Positions 1 through 42,007 of a stretch of 42,007 nt of DNA are shown here, in pieces. The stretch lies in NCBI RefSeq assembly GCF_009862265.1, contig NZ_WWGX01000009.1, forward strand, positions 11,516-53,522. Reading direction: 5' to 3'. The notes under the pieces are model-generated. The model had not been told where the DNA came from, searched no databases, and saw nothing but the letters and a program-made list of their open reading frames with translations. Positions within the stretch are counted from its first letter, which is position 1; the number at the start of each line of letters is the position of its first letter. The stretch is from Streptomyces sp. SID8352. GTDB lineage: Bacteria; Actinomycetota; Actinomycetes; Streptomycetales; Streptomycetaceae. A program made the translations under genes and the position numbers.

Positions 1-191
1 GCCACGGGCGTCGGCGCCGAGGTGTGGGCGGAGTCGCGACGGGACCGTCCCGGGTGCCCCGCCGCCCAGGGCCCCGGCGAGCCGGGGAGCGGGACCCGCG
101 CGCGTGCCGTGGACGCGCCGACGGGCGGCGGACCGCCACCGGTGGCCGGAATTCGGATGACCCGGGGGAACGGGCCGGTCAGGATGGGGGC

Positions 192-965
192 ATGAGCGAC
201 GGAACGGTGGGGGAGCGGCGGCCGGTGGCCCTGGTGACGGGGGCCGGGCGGTCGGCGGGGATCGCCGCCTCCGTGGTGCTGCGGCTGGCCCGGGACGGCT
301 GGGACGTGGCGTTCACCCACTGGACGCCCTACGACGCGCGGATGGAGTGGGGCGCCGAGCCCGGGGCGGCCGGGGCGCTGCGGGAGCGGGCGGCGGACCT
401 CGGGGCGCGGACGTACGCCGTCGAGGCGGACCTGGCCGACCCGGCCGCGCCGGCCAGGCTCTTCGACGCCGCCGAGCGCGAACTGGGCGGTGTCACCGCC
501 CTGGTGCTCTGCCACTGCGAGTCCGTCGACTCGGGCCTTCTGGACACCACCGTGGAGAGCTTCGACCTGCACTTCGCGGTCAACGCGCGGGCGACCTGGC
601 TGCTGATCCGGGAGTACGGGCTGCGGTTCCGCGGGACCCACGGCACGGGCCGTGTCATCAGCCTCACCAGCGACCACACCGTCGGCAACCTCCCCTACGG
701 GGCGAGCAAGGGCGCCATGGACCGGATCACCCTGGCCGCCGCCCGGGAGCTGGCCCATCTCGGGGTGACCTGCAACGCCGTCAACCCCGGTCCCGTCGAC
801 ACCGGGTGGATGTCCGAGGAGCACCGGGCGGACATGGTCCGGGCCACGCCCCTGGGGCGGCTCGGCGTGCCCGGGGACTGCGCCAACCTCGTCGGCTTCC
901 TCTGCTCGGCGGAGGGCGGCTGGGTCAACGGCCAGCTCCTGCTGAGCAACGGCGGCATCGGCTGA
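192..965 (+). CDS. SDR family oxidoreductase
   Basis: A 257-residue short-chain dehydrogenase/reductase, the usual length for a classical SDR. The N-terminal Rossmann cofactor motif is TGAGRSAGIA (about residues 16-25). The structural Asn lies in NARA (131), and the catalytic Ser160, Tyr169 and Lys173 are in the normal S...YxASK arrangement. After the active site comes the typical NPGPVDTGWM stretch. It ends with NGGIG, so the gene is complete. The ATG at 192 is chosen over an in-frame GTG at 24 because homology-like sequence begins just after it and a GGATGGGGG purine run precedes it. The substrate cannot be read from sequence; SDRs of this shape are often annotated as 3-oxoacyl-ACP reductase-like. 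Its stop codon lies 3-4 bases from the left end of an inverted-repeat element. Confidence 0.9.
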   Translation: MSDGTVGERRPVALVTGAGRSAGIAASVVLRLARDGWDVAFTHWTPYDARMEWGAEPGAAGALRERAADLGARTYAVEADLADPAAPARLFDAAERELGGVTALVLCHCESVDSGLLDTTVESFDLHFAVNARATWLLIREYGLRFRGTHGTGRVISLTSDHTVGNLPYGASKGAMDRITLAAARELAHLGVTCNAVNPGPVDTGWMSEEHRADMVRATPLGRLGVPGDCANLVGFLCSAEGGWVNGQLLLSNGGIG

Positions 966-968
966 AAG

Positions 969-1120
969 AGGGCTGTCCCGTGAACCCCGGCGGGCGCACG
1001 GCACAGCCACGGCGCCTCGCCGCGTTGTCGGATCGGCCCGGTATGAGGACGCCCCTCCGCCTTGCGATGCACCGCATCCGACGCCGCGCGCTGATCCACC
1101 GGGGATCACGGGACAGCCCT
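969..1120. mobile_element. MITE-like inverted-repeat element
   Basis: The ends are near-perfect inverted repeats. The left end reads AGGGCTGTCCCGTGA from 969, and the right end reads TCACGGGACAGCCCT up to 1120. Over 21 bp (968-988 against 1101-1121) there are two mismatches. The interior of about 120 bp has no reading frame with transposase features, but holds a smaller inverted pair, GTCGGAT (near 1028) and ATCCGAC (near 1076). Size, ends and lack of coding fit a miniature inverted-repeat transposable element mobilised by a resident transposase; terminal GGCTGTCCC-type ends remind me of IS5-like elements of streptomycetes. I see no clear target duplication. It could also act as a terminator for the SDR gene. 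Confidence 0.6.
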
Positions 1121-1146
1121 TGGGGGGCCTTTCCCCGGGGCCTGCC

Positions 1147-1171
1147 GGGCCGGGGGCGGCGGTCCCGGCCC
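1147..1171. terminator. Stem-loop between converging genes
   Basis: A perfect 8-bp stem (GGGCCGGG at 1147-1154, CCCGGCCC at 1164-1171) with a 9-base loop lies between the SDR gene and the fluC pair, which converge. There is no T tract, as is common for Streptomyces terminators. Confidence 0.35.
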
Positions 1172-1213
1172 GCCCGTCCCGCCACCGCCGCGCCGCACGG
1201 GCGGCGGCACCGC

Positions 1214-1585
1214 TCACCACAGGGCCTGGGCGACGGCCATTCCCGCGAACGACAGTCCGAGCCCGACGGCGAGCGTGACGAGGAGATAGCCCGCCGCCCC
1301 GGCCAGGCGCCGGGCGCTGGTCAGGGACAGCAGCTCGTTGGAGAACGTCGACCAGGTGGACAGCGCGCCGCAGAAGCCCGTCGACAGCAGGGCCTGCCCG
1401 GTCCTGCCCAGCGCGCCGTCCGTGCCCGCCTGCACCAGGAAGCCCAGCAGCAGACAGGCGGCCATGTTGGCGAGAAAGGTGCCCCAGTGGAAGGCGGACC
1501 GCAGGTGCTCCCGCGTCACCACTCCGGTCAGATGGCGGACCGGCGCGCCGACCGCCCCGCCCGCGAGGACCAGCAGCCACTCCAT
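1214..1585 (-). CDS. crcB: Fluoride ion channel FluC/CrcB, second copy
   Basis: A 123-residue, four-helix membrane protein of the Fluc/CrcB family, which exports fluoride as a dual-topology dimer. Visible family signatures are GGAVGAPVRH near the N terminus, NMAACLLLGF in the second helix and GFCGALSTWSTFSNE in the third, where the conserved T/S-rich break and Phe box sit; one aromatic position is Trp here instead of Phe. The ATG at 1585 shares one base with the TGA of the upstream fluC (TGATG), so the two are translationally coupled. The tandem of two different copies suggests that they pair as a heterodimer; that is inference. Confidence 0.9.
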   Translation of the reverse strand: MEWLLVLAGGAVGAPVRHLTGVVTREHLRSAFHWGTFLANMAACLLLGFLVQAGTDGALGRTGQALLSTGFCGALSTWSTFSNELLSLTSARRLAGAAGYLLVTLAVGLGLSFAGMAVAQALW

Positions 1586-2130
1586 CAGACGCCCCCGTCC
1601 GGGCGTCCCGGCCCGCTCCGCGCGGCCGGGGGGCCGTCCGCGTCCCGTCGGAGCCGCCGCCCGGTCAGGGCCAGGCGGGCCAGGGCCGTGCCGAGGGCCA
1701 CCCCGGCCAGCGCCCCGGCCACCGTCACCACCATGGAGGCCACGGCGGTGCCCGGCTGGCCGTTCTCCAGCAGCCGCCGCACGTCGTCGGTGTAGGACGA
1801 GAAGGTGGTGAAGCCGCCCAGCACCCCCGTCCCCAGCAGCGGGTTGAGCAGCCGCGGGGCGCGGGTGAACCGCTCCTTCAGGGCCACCGTCAGCACCCCC
1901 ATCAGAAAGCACCCGAGCACGTTGACCACCACGGTCGTCCAGGGGAACGCGGCGGAGCCGGTGTGCCAGAGCAGGGAGGCGTCGCTGCCGTTGCGCCAGA
2001 GGCGGGACAGCCCGTAGCGCAGCAGCGCGCCCACCGCCCCGCCCACCGCCACCACCGCCACCACCGGGCCCAGGGAACCGGGGGTGTGGTCCGGATGGGG
2101 ATGGAGGTGCACATCGTTCATAAGGTGCAT
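1585..2130 (-). CDS. crcB: Fluoride ion channel FluC/CrcB, first copy
   Basis: A 181-residue CrcB/Fluc protein, longer than the usual 120-130 residues because of a His/Pro-rich N-terminal stretch of about 20 residues and an Arg/Gly/Pro-rich tail after residue 150. Key motifs are GGAVGALLRYGLSRL, NVLGCFLMGVL and GTGVLGGFTTFSSY, the last carrying the TTFSS element of the fluoride pore. The start is uncertain: ATG at 2130 or an in-frame ATG at 2121, neither with a strong ribosome binding site. It is first in a two-gene operon with the second fluC, and divergent from the urea transporter. I looked for the fluoride (crcB) riboswitch in the 2131-2234 leader and did not see its conserved core. Confidence 0.88.
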   Translation of the reverse strand: MHLMNDVHLHPHPDHTPGSLGPVVAVVAVGGAVGALLRYGLSRLWRNGSDASLLWHTGSAAFPWTTVVVNVLGCFLMGVLTVALKERFTRAPRLLNPLLGTGVLGGFTTFSSYTDDVRRLLENGQPGTAVASMVVTVAGALAGVALGTALARLALTGRRLRRDADGPPAARSGPGRPDGGV

Positions 2131-2234
2131 ATCGTCACATTAGCTGGCGGCCGGTCACTCGGCCCCGGCACGGCCGGCGGCGGCACCGCCCCCCGGCCGA
2201 CGGCCCGTCAGGGGTCCCTTCCGAAGGAGTACGT

Positions 2235-3239
2235 GTGGCCTCGCAACCCCTCGGTCCCGGCACCGGGCCGTCCGCCCCAGCCCCGGGGAGCGCTCCCCCG
2301 TCCACAGCGCGCGCGTGGCGGGACACGGCGCTGGGCACGCTGCGCGGCGTGGGCCAGGTCGACTTCCAGGCCAGCGTGTGGACCTCCCTGGCGATCCTCG
2401 CCGCGCTGTGGGTGGAGGGCTGGCAGACCGGCCTCTTCGCCACCATCGGCGCCGTCGCCTCCACCCTCACCGCGCGCCTGCTGGCCGTCCCGCACGACTC
2501 CCTGACCCAGGGGCTGATGACGTACTGCGGGGTGCTCGGCGGCATCGCCATGCTGGTCTACCTCGGCCACCACCCCTCGACCTATGTCATGGCCGTGGCC
2601 GCCGCCGTCATGTGCACCCTGGTGACGGCCACCCTCACCACCCTGCTGGCCCCCTTCGGGCTGAGGGCCTTCACCGGGCCGTTCTGCCTGGTCTCGCTGG
2701 TGATGGTGCTGGGCGCCCCGTCCTTCGACCGGATCTGGCACGGCACCCCGGAGACCGCGGTCACCGGGGCCACCCCCAAGAGCCCCGTCCTCGACTGGAC
2801 CGACCTGTGGCAGGGCTTCTTCTCCAACGTCTCCCAGATCTTCTTCGTCGAGACCTGGTACGTCGGCCTGATCATGCTCGCCGGCCTCTTCCTCGCGGGA
2901 TGGCGGGTGGGCGCCTTCGCCGCGCTCGGCAGCGCCGTCGGCCTCCTCACCGCCTGGGCGCTGGGCGCCCCGGCCGTCCTCGTCCACGAGGGCATCTACG
3001 GCTACAACGCGGTCCTGACGAGCCTCGCCTTCGGCGTGGTCCTGCTGCGCCCCACCCTCTGGAACCTCGGCTACACGGTGCTGGCCGCCGCCGCGACCAC
3101 CGCCCTGACCGCGTCCCTGGCGGTGTTCTTCGAGGAGTTCGGCAGCCACACCTTCACCTGGCCGTTCAACATCGCCACCTGGGCGCTGCTGGCCGCCGTC
3201 CCCACCCTGTCGCGCATCACCCCGCTCACCGACGACTGA
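2235..3239 (+). CDS. Urea transporter (UT family)
   Basis: A 334-residue polytopic membrane protein of the bacterial urea transporter family, which forms a urea-selective channel. The core begins after about 30 Pro/Ala-rich residues with LRGVGQVDFQASVWTS. The C-terminal half has EGIYGYNAVLTSLAFGVVLL and TFTWPFNIATWALLA, corresponding to the GxYGxNxxLxxLA and FTWPFxxATW signatures of the family. The GTG at 2235 is preceded by GAAGGAG at the right distance. Position immediately upstream of the urease genes agrees with a role in supplying external urea to the cytoplasmic enzyme. Divergent from the fluoride channels, with only about 100 bp between the two starts. Confidence 0.9.
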   Translation: MASQPLGPGTGPSAPAPGSAPPSTARAWRDTALGTLRGVGQVDFQASVWTSLAILAALWVEGWQTGLFATIGAVASTLTARLLAVPHDSLTQGLMTYCGVLGGIAMLVYLGHHPSTYVMAVAAAVMCTLVTATLTTLLAPFGLRAFTGPFCLVSLVMVLGAPSFDRIWHGTPETAVTGATPKSPVLDWTDLWQGFFSNVSQIFFVETWYVGLIMLAGLFLAGWRVGAFAALGSAVGLLTAWALGAPAVLVHEGIYGYNAVLTSLAFGVVLLRPTLWNLGYTVLAAAATTALTASLAVFFEEFGSHTFTWPFNIATWALLAAVPTLSRITPLTDD

Positions 3240-3359
3240 CCGCCCCGCACCCCGCCCGTACACCCGTCCGACGTCCCCCACCCGCTCCGGCCGGTCCGCA
3301 CCGCCGCCGGCCGCGGCCGTGTCCCGCGAACGCGCTTCCCGAGGAAGGCAGCCCAGCCC

Positions 3360-3665
3360 ATGAACCTGGCCCCCCGAGAGATCGACAAACTGCTCGTGTA
3401 CGTCGTGGCGGACCTGGCCCGCAAGCGCCGCGACCGCGGACTGAAGCTGAACTTCAGCGAGTCGGTGGCCCTCATCACCGAGGCCATCCTGGAAGGCGCC
3501 CGGGACGGGAAGACCGTCGCGGACTGCATGGAGCTGGGGCGGCACATCGTCCGCGAGGACCAGACCATGCCGGGCGTCCGGGAGATGCTCCCGCTGCTCC
3601 AGGTGGAGGCGACCTTCGACGACGGCAACAAGCTCGTCTCCTGCCACGACCCGGTCGGCGGCTGA
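3360..3665 (+). CDS. ureA: Urease subunit gamma
   Basis: At 101 residues, exactly the family length. Begins MNLAPREIDKLLVYVVADLA, and includes the conserved LNFSESVALI, EGARDGKTVADCME and LLQVEATFDDGNKLVSCHDP segments. Together with beta and alpha chains it forms the nickel urease that hydrolyses urea to ammonia and carbamate. AGGAAGG lies upstream of the ATG. First structural gene of the urease operon; the next gene starts 3 bases after its stop. Confidence 0.97.
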   Translation: MNLAPREIDKLLVYVVADLARKRRDRGLKLNFSESVALITEAILEGARDGKTVADCMELGRHIVREDQTMPGVREMLPLLQVEATFDDGNKLVSCHDPVGG

Positions 3666-3668
3666 GCC

Positions 3669-4685
3669 GTGCGCCGGGGCACGGTGGTGGCCGTCGGCGG
3701 CCACGAGAGCGACGGCGGACGCGCCCTGCGCGGGCTGCTGGATCCCGGGGTGGCCCGGGTGGGCCGGGGGCGCGAACTGCTCGCCCGGGTCAGGGCGGAG
3801 CGCGCCCGGGACGAACCGGTGTGCGTGGTGCCGATGACCCTGGGCCGGGACCCGGACCTGATCGCGGACGCCGCCCGCACCCTGCTGGCCCTCTCGCCCG
3901 CGGAGCGCGCCGGCACCGTGCTGGCCGGGCCCTTCGGCACCGCGGACCACCTCACCGGCTGGCTGCGGTCGGCCGCCCTGCGGGTGCCGGCGGACCGGGC
4001 GCTGCTGGTCACCGCGCCGACCGGGGACCCCTTCAGCGACGCCGACCTCTTCCGGATCGCGCGCCTGGTGCGGCAGTACGGACGGCACCGCCTCGTCGAG
4101 ACCGCCCTGATCGGCGGCGACCCGGACCCGGCGGAGGGCGTGCGCCGCTGCCGGGCCCTCGGCGCGGAGCGCGTCGCGCCGCTGGCCGCCTCCTGGGTGC
4201 TCCCCGTCCTCCCCGCCGGGGCGAGCGAGCCGGTGCGGCCGCTGCTCACCGCGCCCGCGGTGGCCGGGGTGCTCGCCGCCCGCGCGGCCGACGCCTGGCA
4301 CCTCCACGACCGGCACGGCGACGACGGCCTCTCCCGCGCCCTGACCGCCGCCCACGGGCACGGCCACGCCCACAGCCACGGCCCCGGGGACGACGGGCAC
4401 GGCCACGGCACCCCCGGCCACGGGCACGGCACCCCCAGTCACGGACACGGTCCCGGCGGCCACGACCACGGCCACGGGACCCCCGGCCACGGCCACGCCC
4501 CCGGCGTCCACGGGCACGACCACGGTGAGCACCCCCACCCCCACGGCCCCGGGGAGCCCGGCCCCGCGCACGGCGGTCACGGCGACCACCTCCACGGAAC
4601 CCCGGCGCCCGGCGCGCACCCCGACCCCCGGGACGGCCGCGCCCCCGCCCCGTACGCCCTCCCCTTCGGCAGGAGCCTGTCATGA
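3669..4685 (+). CDS. CbiX-like protein with long histidine-rich tail
   Basis: A 338-residue protein inside the urease operon. Residues 1 to about 210 look like the sirohydrochlorin chelatase (CbiX/SirB/CfbA) fold: [12 protein letters not shown] at the N terminus matches the VGHGSR strand-turn of that family, then [21 protein letters not shown] and [11 protein letters not shown] follow. From about 229 to 309 it holds 26 histidines in GHGHGTP-, GHDHGH- and HPHPH-type repeats, a clear divalent-metal binding tract. GTG start 3 bases after ureA; the last four bases overlap ureB (ATGA). The cluster has no ureE, the usual nickel metallochaperone, which often ends in a His tail. I infer nickel storage or delivery to urease. 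Chelation of a tetrapyrrole is possible but nothing in the context asks for it. Confidence 0.7.
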
Positions 4686-5179
4686 CGCTTCCCCCCCGCC
4701 ACCAGTACGGCGAAGGCACCATCGAGATCAACGCCGGACGGCGCACCGTCAAGGTCACCGTCCGCAACACCGGCGACCGGGCCATCCAGGTCGGCTCGGA
4801 CTACCACTTCTTCGAGGCCAACTCCGCCCTCGAATTCGACCGCAACGCCACGCTCGGCACCCACCTCAACATCGCCGCCGGGACCTCCGTCCGCTTCGAA
4901 CCCGGCGGCACCCGCGAGGTCGAGCTGTGCGCCTACGCCGGCACCGGGCGGCTCACCGGCTTCAGCGGCCTGCTCAACGGCAGCGTCAAGTCGCACCCCG
5001 CCCGGGTGGAGGCCGTCGCCCGCGCGTTCCAGCGCGGCTTCCGCGGCGCCGAGGGGCCGGCCGGGAGCGCCGCCGGGAACTCCCCGTCCGCCGGAAGGTC
5101 CTCCGCCGGAAAGGCGGAGGGCAAGGGCGACTCCGCCAAGTCCGGAGCCAAGAAGGCCAAGAAGAAGGGAACGAACTGA
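4682..5179 (+). CDS. ureB: Urease subunit beta with lysine-rich C-terminal extension
   Basis: Residues 1 to about 105 are a standard urease beta chain: [39 protein letters not shown], then [14 protein letters not shown] and the Gly-rich end of the domain. The usual subunit is about 100-105 residues; this one has 165. The extra 60 residues are Ala/Ser/Gly-rich and end in a basic run with AKKAKKK. The extension appears unstructured; its function is unknown. It starts within the stop of the His-rich gene (ATGA) and ends one base before ureC. Confidence 0.95.
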
Positions 5180-5180
5180 C

Positions 5181-6905
5181 ATGCCGACCCTCTCCCGCAA
5201 GCAGTACGCCGACCTGTTCGGCCCCACCGTCGGCGACCGCTTCCGGCTGGCCGACACCAATCTCGTCGTCGAGGTCGAGAAGGACGTCCGCGAGGGCTCG
5301 TACGGCGACGAGATCGTCTACGGCGGCGGCAAGACCATGCGTGACGGCATGGGCTCCGACCCGCAGGCCACCGCCGCGCAGGGCGCCCTCGACCTGGTGA
5401 TCACCAACGCCGTGGTGCTGGACCCGGTGCTCGGCGTCGTCAAGTGCGACATCGGCGTCAAGGACGGCTTCATCGCGGGCATCGGCAAGGCCGGCAACCC
5501 GCAGACCCAGGACTCGGTGGACCCCCGGCTCGTGATCGGCACGGGCACGGAGGTCATCGCGGGCGAGCACCTGATCGCCACCGCCGGGGCCATGGACGCG
5601 CATGTGCACCTGATCTCCCCGCAGCAGTGCGAACAGGCCCTGAGCAACGGCATCACCACCCTCTTCGGCGGCGGCACCGGGCCGACGGACGGCAGCAACG
5701 GCACGACCTGCACCCCGGGCCCGTACAACCTCGCCCGCCTCCTGGAGGCCGCCGAGGACCTGCCGGTCAACATCGGCATCATGGCCAAGGGCAACGGCAG
5801 CCTCCCCGCCGCGCTCGACGAGCAGATCGAGGCCGGGGCCGCCGCCCTCAAGGTGCACGAGGACTGGGGCTCGACGCCCGCCGTCATCGACAACGCGCTG
5901 GCCGTCGCCGACCGCCACGACGTGCAGGTCGCCATCCACACCGACACCCTGAACGAGGGCGGCTTCTTCGAGGACACCCGCTCCGCGATCGACGGCCGCA
6001 CCATCCACACCTTCCACAGCGAGGGCGCGGGCGGTGGCCACGCCCCCGACATCCTGCGGGTGACCGGCGAGCCCAACGTGCTGCCGTCCTCCACCAACCC
6101 GACGCTGCCGTACACCAGGAACTCGGTCGACGAGCTGCTGGACATGGTGATGGTCTGCCACCACCTCAGCCACGACATCCCGGAGGACGTCGCCTTCGCG
6201 GACAGCCGGGTGCGGGCGGAGACCATCGCGGCCGAGACGGTCCTGCACGACCGGGGCATCATCAGCATGGTCTCCTCCGACTCCCAGGCCATGGGCCGCG
6301 TCGGGGAGTCCGTCACCCGCGCCTTCCAGATCGCCCACGTGTGCAAGGAGGCGTTCGGTCCGCTGCCCGAGGACTCCGCGCGCAACGACAACGAGCGGGT
6401 GCTGCGCTACCTGGCCAAGGTCACCATCAACCCGGCCATCGCCTGCGGCGTCGCGGACCACGTCGGGTCCCTGGAGGCGGGCAAGCTCGCGGACATCGTG
6501 CTCTGGCCGATGCACTCCTTCGGCGCCAAGCCCAAGATGGTCATCAAGGGCGGGGTCGTCTCCTGGGCGCAGATGGGCGACCCCAACGCCTCGCTGCCCA
6601 CGCCCCAGCCCGTCTACTACCGGCCCATGTTCGGCCAGTACGGGAGGGCCCTCCAGAGCACCCACGTCACCTTCATGTCCCAGGCCGGCATCGCGGCCGG
6701 GGTCCCGGAGCGGCTCGGGCTCCGGCGGCGGGTGCTGCCGGTGCTCAAGACCCGCACCATCGGCAAGCACAACATGGTCCGCAACGACGTGCTGCCGGAG
6801 ATCGAGGTCGACCCGGAGACGTACCAGGTGACGGTGGACGGCGAGGTGGTGACCATCGACCCGGCCCGCGAACTGCCCCTCAACAAGCTGTTCTTCCTCG
6901 CCTGA
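5181..6905 (+). CDS. ureC: Urease subunit alpha
   Basis: A 574-residue catalytic subunit. The nickel ligands are all present: His141 and His143 (MDAHVHL), carbamylated Lys224 (ALKVHEDWG), His253 ([10 protein letters not shown]), His279 ([14 protein letters not shown]) and Asp367 (SSDSQAMGR). The mobile-flap Cys326-His327 lies in MVCHHLSH. These sit at a constant offset of seven from the Klebsiella numbering, so no insertion disturbs the active site. The protein should therefore be active once its dinuclear nickel centre is assembled by UreD, UreF and UreG, all encoded directly downstream. Confidence 0.98.
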
Positions 6906-6909
6906 GCCC

Positions 6910-7695
6910 ATGTTCCGCGACGAGGACACCACCCTGGAGGCCGCCGGTCCGGGCCCCGGCGCCCCACCGGGCACGGCACCGCCCGGGACCGCCGCCGCCC
7001 CGGCCGCGACGGCGGTGGGGCGGCTGCTGACCGCCCTCCAGCTCACCGACTCGGCCTTCCCCAGCGGCTTCTACACCCTCTCCCACGGCCTGGAGGGCTT
7101 CACCCAGCAGGGCGCGGTGGACCGCGACACGCTCCCCGCGCTCCTGCACGACGTGCTGCGGCACGGCGTCGGCCCCTCCGACGCCACCGCGCTCGCCCTC
7201 GCCCACCGGGCCGCCTCGGCCCGGGACTGGGAGACCGTGGCCGCCGTCGACCGGCGGCTGCACGCCACGAAGCTCAACCGCGAGTCCCGCCAGGCCGCCA
7301 TCCGCACCGGGCGGCAGCTCCTGGACCTGGCCGCGGAGGTCTTCGGCGGGCCCGGCATCGTCCGCTACCACCGCACGGTGGCGGAGCGCCGGGCGCCGGG
7401 CACCCAGGCGGTGGCCGCCGGGGTCGTGCACGCCGCGTCCGGGGTGCCGGTCCGGCAGGCCGTCGCCGCCGACCTGTTCGCCTTCTGCGCCAGCTTCGCC
7501 GGTGCGGCGCTCCGGCTGCGGCTCACCGACCACCGGCTCGCCCAGGTCCTGCTGCGGGGCGCGGCCCCGGTCATCGAGCGGGCCACCCGCGAGGCCCTGG
7601 CCCGGGACCTCGACGACCTCGGGGCGACCACCTTCGCGGTAGACGTGATGTCGGCCCGCCACGAACGGGCGGAGGCCCGCCTGTTCGCCAGCTAG
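6910..7695 (+). CDS. ureF: Urease accessory protein UreF
   Basis: A 261-residue, mostly helical protein. The UreF core starts near residue 37 with RLLTALQLTDSAFPSGFYTLSHGLE, whose DSAFPSGxYxxSxGLE pattern is diagnostic. A Pro/Ala-rich leader of about 35 residues precedes it. Contains the later ADLFAFCASFAGAALRLRLTDH segment of the family. UreF bridges the UreD-urease complex and the UreG GTPase during nickel insertion. Starts four bases after ureC. Confidence 0.95.
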   Translation: MFRDEDTTLEAAGPGPGAPPGTAPPGTAAAPAATAVGRLLTALQLTDSAFPSGFYTLSHGLEGFTQQGAVDRDTLPALLHDVLRHGVGPSDATALALAHRAASARDWETVAAVDRRLHATKLNRESRQAAIRTGRQLLDLAAEVFGGPGIVRYHRTVAERRAPGTQAVAAGVVHAASGVPVRQAVAADLFAFCASFAGAALRLRLTDHRLAQVLLRGAAPVIERATREALARDLDDLGATTFAVDVMSARHERAEARLFAS

Positions 7696-7774
7696 GGAGT
7701 GCCGGGCACCCCGCCCGAACCGGGTGCCGGACCCCCGGCGGCCCGGCCCGTCCCCATCGAAAGGAAATCGGACC

Positions 7775-8395
7775 ATGACGGACAACGTCCTGCGCGTCGG
7801 AATCGGCGGCCCCGTCGGATCGGGCAAGACCGCCCTCATCGAGGCCCTCGTCCCCGTCCTCATCGGCCAGGGCCGCACGCCCGCCGTGATCACCAACGAC
7901 ATCTACACCCAGGAGGACGCCCAGCACATCCGCCGCACCCTGGCGGGCGTGCTGGACGGCGACCGGGTGGTCGGCGTGGAGACCGGCGCCTGCCCGCACA
8001 CCGCGGTGCGCGACGACCCGACGATGAACCTGGCGGCCGGCGCCGAGATGCTGGAGCGCTGCCCCGACGTGGACGTCCTCCTCTACGAGAGCGGCGGCGA
8101 CAACCTGACGCTCACCTTCAGCCCCGCCCTCGTCGACGTCTTCGTCTTCGTGCTGGACACCGCCGAGGGCGAGAAGATGCCGCGCAAGCGGGGGCCCGGA
8201 ATCACCGACTCCGACCTGCTGGTCATCAACAAGATCGACATTGCCCAGTACGTGCGGACCGACATCGGCGTCATGGAGTCCGACGCCCACCGGGTGCGCG
8301 GCGACGGCCCGGTGGTGCTCACCGACTGCCTGACCGGCACGGGCGTCGACGAGGTCGCCGCCTTCCTCGCCTCGCGGCGCAAGGTCCTGATCTGA
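7775..8395 (+). CDS. ureG: Urease accessory GTPase UreG
   Basis: A 206-residue SIMIBI-class GTPase. P-loop GPVGSGKT ends at Lys18-Thr19. The metal-binding Cys73-Pro-His75 sits in ETGACPHTAVRDD, the guanine-specificity region is VINKIDIAQYV, and LLYESGGDNLTLTFSP matches the Walker B area. UreG dimerises around Ni(II) through the CPH motif and delivers it to urease using GTP hydrolysis. The ATG at 7775 has AAGGAAA ahead of it. The 79 bases from ureF form the only real gap within the accessory genes. Confidence 0.98.
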   Translation: MTDNVLRVGIGGPVGSGKTALIEALVPVLIGQGRTPAVITNDIYTQEDAQHIRRTLAGVLDGDRVVGVETGACPHTAVRDDPTMNLAAGAEMLERCPDVDVLLYESGGDNLTLTFSPALVDVFVFVLDTAEGEKMPRKRGPGITDSDLLVINKIDIAQYVRTDIGVMESDAHRVRGDGPVVLTDCLTGTGVDEVAAFLASRRKVLI

Positions 8396-8396
8396 G

Positions 8397-9338
8397 ATGC
8401 CCGCCGTCCGCGACCGGCTCGCGCCGGAGTACTACGAGCCCGCCCGGCTGCCGCCGGAACTGGCGGCCCACGCCGGCGCGCCCCGGACGCTCGGGCCCGG
8501 CTCGCCCGCCAAGGTCGGCATCCTCGACCTGGGGTTCGCGCGGCGCGGGGACCGGACGGAGCTGGTCGAGCGGTACCAGAAGGCGCCGCTGGAGATCATG
8601 CGCCCGCTGCACGTCGACCCGTCGCTGCCCGGCATGGCCGTCACCTATGTGATGGCCACCGGCGGGGGCGTCGCCCAGGCCGACCGCTACCGCCAGGACC
8701 TGCGCTGCGGCCCGGGCACCGAGGCGCTGTTCACCACCCAGGCGGCGACCAAGGTCTACCGGATGGAGCAGGACTACGCGACGCAGCTCGTGCGGCTCTC
8801 CGCCGACGAGGGCGCCTACGTGGAGTACCTGCCCGATCCGCTGATCCCGTTCGCGGGCGCCCGCTTCCACCAGAGCGCCGTGGTCACCGTGCACGAGGAC
8901 GCCACGGTGGTGTACGGCGAGACGGTCACCGCGGGGCGGCTCGCGCGGGGCGAGCGGCACGCCTACACCGTCCTCGGCGGCGACCTGGAGTTCCGCCGCC
9001 CCGACGGCACCCTCCTGGCCGCCGACACCCTGCGGCTGCGCCCCGGGGGGCGCGGCGGGGTGGACGGGCCGGGGGTCTTCGCCGGGCACGACCACGTCGC
9101 CTCCCTGTTCGTGGTGAGCGGCCGGTGCCCCGCCGCCGGGATCGCGGACGCCCTGCACGCCTCCCTTGCCGGGCACGAGGTGCTCCACGGGGCGAGCGTG
9201 CTCCCCGGGGAGTGCGGGGCCTGGGTGCGGGTGCTCGCCCACGAGGAGCCCGCCGTCACCGCCGCCGTCCGCGCCGCCTGGGACGCCGTGCGCCGTCTGC
9301 TCACCGGTCACCCCGCCCCCGACCTGCGCAAACCGTAG
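8397..9338 (+). CDS. ureD: Urease accessory protein UreD/UreH
   Basis: A 313-residue protein matching the UreD scaffold. Characteristic stretches are GILDLGFARRGDRTEL, PLHVDPSLPGMAVTYVMATGGGVAQADRY, TTQAATKVYRMEQDYA and EYLPDPLIPFAGARF. UreD binds apo-urease directly and provides the passage for nickel from UreG. The ATG lies one base after the ureG stop. It is followed after 11 bases by the ammonium transporter start, so the whole block is probably one transcript. Confidence 0.95.
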   Translation: MPAVRDRLAPEYYEPARLPPELAAHAGAPRTLGPGSPAKVGILDLGFARRGDRTELVERYQKAPLEIMRPLHVDPSLPGMAVTYVMATGGGVAQADRYRQDLRCGPGTEALFTTQAATKVYRMEQDYATQLVRLSADEGAYVEYLPDPLIPFAGARFHQSAVVTVHEDATVVYGETVTAGRLARGERHAYTVLGGDLEFRRPDGTLLAADTLRLRPGGRGGVDGPGVFAGHDHVASLFVVSGRCPAAGIADALHASLAGHEVLHGASVLPGECGAWVRVLAHEEPAVTAAVRAAWDAVRRLLTGHPAPDLRKP

Positions 9339-9349
9339 GAGGTACCGCC

Positions 9350-10693
9350 GTGATCACCGCACCCGCCCCCATGCCGCCCGCCTACGACTCCGGCGACACC
9401 GCCTGGATGCTGGCCGCGGCGGCCATGGTGCTGCTGATGACCCCCGCCCTGGCCTTCTTCTACGGCGGCATGGTGCGCACCAAGCACATCCTGGTGATGC
9501 TCAAGATGAGCTTCGCCTCGCTCTGCTTCGTGAGCATCCTCTGGTACATCGTCGGGTACACGCTCGCCTTCGGCCCGGACGCCGGGGGTGTCGGGCTCAT
9601 CGGCAACCTGGACCACGCCTTCCTGCGCGGCATCGGTCCGACCACCCTGACGGGCTCCATCCCCACCTATGTGTACGCCACCTTCCAGATGGGCTTCGCC
9701 ATCGTCACGGTCGCGCTGATCAGCGGCTCCATCGCGGGCCGGGCGACCATGCGGGGGTGGCTGGTCTTCTCCGCGCTCTGGCTGCTGATCGTGTACGTAC
9801 CGCTCGCCCACTGGGTCTTCGACACGGAGCACGGCTGGATCACCGCCCGGCTGGGCGCGCTGGACTTCGCCGGGGGCCTGCCGGTGGAGCTGAACTCGGG
9901 CATCGCCGGGCTGGCCGCCGCGCTGGTCGTGCGGGGCCCGGCGGACTTCCGGCGCCAGGAGCCGCGGCCCAACAACATCCCCCTGGTCATGATCGGCGTG
10001 GCGCTGCTCTGGTTCGGCTGGCTGGCCTTCAACGCGGGCTCCGCGGTCCGCGACACCGGGACCGCCGCGACGGCCTTCATCAACACGCAGCTCGGCGCGG
10101 CCGGGGCGATGGTGACCTGGCCGCTGGTGGAGTACTGGCGCACCCGCAGGGTCACCATGATGGGCGTCGGCTCGGCGGCGGTGGCCGGCATGGTCGCCAT
10201 CACCCCCGCCTGCGGCGAGATCGACCCGACCGGCGCGCTGGTGACCGGGCTGGTCGCCGGGTTCGTCTGCGCCTTCGCCGTCACCCTCAAGTACCGGATC
10301 GACGTGGACGACACCCTGGACGTGGTCGGGGTGCACGGCGCCGGGGGGCTGACCGGCCTGATCATGGTCGGCCTGTTCGCCACGGCCCAGGTGAGCGGCA
10401 AGAAGGGGCTGTTCTACGGCGGCGGCGGGACGCTCCTCTGGAAGCAGGTCGTGGCCGTCCTCGCGGTGTCGGCGTTCTCCTTCGCGCTCACCTGGCTGCT
10501 GGCCAAGGCGGTGGACCTGACGGTGGGGTTCACGGACCGGAAGGCGTACGCGGCGGTGCCGGGCGAGGACGAGGAACGGGCCTACGACTTCCGCGCCGCG
10601 GCCCGGCTGGACGCCCTGGCGTCCGGCGGCCATGCCGACCGGGAGGCCCTCGCCGAGATCCAGCGCCTCCTCAAGGACCACCGGGACGCGTGA
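9350..10693 (+). CDS. amt: Ammonium transporter (Amt family)
   Basis: A 447-residue protein with about 11 membrane segments. FFYGGMVRTKH, PLAHWVF and DVVGVHGAGGLTGLI are Amt signatures, the last two holding the twin pore histidines. The C-terminal 50 residues are a cytoplasmic tail with KAYAAVPGEDEERAYDF. The GTG at 9350 has GTAGGAGG upstream. Streptomyces usually keeps an amtB with glnK and glnD; here no PII gene follows, so this is more likely a second, urease-linked copy. It would retrieve ammonia lost during urea hydrolysis or take up ammonium from outside. Confidence 0.93.
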   Translation: MITAPAPMPPAYDSGDTAWMLAAAAMVLLMTPALAFFYGGMVRTKHILVMLKMSFASLCFVSILWYIVGYTLAFGPDAGGVGLIGNLDHAFLRGIGPTTLTGSIPTYVYATFQMGFAIVTVALISGSIAGRATMRGWLVFSALWLLIVYVPLAHWVFDTEHGWITARLGALDFAGGLPVELNSGIAGLAAALVVRGPADFRRQEPRPNNIPLVMIGVALLWFGWLAFNAGSAVRDTGTAATAFINTQLGAAGAMVTWPLVEYWRTRRVTMMGVGSAAVAGMVAITPACGEIDPTGALVTGLVAGFVCAFAVTLKYRIDVDDTLDVVGVHGAGGLTGLIMVGLFATAQVSGKKGLFYGGGGTLLWKQVVAVLAVSAFSFALTWLLAKAVDLTVGFTDRKAYAAVPGEDEERAYDFRAAARLDALASGGHADREALAEIQRLLKDHRDA

Positions 10694-11079
10694 GGGGCGG
10701 GGGCGGGGGGCGCCGCTGTGCTGTGCGCCCGCGGGGCCGGGACGGGACGGCCGGGGACGGGGATGCCACCGGGGGAAGGGGGCGGCCGGGGCGGATTCCG
10801 GTCCGCCGGGCCCGCACCGCGCGATCCCGTCGCCTTGGGCGACCGGTAACAGGCAGGGCTGTCTATATGGCAACCCTGTTCGATGGTTCGGGGCGTGAAT
10901 GAAGATCCCTGGTCGCGACCGACAGGGGCCGGGTTTCGGTCAATCATCAACGATTCTGGTGGGTGTTCCGCGCTTCGCCCTGCCCATCAAAACAGGCAGA
11001 GTTGTATGCTCTCTGGTGTCGCCGGTGCCCACGCCTGCGGCACCTCATGTTGCGGCGGGAGCGGGCGGGAGCGGATCTG
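10694..11079. other. Leader region of the first TetR gene, no gene seen
   Basis: A weak stem-loop that could end the urease-amt transcript (GGGCGC at 10708-10713, GCGCCC at 10725-10730) lies at the left. From about 10840 the AT content rises. Two similar 15-mers, AACAGGCAGGGCTGT (10848-10862) and AACAGGCAGAGTTGT (10991-11005), stand here. No convincing coding frame or RNA gene. Confidence 0.5.
10848..11005 (+). promoter_or_regulatory. Two operator-like sites upstream of TetR gene
   Basis: Sites at 10848-10862 and 10991-11005 differ at two of 15 bases. The first contains ACAGGCAGGGCTGT, which fits the pattern ACAGnCnnGnCTGT; the palindrome in front of the convergent TetR gene (12351-12364) has the same pattern. 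I infer that one of the two TetR proteins binds all three. Confidence 0.45.
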
Positions 11080-11646
11080 ATGCAGACGCGGGCCGAACGG
11101 ACGCGCCGGTCCCTCGTGCGGGCCGCGGCCGAGCTGATCGCGGACGGGAGCCCGGCCGACGCGGGGCTGGTCAACGTCTGCCGCCGGGCGGGGGTGAGCC
11201 GGGGCGCCCTCTACCACCACTACTCCTCGCTCGGGGAGCTGACCGCCGAGGTCTACGGGCAGGCCCGCGGCCGGCTCGTCGAGCTGATGGACGAGGCGTT
11301 CGCGGGCCCGGCCGCCGACGCCCCCGAGCGCTTCCTCGTGGCCCTGGGCGGGGCGCTGCGCGCCGAGACGGTGGTCCGGGCGGGGGTGCGGCTGGCGGCG
11401 GACGGCTCCGCCGGCCCGCCGCTGCTGCGCGACGAACTCCCCGCCCTGGTGCGGGAGAGGGTGAGCCGCGCCCGCTGGGAGGGCGGGCCGCCGGAGCCCG
11501 GCACGGCCGATCTGGTCCTCGCCGTGGCCGCCGGGATCGAGTCGCTCGGCTACACCGACCCCCGCTGGTGGGACCGGACGACACTGCAGCGGCTCAGCGG
11601 CCTGCTGCGCCCCCTGGTGGCACCGGTGGAGGAGGGGCGGTGCTGA
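11080..11646 (+). CDS. TetR family regulator
   Basis: A 188-residue TetR-type repressor. The N-terminal HTH spans about residues 5-50, ending in the typical AGVSRGALYHHYSSLGELTAEVY. The ligand domain contains ETVVRAGVRLAADGSAG, resembling the DPVVRAGIRL region of gamma-butyrolactone receptors (ArpA/ScbR group). The ATG at 11080 is chosen over an upstream in-frame start at 10963 because the extra 39 residues do not look like TetR sequence and GGGCGGGAGCGG precedes 11080. It converges on a second TetR gene with 31 bases between the stops. Ligand and targets are unknown. Confidence 0.85.
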   Translation: MQTRAERTRRSLVRAAAELIADGSPADAGLVNVCRRAGVSRGALYHHYSSLGELTAEVYGQARGRLVELMDEAFAGPAADAPERFLVALGGALRAETVVRAGVRLAADGSAGPPLLRDELPALVRERVSRARWEGGPPEPGTADLVLAVAAGIESLGYTDPRWWDRTTLQRLSGLLRPLVAPVEEGRC

Positions 11647-11677
11647 GGCGGGCGCGCGGCTCCCGCGGGCGGCCGGG

Positions 11678-12328
11678 TCAGGGAGCGGCGGCGGGAGCGG
11701 GCGGCGCGGCCTCCGGGGCCGGGACGGCGGGCGGGACGACGCGCAGCCGGCCGATCAGCCCGGGGGTGGCCAGGCCCGGGAGCGTGAAGCGCCAGAACGC
11801 GGTGACGCGCTCGGGCAGGTCCGCGCGGTTGGTGTACACCTGGGACACGATCTGGAGTCCGGTGAAGGCGCCGATGATCAGCGACGTGGCCTCCCGCACG
11901 TCGACGCCGGGAAGGATCTCGCCCTGGTCCTGGGCCTGCCGCAGAAGGCCGAGGATGGCGGTGCCGGACTGCTCGTAGGCGGTCTGGCGGGGCGCGTCGA
12001 ACGACGTCTGCTCTATGGTCAGGCGCACGCTGGCGCGCAGCACCGGGTCGATCTGGAGGCGCCGGGAGAACTCCAGCGTCAGGTCGATCACGGCCTGGAG
12101 CTTCACCGGCTGGTCGGGCACCTCCAGGGCCTCGGCGTGCGCGTCGACCAGGGCCATCGCGATGGCCTTCTTCGACGGGAAGTGGTGGTACATCGAGCCC
12201 CGGGTGAGACCGGTGCGGGCGAGGATCTCGTTGGTGCTCGCGGCGTCGTAACCGCGTTCGTCGAAGACCTGGGCGGCAGCCTCCAGGATGCTCCGTCTCG
12301 ACCTCCTGCCGCGTTCCTGCTGCGTCAT
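11678..12328 (-). CDS. TetR regulator of the gamma-butyrolactone receptor type
   Basis: A 216-residue protein. The HTH is in ILARTGLTRGSMYHHFPSKKAIAMALV after QVFDERGYDAAS, which is close to the ArpA/ScbR pattern QVFDERGYxAxS. The ligand half has LQIDPVLRASVRLTIEQTSFDAPRQTAYEQ, again typical of autoregulator receptors and pseudo-receptors. The C-terminal 25 residues are Pro/Ala-rich. No butyrolactone synthase (AfsA type) is encoded in this window, so it is an orphan receptor or a pseudo-receptor. GGGGAGCGGG precedes the ATG. A palindrome 23 bases upstream of the start suggests autorepression. Confidence 0.88.
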   Translation of the reverse strand: MTQQERGRRSRRSILEAAAQVFDERGYDAASTNEILARTGLTRGSMYHHFPSKKAIAMALVDAHAEALEVPDQPVKLQAVIDLTLEFSRRLQIDPVLRASVRLTIEQTSFDAPRQTAYEQSGTAILGLLRQAQDQGEILPGVDVREATSLIIGAFTGLQIVSQVYTNRADLPERVTAFWRFTLPGLATPGLIGRLRVVPPAVPAPEAAPPAPAAAP

Positions 12329-12350
12329 CCCGCTCCCCTACCCTGTATGA

Positions 12351-12364
12351 ACAGACTTGTCTGT
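12351..12364 (-). promoter_or_regulatory. TetR operator palindrome
   Basis: ACAGACTTGTCTGT is a 6+2+6 inverted repeat just upstream of the TetR start at 12328, where the promoter must lie. TetR-family receptors of this type commonly repress their own gene through such sites. Confidence 0.6.
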
Positions 12365-12602
12365 ATCTTAGGGGACGGCGGGCCGCGCCGCCGGTCCCAC
12401 GACCGCGCCGGGCGCGCCGGGGCACCGCGGGGCGTGCGGGGCGCCATCGGGCGCGCCGGGGCGCCGCCGGGCGAGCGGGGTGCCGTCGCCGGGGCGGGGT
12501 CCGGGGTGGGCGTCGGACGTCCCGGGTCCAGGGTTCGCGCTTCCCCGGCCGACCGGTCCTCCCGCGGTCGGCCGGTTCTCCCGGCGCCGCCCCTCTGCGG
12601 CC

Positions 12603-12680
12603 GTCGCCCTCCTTCCGTGGCCGGTCGGCCCTCCTGTCGCCGTCGCCTTCCTCCCGTGGCCGGCCGGTCCTCCCGCCGCG
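12603..12680. repeat. Two 39-bp degenerate tandem units
   Basis: Units at 12603-12641 and 12642-12680 agree at 32 of 39 positions, both carrying a CCGTGGCCGG core. Related but out-of-phase sequence lies just before. Part of the A-depleted stretch. Confidence 0.5.
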
Positions 12681-13086
12681 GGTCGGCTCCTTCGGGCCCA
12701 CCGCCCGCCCGCGCGGGGCCCGTCGGGGCTCCTCGCCGCCGTCCTCCGTCCCGTCCGGCCCCGCCCGGCCTCGCCCGGGATGCGGTGCTTCCGGCCCGTG
12801 CCCCCGCCCGCGCCCCCGTCCGAGGGGGCGGGATCGTCTCCGCCCGGCCGGCGCGGGCGGTGGGCCCGTTCGCCCGCGCCGTCGTCGTCGCGCCCCGGCG
12901 CCGTCCGGGCACGTGCGCGGACGGCGGTGACCGCCCCCGCCGTCCGTCGCCCGCGCCCCGGCCCTCCCGTCGCCCGCCCCACCTTCCCGTCGCCCCCTCC
13001 GCCCTGCCCGGCCGCTGCGCGGGGCGGTGGGCGGGCCGGTGGGCGTTGACAGATGGAGGCACACGGCAGAGACTCACCCCCAGAAA

Positions 13087-13102
13087 GTGAAGGAATTTTC
13101 AC
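13087..13102 (+). promoter_or_regulatory. Operator-like inverted repeat upstream of pobA
   Basis: GTGAAGGAATTTTCAC is an inverted repeat with GTGAA/TTCAC arms and a 6-base spacer, about 105 bases before the pobA start. A TTGACA hexamer is at 13046-13051. pobA genes are usually under a dedicated activator or repressor; none is encoded next to this copy. Confidence 0.4.
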
Positions 13103-13208
13103 CAGGCGAACAAATGCTCGCCGCGCCGCCGCACCCGCGCCGCCGCACCCGTGCCGCGCACCCGGCGCGCCGTGCCGCCGCACCCACACCGACCGAAGGG
13201 AACGACCG

Positions 13209-14387
13209 ATGCGCACCACCGTCGGGATCATCGGGGCCGGCCCCGCCGGACTGCTGCTCGCCCGGCTGCTGCACAACGCCGGGATCGACTCGGTCGTCCT
13301 GGAGAGCCGGGACCGCGCCTACGTCGAGCAGCGCCAGCGCGCCGGAATCCTGGAGCAGGGCACCGTCGACGTCCTGCGCGCCGCCGGAGCGGGCGCGCGG
13401 ATGGACCGTGAGGGACTGCGCCACGACGGCGTCGAGCTGCGCTTCGACCGCCGCCGCCACCGCGTCGACTTCCCCGCGCTCACCGGCGGCCGGTCCGTGA
13501 TGGTCTACGCCCAGACCGAGGTCTGCAAGGACCTCATCGCCCTGCACGCCGAGGACGGCGCCCCGCTCCTCTTCGAGGCGGAGGCCCTCGCGGTGGAGGG
13601 CGCCACCACCGACCGTCCCCGCGTCCGCTTCCGCCACCAGGGCACCGAGGACGTCCTGGAGTGCGACTACGTCGTCGGCTGCGACGGCTCCTGGGGCGTG
13701 GCCCGCAAGGCCGTCCCGGACTCCCTCGGCCGCGGCTTCGAGCGCGTCTACCCCTACTCCTGGCTCGGCATCCTCGCCGACGTCGCCCCCTCCCACGACG
13801 AACTGGTCTACGCCCGGCACGACCGCGGCTTCGCCCTGCTCTCCATGCGCTCGCCGTCCGTCTCCCGCCTCTACCTCCAGGTCCCGGCCGGGACCGACGC
13901 CGGGGCGTGGAGCGACGAGGAGATCTGGGACGAGCTCGACCGCCGCCTGGAGACCGACGACGGCTGGACGCTGCGGCGCGGCCCGATCACCCAGAAGTCG
14001 GTGACGCCGATGCGCTCGGCCGTCCACGAGCCGATGCGCCACGGCCGGCTCTTCCTCGCCGGGGACGCCGCCCACATCGTGCCGCCCACCGGCGCCAAGG
14101 GACTGAACCTCGCCGTCGGAGACGTCGTCACCCTCGCCCGCGCCCTCACCCACCGCCGGGACACCGGCTCGGGCGCCCTCCTGGACGCCTACTCCGCCAC
14201 CTGTCTGCGCCGCGTCTGGCAGGCCGAGCGGTTCTCCTACGACATGACGACGATGCTGCACCGCGACCCCGGTGCCACTCCCTTCGAGGACCGGCTCCAG
14301 GTGGCGCGGCTGGACCGGATCTCCCAATCGCGGGCCGCCGCCACGGACCTGGCCGAGGGCTACACCGGCTTCCCGCTGGACGCGTAG
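13209..14387 (+). CDS. pobA: 4-hydroxybenzoate 3-monooxygenase
   Basis: A 392-residue class A flavoprotein hydroxylase, the size of known PobA. The N-terminal FAD fold has GAGPAG (residues 9-14). The segment QRAGILEQGTVDVLRAAG is characteristic of 4-hydroxybenzoate hydroxylases, and GDAAHIVPPTGAKGLNLAVGD is the second FAD motif. It converts 4-hydroxybenzoate to protocatechuate with NAD(P)H and O2, feeding the beta-ketoadipate pathway. The ATG at 13209 has GAAGGGA upstream; an in-frame start at 13053 would add an unrelated Arg/Ala-rich stretch. It stands alone, without pca genes or a pobR-type regulator beside it. Confidence 0.95.
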   Translation: MRTTVGIIGAGPAGLLLARLLHNAGIDSVVLESRDRAYVEQRQRAGILEQGTVDVLRAAGAGARMDREGLRHDGVELRFDRRRHRVDFPALTGGRSVMVYAQTEVCKDLIALHAEDGAPLLFEAEALAVEGATTDRPRVRFRHQGTEDVLECDYVVGCDGSWGVARKAVPDSLGRGFERVYPYSWLGILADVAPSHDELVYARHDRGFALLSMRSPSVSRLYLQVPAGTDAGAWSDEEIWDELDRRLETDDGWTLRRGPITQKSVTPMRSAVHEPMRHGRLFLAGDAAHIVPPTGAKGLNLAVGDVVTLARALTHRRDTGSGALLDAYSATCLRRVWQAERFSYDMTTMLHRDPGATPFEDRLQVARLDRISQSRAAATDLAEGYTGFPLDA

Positions 14388-14564
14388 TCCGCCCGCACCC
14401 GGCCCGGCGGCGCGCGCACCCCGCCCGTGAGGAGCGTCACCGGTCCGCGTAGCGTGTTCCGTCAAAGAGGGAGGGAAAGATCCTCCCCAGGCAGTAGGGT
14501 CAATCCTTTGCCGTTCTATTACTCTTGAGCCCAAGGCTGCGCCGTGTGGCCATGGAGGAGTGAA

Positions 14565-15458
14565 ATGAGGAGCAGAAACCCGGTCTTCTCGCGACGGGGG
14601 TTCAGCCGCGACAACGGCTACGCGGGCTTCAACGCCGCGCCGCAGGCCGGGGGCCCCGCCGTCGCCACCCAGGGCAACCCGTACGCGCAGCCGTCCGGCA
14701 ACCCCTACGCGCAGAACCCGTACGCCACGCAGGACCCGCAGTACGGCGTGCCGCCGCAGGCGCCCGCCGTCGCCGACCGGATGACGATGGACGACGTCGT
14801 CATCCGCACCGGCAGCACCCTCGGCCTGCTGGTCGTCACCGCCGCCCTGTCCTGGGCCCTGCTGCCGGTCGACGACGCCAACATCGGGCGTTCCTACGGC
14901 ATCGCCATCGGTGCCGCGCTGATCGGCATGGTGCTGGCGTTCGTCCAGTCCTTCAAGCGCAAGGCCTCGCCCGCGCTGATCCTGTCGTACGCGGCGTTCG
15001 AGGGCGTGTTCCTCGGCGTGGTGTCCAGCGTCGTCGACAACCGCATCGCCAGCGGCGCGGCCATGCAGGCCGTGATCGGCACGATGGCGGTCTTCGTGGG
15101 TGTGCTGATCGCCTACAAGGCGGGCTGGATCCGCGTCAACCGCCGCTTCTACGGCTTCGTGATGGCGGCGGCGCTCGGCTTCGTCCTCCTGATGATGGTG
15201 AACATGCTGTTCGCCGTCTTCGGCGGCGGCGACGGCCTCGGCTTCCGCAGCGGCACCCTCGGCATCGTCTTCGGCATCGTCGGCATCCTGCTCGGCGCCT
15301 GCTTCCTCGCCCTGGACTTCAAGCAGGTCGAGGACGGCATCGCCTACGGGGCCCCGCGCGAGGAGTCCTGGCTCGCCGCCTTCGGCCTCACGCTGACCCT
15401 GGTCTGGATCTACATGGAGTTCCTGCGGCTCATCTCGATCCTCAACAGCAGCGACTGA
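14565..15458 (+). CDS. Bax inhibitor-1/YccA family membrane protein
   Basis: A 297-residue protein. The first 70 residues are soluble and rich in Asn, Pro, Tyr and Gln, with repeated NPYAQ-type units. Then come about seven membrane helices, ending with EESWLAAFGLTLTLVWIYMEFLRLI, which matches the C-terminal signature of the bacterial BI-1/UPF0005 group. Function in bacteria is poorly defined; homologues act as pH-sensitive ion leak channels or membrane-protein quality factors. GGAGGAG lies 4-5 bases before the ATG. A strong terminator follows. Confidence 0.88.
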   Translation: MRSRNPVFSRRGFSRDNGYAGFNAAPQAGGPAVATQGNPYAQPSGNPYAQNPYATQDPQYGVPPQAPAVADRMTMDDVVIRTGSTLGLLVVTAALSWALLPVDDANIGRSYGIAIGAALIGMVLAFVQSFKRKASPALILSYAAFEGVFLGVVSSVVDNRIASGAAMQAVIGTMAVFVGVLIAYKAGWIRVNRRFYGFVMAAALGFVLLMMVNMLFAVFGGGDGLGFRSGTLGIVFGIVGILLGACFLALDFKQVEDGIAYGAPREESWLAAFGLTLTLVWIYMEFLRLISILNSSD

Positions 15459-15494
15459 CCCGGCGCGAGCGCCGGCGGCCGTCGCCGCAGCACA

Positions 15495-15528
15495 GGAAGG
15501 GCCCCGGGCACCCGCCCGGGGCCCTTCC
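15495..15528 (+). terminator. Strong stem-loop terminator
   Basis: A perfect 15-bp stem (left arm 15495-15509, GGAAGGGCCCCGGGC; right arm 15514-15528) with a 4-base loop, 36 bases after the Bax-inhibitor gene. It also lies just beyond the converging peptidase gene. Confidence 0.75.
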
Positions 15529-15634
15529 CGCCGTTCCGGGGCCCCGCGGCCCCGCCGCGGCCCGTCGCGCACCGGGCGCGCCCGCCCGACGCCACCGGGC
15601 GCGCCGGTCGGACGGGGGGACACGACGCCGGGTC

Positions 15635-16711
15635 CTAGCGCTCCCGGGCGGGTGCCGCGAGGGCGTCCAGCAGCCGGTCCACCGGCAGTCCCGGAAGGGT
15701 CCGCCCGCCGAAGCCGGTGGTCGTGGACGCCGCGAGCAGCGAGTTGAGCACCGCCTCCTCGACCGCGTCGAGCACTCCGTCGAACAGCGGCCCCAGTTCC
15801 GCGTCGGCCACGGCCGCGCCGCCCGTGCCCGGTGGCACCGTCCCGAGGGCGACGGCGTAGTCACCGCTGCCGTGTCCGTACGCCGCGCCCGTGCGGGCCA
15901 GGGCGAACACGGCGCGCCGGGCCAGCCGGGTGAGCTGCCGGGCGTCCAGCGGGGCGTCGGTGGCCACCACGATCACGCAGGAGCCGGTCTCCGCCGCCCC
16001 CGCGCCCGCCCCGTCCGCGAGCCCCAGCGAGTCCGGGGTGAGACGGCGGCCGAGCACCCGCAGCGTGCCGCCGAAGTTCGCCTGCGCCAGCACCCCCACC
16101 GTGTGCCGCGCCCCGCCCGGGGCCGCGACGCGCGAGGCGGTGCCGATGCCCGCCTTGAACCCCAGCGCGCCGGTCCCGGTGCCCGCGCCCACGCTCCCCT
16201 CGGCCACCGGGCCGCCGCGCGCCCCGTCCAGCGCGGCGCACACGTGCTCCTCGCGCACCGGCCGGGACCGGATGTCGGAGAGGAAGCCGTCGTTGCACTC
16301 GCCCACGACCGGGTTGAGGCTGCGCACCTCCGCGCAGCCGGGCCGCCGGAGCATCCAGCCGACGAGCGCGTCGGCCACCCGGAAGGCGGAGAGCGTCGAG
16401 GTGAGCAGCACCGGGGTCTCCAGGGTGCCCAGTTCGGCGAGCTGGGTGGTGCCGATGAGCTTGCCGTGGCCGTTGCCGGTGAACACCCCCGCGGGCAGCG
16501 GGGAGTGCGGCCCGACCGCGCCGGGCACCACGGCGGTCACCCCGCTGTGCACGTCGGGCGGGCGGCGGACGGTGGTGTGCCCGACCAGGACGCCGGGCAC
16601 GTCGGTGATGGCGTCCAGGGGACCGGCGGGGAGGTCCCCGGCGACGAGGCCGAGGTCGCGGGCCCGGGGCCGGGCGGGGCCTTCGGGGGCGGGGTCGGTG
16701 AGGGGGTTCAT
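15635..16711 (-). CDS. P1 family (DmpA-type) peptidase
   Basis: A 358-residue Ntn-hydrolase-like aminopeptidase of family S58. Conserved stretches are DVPGVLVGHTTV, PLPAGVFTGNGHGKLIGTTQL, NPVVGECNDGFLSD and GSVGAGTGTGALGFKAGIGTASR. The autoprocessing site is expected at Gly243-Ser244 in AETGSCVIVVATDAPL, with Ser244 becoming the N-terminal nucleophile of the beta chain. The ATG at 16711 is chosen because the family begins close to it and the preceding frame is low-complexity. Relatives cleave N-terminal residues from peptides, amides or beta-peptides; the substrate is not predictable here. Confidence 0.93.
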   Translation of the reverse strand: MNPLTDPAPEGPARPRARDLGLVAGDLPAGPLDAITDVPGVLVGHTTVRRPPDVHSGVTAVVPGAVGPHSPLPAGVFTGNGHGKLIGTTQLAELGTLETPVLLTSTLSAFRVADALVGWMLRRPGCAEVRSLNPVVGECNDGFLSDIRSRPVREEHVCAALDGARGGPVAEGSVGAGTGTGALGFKAGIGTASRVAAPGGARHTVGVLAQANFGGTLRVLGRRLTPDSLGLADGAGAGAAETGSCVIVVATDAPLDARQLTRLARRAVFALARTGAAYGHGSGDYAVALGTVPPGTGGAAVADAELGPLFDGVLDAVEEAVLNSLLAASTTTGFGGRTLPGLPVDRLLDALAAPARER

Positions 16712-16887
16712 GGGGCGGGAGGCTACGCGCCAGCCGGGGCGGCGGGGAACGTTCGGCCCGGCCGGTGCGTCCGGAACCTCCCGGCGCCCGCACTCCTTCC
16801 GGTACCGGAACTCCTCCCGGCGCCTTCGGGCACCTTCCGGCGCCGCGCCGTTGGCGGCCCTCCCCGGCGGGCGCGTACGCTCGCGCC

Positions 16888-17199
16888 GTGCTTGATACGA
16901 CGCCGTTGACCCGTGCAGTGGAGGACTTCGCCGACCGTCTGCGGGCCGCGCCGCAGAGCCGGCTGCAACGCGGGGCCGCCGCGGAGGCGCTGGAGCTGGC
17001 CAGGGAACTGGCCCGGCGCGCCCAGCGGCTGGAGGAGCCGGGGACCGAGCCCCGGGTGATGCCGGACGCGGGGATGTTCGCCGCCGCCGACCAGATCGCG
17101 GTCGCCGCGAACGACCTGGCCGCGGTCCTGACGGAGCCGGGCCAGGTGGAGGAGGCGGTGGGCCTGGTGGAGGAGGCCCGCGGACGGGCCGGGGTGTGA
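16888..17199 (+). CDS. Small conserved actinobacterial protein, unknown function
   Basis: A 103-residue, helical, charged protein: GTG start, then LDTTPLTRAVEDFADRLRAAPQSRLQRGAAAEALELARELARRAQRLEE. No signal peptide, membrane segment or catalytic motif. Codon positions show normal Streptomyces GC bias, and small proteins of this look are common in the genus, so I take it as real. Divergent from the peptidase gene, with about 175 bases between the starts. Confidence 0.7.
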   Translation: MLDTTPLTRAVEDFADRLRAAPQSRLQRGAAAEALELARELARRAQRLEEPGTEPRVMPDAGMFAAADQIAVAANDLAAVLTEPGQVEEAVGLVEEARGRAGV

Positions 17200-17307
17200 A
17201 CCGGGCGGCCGGGGAGTCCGGCGCGGGTGCGGTCCGGCGGGCGGGGCGGCGGCGGTGCCGAGGGGGCGCCGCGGAATCCGCCGGGCCCGCGGTGGTCCGG
17301 GCGCCGG

Positions 17308-18102
17308 TTACAGCGAGGCGATGACCCGGTCGGCGAGGATGTACACGTTCTCCTCGCCGCAGGAGAAGGTCAGGGTGTAGGCGCCGGAGACGCCCGAGCC
17401 GCCGAGGAGGCGCGGGGTCTCGCCCCCGGCCAGGGCGGCGGCCAGGCGCTCCGCGGTCTCGCGGTGGCCCGGCGTCATGCACAGGGTGGTGCCGTCGGCG
17501 AAGACGTACACGTCGAGGGTGCCCAGCGGGCCCGGCCGCACGTCGGCCAGCGCGACGCGGGAGGCGGCCAGTTCCTCCAGCGCGGCGACGGTGCGCTCGT
17601 GGTCGGCCACGGCGGGCGACGGGGTGGGCACGAAGTCGGGGTGCGAGGGGTGGCGGCGGCGGGCGGCGGCCAGTTCGGCGGATTCCGCGGCGCCCTCCTC
17701 GGCGTCGGCGACCGGGTCGGCCAGCGGCTCCACCACCGGCTCCAGACCCGCGAAGTCGGCCTGGCGGGGCAGGAACAGCTCGCTGTCGGAGAGCCCGAGC
17801 AGCAGCGGGGTGTCGGAGGCGTCCCGGGACTCCTGGGCGGCCCAGAAGGCCCGCGCCTCGGCGAGTTCCCGCTCGCGCTCCTCGGCGAGGGCCTCGGCGA
17901 CGGCGGCGCGTATCTCGTCGGCGTCGGCCGTCGTCCGGGCGGCCGGGACGAGGCCCCGCGCGGCGGCGGCACGGCTCTCGATCAGCTCGGTGTGCAGGGC
18001 CGCGACCCGGCGGCGCAGCACCAGGACGGTGCGCAGGACGGCGACGCCCACGGCGCCGGTGGCGGCCGTGGTGAGCAGCAGGGCGATGGGCATGGCGCTC
18101 AC
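17308..18102 (-). CDS. Membrane-anchored protein of unknown function
   Basis: A 264-residue protein from GTG 18102 (GGGAG ends 6 bases upstream); a TTG at 18120 is the alternative. One N-terminal membrane segment (PIALLLTTAATGAVGVAVL), then a long charged, probably coiled-coil region (about residues 30-110, with AEALAEERERELAEARAFWAAQE), and a C-terminal domain from about 155 with DVYVFADGTTLCMTPGHRETAERLAAALAGG and YTLTFSCGEENVYILADRVIASL. I do not recognise the domain. Likely cell-envelope associated, facing the cytoplasm. Confidence 0.75.
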   Translation of the reverse strand: MSAMPIALLLTTAATGAVGVAVLRTVLVLRRRVAALHTELIESRAAAARGLVPAARTTADADEIRAAVAEALAEERERELAEARAFWAAQESRDASDTPLLLGLSDSELFLPRQADFAGLEPVVEPLADPVADAEEGAAESAELAAARRRHPSHPDFVPTPSPAVADHERTVAALEELAASRVALADVRPGPLGTLDVYVFADGTTLCMTPGHRETAERLAAALAGGETPRLLGGSGVSGAYTLTFSCGEENVYILADRVIASL

Positions 18103-18296
18103 TGACAACTCCCGGTTCAAGGTCGATCCCCGACTTCCTACCTCAGCTTGAAGGGTGGACTAACCGTCTGTCAGTGCGTAACGTCACGAAACGGACAGGA
18201 CTTTGGGCCCCCGGGAGCCCGCTCGACCCCTCTGACCTGCGAGGATTCCCCGCTGAGAGAGGTAGGTCACATCCTGAGGGAGATTGAGTCACAAAA

Positions 18297-18333
18297 CGGC
18301 CCAGAACCCAGGGGATTCCGGGGTTCCGGGCCG
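18297..18333 (-). terminator. Intrinsic terminator of the thiolase gene
   Basis: A 13-bp stem with one mismatch (arms 18297-18309 and 18321-18333, loop 11 bases). Read on the minus strand the stem is followed at once by TTTT (18296-18293), a classical intrinsic terminator, rare in so GC-rich a genome. It lies 59 bases after the thiolase stop. Confidence 0.75.
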
Positions 18334-18391
18334 TCGGGTCACACCGGGTGCCGTCGGGGTCACTGACGGTTTCTCAGCCGGTGGTGCCGGG

Positions 18392-19612
18392 TCAGCTCAG
18401 CCGCTCGACGACCATGGCCATGCCCTGGCCGCCGCCGACGCACATGGTCTCCAGGCCGAACTGCTTGTCGTGCCACTGGAGGGAGTTGATCAGCGTGCCG
18501 GTGATGCGGGCGCCGGTCATGCCGAAGGGGTGGCCGACGGCGATGGCGCCGCCGTTGACGTTCAGCTTCTCCAGCGGGACGCCGAGGTCGCGGTAGGAGG
18601 GGATGACCTGTGCGGCGAACGCCTCGTTGATCTCGACGAGGTCGATGTCGTCCATGGTGAGCCCGGCGCGGGAGAGCGCCTGCCGGCTGGCCTCGACGGG
18701 GCCCAGGCCCATGATCTCGGGGGAGAGGGCGGAGACGCCGGTGGAGACGATCCGGGCGAGCGGCGTCAGGCCCAGTTCGCCGGCCTTGGTGTCGCTCATG
18801 ATGACGAGGGCGGCGGCGCCGTCGTTGAGCGGGCAGCAGTTCCCGGCGGTGACCAGGCCGTCGGGACGGAAGACGGGCTTGAGCCCCCGGACGCCCTCCA
18901 TGGTGACCCCCGCGCGCGGTCCGTCGTCCTCGGCGACCACGGTGCCGTCGGGGAGGGTGACCGGGGTGATCTCGCGGTCCCAGAAGCCGTTCGCGACGGC
19001 CTCCTCCGCGAGGTTCTGGGAGCGGACGCCGAACTCGTCCATCTCCTGGCGGCTGATGCCCCGCAGCCGGGCCAGGTTCTCGGCGGTCTGGCCCATCGCG
19101 ATGTAGGGGTCGGGGGTCAGCCGGTCCTCGCGCGGGTCGTGCCAGGTGGTGCCCTCCCGCGCGGCCGTCCCGGCGGTGCGCGCCTCGGCCTCGGCGAACA
19201 GCGGGTTGTGGGTGTCCGGCAGGCTGTCGGAGTTGCCCTTGGCGAACCGGGAGACCATCTCGACCCCGGCCGAGACGAAGACGTCGCCCTCACCGGCCCG
19301 GATGGCGTGCAGGGCCATGCGGGAGGTCTGGAGGGAGGAGGAGCAGTACCGGGTGATGGTGCAGCCCGGCAGGAAGTCCATGCCCATCCGGACGGCGACG
19401 ATCCGGGCGAGGTTGTTGCCCTGCTCGCCGCCGGGCAGCCCGCAGCCGAGCATCAGGTCGTCGATGTCCCGGGGGTCGAGTCCGGGGACCCGCGCGAGCG
19501 CCGCCTCGATGACGGTGGCGGTCAGGTCGTCGGCGCGCAGGTCCTTCAGGGAGCCCTTGAACGCGCGGCCGATGGGGGAGCGGGCGGCAGAGACGATCAC
19601 GGCTTCGGGCAT
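18392..19612 (-). CDS. Acetyl-CoA C-acetyltransferase (thiolase)
   Basis: A 406-residue thiolase. Acyl-enzyme Cys90 is in [12 protein letters not shown], then EINEAFAAQ, His361 in [16 protein letters not shown], and the second catalytic Cys391 in [10 protein letters not shown]. The Asn-His and Cys-Gly loops are complete, so the enzyme should be active. It catalyses reversible thiolysis or Claisen condensation of acyl-CoA, in fatty-acid oxidation or acetoacetyl-CoA formation. ATG at 19612 preferred over the adjacent GTG at 19615. A single-gene unit: a terminator follows, and a KstR2/FadR-like palindrome lies 150 bases upstream. Confidence 0.95.
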
Positions 19613-20107
19613 CACGGCTCCAGTGGCGGGACGGTACGGACGGGGTGGGGGCGGGCGGGCAGGCGGCGGCGGCCGGGTCGGGGTCGGAGGGGCTGCCTGG
19701 GAAGTTACCGCTCCGTAGTGGCCGGGTCACGGGGGGCGGGGTGTGAGATGGGCCCCATGTGTCCAAGCGCTTGCTTGGCAGCGTACGCCGTGACCACGGC
19801 CGCTGCCACGGGGGCGCGGCCCCTGCCCTTGGCTCCGTCCTGGCCCGGCCCTGGCTCCGCCCGGGCCCACGCCGGCCCCGGCTCGGCCCCGCCCTGTCCG
19901 GAGCGGTCGGCGGCGGGCGACGCACCCGCGCTCCCGCCCCGTCCGGTCGGGTCGGCGCCGCCACCCCGCCGCGCGTCGCGCCGTCCGTGTCCGCCGCTGC
20001 CACCGCTGCGACCACCGGTCGCCGGTCACCGTCCCCATGGCCCCCCGATCCGTAGCGGCCCCGGCCGGACGGAGCGGGGTGGGCGGGCCGGTACCCGCCC
20101 CGCCCGC
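19613..20107. other. 495-bp intergenic region with a palindrome, no gene seen
   Basis: Lies between the thiolase start and the stop of the SGNH esterase, both on the minus strand. Apart from the palindrome at 19763-19778 and the presumed thiolase promoter it is very C/G-rich; open frames of about 100 codons on both strands show only Arg/Pro/Ala strings. Confidence 0.5.
19763..19778 (-). promoter_or_regulatory. CAAG-type operator palindrome upstream of thiolase
   Basis: CCAAGCGCTTGCTTGG carries an internal CAAGCGCTTG palindrome and an overlapping CCAAGC/GCTTGG pair. From memory it resembles the AnCAAGnnCTTGnT motif of the TetR repressor KstR2 and related acyl-CoA-sensing regulators, which would suit a thiolase promoter. 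No such regulator is encoded nearby. Confidence 0.4.
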
Positions 20108-21145
20108 CTACCGCGTCGTCCGCTCCGAGGGCTCCGGCTCCGCCTCGGCGACCCGGCGCCTGCGGCGCCGCTTGAGCAGGACCCAGGCGCCCCAGGGCCC
20201 CCGCGGTCCCGTCGGGAGCGCGGCGGCGACCTCCGTGCCCGCCTCGTCCGCGGCCTCCGCCGCCGCCCGCGCCACCGGCAGGAACCCCTCGCGCCGGGCG
20301 GCGTCCGGCCGCTCCTCCTCCGCGGGCCACAGCCCGAGCGCCGCGCAGACCGACGGCAGCACCGCCATCGCCGCCGTCGCGTATCCCTCGGCCGAGGGGT
20401 GGTAGTTGTCGGGGCCGAACAGCTCCCGCGGGTTCTGCGCGAACTCGGGTCCCAGCAGGTCGCCCAGCGACACCGTGCGCCCGCCCTGCTCCACCGCGCC
20501 GATGGTCTGCGCCGCCGCGAGCTGCCGCGAGGCGCGCCGGGCCAGCCAGCGCAGCGGCTGCCGCACCGGCTCGATGGTGCCCAGGTCGGGGCAGGTGCCC
20601 ACGACGACCTCCGCGCCCGCCGTGCGCAGCCGCCGTACCGCCGCCGACAGGTAGCGGACCGAGCGGGTGGCCGGCATCCGGTGGGTGACGTCGTTGGCGC
20701 CGATCATGACGACGCAGATGTCGGGGGCCTCGGCCGGGTCGGCCAGCACCAGCGCCACCTGGCGGTCCAGGTCGTCCGAGCGGGCCCCCGGCAGCGCCAC
20801 CGACCGCAGCCGCACCGGCCGCTCCGCCACCGCCGCCAGCCCCGCCGCCAGCAGGGCCCCCGGGGTCTGCCCGGCCCGGTGCACGCCCTGCCCCGCGGCC
20901 GTGGAGTCGCCCAGCATCACCAGCCGCAGCGGTGTCCCGCCCGCCGCGGTCAGGGGGCCGCCGTAGAGGCCCTCGGCGTTCGGCACCCGCTCGGGCGTGC
21001 CGCCGCCCACCGCCCGCCGGGCGAGCTGCACCTCGGCCAGCAGCAGCCCGGCCGCCGCGGCACCGGCGAGCCCGATCCCCCCGCCGCCGTACGCCGCGCC
21101 GGCCGCGATGCGCCGGGCCACCCTGGCCCTCGACATGCTGGTCAT
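20108..21145 (-). CDS. SGNH/GDSL family esterase or lipase
   Basis: A 345-residue protein. An N-terminal membrane anchor or signal (AAGAAYGGGGIGLAGAAAAGLLLAEV) is followed by the SGNH hydrolase core: block I LVMLGDSTAAGQG (Ser nucleophile), block II Gly in LPGARSDDL, block III IGANDVTH (Asn), and block V DNYHPSAEGY (Asp and His). The C-terminal 70 residues end in a basic KRRRRRR stretch, presumably cytoplasmic-side or disordered. Acts on ester bonds of lipids or glycans at the cell surface; substrate unknown. Divergent from the cystathionine beta-synthase gene. Confidence 0.9.
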   Translation of the reverse strand: MTSMSRARVARRIAAGAAYGGGGIGLAGAAAAGLLLAEVQLARRAVGGGTPERVPNAEGLYGGPLTAAGGTPLRLVMLGDSTAAGQGVHRAGQTPGALLAAGLAAVAERPVRLRSVALPGARSDDLDRQVALVLADPAEAPDICVVMIGANDVTHRMPATRSVRYLSAAVRRLRTAGAEVVVGTCPDLGTIEPVRQPLRWLARRASRQLAAAQTIGAVEQGGRTVSLGDLLGPEFAQNPRELFGPDNYHPSAEGYATAAMAVLPSVCAALGLWPAEEERPDAARREGFLPVARAAAEAADEAGTEVAAALPTGPRGPWGAWVLLKRRRRRRVAEAEPEPSERTTR

Positions 21146-21311
21146 ACGTCGCCACCACCTCCGTCGAGCCGTACACCCACTGCTTGCCCCGTACGGACGG
21201 TTGCCCAATCCCACCGGTGAGTGAACGGACGGCGCAGGACACCGGCCGGTCGGCAGGCCATAGGGTGGCGGGACCCAGACGACCCCATACTTCGCCGCCC
21301 CCGGAGACCAC

Positions 21312-22700
<1,389 letters not shown>

Positions 22701-23102
22701 GGTGACCCCGGCCCGCGGCGGCGCAGGCCCTCCCGGCGGCGGACCGGCCCCGCCGGGAGGCACACACCCTCCCTCGCCCGCGCGGGACGGCGTCCGACGC
22801 GCGGGACCCGCACCGGGCGGACCGGCGGCGGGCGGGGACCGGGCGGGGACCGGCGCACCGGGCACGGGCCGCCGTCCGCACGGAAGCGGAACGCGTGCGA
22901 AACGCGCCCGCAGCACCGGCGTCGCACGCCTGCGCGAGAGTGGGGCGCGTCGGCGTCACGGACCCGCCGGAGCGGCTCCCGGACCTCCGTGCGCGCCGAG
23001 GGCGCCGTGCCCGGCCGCCGGGCCGGGTCCGGACGTCCCCCGCGGGGACCCGCCGCCGTCCCGCCCCCGGAGACGGGGGTGCGCGGCGGTCCCCGCGCGG
23101 CC
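22701..23102. other. 402-bp gap between converging genes
   Basis: Contains the stem-loop at 22729-22760. The remainder is G/C-rich with no coding frame that has a ribosome binding site or recognisable sequence; I see nothing else in it. Confidence 0.5.
22729..22760 (+). terminator. Stem-loop after cystathionine beta-synthase
   Basis: A perfect 11-bp stem (CCTCCCGGCGG at 22729-22739, CCGCCGGGAGG at 22750-22760) with a 10-base loop, 28 bases after the stop codon; no T tract. Confidence 0.6.
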
Positions 23103-23540
23103 TCAGTCCTTCCAGGTGTCCTCGTCGCCCCCGGGGCGGCGGGCGCGGGCGAAGAGGCCCGGGTGGGAGCGGGCGGCCTGGACGATGTTGACGCCGACGA
23201 TGCCCGCCCAGGCGACCAGCAGCCCGGGGAGCCGTCCGACGCCCCCGCCGATCGCGGACAGCGGAATGGCCAGGACCAGCGAGACGATGCCGAAGCCGAA
23301 GCGCTCGCCGAAGGAGTCCGTGGACCGGGGCGAGCGCGACTCCCGCGCCGCCGTCATCCGCTCCTCCGCGAGCACGCGCCGCACCCGCCGCTCGACCGCG
23401 CCGTCGATCCGCCGGTCGATCTTCTCCAGGAACGACTCCACCAGCGCCGCGTCGTACTCCTCGCCCAGGTCCCTGCGGGCCCGCAGGGTCGCGTCGAGTT
23501 CCTTCGTCAGGTCAGGGTCCCGCCCGTCCGTTGCCGTCAC
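23103..23540 (-). CDS. Small membrane protein, unknown function
   Basis: A 145-residue protein from GTG 23540. The first half is charged and helical (LTKELDATLRARRDLGEEYDAALVESFLEKIDRR), the second has two hydrophobic segments (FGFGIVSLVLAIPLSAIGGG and LPGLLVAWAGIVGVNIV) and a basic tail. It resembles the conserved integral membrane proteins of Streptomyces that lie beside the cystathionine beta-synthase gene. Function unknown. The ribosome binding site is weak. Confidence 0.75.
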   Translation of the reverse strand: MTATDGRDPDLTKELDATLRARRDLGEEYDAALVESFLEKIDRRIDGAVERRVRRVLAEERMTAARESRSPRSTDSFGERFGFGIVSLVLAIPLSAIGGGVGRLPGLLVAWAGIVGVNIVQAARSHPGLFARARRPGGDEDTWKD

Positions 23541-23903
23541 GCTGTCACCGTAGGCGACGGGTCCGGCGGGGACACTGGGGTTAGCCCCCGGCTCCGGCCG
23601 GGGGCGGGCGGGAGGGCCGGCGTCGGCGGGCGCGGAGCGGGACCGCCCGCCGGAGCAGCCGTTCCCGGCCGGTGCGGCCGGGCTGCCCGGACCCGGGCAT
23701 TCACCTTCCCTTTCCCCGTGCGGTTCCACCGTCCGGCGCCGGGGTTTGCGGCCCCCCGCCTTTCGGGGTTGACCGGTCCAGGACAGTCCGCTTTCGGTTG
23801 TTGCCACTCCTGATAGGGCTCCCTAACGTAGTTGACCGTGTCGGATTAAAAAACGGCGGGCAGTTGCCACTGGCGACCGCCAGGACGACGCGAGGGAGTG
23901 GGC
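23541..23903. other. Leader region of the biosynthetic cluster
   Basis: Two parts. 23541-23760 is GC-rich and featureless. From about 23790 the base composition turns towards AT, with a good promoter (23801-23829), a TTGACC at 23832, a short A tract (GGATTAAAAAACGG, about 23842-23855) and a second copy of TTGCCACT near 23864 that repeats the -35 region. No gene. Confidence 0.55.
23801..23829 (+). promoter_or_regulatory. Probable promoter of the biosynthetic operon
   Basis: TTGCCA (23801-23806), 17-base spacer, TAACGT (23824-23829): a good vegetative-type Streptomyces promoter, 74 bases before the first gene. The genes from 23904 to 34331 are tightly packed, so this may drive all of them. Confidence 0.55.
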
Positions 23904-24773
23904 ATGGTCAGTTCTCTCATTCAACGGGATGAGCGGTTCCTGACGATCCTGGACCGGCTGAGCAGCAAATCGGTCGAGGAGTACTACAACCCGTACAAGC
24001 TCTTCGAATGGCCGGACACCCTGCCGGAGGACATGTGGTGGATGAGTCCCGAACTCACCACCACCCACGGGACACCGGCGGCCGAACGGCTCGGCCCGGA
24101 GCGGCTCCACGCGCTCTCGCGGCAGGAGAGCATCAACTTCTACAGCCTCAATGTGCACGGCATCCGCGAACTGCTCATCGAGGTGACCCGGCGCATCCAC
24201 ACGGCGGGTTTCGAAACCCCTTCGCAGTTCTTCCACCACTTCATCGGTGAGGAGAACGAGCACATGTGGTTCTTCGCGGAATTCTGCCTCCGCTACGGCG
24301 GGAAGATATACCGTCAGCCCGGCGGGGTCGCCGCCGACATTCCCCGGTCCCCCGTCGAGAGCCTGCTGGTCTTCTCCCGCATCCTCATATTCGAGGAACT
24401 GGTCGACCACTTCAACTCCCGGATGGCCCTCGACGACCGGCTGCACGACACCATCCGGGCCATCAACCGCATCCACCACCAGGACGAGTCCCGGCACATC
24501 GCCTTCGGCCGGGAACTGGTCGCCGCGCTCCACGCCGACGTCCGGAGGAACGCGGGCGAGCGGGAGCTGGACGACATCTCGGACTACCTCAAGCGGTACA
24601 TGACCTTCAGCTTCGAGTCGCTCTACAACCCGCAGGTCTACCGCGACGCGGGCATCGACAAGCCGCAGGAGCTGCGCCGGGAACTGCTGGCGGGGCCCGC
24701 CCGCGCCGAGTTCGAGGCATCCGTCTTCCGCAAGACCGCCAAGTACCTGCGGAAGACCGGGATCATCCGGTGA
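23904..24773 (+). CDS. AurF-like diiron N-oxygenase
   Basis: A 289-residue helical ferritin-like oxygenase of the AurF family. The ligand pattern is complete: a first-helix Glu (Glu75 or Glu89), Glu117-x2-His120 in GEENEHMWFF, Glu164 in LIFEEL, and His191-x3-Glu195-x2-His198 in HHQDESRHIAF. Spacings from Glu117 onwards equal those I recall for AurF (Glu136/His139/Glu196/His223/Glu227/His230). AurF and CmlI oxidise arylamines to nitro groups; relatives act on amines bound to carrier proteins or make azoxy bonds. ATG 23904 with AGGGAG upstream is preferred to GTG 23898. First gene of the cluster; its stop overlaps the next start (GTGA). Confidence 0.88.
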   Translation: MVSSLIQRDERFLTILDRLSSKSVEEYYNPYKLFEWPDTLPEDMWWMSPELTTTHGTPAAERLGPERLHALSRQESINFYSLNVHGIRELLIEVTRRIHTAGFETPSQFFHHFIGEENEHMWFFAEFCLRYGGKIYRQPGGVAADIPRSPVESLLVFSRILIFEELVDHFNSRMALDDRLHDTIRAINRIHHQDESRHIAFGRELVAALHADVRRNAGERELDDISDYLKRYMTFSFESLYNPQVYRDAGIDKPQELRRELLAGPARAEFEASVFRKTAKYLRKTGIIR

Positions 24774-25642
24774 GCCCCGGCCCGCACCGCACCGGGGACT
24801 TCACCCGGGGCCGGGACGGCACCGCCGGGGACGCGCTGGTGATCCTGCCGCCCGGGCCGACCGCCCTGCTGCGCGCCCTGGACCGGGTCTTCGCCGGATG
24901 GGGCACGGCCGCCGGAGCCGACGAGATCCTGCCGCCGCCCCTCTACCCGGTGTCCGACCTGGAGAAGTTCGACGTCTACGCGAACTTCCCGCACCTCGCC
25001 CTGGCCGCCGCCCCGCTCGACCTCGAACACGGCGGCGGCAAGCCCGAGGCGGGCCGTTTCCGCCCCGGCGACCTCCGGGGCGCCCGGCTCGGCCTGCCCC
25101 ACGCCACCTGCTACGGCGCCTACCTGTACTACGAGGACACCCGGCTCCCGGGCGACACCCTCGTGACGCTGGTCAACCGCTGCTTCCGGCACGAGGACCA
25201 CTACGACGGACTGCGGCGGCTGCTGAGCTTCCAGATGCGGGAGATCGTCGCGCTCGGCTCCTTCGAGCACACCCAGCGGGTGGTGACCCGGTTCGCGGAG
25301 GTGATCGCTGACTTCGCCGGGGCCCTCGGCCTGCCCCTGGACAAGCGGGCGGCCACCGACCCGTTCTTCGAGGCGGACGGGGCGCGGGCGCTGCTGGCGA
25401 GGCTCAGCCCGGTCAAGTACGAGTTCCAGGCCGGCGGCCTGGCCATCGCCTCGGTCAACACCCACCGCAACTTCTTCGGCGAGCGGTGCGGCATCCGCCT
25501 GGCGCCGGACGGCGGGCACGCCTTCACGAGCTGCGTCGCCTTCGGGCTGGAACGCTGGGTCGCGGTGCTGCTCGACCACCACGGCCGGGACGCCGCGCGC
25601 GCCCTGGACGCCGTGGAGCGGGCCGCGGGAGAGGTCTCCTGA
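24770..25642 (+). CDS. SerRS-like amino acid:carrier protein ligase
   Basis: A 290-residue class II aminoacyl-tRNA-synthetase catalytic domain with no tRNA-binding domain. Motif 2 is NRCFRHE (136-142), motif 3 is AFGLERW (257-263). Zinc ligands of the atypical SerRS type are in place: Cys114 (HATCYG), Glu158 (QMREI) and Cys255 (FTSCVAFG). These belong to the amino acid:[carrier protein] ligases described from Bradyrhizobium and Agrobacterium, which adenylate Gly or Ala and load it on the phosphopantetheine of a small carrier protein. TDPFF and the LAIASVNTHRNFFGE stretch also fit. The carrier protein two genes on is the expected partner. Starts inside the oxygenase stop codon. Confidence 0.85.
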   Translation: MSPGPHRTGDFTRGRDGTAGDALVILPPGPTALLRALDRVFAGWGTAAGADEILPPPLYPVSDLEKFDVYANFPHLALAAAPLDLEHGGGKPEAGRFRPGDLRGARLGLPHATCYGAYLYYEDTRLPGDTLVTLVNRCFRHEDHYDGLRRLLSFQMREIVALGSFEHTQRVVTRFAEVIADFAGALGLPLDKRAATDPFFEADGARALLARLSPVKYEFQAGGLAIASVNTHRNFFGERCGIRLAPDGGHAFTSCVAFGLERWVAVLLDHHGRDAARALDAVERAAGEVS

Positions 25643-25643
25643 C

Positions 25644-26024
25644 GTGGACGCGGGACGGGTCGGCATCGATCTGGTCCCCTACGGCAGGGTCCGGGAACTG
25701 CTGGCCGCCGACGGACGGCCGGCCCTGACCCGGATGCTGTCCGCCGAGGAACAGCGGCTCCTGCGCACCGGGCGGGAGCCGGACGTCCCCGGCATCGCCG
25801 GCCGGCTGGCCGCCAAGGAGGCCGTCTTCAAGCTGTTCCGGACCGCCGGGCAGACCCTGCCCTGGCAGGACATCGAGATCCTCCGGGAGGAGGGCGGCTG
25901 GCCCGTGGTGCGGCTGCGCGGACGCGCCGCCCGCCTCGCCGCCGAGTCCCTGGTCGGCGCCATCGCGGTGAGCATCGCGCACGACGACCCCTGCGCCATC
26001 GCGATCGCCTACTCCGGCGCCTGA
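25644..26024 (+). CDS. AcpS-type phosphopantetheinyl transferase (first)
   Basis: A 126-residue AcpS-like PPTase. Asp9 in GIDLVPYGRV and Lys58-Glu59 in RLAAKEAVFK are the Mg/CoA ligands of the family; MLSAEEQRLL corresponds to the FTxxE segment. It transfers phosphopantetheine from CoA to a serine of a carrier protein. It lies between the aminoacyl ligase and its presumed carrier protein, suggesting dedication to that protein rather than to the fatty-acid ACP. GTG start one base after the previous stop. Confidence 0.85.
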   Translation: MDAGRVGIDLVPYGRVRELLAADGRPALTRMLSAEEQRLLRTGREPDVPGIAGRLAAKEAVFKLFRTAGQTLPWQDIEILREEGGWPVVRLRGRAARLAAESLVGAIAVSIAHDDPCAIAIAYSGA

Positions 26025-26061
26025 CGGCCGCCCCGCCCCGGGCGCGCCCCGCCGGACCGCC

Positions 26062-26137
26062 GCACGGCCCCCCGCGCACCGCCGCCGCACGGCCCCACCG
26101 CGCACCGCCGCACGGCCCCACCGCGCCGCACGGCCCC
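26062..26137. repeat. Short GC-rich repeats before a carrier-protein gene
   Basis: GCACGGCCCC occurs four times (26062, 26087, 26110, 26128) within longer related units of irregular period (25, 23 and 18 bases), mostly continuing ACCGCGC. It fills most of the 176-base gap in an otherwise tight operon. Could fold into RNA structure; no gene. Confidence 0.6.
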
Positions 26138-26200
26138 ACCGCGCACCGGCGCACCGCACCGTCCCCACCCCGACAGGCCCACCCGAGCGAGGAGTTGGAC

Positions 26201-26440
26201 ATGGCTTCGGCAGGAATCGAAGACGTACGCGCGTGGATACTCGGCCGCCACCCGGACCGCACGTCCGTGTCGGACGACGAGAACCTCATCGAGAACCGGC
26301 TCGTCGACTCGCTGTCCTTCGTCGAACTCGTCTACACGATCGAGGGCGCGAGCGGCGCGGAGATCGACTTCGACGCCATCGACATCCAGGACTTCCAGAC
26401 CCTCTCGGCCATCGAGAAGGCGTTCTTCGCGACCGTCTGA
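26201..26440 (+). CDS. Freestanding carrier protein (first)
   Basis: A 79-residue acyl/peptidyl carrier protein. Phosphopantetheine attachment at Ser37 in NRLVDSLSFVEL; the second and third helices (GAEIDFDAIDIQDFQTLSAIEKAF) are acidic as usual. GGAG upstream of ATG 26201. Its place just after the SerRS-like ligase and a PPTase makes it the likely acceptor of the activated amino acid, as in the known aa:CP ligase pairs. Confidence 0.9.
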   Translation: MASAGIEDVRAWILGRHPDRTSVSDDENLIENRLVDSLSFVELVYTIEGASGAEIDFDAIDIQDFQTLSAIEKAFFATV

Positions 26441-26458
26441 CCCAGGAGGGAGCACACC

Positions 26459-27286
26459 ATGGAAGCCGTTTCCTACACGGCCCAGTGGACCGCGGCCGCC
26501 CGGGCCGTGGAGTCCGAGCGCGACGGCGACGCGCTGTTCACCGATCCCTACGCCCGGGACCTCGCCGCCCCGCGCGGCTTCGAACTGCTCGCGCGCTACG
26601 GCGGCGGAGGGCTGCTGCCCTTCATCGCGATCCGGACCCGGTACTTCGACGACGCCGTCGCGGACGTCCTGCGGGAGACCGGCGCCGACCAGATCGTCCT
26701 CGTCGCCGCCGGCATGGACACCCGCGCGTTCCGGCTCGACTGGCCCGCCGGCGCCACCGTGTACGAGGTCGACCACGCCGCGCTCATCGACGAGAAGCGT
26801 GAGCGGCTGCGGCGGCTGGGCGCCGAGGCCCGCGCCGACCGCCGCGAGGTGCGGGCCGACCTGGCCGGCGACTGGCTCCCCGCGCTGGCCGCCGCGGGCT
26901 TCGACGCCTCCCGGCCCACCGTGTGGATCACCGAGGGACTGCTGTTCTTCCTCACCGAGGACCAGGCCGCCGGACTGCTGCGCACCCTCGGCTCGGTCTC
27001 CGCGCCCGGCAGCCGCCTCGTGGTCGACTTCGTGAGCCGGGCCCTGCTGCGCAGCCCCTTCTCGCAGAGCTTCCTCCGGGGGCTGCGCGAGGACGGCACG
27101 CCCTGGCGCTTCGGCACCGACGAACCCGAGCGGTTCCTCGCCGGGACCGGCTGGAAGACGCACGAGGTGCGCGAGCCCGGCGAACCCGGCGCGGGCGAGG
27201 GCCGCTGGCCCTACCAGGTGCAGCCGCGCGAGCGGCGCGGCGCCTCGCGGAGCTGGCTGGTGCGCGCCGAGTACGTCGGGGAGTGA
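26459..27286 (+). CDS. SAM-dependent methyltransferase, LCMT/PPM1-like
   Basis: A 275-residue class I methyltransferase of the leucine carboxyl methyltransferase-like family. SAM-binding motif AAGMDTRAFRL (from residue 83), acidic strand VYEVDHAALI, and WITEGLLFFLTEDQA after it. The IRTRYFDD segment near residue 58 is the family's Arg pair that grips a carboxylate in true LCMTs. In biosynthetic clusters members methylate carboxylates, hydroxyls or N-hydroxy groups; either fits here. GGAGG precedes the ATG. Confidence 0.88.
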   Translation: MEAVSYTAQWTAAARAVESERDGDALFTDPYARDLAAPRGFELLARYGGGGLLPFIAIRTRYFDDAVADVLRETGADQIVLVAAGMDTRAFRLDWPAGATVYEVDHAALIDEKRERLRRLGAEARADRREVRADLAGDWLPALAAAGFDASRPTVWITEGLLFFLTEDQAAGLLRTLGSVSAPGSRLVVDFVSRALLRSPFSQSFLRGLREDGTPWRFGTDEPERFLAGTGWKTHEVREPGEPGAGEGRWPYQVQPRERRGASRSWLVRAEYVGE

Positions 27287-27293
27287 GGCCGGC

Positions 27294-28244
27294 ATGCCGA
27301 CCGCCACCACCCTGGAACGCGTCGAGTCCTTCCTCCCCGACCGCAGCGTCCGCATCGACGACGTCGCGGACCGCCTCGGGCTCCGGCGCCCGGAGATCGG
27401 CGTCTTCCGGCGGATCTACGGTCTCGACCGGCTCCGCTTCGACCCGGACGGCGGGCTGTTCGACCTGGTCCTGCCCGCCGCCCGCAGGGCGCTCAAGGCG
27501 CTGCCCGAGGGACGCCGCGTCCGCTACGTCGTCTACGCGCACACCGTGCAGACCGTCACCCCGCCGCACATCGACGCCGCCCAGGTGATCCGCCAGGACC
27601 TGGGCCTGCACGACGCCGAGGCGTTCGCCCTCAGCCAGCAGGCGTGCGTCAGCAGCCTCGGCGCGATCGACCTGGCCGGGGAACTGCTGCGGGCCGAGGC
27701 CCCGGAGGGCGCCTACGCCCTCATGGTCACCGGTGAGCGGGCCTACTCCCCGAAGGTCCAGCTCATCCCCAACAGCGCCATCATGGCCGACGCCGCGGCG
27801 GCCTGCCTGGTCACCGTGGGCGGCCCCGGGGACGAGGTGAGGTCCTTCACCACCCGCACCCTGGGGGAGTTCGCCGCCGGACTGGAGATGACCCGCGAGC
27901 AGATCACGCGCTTCGGGCAGGTCTACGGCACCGTGCTCGGCGAGGTCATCCACGAGGCGGTCGCCGCCGCCGGACTGGACTTCGACGACATCGACCTCGT
28001 CGTGCCGCACAACGTGAACACGGTGTCCTGGCGGCAGACCATCAAGGCCATGGGCGCGGATCCCGCGAAGTTCTTCCTGGACAACATCCCGCGCTACAGC
28101 CACACCTACGCCTCGGACGTGTTCGTCAACTACACGACCCTGCGCGAGGGGGGCCGCCTGGTGGACGGCGGGCACTACGTCCTGGTCTCCGTGGGCCTGG
28201 GCGCCACCTTCGGCGCCATGGTCATCACCCACAGGGCGCGGTGA
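27294..28244 (+). CDS. KAS III-like condensing enzyme, Cys-His-His
   Basis: A 316-residue thiolase-fold enzyme like FabH. The N-terminal VESFLPDRSVRIDDVADRLGL and the nucleophile Cys118 in LSQQACVSSLGAI are typical, and His239 is in VVPHNVN. The residue expected to be the catalytic Asn (N274 of E. coli FabH, RHGNTSAAS) is His270 in RYSHTYASD, giving a Cys-His-His set more like KAS I/II. It could catalyse decarboxylative condensation or act as an acyltransferase, as some KAS III relatives in secondary metabolism do. Starts 8 bases after the methyltransferase. A degenerate homologue is encoded at 31347. Confidence 0.82.
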   Translation: MPTATTLERVESFLPDRSVRIDDVADRLGLRRPEIGVFRRIYGLDRLRFDPDGGLFDLVLPAARRALKALPEGRRVRYVVYAHTVQTVTPPHIDAAQVIRQDLGLHDAEAFALSQQACVSSLGAIDLAGELLRAEAPEGAYALMVTGERAYSPKVQLIPNSAIMADAAAACLVTVGGPGDEVRSFTTRTLGEFAAGLEMTREQITRFGQVYGTVLGEVIHEAVAAAGLDFDDIDLVVPHNVNTVSWRQTIKAMGADPAKFFLDNIPRYSHTYASDVFVNYTTLREGGRLVDGGHYVLVSVGLGATFGAMVITHRAR

Positions 28245-28248
28245 TCCG

Positions 28249-29727
28249 ATGACCGACCGCACGCGCCCCGCTCCGGCGGCCCCGGCCCCCTTCCCCGGCC
28301 TCGCCGGGGGACCCCCCGGCGCCGCGGACCTCGCCGGCACGGACCGCACCCGCACGGACCTCACCTACACCAAGGACCTGAAGGAGGCCCTCACCAAGGA
28401 CCGCGACGCCCGGTTCGTCTGGCTGTGCAACTTCGAGGTCGAACGCCGCTGGGCCCGCTCCTACACCGGACTGCCCGCCGTGCGGGGCTCCGCCACCACC
28501 GCCACCGTGCAGCGCATGGAGGAACTCGGCGCGCTGCTCGCCGAGCCCGGGGACCACCTGCTGCTGGACCGCCCCCTGGACGAGGGCTACCGGCGCTACG
28601 CCGACGCCCTGGGCCTCGGCACCCCCACCGGACTCGTCACCCCGGCACCGGCGGGCGACGCGGGCACCGCCGAGGCCGTGTCGCGCTCCCCGGAACTCCT
28701 CGACCGGCTGCGCGAGCTCGCCCGGCAGGGCGCCTGGCTCATGCCGATGGGCGTCTCCGACCAGGAGGAGCACCTGGCCCGGCTCACCGGCCTGCGCCTC
28801 GCGGTGCCTCCGGCCGCCGTCCACGAGCGGGTCAACAGCAAGATCTACAGCCGCCGCGTCACCGAGGAACTGGGCCTGCGCACCATCCCCGGCCACTGCT
28901 GCGAGACCGTCGGGGAGCTGCACCGCGCCCTGGACGAACGGTTCCGCGACGACCCGGGCCCGGTCGTCGTCAAGGACGCCTTCGGCGTCTCCGGCCGCGG
29001 GCTGGTGGTCCTCGACAGCCGCCGCAAGGCCGACCGGCTGCTGCGCATGGTCGACCGGCGGGCCGCGAGCAGCGGGGACGACCGCCTGCACGTCGTGGTG
29101 GAGGCGTTCCTGCCCAAACGGGCCGATCTGAACCACCAGCTCACCATCGACCGGGAGGGCCGGGTCCGCCAGGACTTCGTCAAACAGGCCATCACCGCGG
29201 GCGGCGTGCACCTCGGCCACGTCAGTCCCGCCGGCCTCGACGCCGTTCAGCGGGACGAACTCGCGGCGACGGCGCAGGCGTTGGGCGGGAGGCTGTACGA
29301 GGACGGCTTCACCGGCATCGTCGGTGTCGACGCGCTGCTCGGCGCGGACGGGCTCGTCTATCCGGTGCTGGAGATCAACGCCCGTCTCAACATGTCCAGT
29401 TACCAGGGCAGGGTCACCGAGCTGTTCGGCCCCGGGCAGGGGATCACGCTCGCCCGCCACCACACCCTGCGCCCGGCGGCCCCGGTCGCCTTCGAGGAGG
29501 TCACCGAGGCGCTAGGCCCGCTCCTCGACCCGCCGCTCGGCCGGGACGGCCTCGTCATCACCTGCTTCGGCACCGTCAACGCCCAGGCGCCCGCGTCCCC
29601 CGGGACCCCGTTCGAGGGACGCCTCTACACGATGCAGTTCGCCGCCGACCGGGCGGGACTGGACGCCCTGGACCGGCGGGTCACCGAGGCGCTGAGCCGC
29701 TTCGACACCACCGGGAGGACCTCATGA
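28249..29727 (+). CDS. ATP-grasp ligase (BtrJ-like role)
   Basis: A 492-residue ATP-grasp protein. The nucleotide-binding parts are VNSKIYSRRVTEELGL (Lys198), VVVKDAFGVSGRGL (Lys242 and the Gly-rich loop), VVEAFLPKRADLNHQL, and the metal ligands Asp361 and Glu375-x-Asn377 in PVLEINARLNMSSY. Such enzymes couple a carboxylate to an amine or thiol through an acyl-phosphate. Its place directly before a type IV PLP decarboxylase and a carrier protein matches butirosin, where BtrJ ligates L-glutamate to the carrier protein BtrI. I infer the same chemistry; peptide-bond formation is the alternative. Overlaps the decarboxylase by ATGA. Confidence 0.8.
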   Translation: MTDRTRPAPAAPAPFPGLAGGPPGAADLAGTDRTRTDLTYTKDLKEALTKDRDARFVWLCNFEVERRWARSYTGLPAVRGSATTATVQRMEELGALLAEPGDHLLLDRPLDEGYRRYADALGLGTPTGLVTPAPAGDAGTAEAVSRSPELLDRLRELARQGAWLMPMGVSDQEEHLARLTGLRLAVPPAAVHERVNSKIYSRRVTEELGLRTIPGHCCETVGELHRALDERFRDDPGPVVVKDAFGVSGRGLVVLDSRRKADRLLRMVDRRAASSGDDRLHVVVEAFLPKRADLNHQLTIDREGRVRQDFVKQAITAGGVHLGHVSPAGLDAVQRDELAATAQALGGRLYEDGFTGIVGVDALLGADGLVYPVLEINARLNMSSYQGRVTELFGPGQGITLARHHTLRPAAPVAFEEVTEALGPLLDPPLGRDGLVITCFGTVNAQAPASPGTPFEGRLYTMQFAADRAGLDALDRRVTEALSRFDTTGRTS

Positions 29728-31034
29728 CCGGCCCGCACCGCGTCCAGGGCATCGACATCACCGCACTCGCCGAACGGTTCGGCACCCCGCTCTACGTCTA
29801 CGACGCCGACGTCCTGCGCGACGTGTTCACCGGCCTGCGCGAGCGGCTGCACCCGGCCGTCGACGTCTTCTACTCCCTCAAGGCCAACCCCAACGTCGCG
29901 GTCTGCGAACGGCTCGGCTCGCTCGGTGCCGGTGCCGAGATCTCCTCGCTGGCCGAGCTGATGACCGTCCGGCGGGCCGGCATCGCCCCCGAGGACGTGA
30001 TCTTCCTCGGCCCCGGAAAGACCCCCGCGGAGCTGGAGGCCTGCGTCACCGCCGGCCTGTACGCCGTGGTCTGCGAGTCCCTCGACGAGGTCGCGGAACT
30101 GGAACGGCTCGCCGCCGCACACGACGTGGCCGACCTGCCGGTGCTGCTGCGGATCAACCCCGACTTCCGGACCAAGGGCTCCGGCCTCGCGATGAGCGGC
30201 AAGCCCCGCCAGTTCGGCATCGACGCCGAGGTGCTGCGCCGTTCGGCCGGGGCGCTCGCGGGACTCGGCCGGGTTCGGGTCCGGGGCTTCCACGCCTACA
30301 TGGGCACCCGGTTCCTCAACGCCGACGACATCGTCCACAACACCCGCGAGATCCTCGCCCTGTCCGGCGAACTCGCCGGGCGGCTCGGCATCGACCTGGA
30401 CACCGTGGACTTCGGCGGCGGCTTCGGCGTGGCCTACTTCGACAACGAGAAGGACCTCGACCTCGCCACCACCGTCGACGGCGTCAACGAGGCCGTGGAG
30501 TCCTTTCTGCGGGACCACCCCGGCTGCCGGCTCATCAACGAACTCGGCCGCTACCTCGCCGCGCCCTGCGGCACGTACGTCGTGCGCGCGCTGTACGTCA
30601 AGCAGTCGCTGGGCGAGACGTTCGTGATCGCGGACGGCGGCACCAACCACCACATGGCCGCCGTCGGCATCGGCAGCTTCGTCAAGCGCAACTTCCCCAT
30701 CCGCTCGCTGAGCCGCCCGGACGAGGACCCCGCGCACACCTACACCGTCACCGGGCCCCTGTGCACCCCCAACGACGTCGTCGGCAAGAAGGTCCGGCTG
30801 CCCCGCGTCGTGCCCGGCGACCTCATCGGCGTGGAGCGCTCCGGCGCCTACGGGCCCAGCGCCTCGCCCGGACTCTTCCTCAGCCACGGCTACCCGGCCG
30901 AGGTGATGGTGCACCGGGGCACGGCCCACCTGGTCCGCGAACGGGACCGCGCGGAGGAACTGCTCGCCAAGCAGCACACGGTGGGACCCGACCCCGACCC
31001 CGGCCCCGCCCCCGAATCCGGCGCCCGCCCCTGA
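29724..31034 (+). CDS. PLP-dependent decarboxylase (BtrK/DAPDC-like)
   Basis: A 436-residue fold-type III (alanine-racemase fold) decarboxylase. PLP Lys53 in FYSLKANPN, His190 in FHAYMGTR, the phosphate loop FGGGFG (230-235), Glu273 in NELGRYL, and Cys347 in CTPNDVVG, which reaches the partner active site in the dimer. The family includes DAP, ornithine and arginine decarboxylases and BtrK, which decarboxylates glutamyl bound to its carrier protein to give gamma-aminobutyryl-S-BtrI. The neighbouring ATP-grasp and carrier-protein genes favour the BtrK role. The C terminus has about 20 extra Pro-rich residues. Not lysA: that role would not be expected here. Confidence 0.85.
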   Translation: MTGPHRVQGIDITALAERFGTPLYVYDADVLRDVFTGLRERLHPAVDVFYSLKANPNVAVCERLGSLGAGAEISSLAELMTVRRAGIAPEDVIFLGPGKTPAELEACVTAGLYAVVCESLDEVAELERLAAAHDVADLPVLLRINPDFRTKGSGLAMSGKPRQFGIDAEVLRRSAGALAGLGRVRVRGFHAYMGTRFLNADDIVHNTREILALSGELAGRLGIDLDTVDFGGGFGVAYFDNEKDLDLATTVDGVNEAVESFLRDHPGCRLINELGRYLAAPCGTYVVRALYVKQSLGETFVIADGGTNHHMAAVGIGSFVKRNFPIRSLSRPDEDPAHTYTVTGPLCTPNDVVGKKVRLPRVVPGDLIGVERSGAYGPSASPGLFLSHGYPAEVMVHRGTAHLVRERDRAEELLAKQHTVGPDPDPGPAPESGARP

Positions 31035-31074
31035 CCCCCGCCGCCCCGCCCCCGCCACGCCGAAGGAGAAGCAC

Positions 31075-31335
31075 ATGGAACGCCACACCGCGGTCGTCGC
31101 CATCGAGACGGCCCTGAGCGAGGTGCTGGAACGTCCCGTCAGCGGACTCACCGAGGGCACCCGGCTCTTCGACGACCTGCACCTGGACTCCACCTCGGTC
31201 CTGGAGATGCTGATGGCACTGGAGGACGCCATCGACATCTCCGTCGACCCGGAGAACCTCGACATGGAGGACTTCGCCTCGGTCGGCAGCCTCACCGACT
31301 ACGTCCTGTCGCAGCAGGCCCCGAGCGGAGTGTGA
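31075..31335 (+). CDS. Freestanding carrier protein (second, BtrI-like role)
   Basis: An 86-residue carrier protein with Ser39 in DDLHLDSTSVLEML, the 4'-phosphopantetheine site. AAGGAG precedes the ATG. It differs from the first carrier protein by the DST rather than DSL motif and by its acidic second half (VDPENLDMEDFASVGSL). Following ATP-grasp and decarboxylase genes, it is the likely carrier of a glutamyl/gamma-aminobutyryl group. Confidence 0.9.
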   Translation: MERHTAVVAIETALSEVLERPVSGLTEGTRLFDDLHLDSTSVLEMLMALEDAIDISVDPENLDMEDFASVGSLTDYVLSQQAPSGV

Positions 31336-31346
31336 GGCACACCGCC

Positions 31347-32186
31347 ATGCCGACCCTCCTCGCCGCCTCCGGGGTGGTCTCCCCGCCCGCCCGGCCCTTC
31401 GACGACTCCCCGGAGGACCTCGCCCACCACCGCGCCCTGGCCGCCTCCTTCGGGGCCGAGGTGGAGGAGCGACTGCTCCGCGACGGCCCCAACGTCGGCC
31501 ACCGCGACCTCGTGGACCGCCTCGCCCGCGCCGACGGCGTCCGGGACAGCGACCCCGATCTGGTCGTCGTCGCCCACGCCCTGCCCGACCTCACCCCCTT
31601 CACCGCCATCGCCCCCCACCTCGACCACCTGCTCGGCGGGCGGTCCGTCAACTTCGGCATCCACCAGCAGGGACTCGCCGCGCCGTTCACCGCGCTGCGC
31701 GCCATCGACGCCTTCCAGCGCGCCGGACGCGCCGGGCGGGCGGTGCTCGCCGTGCTGGAGCAGACGACCCTGCCCACCCGTTTCCCCCTGGTGCACGACA
31801 ACGGGCTTGTCGACTCCGGCGTCGTCCTGGTCCTCGGCACCGGTGACGGGCCCCGGCTGGCCGGCGTCGAGACCGTCCCCGCCACCGGCGACCCCGTGCG
31901 GCGGCTCGCGGAGCTGACCGCCGCCGACCCGGAAGGCACCCTCCTCGTCACCGGCCCCTGGACCGACCACGAGGCGCTCCGCCCCGTCACCGCCACGACG
32001 ACCCCCTACCGGGTGAACCGGGGCACCTACGCCACCGGGCTGTGGCTGGCCCTCGCCCGCCAGTGGCGGCTCTGGTGCCGGCACCACCGCACCGTGGTCC
32101 TCTGCGACACCGACCCGCGCTCCGGCGACACCCACGTCGCCGTGCTCGCCACCCGGTCCGCGCCCCCGGCGGGGGGACCGCGATGA
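31347..32186 (+). CDS. Degenerate KAS III homologue
   Basis: A 279-residue protein that aligns by eye with the active KAS III-like enzyme of the cluster but lacks its catalytic residues. VNFGIHQQGLAAPFTALRAI corresponds to the stretch around Cys118, with Leu110 at the nucleophile position; the VPH histidine segment is missing; NRGTYATG replaces RYSHTYASD, with Gly for His270. LVHDNGLVDSGVVLVLG matches the following strand. Such inactive partners occur in heterodimeric condensing enzymes (PqsB with PqsC, chain-length factors). ATG 31347 has GTGAGG at 9 bases; GTG 31332 overlapping the carrier-protein stop is the alternative. Confidence 0.65.
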   Translation: MPTLLAASGVVSPPARPFDDSPEDLAHHRALAASFGAEVEERLLRDGPNVGHRDLVDRLARADGVRDSDPDLVVVAHALPDLTPFTAIAPHLDHLLGGRSVNFGIHQQGLAAPFTALRAIDAFQRAGRAGRAVLAVLEQTTLPTRFPLVHDNGLVDSGVVLVLGTGDGPRLAGVETVPATGDPVRRLAELTAADPEGTLLVTGPWTDHEALRPVTATTTPYRVNRGTYATGLWLALARQWRLWCRHHRTVVLCDTDPRSGDTHVAVLATRSAPPAGGPR

Positions 32187-32752
32187 GCGCCGCGCGGGAC
32201 CGGATCGGCGCCTTCGCCACCGCCCTGGACGAGTGCCACGACGCGGCCCTGCCCGGCGGCGCGGTCCCCTCCGGCACCGGCTGGGCCGTGGCCTCGGCCG
32301 AACGGCTCACCGGCGGCGGTCCGCTGCCCGGCACCCACGGCCGGCTCGCCGCCCGCCGCGCCGGGGGACCGGCGGACCCGGCCGCGTACGGCACCTTCTG
32401 CGGAGCGCTGCTGCGCCTGCAGTGGCGGACCCTCGCCGAGACCCTCGACGACGCCGTGCACCGGCTCGGCGGCCGGGAGTCCGAGGGCGGCGCGCTGCTC
32501 GGCCGTCAACTCGTCCGGGGCGCCGTGGCCGACGTGGCCCTGGTCCTCGCCGAGTCGCACGACCTGCTGGACCTGCCCGGGCCGGGGCCCGCCCGGCGCC
32601 ACCGGGTGCACCGCGACCTGGTGGCCGCCGGACGGACCACGCTCCGGCTGCACGGGGCCCACGGCTTCACCGCCGAGGGACCCGGACCCCTGCTCCATCT
32701 GACCGAACTGCTGGGCAACACCTATCTGCACCCCGAGGCCGCCGATGACTGA
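32183..32752 (+). CDS. Short protein like an acyl-CoA dehydrogenase C-terminal domain
   Basis: A 189-residue helical protein. Residues 70-180 (LRLQWRTLAETLDDAVHRLGG, GAVADVALVLAESHDLLD, TTLRLHGAHGFTAEGPGPLLHLTELLGNTYLHP) look like the four-helix C-terminal domain of acyl-CoA dehydrogenases, including a HGAHGF turn like the usual HGGxGY, but the flavin and beta domains are absent. It overlaps the preceding gene by ATGA and the full dehydrogenase by 8 bases, so they are translated together and may form a complex. I would not assign an activity. Confidence 0.65.
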   Translation: MSAARDRIGAFATALDECHDAALPGGAVPSGTGWAVASAERLTGGGPLPGTHGRLAARRAGGPADPAAYGTFCGALLRLQWRTLAETLDDAVHRLGGRESEGGALLGRQLVRGAVADVALVLAESHDLLDLPGPGPARRHRVHRDLVAAGRTTLRLHGAHGFTAEGPGPLLHLTELLGNTYLHPEAADD

Positions 32753-33905
32753 CACCCTGCCCCGGCGGGCCGTGCTGCTGCGCGACCACGTGCGCGAGGC
32801 CGCCGCCGGACTCCGCCCGGTCGGCCTGGAACTCGACCGCGATCCCACGGCCGTGGACCGGTGGCTGGACCTGCCCGCGGTCGACCTGATGCGCCGCAGC
32901 ACCGTCCCGTCGGAGTACCTGGCCGCACCGCTGCGCATCGGCCCGTACACCTACGACATGCGGTCCTGTCTGGAACACACCCTCACCATCGAGGAACTCA
33001 GCTACGGCGACGCCGGGTTCATGCTGGCCTGCCCGGGACCGCTGATGTCGGGCGTCGCCGTCGACGCGCTCGGCGACGACAAGCAGCGCCACGCCTACTA
33101 CGAACGGCTCGCCGGGCCCGGGCCCGTCTGGACCTTCTTCGGCCTGACGGAACCGGACAAGGGCTCCGCCGCCGCCGAGCTGCGCACCGAACTCCGCCCC
33201 GACGGCGACGGGTTCCGTCTCCACGGGGCCAAGCGGTACGTGGGCAACGCCGCGTTCGCCCAGCTCGGCGTCGTCTTCTGCCGGCGCGCGCCGGGCCCGC
33301 TCGGCATCGAGGCCGTCCTGGTGGACACCGCCGACCCCGGCTACCGCGCCGAACTGATCCCCACCGTCGGGCTGCGCGGCGCGCGGATCTCCGCCATCAC
33401 CCTCGACGGGGTGCGCGTCGAGCGCGAGCACGTCCTCGGCCACGACACGCTCAAGCCGAGCCGCCGGGGGCTCGTCGGCGCCATCCGCACCCTCCAGCGC
33501 TTCCGGCCGGTGCTCGCGGGCACCGCGCTGGGACTCACCCGTGCCGTCCTCGACCATGTGCGGGTGCGCCGGCCGGGCCTCGCGGGCGCCGCCCGGCACC
33601 GCCTGGAGGACCTCCAGGACCGGCTGGCCGCCGCCCGGCACCGCAACCACGCCGTCGCGGCGGCCATCGACGCGGGCACCGTGCGGGCGGACCGCGTCGC
33701 CGGGATCAAGACCCGTGCCGCCGAACTGGCCGAGGCCGCCACCCTGGCCGCCGCGGAACTGCTCGGCCCCGCGGCCCTGCTGGAGGACCCGTGGCTGGAG
33801 AAGGCGTACCGGGACGCGCGGGCCTTCGAGTTCATGGAGGGCACCGGCCACATCCAGCGGCTCGCGGTCTTCCAGGGCGTCACCAGGGGCACCTTCCTGC
33901 CCTGA
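32745..33905 (+). CDS. Acyl-CoA dehydrogenase family flavoenzyme
   Basis: A 386-residue protein with the full three-domain layout. TFFGLTEPDKGSAAAEL is the FAD/substrate segment of the middle part, FRLHGAKRYVGNAAFA the beta domain, and AYRDARAFEFMEGTGHIQRL the C-terminal signature; the catalytic base of MCAD-type enzymes would be Glu365. In clusters with carrier proteins, members desaturate acyl- or aminoacyl-S-carrier proteins (for example prolyl to pyrrolyl). Here it could desaturate or oxidise the chain carried by either carrier protein. Followed after 36 bases by a PPTase gene. Confidence 0.88.
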   Translation: MTDTLPRRAVLLRDHVREAAAGLRPVGLELDRDPTAVDRWLDLPAVDLMRRSTVPSEYLAAPLRIGPYTYDMRSCLEHTLTIEELSYGDAGFMLACPGPLMSGVAVDALGDDKQRHAYYERLAGPGPVWTFFGLTEPDKGSAAAELRTELRPDGDGFRLHGAKRYVGNAAFAQLGVVFCRRAPGPLGIEAVLVDTADPGYRAELIPTVGLRGARISAITLDGVRVEREHVLGHDTLKPSRRGLVGAIRTLQRFRPVLAGTALGLTRAVLDHVRVRRPGLAGAARHRLEDLQDRLAAARHRNHAVAAAIDAGTVRADRVAGIKTRAAELAEAATLAAAELLGPAALLEDPWLEKAYRDARAFEFMEGTGHIQRLAVFQGVTRGTFLP

Positions 33906-33941
33906 CGCCGCCCGCCGCCGACACAGAGACGGGAGCCGGAC

Positions 33942-34331
33942 GTGTGGATCGGCATCGACGTCCTCGCCGAGGACGAACTGGAGGGGCTGCTCGGCCGCCC
34001 CTGGTTCCGCGCCTATGTCTACGACGCCGGCGAGCTCGCCCTCGCCGACGGTCTCGGGGCCGGCCGCGCCCGCGAGTTCCTCACCGGGCGGTTCGCCGCG
34101 AAGGAGGCCGCGCTCAAGGTCATCGGCACCGGGGTGCGGGCCGGGGTGACGCCCCGGCAGGTGGCCGTTCTGCGCGACGGGAACGGCGGCCCGGTCGTGC
34201 GGCTCTCCGACGCCGCCGCCCGGCACGCGCGGGAGCGGGGCATCGGCACCGTCCGGGTCTCCATCGCCCACAAGCGGGGCCTGGTGGTGGCCGCGGCGAT
34301 CGGCGTCCCGGACCCCGCCCCGCCGCCCTGA
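33942..34331 (+). CDS. AcpS-type phosphopantetheinyl transferase (second)
   Basis: A 129-residue PPTase with Asp6 in WIGIDVLAEDEL and Lys54-Glu55 in GRFAAKEAALKVIGTG, the CoA/Mg motif of AcpS. GTG start with GGGAG upstream. It is a separate paralogue from the first AcpS of the cluster, presumably matched to the second carrier protein. Last gene of the rightward operon; a stem-loop follows. Confidence 0.85.
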   Translation: MWIGIDVLAEDELEGLLGRPWFRAYVYDAGELALADGLGAGRAREFLTGRFAAKEAALKVIGTGVRAGVTPRQVAVLRDGNGGPVVRLSDAAARHARERGIGTVRVSIAHKRGLVVAAAIGVPDPAPPP

Positions 34332-34353
34332 CAGGTGCGGCGGGGCGGGGTCC

Positions 34354-34382
34354 GGCGGGGTGCCCGGCCGGGCGGCCCCGCC
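34354..34382. terminator. Terminator between converging genes of the cluster
   Basis: GGCGGGG (34354-34360) pairs with CCCCGCC (34376-34382), and GCCCGG with CCGGGC inside it. It lies between the stops of the second PPTase and the regulator, so it may serve both strands. Confidence 0.5.
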
Positions 34383-34387
34383 GGGGC

Positions 34388-35509
34388 TCAGCCGACGAGA
34401 CCGTCGACCAGGCCGGCGTTGGCCGCGGCGACGCCCGCCTGGAAGCGGCTCTCGGCGCTCAGCTCCTCCATGATCACGGAGATGTGGCGCCGCAGCGTCC
34501 GCGAGGAGATCCCGACCCGGCGGGCGATGACGTCGTCCTTGAGGCCCGAGGCGAGCATCCGCAGGATCGAGCCCTTGACGCTGTCGAGGGCCGATTCCGG
34601 CGGATTGCCCCCGGTGAAGGCGCACGCGGACTGCCAGACGTTCTCGAACAGGCCCCGCAGGAGATTCACGATCACCGGCTCGTACACGGCGGTGACCAGG
34701 GGCCCGCGGCCGGCCGCCGAGTCGGTCGGCAGGAAGGCCGCCTCGTGGTCGACGACGACGAGGAAGTGCGCGATCTCCTCGGAGGTGCGGACGTCGACCC
34801 CCGCGTCCCGGTTCTGGTGCAGGGTGGCGCGGAAACTCGGGTGGGACATGGCGGTGTGCGGGAAGAGGGTGCGCAGGGCCACCCCGCGCTGGGCCGCCTC
34901 CTGGGAGAGCACCTCGGTCTCGGTCAGCAGATTGGTCTCGTGGCTGCTCACCGGCCACATGGTCAGGATCTCGTCCGAGCCGCGGCGGATGGAGTCGGCC
35001 AGCCGCAGCGTCACCTCGCGCGGGTCCTCCAGGATGGCGACCAGCTCACCGCGCCGCTGCGAGCGCTGGTGCCGCTGGTAGGAGGCGAGGAAGCGGCCCA
35101 GCCGCTGGTGGATGCAGGCCACCTCGCGCCGCTTCTCGTGGATCAGCGCCTCGACCGGCAGGACGAGTTCGACCTGCGCGGAGTCCGGGTCGGTGGCGGT
35201 GTAGGTCAGCTGTTCCGCGCAGTACCGGACCAGTTTGAGATCACGCAGGCGCGTCATGATCCATTCGGCCGTCGCCACCGGCAGGCCGAGGGCGGTGGCC
35301 GTCTCCCGCGCGGTCACGGCGTGGCGGGAGAGCGCGTACTCGTAGGCGCGGACCGAGAGTTCGTCGTCGCTCCCGTCGCGCCGCGGCAGCGCCGCTGGGC
35401 GTAATCGGGCGTCGCCGTCCGGTGCGGGGGCACGGGGTACGGGAAGGGGGTCGGGGGCGGACGGGGAGGGGGCGTGCGGCGCGCTGGGTGGGGGGATTTC
35501 CCGCGTCAC
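34388..35509 (-). CDS. TrmB/LuxR-type pathway regulator with a TTA codon
   Basis: A 373-residue regulator. After a Pro-rich leader of about 45 residues comes a winged-helix TrmB-like domain (about 50-110, with AYEYALSRHAVTARETATALGL), a middle ligand domain, and a C-terminal LuxR-type HTH (ILRMLASGLKDDVIARRVGISSRTLRRHISVIMEEL). This architecture is common among cluster-situated regulators in Streptomyces. Codon 36 is TTA (35404-35402), which needs the bldA tRNA; no later ATG or GTG precedes the first HTH, so the TTA is inside the true gene if GTG 35509 is the start. Downstream of the thioesterase gene by 26 bases, probably one operon. It likely controls the cluster. Confidence 0.85.
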   Translation of the reverse strand: MTREIPPPSAPHAPSPSAPDPLPVPRAPAPDGDARLRPAALPRRDGSDDELSVRAYEYALSRHAVTARETATALGLPVATAEWIMTRLRDLKLVRYCAEQLTYTATDPDSAQVELVLPVEALIHEKRREVACIHQRLGRFLASYQRHQRSQRRGELVAILEDPREVTLRLADSIRRGSDEILTMWPVSSHETNLLTETEVLSQEAAQRGVALRTLFPHTAMSHPSFRATLHQNRDAGVDVRTSEEIAHFLVVVDHEAAFLPTDSAAGRGPLVTAVYEPVIVNLLRGLFENVWQSACAFTGGNPPESALDSVKGSILRMLASGLKDDVIARRVGISSRTLRRHISVIMEELSAESRFQAGVAAANAGLVDGLVG

Positions 35510-35535
35510 TGTTTTCCGTCCTGTTCATCCGGCGG

Positions 35536-36294
35536 TCAGTGAATGTCTGCCAAAAGGGTTTTGGTGATTTCTTCGGCCACGGTCTCCGTCTGGTCGTTCA
35601 GAAAGAAATGGCCGCCCGGGAAGCGCTTGACGCGGAAATCCGCGGAGGTGTGCCTGCGCCAGCCCTGCTCGCCGCCGTCCGTGACATAGGGGTCGGATTC
35701 GGCCAGCAGGAATGTCACGGGGCAGCCGACGGTCGCGTCGGGGGAGGCGAGATAGCGCGAGTTGGCGCCGTAGTCGTTCTTCACCACGGCCAGGACGGGG
35801 CGCAGGAACTTGGGTTTCTCGAACACCCTGGCCGGAATCGACCCGAGTTCCCGGAGTTCGGCCACGATCCCGGCGTCGTCGCGCGGGGTGTGCGCGCCCA
35901 GGCCGTCGGAGGGGGCGCGGCGCCCGGAGACGATCAGATGGACCGGGCCGCCGCCCGCCGCCTCCAGACGGCGGCTGACCTCGAAGGCCACCACCGAGCC
36001 GAAGCTGTGGCCGAACACGGCGAGCGGTGTCCCGATCCACTCGCGCAACTCCCGGGTGATCCGGTCGGCGAGCGGCCCGACGTCCGCGACCGGTGGCTCG
36101 TCACGGTTGCCGGGGCGGCCCGGGTACTGGACGGAGAGCGCCTCGACCGACCCGGGCAATGCGGCCGACAGTGCACTGTAGGCCGTCGCCGAGGCGCCCG
36201 CATAAGGGCAGCAGACCAGGCGGACGGCGGATTCTCGGTGGGGGGAGAGTCTTTGTATCCATGAATTGCCGCTTGCTGTCTCTGGGATCTCCAT
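35536..36294 (-). CDS. Type II thioesterase
   Basis: A 252-residue alpha/beta hydrolase of the TEII family. N-terminal RLVCCPYAGASATAY, nucleophile Ser97 in FGHSFGS, Asp201 in LLAESDPYV and His229 in PGGHFFL make the triad. TEII proteins hydrolyse wrong or stalled groups from carrier proteins, and some release intermediates. With no modular synthase around, it should act on the two freestanding carrier proteins; it could also release the product. GGAAGG lies upstream of the ATG, with a good promoter further back. Confidence 0.93.
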   Translation of the reverse strand: MEIPETASGNSWIQRLSPHRESAVRLVCCPYAGASATAYSALSAALPGSVEALSVQYPGRPGNRDEPPVADVGPLADRITRELREWIGTPLAVFGHSFGSVVAFEVSRRLEAAGGGPVHLIVSGRRAPSDGLGAHTPRDDAGIVAELRELGSIPARVFEKPKFLRPVLAVVKNDYGANSRYLASPDATVGCPVTFLLAESDPYVTDGGEQGWRRHTSADFRVKRFPGGHFFLNDQTETVAEEITKTLLADIH

Positions 36295-36356
36295 TGTGCC
36301 TTCCGTGCGGAGCCCGTACGGCCAGTGGAAGAGAGATGCATGTGTGCTGCATTCGG

Positions 36357-36385
36357 ACGCTACTGTCGATGACTGGGTGTGTCAA
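36357..36385 (-). promoter_or_regulatory. Promoter of the thioesterase-regulator operon
   Basis: On the minus strand: TTGACA (36385-36380), 17-base spacer, TAGCGT (36362-36357). It lies in an AT-richer patch 63 bases before the thioesterase start and would drive both that gene and the TTA-containing regulator. Confidence 0.6.
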
Positions 36386-36494
36386 TGGCGATGGTGCCGG
36401 TGTGTGCGGGGGTGTGGCGGAAATGCGGCGGGTGAATCCGGACGGACGGGGGAGGGTCGTGCGCGGTGAATGCCGCCGGGCGTTTTCCGGGGCG

Positions 36495-37742
36495 TCACGG
36501 GGTGCGCGGAGCCGCCTCCCGCTGAGCGGGTGCCGCGGGTGCGGAGGCGTCCGCGGCGCGCTCGGTCCGCCCACTGAGCGCGGTGGCCCCGGCCGCGGCG
36601 AGCACGAACGCGGCTCCCGCCCAGGCGATCCAGGCGGCCCCGGCCCCGTCCAGGAGCCCGGCGCCGAGCACGCTCGACAGCGAGATCGCCAGGTACATCA
36701 CGGCGGCGTTGAGGGAGACCGCCAGCGGTTCGGTGCCGGGGGCGGCGAGGGCCATCACCCGCTGCTGCTGCGGCGCGGTCACCGACCAGGAGCCGATTCC
36801 GGCGACGGCCGTCAGGGCGACGGCCACCGGGTAGGAGGAGTGCGCGAGGGCCGTCAGCGCGAACACCACCGTGAGCAGCAGCGTCGCCCCGATCACCACC
36901 GCGCGCGGCCCCCTGCGGTCGGCCAGCCGGCCGGCCGTGAGGTTGCCGACCGTGCCCGCCAGGCCGAACACCAGCAGCAGGACGGCCACCTTCCCGCCGT
37001 CGCCGCCGGTGGCGGGCTCGAAGACGGCGCTGATGTAGGTGTACGGCAGGTAGACGCCGACGAAGGCGATCAGGGTGCCGGCCAGCACCCCGACGACCCT
37101 GCGGTCCGCGAGTGGCGCCAGCCGCTGCCGCAGCCGGGTCGGGCCGCCGACCGTGACGTCGGGCAGCCGCAGGGCGATGACCGGGGCCACCAGCAGGGCC
37201 AGGGCGGTCACGAACCACATCGTCGCCTGCCAGCCCCACGCGTTGCCGATGGCGGTGCCGAGCGGTGCGCCGAGGGCGAGCGATCCGGTCAGGCCGACGG
37301 TCACGATCGCGATGGCCCGGCCCCGGTGCTCCGGACCGGCCAGGGTGGCCGCGGTGGCGCCCGCGTTCGGCGTGAACATCGCCGCGCCCGCCGCCGCCAC
37401 CACCCGGGAGGCCAGCACCAGCGGGTAGTCCGGGGCCAGCGCGGTCACCACGTTGCCGACGGCGAAGATCAGGAGCGCGGTGATCAGCACCGTGCGCCGG
37501 GACCAGCGGGAGGTGAGGGCCGCGAGCACCGGCGACAGCAGCGCGTAGGCCAGGGAGAACACGCTCACGAGCTGCCCGGCGGCCCCGACGGAGACGTCCA
37601 GGGAACTGCTGATGTCGGGCAGCAGGCCCGCGATGACGAAGGCGTCGGTGCCGACGGCGAAGGTGCCCAGCGCCAGCACCGCGGCGTGGCTTCGCCAGAC
37701 CGGTCCTTCCGGTGCGCTGACGGTCCGCGCGGCTGAGGTCAT
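36495..37742 (-). CDS. MFS exporter (DHA1-like)
   Basis: A 415-residue major facilitator protein with 12 predicted membrane helices. GTFAVGTDAFVIAGLLPDISSSL in helix 1, the loop 2-3 region SRWSRRTVLI, and RVVAAAGAAMFTPNAGATAATL resemble AraJ/drug:H+ antiporters of 12-helix type. The C-terminal 35 residues are Ala/Arg-rich. Start at ATG 37742. Divergent from an ArsR gene with inverted repeats between them, so probably repressed by it. It may export the cluster product, or belong to an independent resistance unit. Confidence 0.88.
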   Translation of the reverse strand: MTSAARTVSAPEGPVWRSHAAVLALGTFAVGTDAFVIAGLLPDISSSLDVSVGAAGQLVSVFSLAYALLSPVLAALTSRWSRRTVLITALLIFAVGNVVTALAPDYPLVLASRVVAAAGAAMFTPNAGATAATLAGPEHRGRAIAIVTVGLTGSLALGAPLGTAIGNAWGWQATMWFVTALALLVAPVIALRLPDVTVGGPTRLRQRLAPLADRRVVGVLAGTLIAFVGVYLPYTYISAVFEPATGGDGGKVAVLLLVFGLAGTVGNLTAGRLADRRGPRAVVIGATLLLTVVFALTALAHSSYPVAVALTAVAGIGSWSVTAPQQQRVMALAAPGTEPLAVSLNAAVMYLAISLSSVLGAGLLDGAGAAWIAWAGAAFVLAAAGATALSGRTERAADASAPAAPAQREAAPRTP

Positions 37743-37774
37743 GGAGGGGCTCCGTGGTTCGATGGGCGTCGACT

Positions 37775-37835
37775 TGGTCGACAACCATCGTAATAGATGG
37801 TCGACATGTATCGTAGATGTCGATGGACATCGACA
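37775..37835. promoter_or_regulatory. Repeat-rich divergent operator (MFS/ArsR)
   Basis: TGGTCGACA occurs twice in direct orientation, 23 bases apart (37775 and 37798). ACCATC/GATGGT (37784-37801) and TGTCGAT/ATCGACA (37818-37835) are inverted repeats. All lie in an AT-richer 60-base patch 33 bases before the MFS start, where both divergent promoters must be. Probable ArsR binding region. Confidence 0.6.
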
Positions 37836-37995
37836 TAGGGACCCGCCGCACGCCGGGCGCGCGGCGGGTCCCGGTGGGCATCGACGGCGGTGGGGGTGGC
37901 GGCGGGCGCCGGTGCGGGGCCCGCCGCCGGTACGGACCGACGGGACGCGCATCCGGGATGCCGCCCGGCACGACGGGGTCGAACGGGAGAAGATC

Positions 37996-38403
37996 ATGGG
38001 AACGCTAGACGCGACGCGGCTGCCGCAGCCGGACCTGGCCGCGGTGGAGATCCAGGCCGTGCTGCAGTGCCTGGCCGATCCGGTCAGACTGCAGATCGTG
38101 CGGCTGCTCACCGACCAGGGGGAGGCGCCCTGCGGCGGCCTCGACCTCCCGGTGAAGCGGTCCACCGTCTCCCACCATCTGCGGACGCTGCGCGAGAGCG
38201 GCCTGGTGGAGACGCATCTGCGGGGCAACACCAGGGTCAGCCGGGTCCGCCGGGCGGAGCTGGACCGGCGCTTCCCCGGCCTGCTCGCCTCGATCCTGGA
38301 CGCCCCGGCCGCCGTCCCCGCGCCCGTTCCCGCCCCCGCGGCGGACCCGGACGACGCCGTCGCCGCCGGCCCCGACGGCACCGGACCAGGAGGAGGACGC
38401 TAG
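37996..38403 (+). CDS. ArsR family regulator
   Basis: A 135-residue winged-helix regulator. LQCLADPVRLQIVRLLTDQGEAPCGGLDLPVKRSTVSHHLRTLRESGLVETHLRGNTRVSRVRRAEL is the ArsR HTH with SxxSHHL recognition helix. Cys25 and Cys46 are present but the classic metal-binding ELCVCD box is absent, so it may sense a small molecule. A Pro/Ala-rich tail of 35 residues follows. Followed at once by the next gene (TAG then ATG). Confidence 0.88.
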   Translation: MGTLDATRLPQPDLAAVEIQAVLQCLADPVRLQIVRLLTDQGEAPCGGLDLPVKRSTVSHHLRTLRESGLVETHLRGNTRVSRVRRAELDRRFPGLLASILDAPAAVPAPVPAPAADPDDAVAAGPDGTGPGGGR

Positions 38404-39045
38404 ATGGGACGCTACGCGCATCTCGCCTACACCGAGAGCGTGCGCCGGGCGCAGGAGGAGAACGGCAGCGCCCAGGTGGGCCTGCGGGCCCTCGCGCAGG
38501 GCGACCCGGGCCCGGATCCGCTCGGCCCCGACGAGGCCGCGTTCATCCGCGGGCGCGACGGCTTCTACCTCGCCAGCGTCGGCGAGACCGGCTGGCCCTA
38601 CGTCCAGTACCGGGGCGGCCCGCCCGGCTTCGTGCACCTGCTCGACGAGGCGACGCTGGCCTGGGCCGAGGTGCGCGGCAACCGGCAGTACATCACCACC
38701 GGGAATCTGGCCGCCGACGGGCGCGTCTCGCTCTTCTTCATGGACTACGCCCGGCAGGCCCGGCTGAAGCTGTTCGGCCGGGCCAGGACGCTCCCGCTCG
38801 CGGAGGACCCGGGAACGGCCCGCGTGGTCGGCGGCGTCCGCTCCGACGGCCCGGTCGAGCGCCTGACCGTCGTCGCGGTCGAGGGCCTCAACTGGAACTG
38901 CTCGCGGCACATCACCCCGCGCTACTCCCAGGCCGAACTCACCGAGAGCCTCGCACCGGTGCGCGCCCGGATCACCGCGCTGGAGCGGGAGAACGAGCGG
39001 CTGCGCGCACGGCTCGCGGAACGCGACGCCCCGGACCCCCGCTGA
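38404..39045 (+). CDS. Pyridoxamine 5'-phosphate oxidase-like FMN protein
   Basis: A 213-residue split-barrel flavin-binding protein. DEAAFIRGRDGFYLASVGETGWPYVQYRGGPPGFVHLLDE and NRQYITTGNLAADGRVSLFFMDYARQARLKLFGRAR are the PNPOx-related FMN-binding segments. The C-terminal 40 residues are a charged helix (APVRARITALERENERLRARL), perhaps a coiled coil. Probable flavin reductase/oxidoreductase, not vitamin B6 synthesis. It is co-transcribed with the ArsR gene and so regulated with the divergent exporter. Confidence 0.85.
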   Translation: MGRYAHLAYTESVRRAQEENGSAQVGLRALAQGDPGPDPLGPDEAAFIRGRDGFYLASVGETGWPYVQYRGGPPGFVHLLDEATLAWAEVRGNRQYITTGNLAADGRVSLFFMDYARQARLKLFGRARTLPLAEDPGTARVVGGVRSDGPVERLTVVAVEGLNWNCSRHITPRYSQAELTESLAPVRARITALERENERLRARLAERDAPDPR

Positions 39046-39141
39046 CGCCCGCCCCCTTCCCGCCCGGCGTCACCGCCTCCGCCCGCGCTGTATAACGGTA
39101 TGCAGGATTCGGGGTGTGTGAATACGGCGAGGGGGAGCGGC

Positions 39142-39984
39142 ATGAGCGGGAGCGACAGCCCGGCCGCGCGGTTGCAGGCGCTCTTCGAGGGGCACCGGCT
39201 GACACCGACCCAGCGGCGCATCGCCCACGGGATGGTGCGGCGGGCGGCCGACGTGCCCTTCCTGTCCAGCGTGGAGCTGGCCGAGCTGGCCGGGGTCAGC
39301 CAGCCCTCCGTGACCCGCTTCGCCGTCGCGCTCGGCTTCGACGGCTATCCGGCGCTCCGCCGCCACCTGCGCGAACTCGCCCCCCTGGAGCAGCCCGCCG
39401 ACGCGGGTGTCTGCAACGAGTACCAGCAGGCCGTGGAGGCCGAGATCGAGAACCTGCGGCACCTCGCGGAGGCCCTGGCCGACCCCGGCCCGGTGCGCGA
39501 GGCGGGCCGCCTGCTGTCCCGAAGCCGCCCCCTGCCGGTCCTCGGGCTGCGCGCCGCGGCGGCCCAGGCGCACGGCTTCGCCTACTTCGCCGCCAAGGTC
39601 CACCCGGACGTACGGCTGCTCAACGAGGGCGGCACCGTGCTCCTCGACCGCATCGACGCCACCGCCCGGGCCGGGGCCGGTGCCCTGCTCTGCTTCGCCC
39701 TGCCCCGGCACCCGCGCGAGGTCGTCGACGCCCTCGCCCACGCCAAGGGGGCCGGCCTCACCGTGGTCACCGTCGCCGACTCCGCCTTCGCCCCGGTCGC
39801 CAAGATGTCCGACCTGCTGCTCCCCGCCGCCGTCGGCACCGGGCTCGCCTTCGACACCGCCTGCGCGCCGATGCTGCTGGGCCGGGTGCTGCTGGAGGCG
39901 ATGTGCGACGGCCTGCCGGACGCCCAGGCCCGGCTGGAGGAGTTCGACGCCCGGGCCGCCTCCCGGGGCCTGTTCGTGGAGTGA
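39142..39984 (+). CDS. MurR/RpiR family regulator
   Basis: A 280-residue regulator: N-terminal RpiR-type HTH (residues 1-75, FLSSVELAELAGVSQPSVTRFAVALGFDGYPALR) and a SIS domain (about 115-250, with ALLCFALPRHPREVVDALAHAKGAGLTVVTVAD). SIS domains bind phosphosugars, though members near amino-acid genes sense other ligands. ATG 39142 with GGGGGAGCGG upstream is preferred to ATG 39100. It lies near the hutU gene, so histidine or nitrogen control is possible; that is guesswork. Confidence 0.9.
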   Translation: MSGSDSPAARLQALFEGHRLTPTQRRIAHGMVRRAADVPFLSSVELAELAGVSQPSVTRFAVALGFDGYPALRRHLRELAPLEQPADAGVCNEYQQAVEAEIENLRHLAEALADPGPVREAGRLLSRSRPLPVLGLRAAAAQAHGFAYFAAKVHPDVRLLNEGGTVLLDRIDATARAGAGALLCFALPRHPREVVDALAHAKGAGLTVVTVADSAFAPVAKMSDLLLPAAVGTGLAFDTACAPMLLGRVLLEAMCDGLPDAQARLEEFDARAASRGLFVE

Positions 39985-40156
39985 GCCCGCCCGTGCGGCG
40001 GCCCGCGTTCCCGGACGCGTCCCGGCCCCGGTCGGCCCGTCCGCCCCGGGCCCCGGCCCCGTCCCGGCCCCCAGGGGCAGGGGGCCGGGCCCCGGCGGCC
40101 CACGCACCGGGTGATGGTCCATCCGGCCCCGGCCCCGGCCCCGGCCCCGGCCCGGG

Positions 40157-41716
40157 TCACCCCGTGCCGTCCCCGGGGGCCGCCGTCGCCGCCCGGGCCG
40201 CGTCCACCAGGGCGTCCGCCAGGGCTCCGCCCGATTCCGCCACGATCTCCGCCACCGTCTGCGGCTCCCGCACCGTCGCGAAGGACACGCCCCCGGCGGC
40301 GTCCGCCGTGTAGCCGTACACCCCGGGCCGCGCCAGCGAGTTGTAGGCGTAGTGGTGGGCGAAGTAGTACGCCCCCGTGTCCAGCGCCGCCGCGTAGTCG
40401 CCCTGCTCCAGCGGCGGCAGCGGCCGGGCCGCCGCCAGCAGGTCGCCCGCGAAGCAGGCCGGGCCCGCCACGTCCTGCACCACCTCCGGCCCCCGCTTCG
40501 GACGGCCGGCCCCGTCGTACGCGGCGATCCGCAGCGGCCAGGAGGCCGGGGCGTACACCGTCCGGGCAGCCACCTGCGCGCCCGCGTGCGTCACCGCGAT
40601 CCGGCGGCCCCCGGCGCTCTTGGCGTACTCCACCCGCGCCACCAGCGTGCCCTCCTTGGCCAGCAGCGACCGGCCGAACTCGGTGACCAGCCCGTACCGT
40701 CCGTCGAACAGCCCCGGCACCGCCTCCCGCAGCGCCCGCGCGTACGCCCCGTACGTCGGCGACGTCTCCTCCGAGGCGAAGTTCACCGGCAGCCCGCCGC
40801 CGATGTCGAGGGTGTCGACCCGCCGTTGCCCGGCCCGCGCGTTGATCTCCTCCGCGAGGGCGTGCACCGCGCGCACGCCCTCGGCCATCAGCGCCGGCGG
40901 GATGCCCTGGGAGCCGGTGTGGGTGTGCAGCCGGGTCAGCCACGGCCGGTCCAGGAAGGCCCGCACCACCCACTCCCGGGCCCCCTCGTCGCGCAGCGCC
41001 ACGCCGAACTTGGAGGTCGCCGTCGCCGTCGACAGCGCCTCGATGGAACCGCCCCCGACCTGCGGATTGATCCGCAGGCCCAGCGGCGAACGGCCCTCCC
41101 GCCCCGGCGAACGGCCCTCCCGCTCCGCGACCAGGGCGTCCAGGCGCCGCAGTTCCTGCGGATTGTCCGCGTTGACGGCGACGCCCAGCGCCAGCGCCTC
41201 CCGCAGTTCCTCCGGGGTCTTCGCGGGCGAGTCCAGCACCGTCCGCCCCGCCGGGACCCCCGCCGCGCGCGCCAGCGCCAGCTCACCGGGGCTCGCGACC
41301 TCCGCGCCGATGCCCTCCGCCGCCAGCAGTCGCACCACCGGCACCAGCGGCGCCGCCTTCACCGCGAAGGCGTGCAGCACCGGCGTCCCGGGCGCCGCCA
41401 CCGCCGCGAACGCCTCTCGCAGCGCCGCCGCCGACTCCCGGATGCCGGTGACGTCCAGCAGCCCGGCCAGCGGCGCGCCCGGCCCGAGGAGCCCGCGCTC
41501 CACCGCAGCCCGCACCGCCGCGTCCCGCCGCGCCGCCCGCGCCCGCCCGCCGTCGTGCCCGCCGCCCCCATCGCCGTCCTGCCCGCCGCCCCGCCCGAGG
41601 TCGCGCGCACCGCCGGGTCCGTCCGTCGTCCGTCCGTCCCCCGCGCCGTGCCCGCCGCCCGCCGTGCCGTGCGTGCCCTCGCCCATGCCCCGCCCGTCCC
41701 TTCCCGTCGACGACAT
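40157..41716 (-). CDS. Diaminopimelate decarboxylase-like PLP enzyme
   Basis: A 519-residue fold-type III decarboxylase family protein. The first 60 residues are Gly/Asp/Arg-rich low complexity; the enzyme starts near residue 70. PLP Lys in HAFAVKAAPL, HTHTGSQG, phosphate loop DIGGGLPVNF, TEFGRSLL, and the partner-chain Cys in GPACFAGDLL are visible. It is distinct from lysA (FAVKAA for FAVKAN, and a longer N terminus) and from the cluster decarboxylase; substrate unknown, possibly an amino acid other than DAP. An in-frame ATG at 41686 is an alternative start. A 7-residue internal duplication lies at 41084-41125. Confidence 0.82.
   Translation of the reverse strand: MSSTGRDGRGMGEGTHGTAGGGHGAGDGRTTDGPGGARDLGRGGGQDGDGGGGHDGGRARAARRDAAVRAAVERGLLGPGAPLAGLLDVTGIRESAAALREAFAAVAAPGTPVLHAFAVKAAPLVPVVRLLAAEGIGAEVASPGELALARAAGVPAGRTVLDSPAKTPEELREALALGVAVNADNPQELRRLDALVAEREGRSPGREGRSPLGLRINPQVGGGSIEALSTATATSKFGVALRDEGAREWVVRAFLDRPWLTRLHTHTGSQGIPPALMAEGVRAVHALAEEINARAGQRRVDTLDIGGGLPVNFASEETSPTYGAYARALREAVPGLFDGRYGLVTEFGRSLLAKEGTLVARVEYAKSAGGRRIAVTHAGAQVAARTVYAPASWPLRIAAYDGAGRPKRGPEVVQDVAGPACFAGDLLAAARPLPPLEQGDYAAALDTGAYYFAHHYAYNSLARPGVYGYTADAAGGVSFATVREPQTVAEIVAESGGALADALVDAARAATAAPGDGTG
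41084..41125. repeat. 21-bp tandem duplication inside a gene
   Basis: Two in-frame 21-bp copies (41084-41104 and 41105-41125, sharing CGGCGAACGGCCCTCCCGC) encode a doubled GREGRSP in the decarboxylase-like protein, in a surface-loop-like stretch just before LGLRINPQV. Confidence 0.75.
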
Positions 41717-41788
41717 CCCCTGACGACTTCCCCGTGACGGCGCGGCCGGTCACACCCGCGCGGCGCGCCCCGCCGCGGCCCGGCCGTA

Positions 41789-41817
41789 TTGACTAGCTCT
41801 ATTCAGATAGCCAGGAT
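41789..41817 (+). promoter_or_regulatory. Probable hutU promoter with inverted repeat
   Basis: TTGACT (41789-41794), 17-base spacer, CAGGAT (41812-41817), 72 bases before hutU. TATTCA (41800-41805) and TGAATA (41819-41824) form an inverted repeat across the -10, a plausible operator. AGGAGG precedes the hutU start. Confidence 0.5.
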
Positions 41818-41888
41818 GTGAATATCTGCAGTACTCCGCGCGTGCGGTGATGAGCAGCCGCCGGGAGCGACCCACCAGGAGGCAGACC

Positions 41889-42007
41889 ATGTCCGGACCC
41901 CGTCCTGTCCGAGCCCCGCGCGGCACCCGGCCGAGTGCCCTGGGCTGGCAGCAGGAGGCCGCCCTGCGGATGCTGCAGAACAACCTCGATCCCGAGGTCG
42001 CCGAGCA
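41889..42007 (+). CDS. hutU: Urocanate hydratase, 5' end only
   Basis: 39 codons before the window ends. The start [12 protein letters not shown] is followed by [22 protein letters not shown], which is the conserved N terminus of urocanase. The enzyme uses NAD+ to convert urocanate to imidazolone propionate in histidine degradation. AGGAGG lies at the correct distance from the ATG. Truncated by the window edge, not broken. Confidence 0.9.

What the first reader, a model, noticed from the sequence alone, without database searches (positions are those of the whole stretch)
23801..36294. Compact carrier-protein cluster without modular NRPS or PKS
Seen: diiron N-oxygenase, SerRS-like ligase, two AcpS-type PPTases, two freestanding carrier proteins, methyltransferase, KAS III-like pair, ATP-grasp, PLP decarboxylase, acyl-CoA dehydrogenase pair, TEII and regulator, in tightly packed genes. 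Known: each family has a role in carrier-tethered amino-acid chemistry. Inferred: two amino-acid units are activated separately, one decarboxylated and one possibly N-oxidised, then joined or extended by the KAS III pair. I do not know any characterised pathway with this full set.
Basis: partly seen in the sequence, partly recalled or inferred. Interest (0 to 1): 0.88.

Follow-up and report, generated by a model that had tools for sequence, protein, structure and literature searches.

The report
Enteromycin-type antibiotic gene cluster
This Streptomyces stretch carries a compact block of 13 same-direction genes, found in the same order in ten other actinomycete genomes, that likely makes the antibiotic enteromycin or a very close relative by joining an O-methyl-nitronate glycine unit to dehydro-beta-alanine on two free carrier proteins; both halves resemble pathways already described, so it looks like an instructive member of known chemistry rather than a new kind of pathway.

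Summary
The gene set is real: 13 packed genes (23904-34331), then a regulator, thioesterase, transporter and probably a PNPOx-like gene (to 39045). It reads as two known cassettes end to end. Genes A-E (AurF-type oxygenase, amino acid:carrier-protein ligase, AcpS, carrier, methyltransferase) fit the published route from carrier-bound glycine to an O-methyl nitronate. Genes F-L (KAS III, ATP-grasp, BtrK-like decarboxylase, carrier, Cys-less KAS III partner, two dehydrogenase-like proteins) fit the N-acyl-dehydro-beta-alanine cassette of bolagladins and autucedines. Joined, they predict enteromycin. All 13 genes lie colinear in 8 of 80 named loci found with gene A, including Streptomyces albireticuli and S. 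achromogenes (enteromycin-class producers by recall and by report). New here: the cassettes are separable, the acceptor half occurs with other donors (PKS, fatty-acyl type), and one of the two PPTase types is seen only with the acceptor half, though often missing there. The product is inferred; no chemistry was done, and the published enteromycin gene table could not be read.

The parts
23904..24773 (+). A: AurF-type ferritin-like diiron N-oxygenase (289 aa), predicted to turn carrier-bound glycine into a nitronate
   Evidence: PF11583 5.6e-32; E75, E117, H120, E164, H191, E195, H198 invariant in 18 of 18 aligned relatives, in a pattern like the seven residues listed for Dob3 in PMC12154687
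24773..25642 (+). B: amino acid:carrier-protein ligase (SerRS-like catalytic core), predicted to load glycine on CP1
   Evidence: NF005479 7.4e-29 (below its curated cut-off); PDB 3mey family 8.3e-16 with the Cys, Glu, Cys positions shared (that these are zinc ligands is recalled)
25644..26024 (+). C: AcpS-type PPTase that goes with cassette A-E
   Evidence: PF01648 1.2e-10; C-type AcpS in 41 of 50 loci without F and 27 of 30 with F
26201..26440 (+). D: freestanding carrier protein CP1 (DSL motif)
   Evidence: PF00550 0.0024 (under cut-off); D relative in 79 of 80 loci
26459..27286 (+). E: LCM/TIGR00027 O-methyltransferase, predicted nitronate O-methyltransferase
   Evidence: PF04072 5.6e-50, TIGR00027 7.8e-66; in the same locus as A in 74 of 80
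27294..28244 (+). F: KAS III-like enzyme, predicted to transfer the O-methyl-nitronoacetyl group to the amine of the CP2-bound beta-amino acid
   Evidence: PF08541 4.4e-16; Cys118, His239, His270 invariant in 24 of 24 aligned relatives
28249..29727 (+). G: ATP-grasp ligase with pre-ATP-grasp domain, predicted to load aspartate on CP2
   Evidence: PF18604 2.1e-15; G and H occur together in the same 12 of 80 loci at the thresholds
29724..31034 (+). H: PLP fold-III decarboxylase of the BtrK type, predicted to turn aspartyl-CP2 into beta-alanyl-CP2
   Evidence: BtrK (7ru7 2.2e-91, 2j66 3.0e-91) ahead of DAP decarboxylases (best 4.1e-44); best NCBIfam model TIGR03099 at 351 bits, under its cut-off of 478
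31075..31335 (+). I: freestanding carrier protein CP2 (DST motif)
   Evidence: PF00550 2.5e-9
31332..32186 (+). J: Cys-less KAS III-fold partner of F
32183..32752 (+). K: 189-aa protein with weak likeness to the C-terminal domain of acyl-CoA dehydrogenases, possible partner of L
   Evidence: PF00441 E 0.033; model weak (pLDDT 67) and no significant fold match
32745..33905 (+). L: acyl-CoA-dehydrogenase-type flavoprotein, predicted to desaturate the beta-alanyl part to the (E)-enamide
   Evidence: PF00441 2.5e-18; best NCBIfam models acryloyl-CoA reductase and prolyl-carrier dehydrogenase RedW, both far under cut-off; role by analogy to BolQ
33942..34331 (+). M: second AcpS-type PPTase, seen only with cassette F-J
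   Evidence: PF01648 5.2e-10; M-type AcpS in 0 of 50 loci without F, 14 of 30 with F, 3 of 3 type III loci, and in none of the 7 type IV loci printed
34388..35509 (-). N: LuxR-type (HTH) regulator
   Evidence: PF00196 1.6e-7; relative in 24 of 80 loci
35536..36294 (-). O: type II thioesterase, predicted releaser or editor
   Evidence: PF00975 9.2e-46; relative in 6 of 80 loci
36495..37970 (-). P: MFS exporter, probably part of the cluster (N-terminus not settled)
   Evidence: PF07690 1.1e-48; relative in 12 of 80 loci
38404..39045 (+). Q: PNPOx-like protein, probably part of the cluster, role unknown
   Evidence: PF01243 6.2e-11; relative in 21 of 80 loci

Best explanation
The locus is a colinear run of 13 closely packed genes, made up of two carrier-protein cassettes, that together likely make enteromycin (O-methyl-nitronoacetyl-dehydro-beta-alanine) or a very close relative. 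Inferred steps: B loads glycine on CP1 (D), primed by C; A oxidises the glycyl nitrogen to a nitronate; E methylates it to the O-methyl nitronate. In parallel G loads aspartate through its beta-carboxyl on CP2 (I), primed by M; H removes the alpha-carboxyl to give beta-alanyl-CP2. The F/J pair (active KAS III plus Cys-less partner) moves the O-methyl-nitronoacetyl group from CP1 via Cys118 to the amine on CP2, making the amide without an NRPS condensation domain. L, perhaps with K, desaturates the beta-alanyl part to the (E)-enamide (before or after acylation), O hydrolyses the thioester and P exports the product. Shown directly: gene identities, order, conservation, active-site residues, co-occurrence. 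Not shown: substrates, reactions, product.
For: (1) Front cassette: A has the pattern of the seven FDO N-oxygenase residues; A+B+D+E together in 74 of 80 loci; citing papers describe, for enteromycin (carboxamide), a glycine-derived nitronate made with a diiron oxygenase and O-methylated by a methyltransferase. (2) Back cassette: in bolagladin synthesis BtrK-like BolN, carrier BolC, KAS III homologues BolM/BolP and dehydrogenase BolQ are proposed to make the dehydro-beta-alanine; bolN deletion abolishes production and bolQ deletion gives dihydro products. H is BtrK-like at 2.2e-91. (3) F-L relatives sit in the same order beside an SbnB-like gene and an NRPS with 5 condensation-type and 4 AMP-binding hits and a TE in G015, as expected for the autucedine/enamidonin peptide Phe-D-Dpr-Dpr-Gly that carries dehydro-beta-alanine. 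(4) All 13 genes in 8 of 80 named loci, including S. albireticuli NRRL B1670 and S. achromogenes NRRL B-2120; S. albireticuli and S. eurocidicus genes are the window's nearest in trees of F, H and J. (5) The two PPTase types track the two cassettes: M-type in 0 of 50 loci without F.
Against: No chemistry. The published enteromycin-carboxamide gene table was not readable here, so identity with it is not shown. Substrate choice (Gly for B, Asp for G/H) is by analogy; BtrK itself uses glutamate. Bolagladin uses an adenylating enzyme (BolO) where this cluster has an ATP-grasp, and the roles of its KAS III enzymes are proposals. No solved structure matches A at E 0.01. No amidotransferase was seen among the 13 genes, so the carboxamide would need another enzyme. 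M-type PPTase is missing from 16 of 30 loci with F and from the 7 type IV loci printed. An NMO gene, expected beside A in denitrifying variants, was not seen beside the two E-less loci looked at (L124, L132). K is unexplained. That S. albireticuli makes enteromycin is recalled; none of the 30 of 36 rows shown holds both names.
Confidence: 0.77

Rival explanations
1. The same two-cassette logic, but G/H use glutamate, so the back unit is 4-aminobutyrate and desaturation gives an O-methyl-nitronoacetyl 4-aminocrotonate, a new homologue of enteromycin.
For: The nearest solved relative of H is named L-glutamyl-[BtrI acyl-carrier protein] decarboxylase; an ATP-grasp rather than an adenylating enzyme loads CP2, and recalled BtrJ is an ATP-grasp too.
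Against: G and H relatives (39% and 55% identical) sit in the G015 locus whose NRPS fits dehydro-beta-alanine peptides; bolagladin's BtrK-like BolN is proposed to act on aspartate.
Confidence: 0.1
2. The cluster makes enteromycin carboxamide or another downstream derivative rather than the free acid.
For: Enteromycin (carboxamide) work was done with S. achromogenes var. streptozoticus NRRL 3125, and S. achromogenes NRRL B-2120 has the same full set (L062).
Against: No amide-forming release enzyme among the 13 genes; a type II thioesterase is present.
Confidence: 0.25
3. A is an azoxy-, nitroso- or diazo-forming oxygenase on another amine and the product is a different N-oxygenated compound (valanimycin- or diazo-like).
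For: The FDO family also makes azoxy, nitroso and diazo groups.
Against: No flavin amine N-hydroxylase or hydrazine-type gene among A-M by Pfam; B matches aa:carrier-protein ligases better than tRNA synthetases; E is in the same locus as A in 74 of 80, as an O-methyl nitronate needs.
Confidence: 0.06
4. The KAS III pair makes a C-C bond (beta-ketoacyl extension) rather than an amide.
For: F belongs to the FabH family.
Against: In bolagladin and autucedine work the KAS III-like enzymes are proposed to N-acylate the carrier-bound amino acid; CerJ, recalled as an acyltransferase, is the last of F's 35 PDB matches (6e-4), which is weak support.
Confidence: 0.08

Closest known systems
Enteromycin carboxamide pathway, Streptomyces achromogenes var. 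streptozoticus (He & Ryan, Nat Chem 2021; known to me through passages of PMC9967187 and PMC11035981, the rest recalled)
   Same: Glycine-derived nitronate made with a diiron oxygenase, O-methylated by a methyltransferase; a S. achromogenes genome holds the full gene set (L062)
   Different: Its gene table was not seen; the window has no evident carboxamide-forming enzyme
Bolagladin dehydro-beta-alanine cassette (BolO/C/N/M/P/Q), Burkholderia gladioli, PMC7756342 (passages read)
   Same: Carrier-bound aspartate, BtrK-like decarboxylase, two KAS III homologues, acyl-CoA-dehydrogenase-type desaturase
   Different: Adenylating enzyme instead of ATP-grasp; fatty-acyl donor; feeds an NRPS
Autucedine / olenamidonin / enamidonin clusters (Zhang 2022, title only; PMC11204786 and PMC12843350, passages)
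   Same: N-acyl-dehydro-beta-alanine proposed to be made by a 3-oxoacyl-ACP-synthase-like enzyme (AutS/OleH) on a carrier; likely some of the type IV loci, with F-L at 28-60% identity
   Different: Lipid donor and NRPS continuation instead of a nitronate donor and hydrolysis
Butirosin AHBA genes BtrI/BtrJ/BtrK
   Same: ATP-grasp (recalled for BtrJ), carrier protein and PLP decarboxylase acting on a carrier-bound acidic amino acid
   Different: Glutamate to GABA, then hydroxylation and transfer to a sugar (recalled); no such genes here
PqsBC heterodimer
   Same: One KAS III-fold subunit with the active Cys paired with one that lacks it (recalled); PqsBC is among J's structural matches
   Different: Makes a C-C bond in quinolone synthesis (recalled); unrelated pathway

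Membership tests
Glycine-derived O-methyl-nitronate cassette (enteromycin type) | Ferritin-like diiron N-oxygenase with the seven conserved residues | tested here: met
   PF11583; all seven positions invariant in 18 of 18, pattern as for Dob3
Glycine-derived O-methyl-nitronate cassette (enteromycin type) | Carrier protein plus an enzyme that loads glycine on it | tested here: inconclusive
   Carrier D and aa:carrier-protein ligase B present; amino acid choice not tested
Glycine-derived O-methyl-nitronate cassette (enteromycin type) | Dedicated methyltransferase beside the oxygenase | tested here: met
   E in the window; A+B+D+E together in 74 of 80 loci
Glycine-derived O-methyl-nitronate cassette (enteromycin type) | Same genes as the published enteromycin carboxamide cluster | not testable with these tools
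   Paper not in the library; S. achromogenes NRRL B-2120 has the full set (L062)
N-acyl-dehydro-beta-alanine cassette (bolagladin/autucedine type) | BtrK-like carrier-dependent PLP decarboxylase with a freestanding carrier | tested here: met
   BtrK 2.2e-91 versus 4.1e-44 for the best DAP decarboxylase; carrier I; by homology only
N-acyl-dehydro-beta-alanine cassette (bolagladin/autucedine type) | Two KAS III homologues | tested here: met
   F by sequence, J by predicted fold
N-acyl-dehydro-beta-alanine cassette (bolagladin/autucedine type) | Acyl-CoA-dehydrogenase-type desaturase | tested here: met
   L; activity not tested
N-acyl-dehydro-beta-alanine cassette (bolagladin/autucedine type) | Adenylating enzyme of the BolO/VinN type for aspartate | tested here: not met
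   No AMP-binding gene among A-M; an ATP-grasp (G) stands in that place, as in the 8 type IV loci
Butirosin AHBA pathway | Flavin monooxygenase/reductase and acyl transfer genes after BtrK | tested here: not met
   No such Pfam family among A-M
Modular NRPS or PKS | Multi-domain synthase | tested here: not met
   No C, A, type I KS or AT domain protein among A-O

The most novel reading that the evidence does not exclude
Actinomycetes run a plug-and-play, NRPS-free amide-making platform: an acyl-donor cassette with its own carrier (nitronate here, a one-module PKS or a fatty-acyl loader elsewhere) docks onto a common acceptor cassette (KAS III active/inactive pair, own carrier, often its own PPTase, ATP-grasp/decarboxylase beta-amino-acid supply, optional desaturase), so whole series of small N-acyl-beta-alanine and other amides, including the uncharacterised type II family with no amino-acid loader, could be read off from which cassettes are joined.
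Probability: 0.5. Interest if true: 0.6.

Novelty: new member of a known kind. Interest (0 to 1): 0.4.

Why it matters
It turns an unassigned cluster into a testable product prediction, gives a candidate full gene set for enteromycin-class antibiotics including the enamide half, and indicates that two carrier-protein cassettes are combined differently in different genomes, which is useful for genome mining of nitronate and enamide natural products.

Tried and rejected
Selenocysteine idea: one search reported one TGA inside many 35-41% identical KAS hits; translation shows it is the terminal stop in the plus-strand rows that I could read (L021, L027, L029-L032, L035), so I see no recoding. In one search the minus-strand loci were translated on the wrong strand (genome-search loci are not turned); those rows say nothing.

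A hit to AurF or CmlI in the PDB was sought by sequence and by profile and not found at E 0.01; the residue assignment in A rests on pattern and spacing, and E165 next to E164 is invariant too.

hhalign of F against J gave only 30% probability (E 6e-4); the fold model settled it. The K model is too weak to use: its best rows are acyl-CoA dehydrogenases but with E above 1.

An SbnB-like gene beside the type IV locus of the window's own genome was not found (matches only on contigs C45 and C86), so that locus is not claimed to be an autucedine cluster; of 18 other genomes searched, two (G015, G048) have one within about 10 kb of F, and only G015 was examined further.

A nitronate monooxygenase (PF03060) was looked for near E-less loci: genomes of L132, L098 and L118 were searched, those of L124 and L116 are not held; the genes just upstream of A in L124 and L132 are not NMO by Pfam.

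Papers: He & Ryan 2021 and Zhang 2022 were not held. All 11 library papers with the word enteromycin were listed; I read passages of three of them (PMC9967187, PMC11205464, PMC11035981). Of PMC12154687, PMC7756342, PMC11284099, PMC10951976, PMC11204786, PMC12843350 and PMC9437257 I read passages only. A search for O-methyl-nitronate wordings found two citing papers.

Rows dropped before counts: L043, L047, L048, L050 are the same regions as L060, L082, L086, L093, and L054 is a near copy of L042; these and L074 (broken frames) were left out of the trees. The H tree also lacks L064 and L065, and the J tree L076 and most type IV rows, because no full row was extracted. In one search a gene counts as present at 35% identity over half its length; L065 (contig cut) counts as lacking K and L, so 'F-L complete' is a lower bound. 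The 80 loci are the best 80 of 188.

Full report
What is there. The stretch 23904-34331 carries thirteen plus-strand genes with gaps of -8 to 40 bases, except 176 between C and D: A AurF-type diiron oxygenase, B SerRS-like ligase, C AcpS, D carrier protein, E LCM-type methyltransferase, F KAS III, G ATP-grasp, H PLP decarboxylase, I carrier protein, J KAS III-like, K and L acyl-CoA-dehydrogenase-like, M second AcpS. On the minus strand follow N regulator, O type II thioesterase and P MFS exporter, then Q, a PNPOx-like gene on plus.

Front cassette. Scanning GTDB genomes with A (228 stretches, 188 relatives, best 80 kept) and scoring each locus with all window genes: of 80 loci, 79 have B, 79 D, 74 E, 69 C; 74 have A+B+D+E together, and only 30 have F. 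A-E is thus a unit by itself. Papers citing He & Ryan 2021 state that a nitronate intermediate in S. achromogenes var. [quoted passage not shown] I recall from the abstract of He & Ryan that glycine is activated on a carrier protein; the paper itself was not available.

Back cassette. [quoted passage not shown] deletion of bolQ gives dihydro products and deletion of bolN is not rescued by beta-alanine (PMC7756342 passages). VinO and FlvO do the matching decarboxylation for macrolactams. F, H, I, J, L are the same set; the loader differs (ATP-grasp G instead of an adenylating enzyme). The F-G-H-I-J-K-L order recurs at 28-60% identity in other Streptomyces loci (type IV: 8 loci, of which L055 shows no K). 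In the three of these examined by Pfam there are AMP-binding enzymes or further acyl-CoA dehydrogenases, MatE exporters, a condensation domain, or a PPTase of another type. One more (G015) has an SbnB-like gene and an NRPS with five condensation-type and four AMP-binding hits plus TE, which fits the four-residue Phe-D-Dpr-Dpr-Gly peptide of autucedines/olenamidonins, whose dehydro-beta-alanine is proposed to be acylated by a 3-oxoacyl-ACP-synthase-like enzyme (PMC11204786). This link is by module count, not by identity to the published aut genes.

Putting the halves together. O-methyl-nitronoacetyl on CP1 plus beta-alanyl on CP2, joined by F/J, desaturated by L and hydrolysed, is enteromycin, C6H8N2O5 (structure recalled; mass). 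All of A-M occur in 8 of the 80 loci: S. albireticuli NRRL B1670, S. eurythermus, Kitasatospora sp. MAA4, S. achromogenes NRRL B-2120, Saccharothrix sp. ST-888, Streptomyces sp. NRRL S-31, S. eurocidicus, K. mediocidica, and in two unnamed Streptomyces genomes (G090, G066). S. albireticuli is, from recall, the original enteromycin source; a variety of S. achromogenes is reported for it. In trees of F, H and J the window's nearest rows are S. albireticuli and S. eurocidicus each time.

Cassette combinations. Among the 80 loci, 30 have F: 8 complete, 4 with G and H but no L (one cut by a contig end), 17 with F and J but no G or H (type II), and L074 with broken frames. In 295 Streptomyces genomes, the window's included, F relatives at E 1e-20 occur in 29. 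Type III loci (G049, G124, G126) have F twice, H, I, J, M and no A-E; in G126 a one-module PKS (KS-AT-DH-KR-ACP-TE) precedes them. Type II loci add a freestanding condensation domain (3 of 3 examined). F trees separate these types with support (II 99/96, III 98/92, IV 100/100), but weakly for type I (82/51; 78% of bootstrap trees), and the tool warns of long branches. The AcpS genes follow the cassettes in part: C-type in 41 of 50 loci without F and 27 of 30 with F; M-type in 0 of 50 without F, 14 of 30 with F, and 3 of 3 type III loci, but neither type in the 7 type IV loci printed.

Limits. Product, substrates and reaction order are inferred. Aspartate rather than glutamate is favoured by the cassette's company, not by a test. 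The published enteromycin gene table was not available, so the novelty call 'new member of a known kind' could become 'already known' on reading it.

Noticed in passing
L072, L075-L082, L084, L086-L088, L090, L091, L093, L111 (17 of 80 loci): Type II clusters: nitronate cassette genes plus F, CP2 and J but no ATP-grasp, decarboxylase or desaturase; a freestanding condensation domain was seen in the 3 type II loci examined (L047, L048, L049). What is loaded on CP2 is unknown, so a different nitronate product is likely.
   Followed up: partly
G000:C76:22001-40000 (L039), the window's own genome: A second locus with F-G-H-I-J-K-L relatives (34-60% identity, J and K only in part), AMP-binding enzyme, MatE exporter and condensation domain; likely an N-acyl-dehydro-beta-alanine peptide cluster, without an SbnB-like gene on that contig.
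   Followed up: partly
L051, L052, L053 (G049, G124, G126): Type III loci: tandem F copies with H, I, J, M and no nitronate cassette; in L053 a one-module PKS lies just upstream, suggesting a polyketide donor for the same amide chemistry.
   Followed up: partly
window 38404-39045: PNPOx-like protein whose relatives lie in the same locus as A in 21 of 80 loci; possible self-protection or accessory oxidoreductase, untested.
   Followed up: partly
window 26025-26200: Repetitive GC-rich stretch (copies around GCACGGCCCCACCGCG) between AcpS C and carrier D, the only long gap in the gene block.
   Followed up: no
window 40157-41716: Another PLP fold-III decarboxylase (519 aa, PF02784) with a low-complexity N-terminus beside the cluster; no sign that it belongs to it.
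   Followed up: no
window 5181-9338: Urease alpha subunit and UreF, UreG-like (CobW family) and UreD genes in a row; ordinary.
   Followed up: no
plasmid records: H relatives (E 1e-40 or better) occur on 87 plasmid records, 16 of them Streptomyces, 5 at 60-80% identity; whether the rest of a cassette is there was not looked at.
   Followed up: no
L067 and L119 (Streptomyces sp. HNM0574): Two different A genes with nitronate-cassette neighbours (80% and 60% identical to A) about 12 kb apart on one contig.
   Followed up: no
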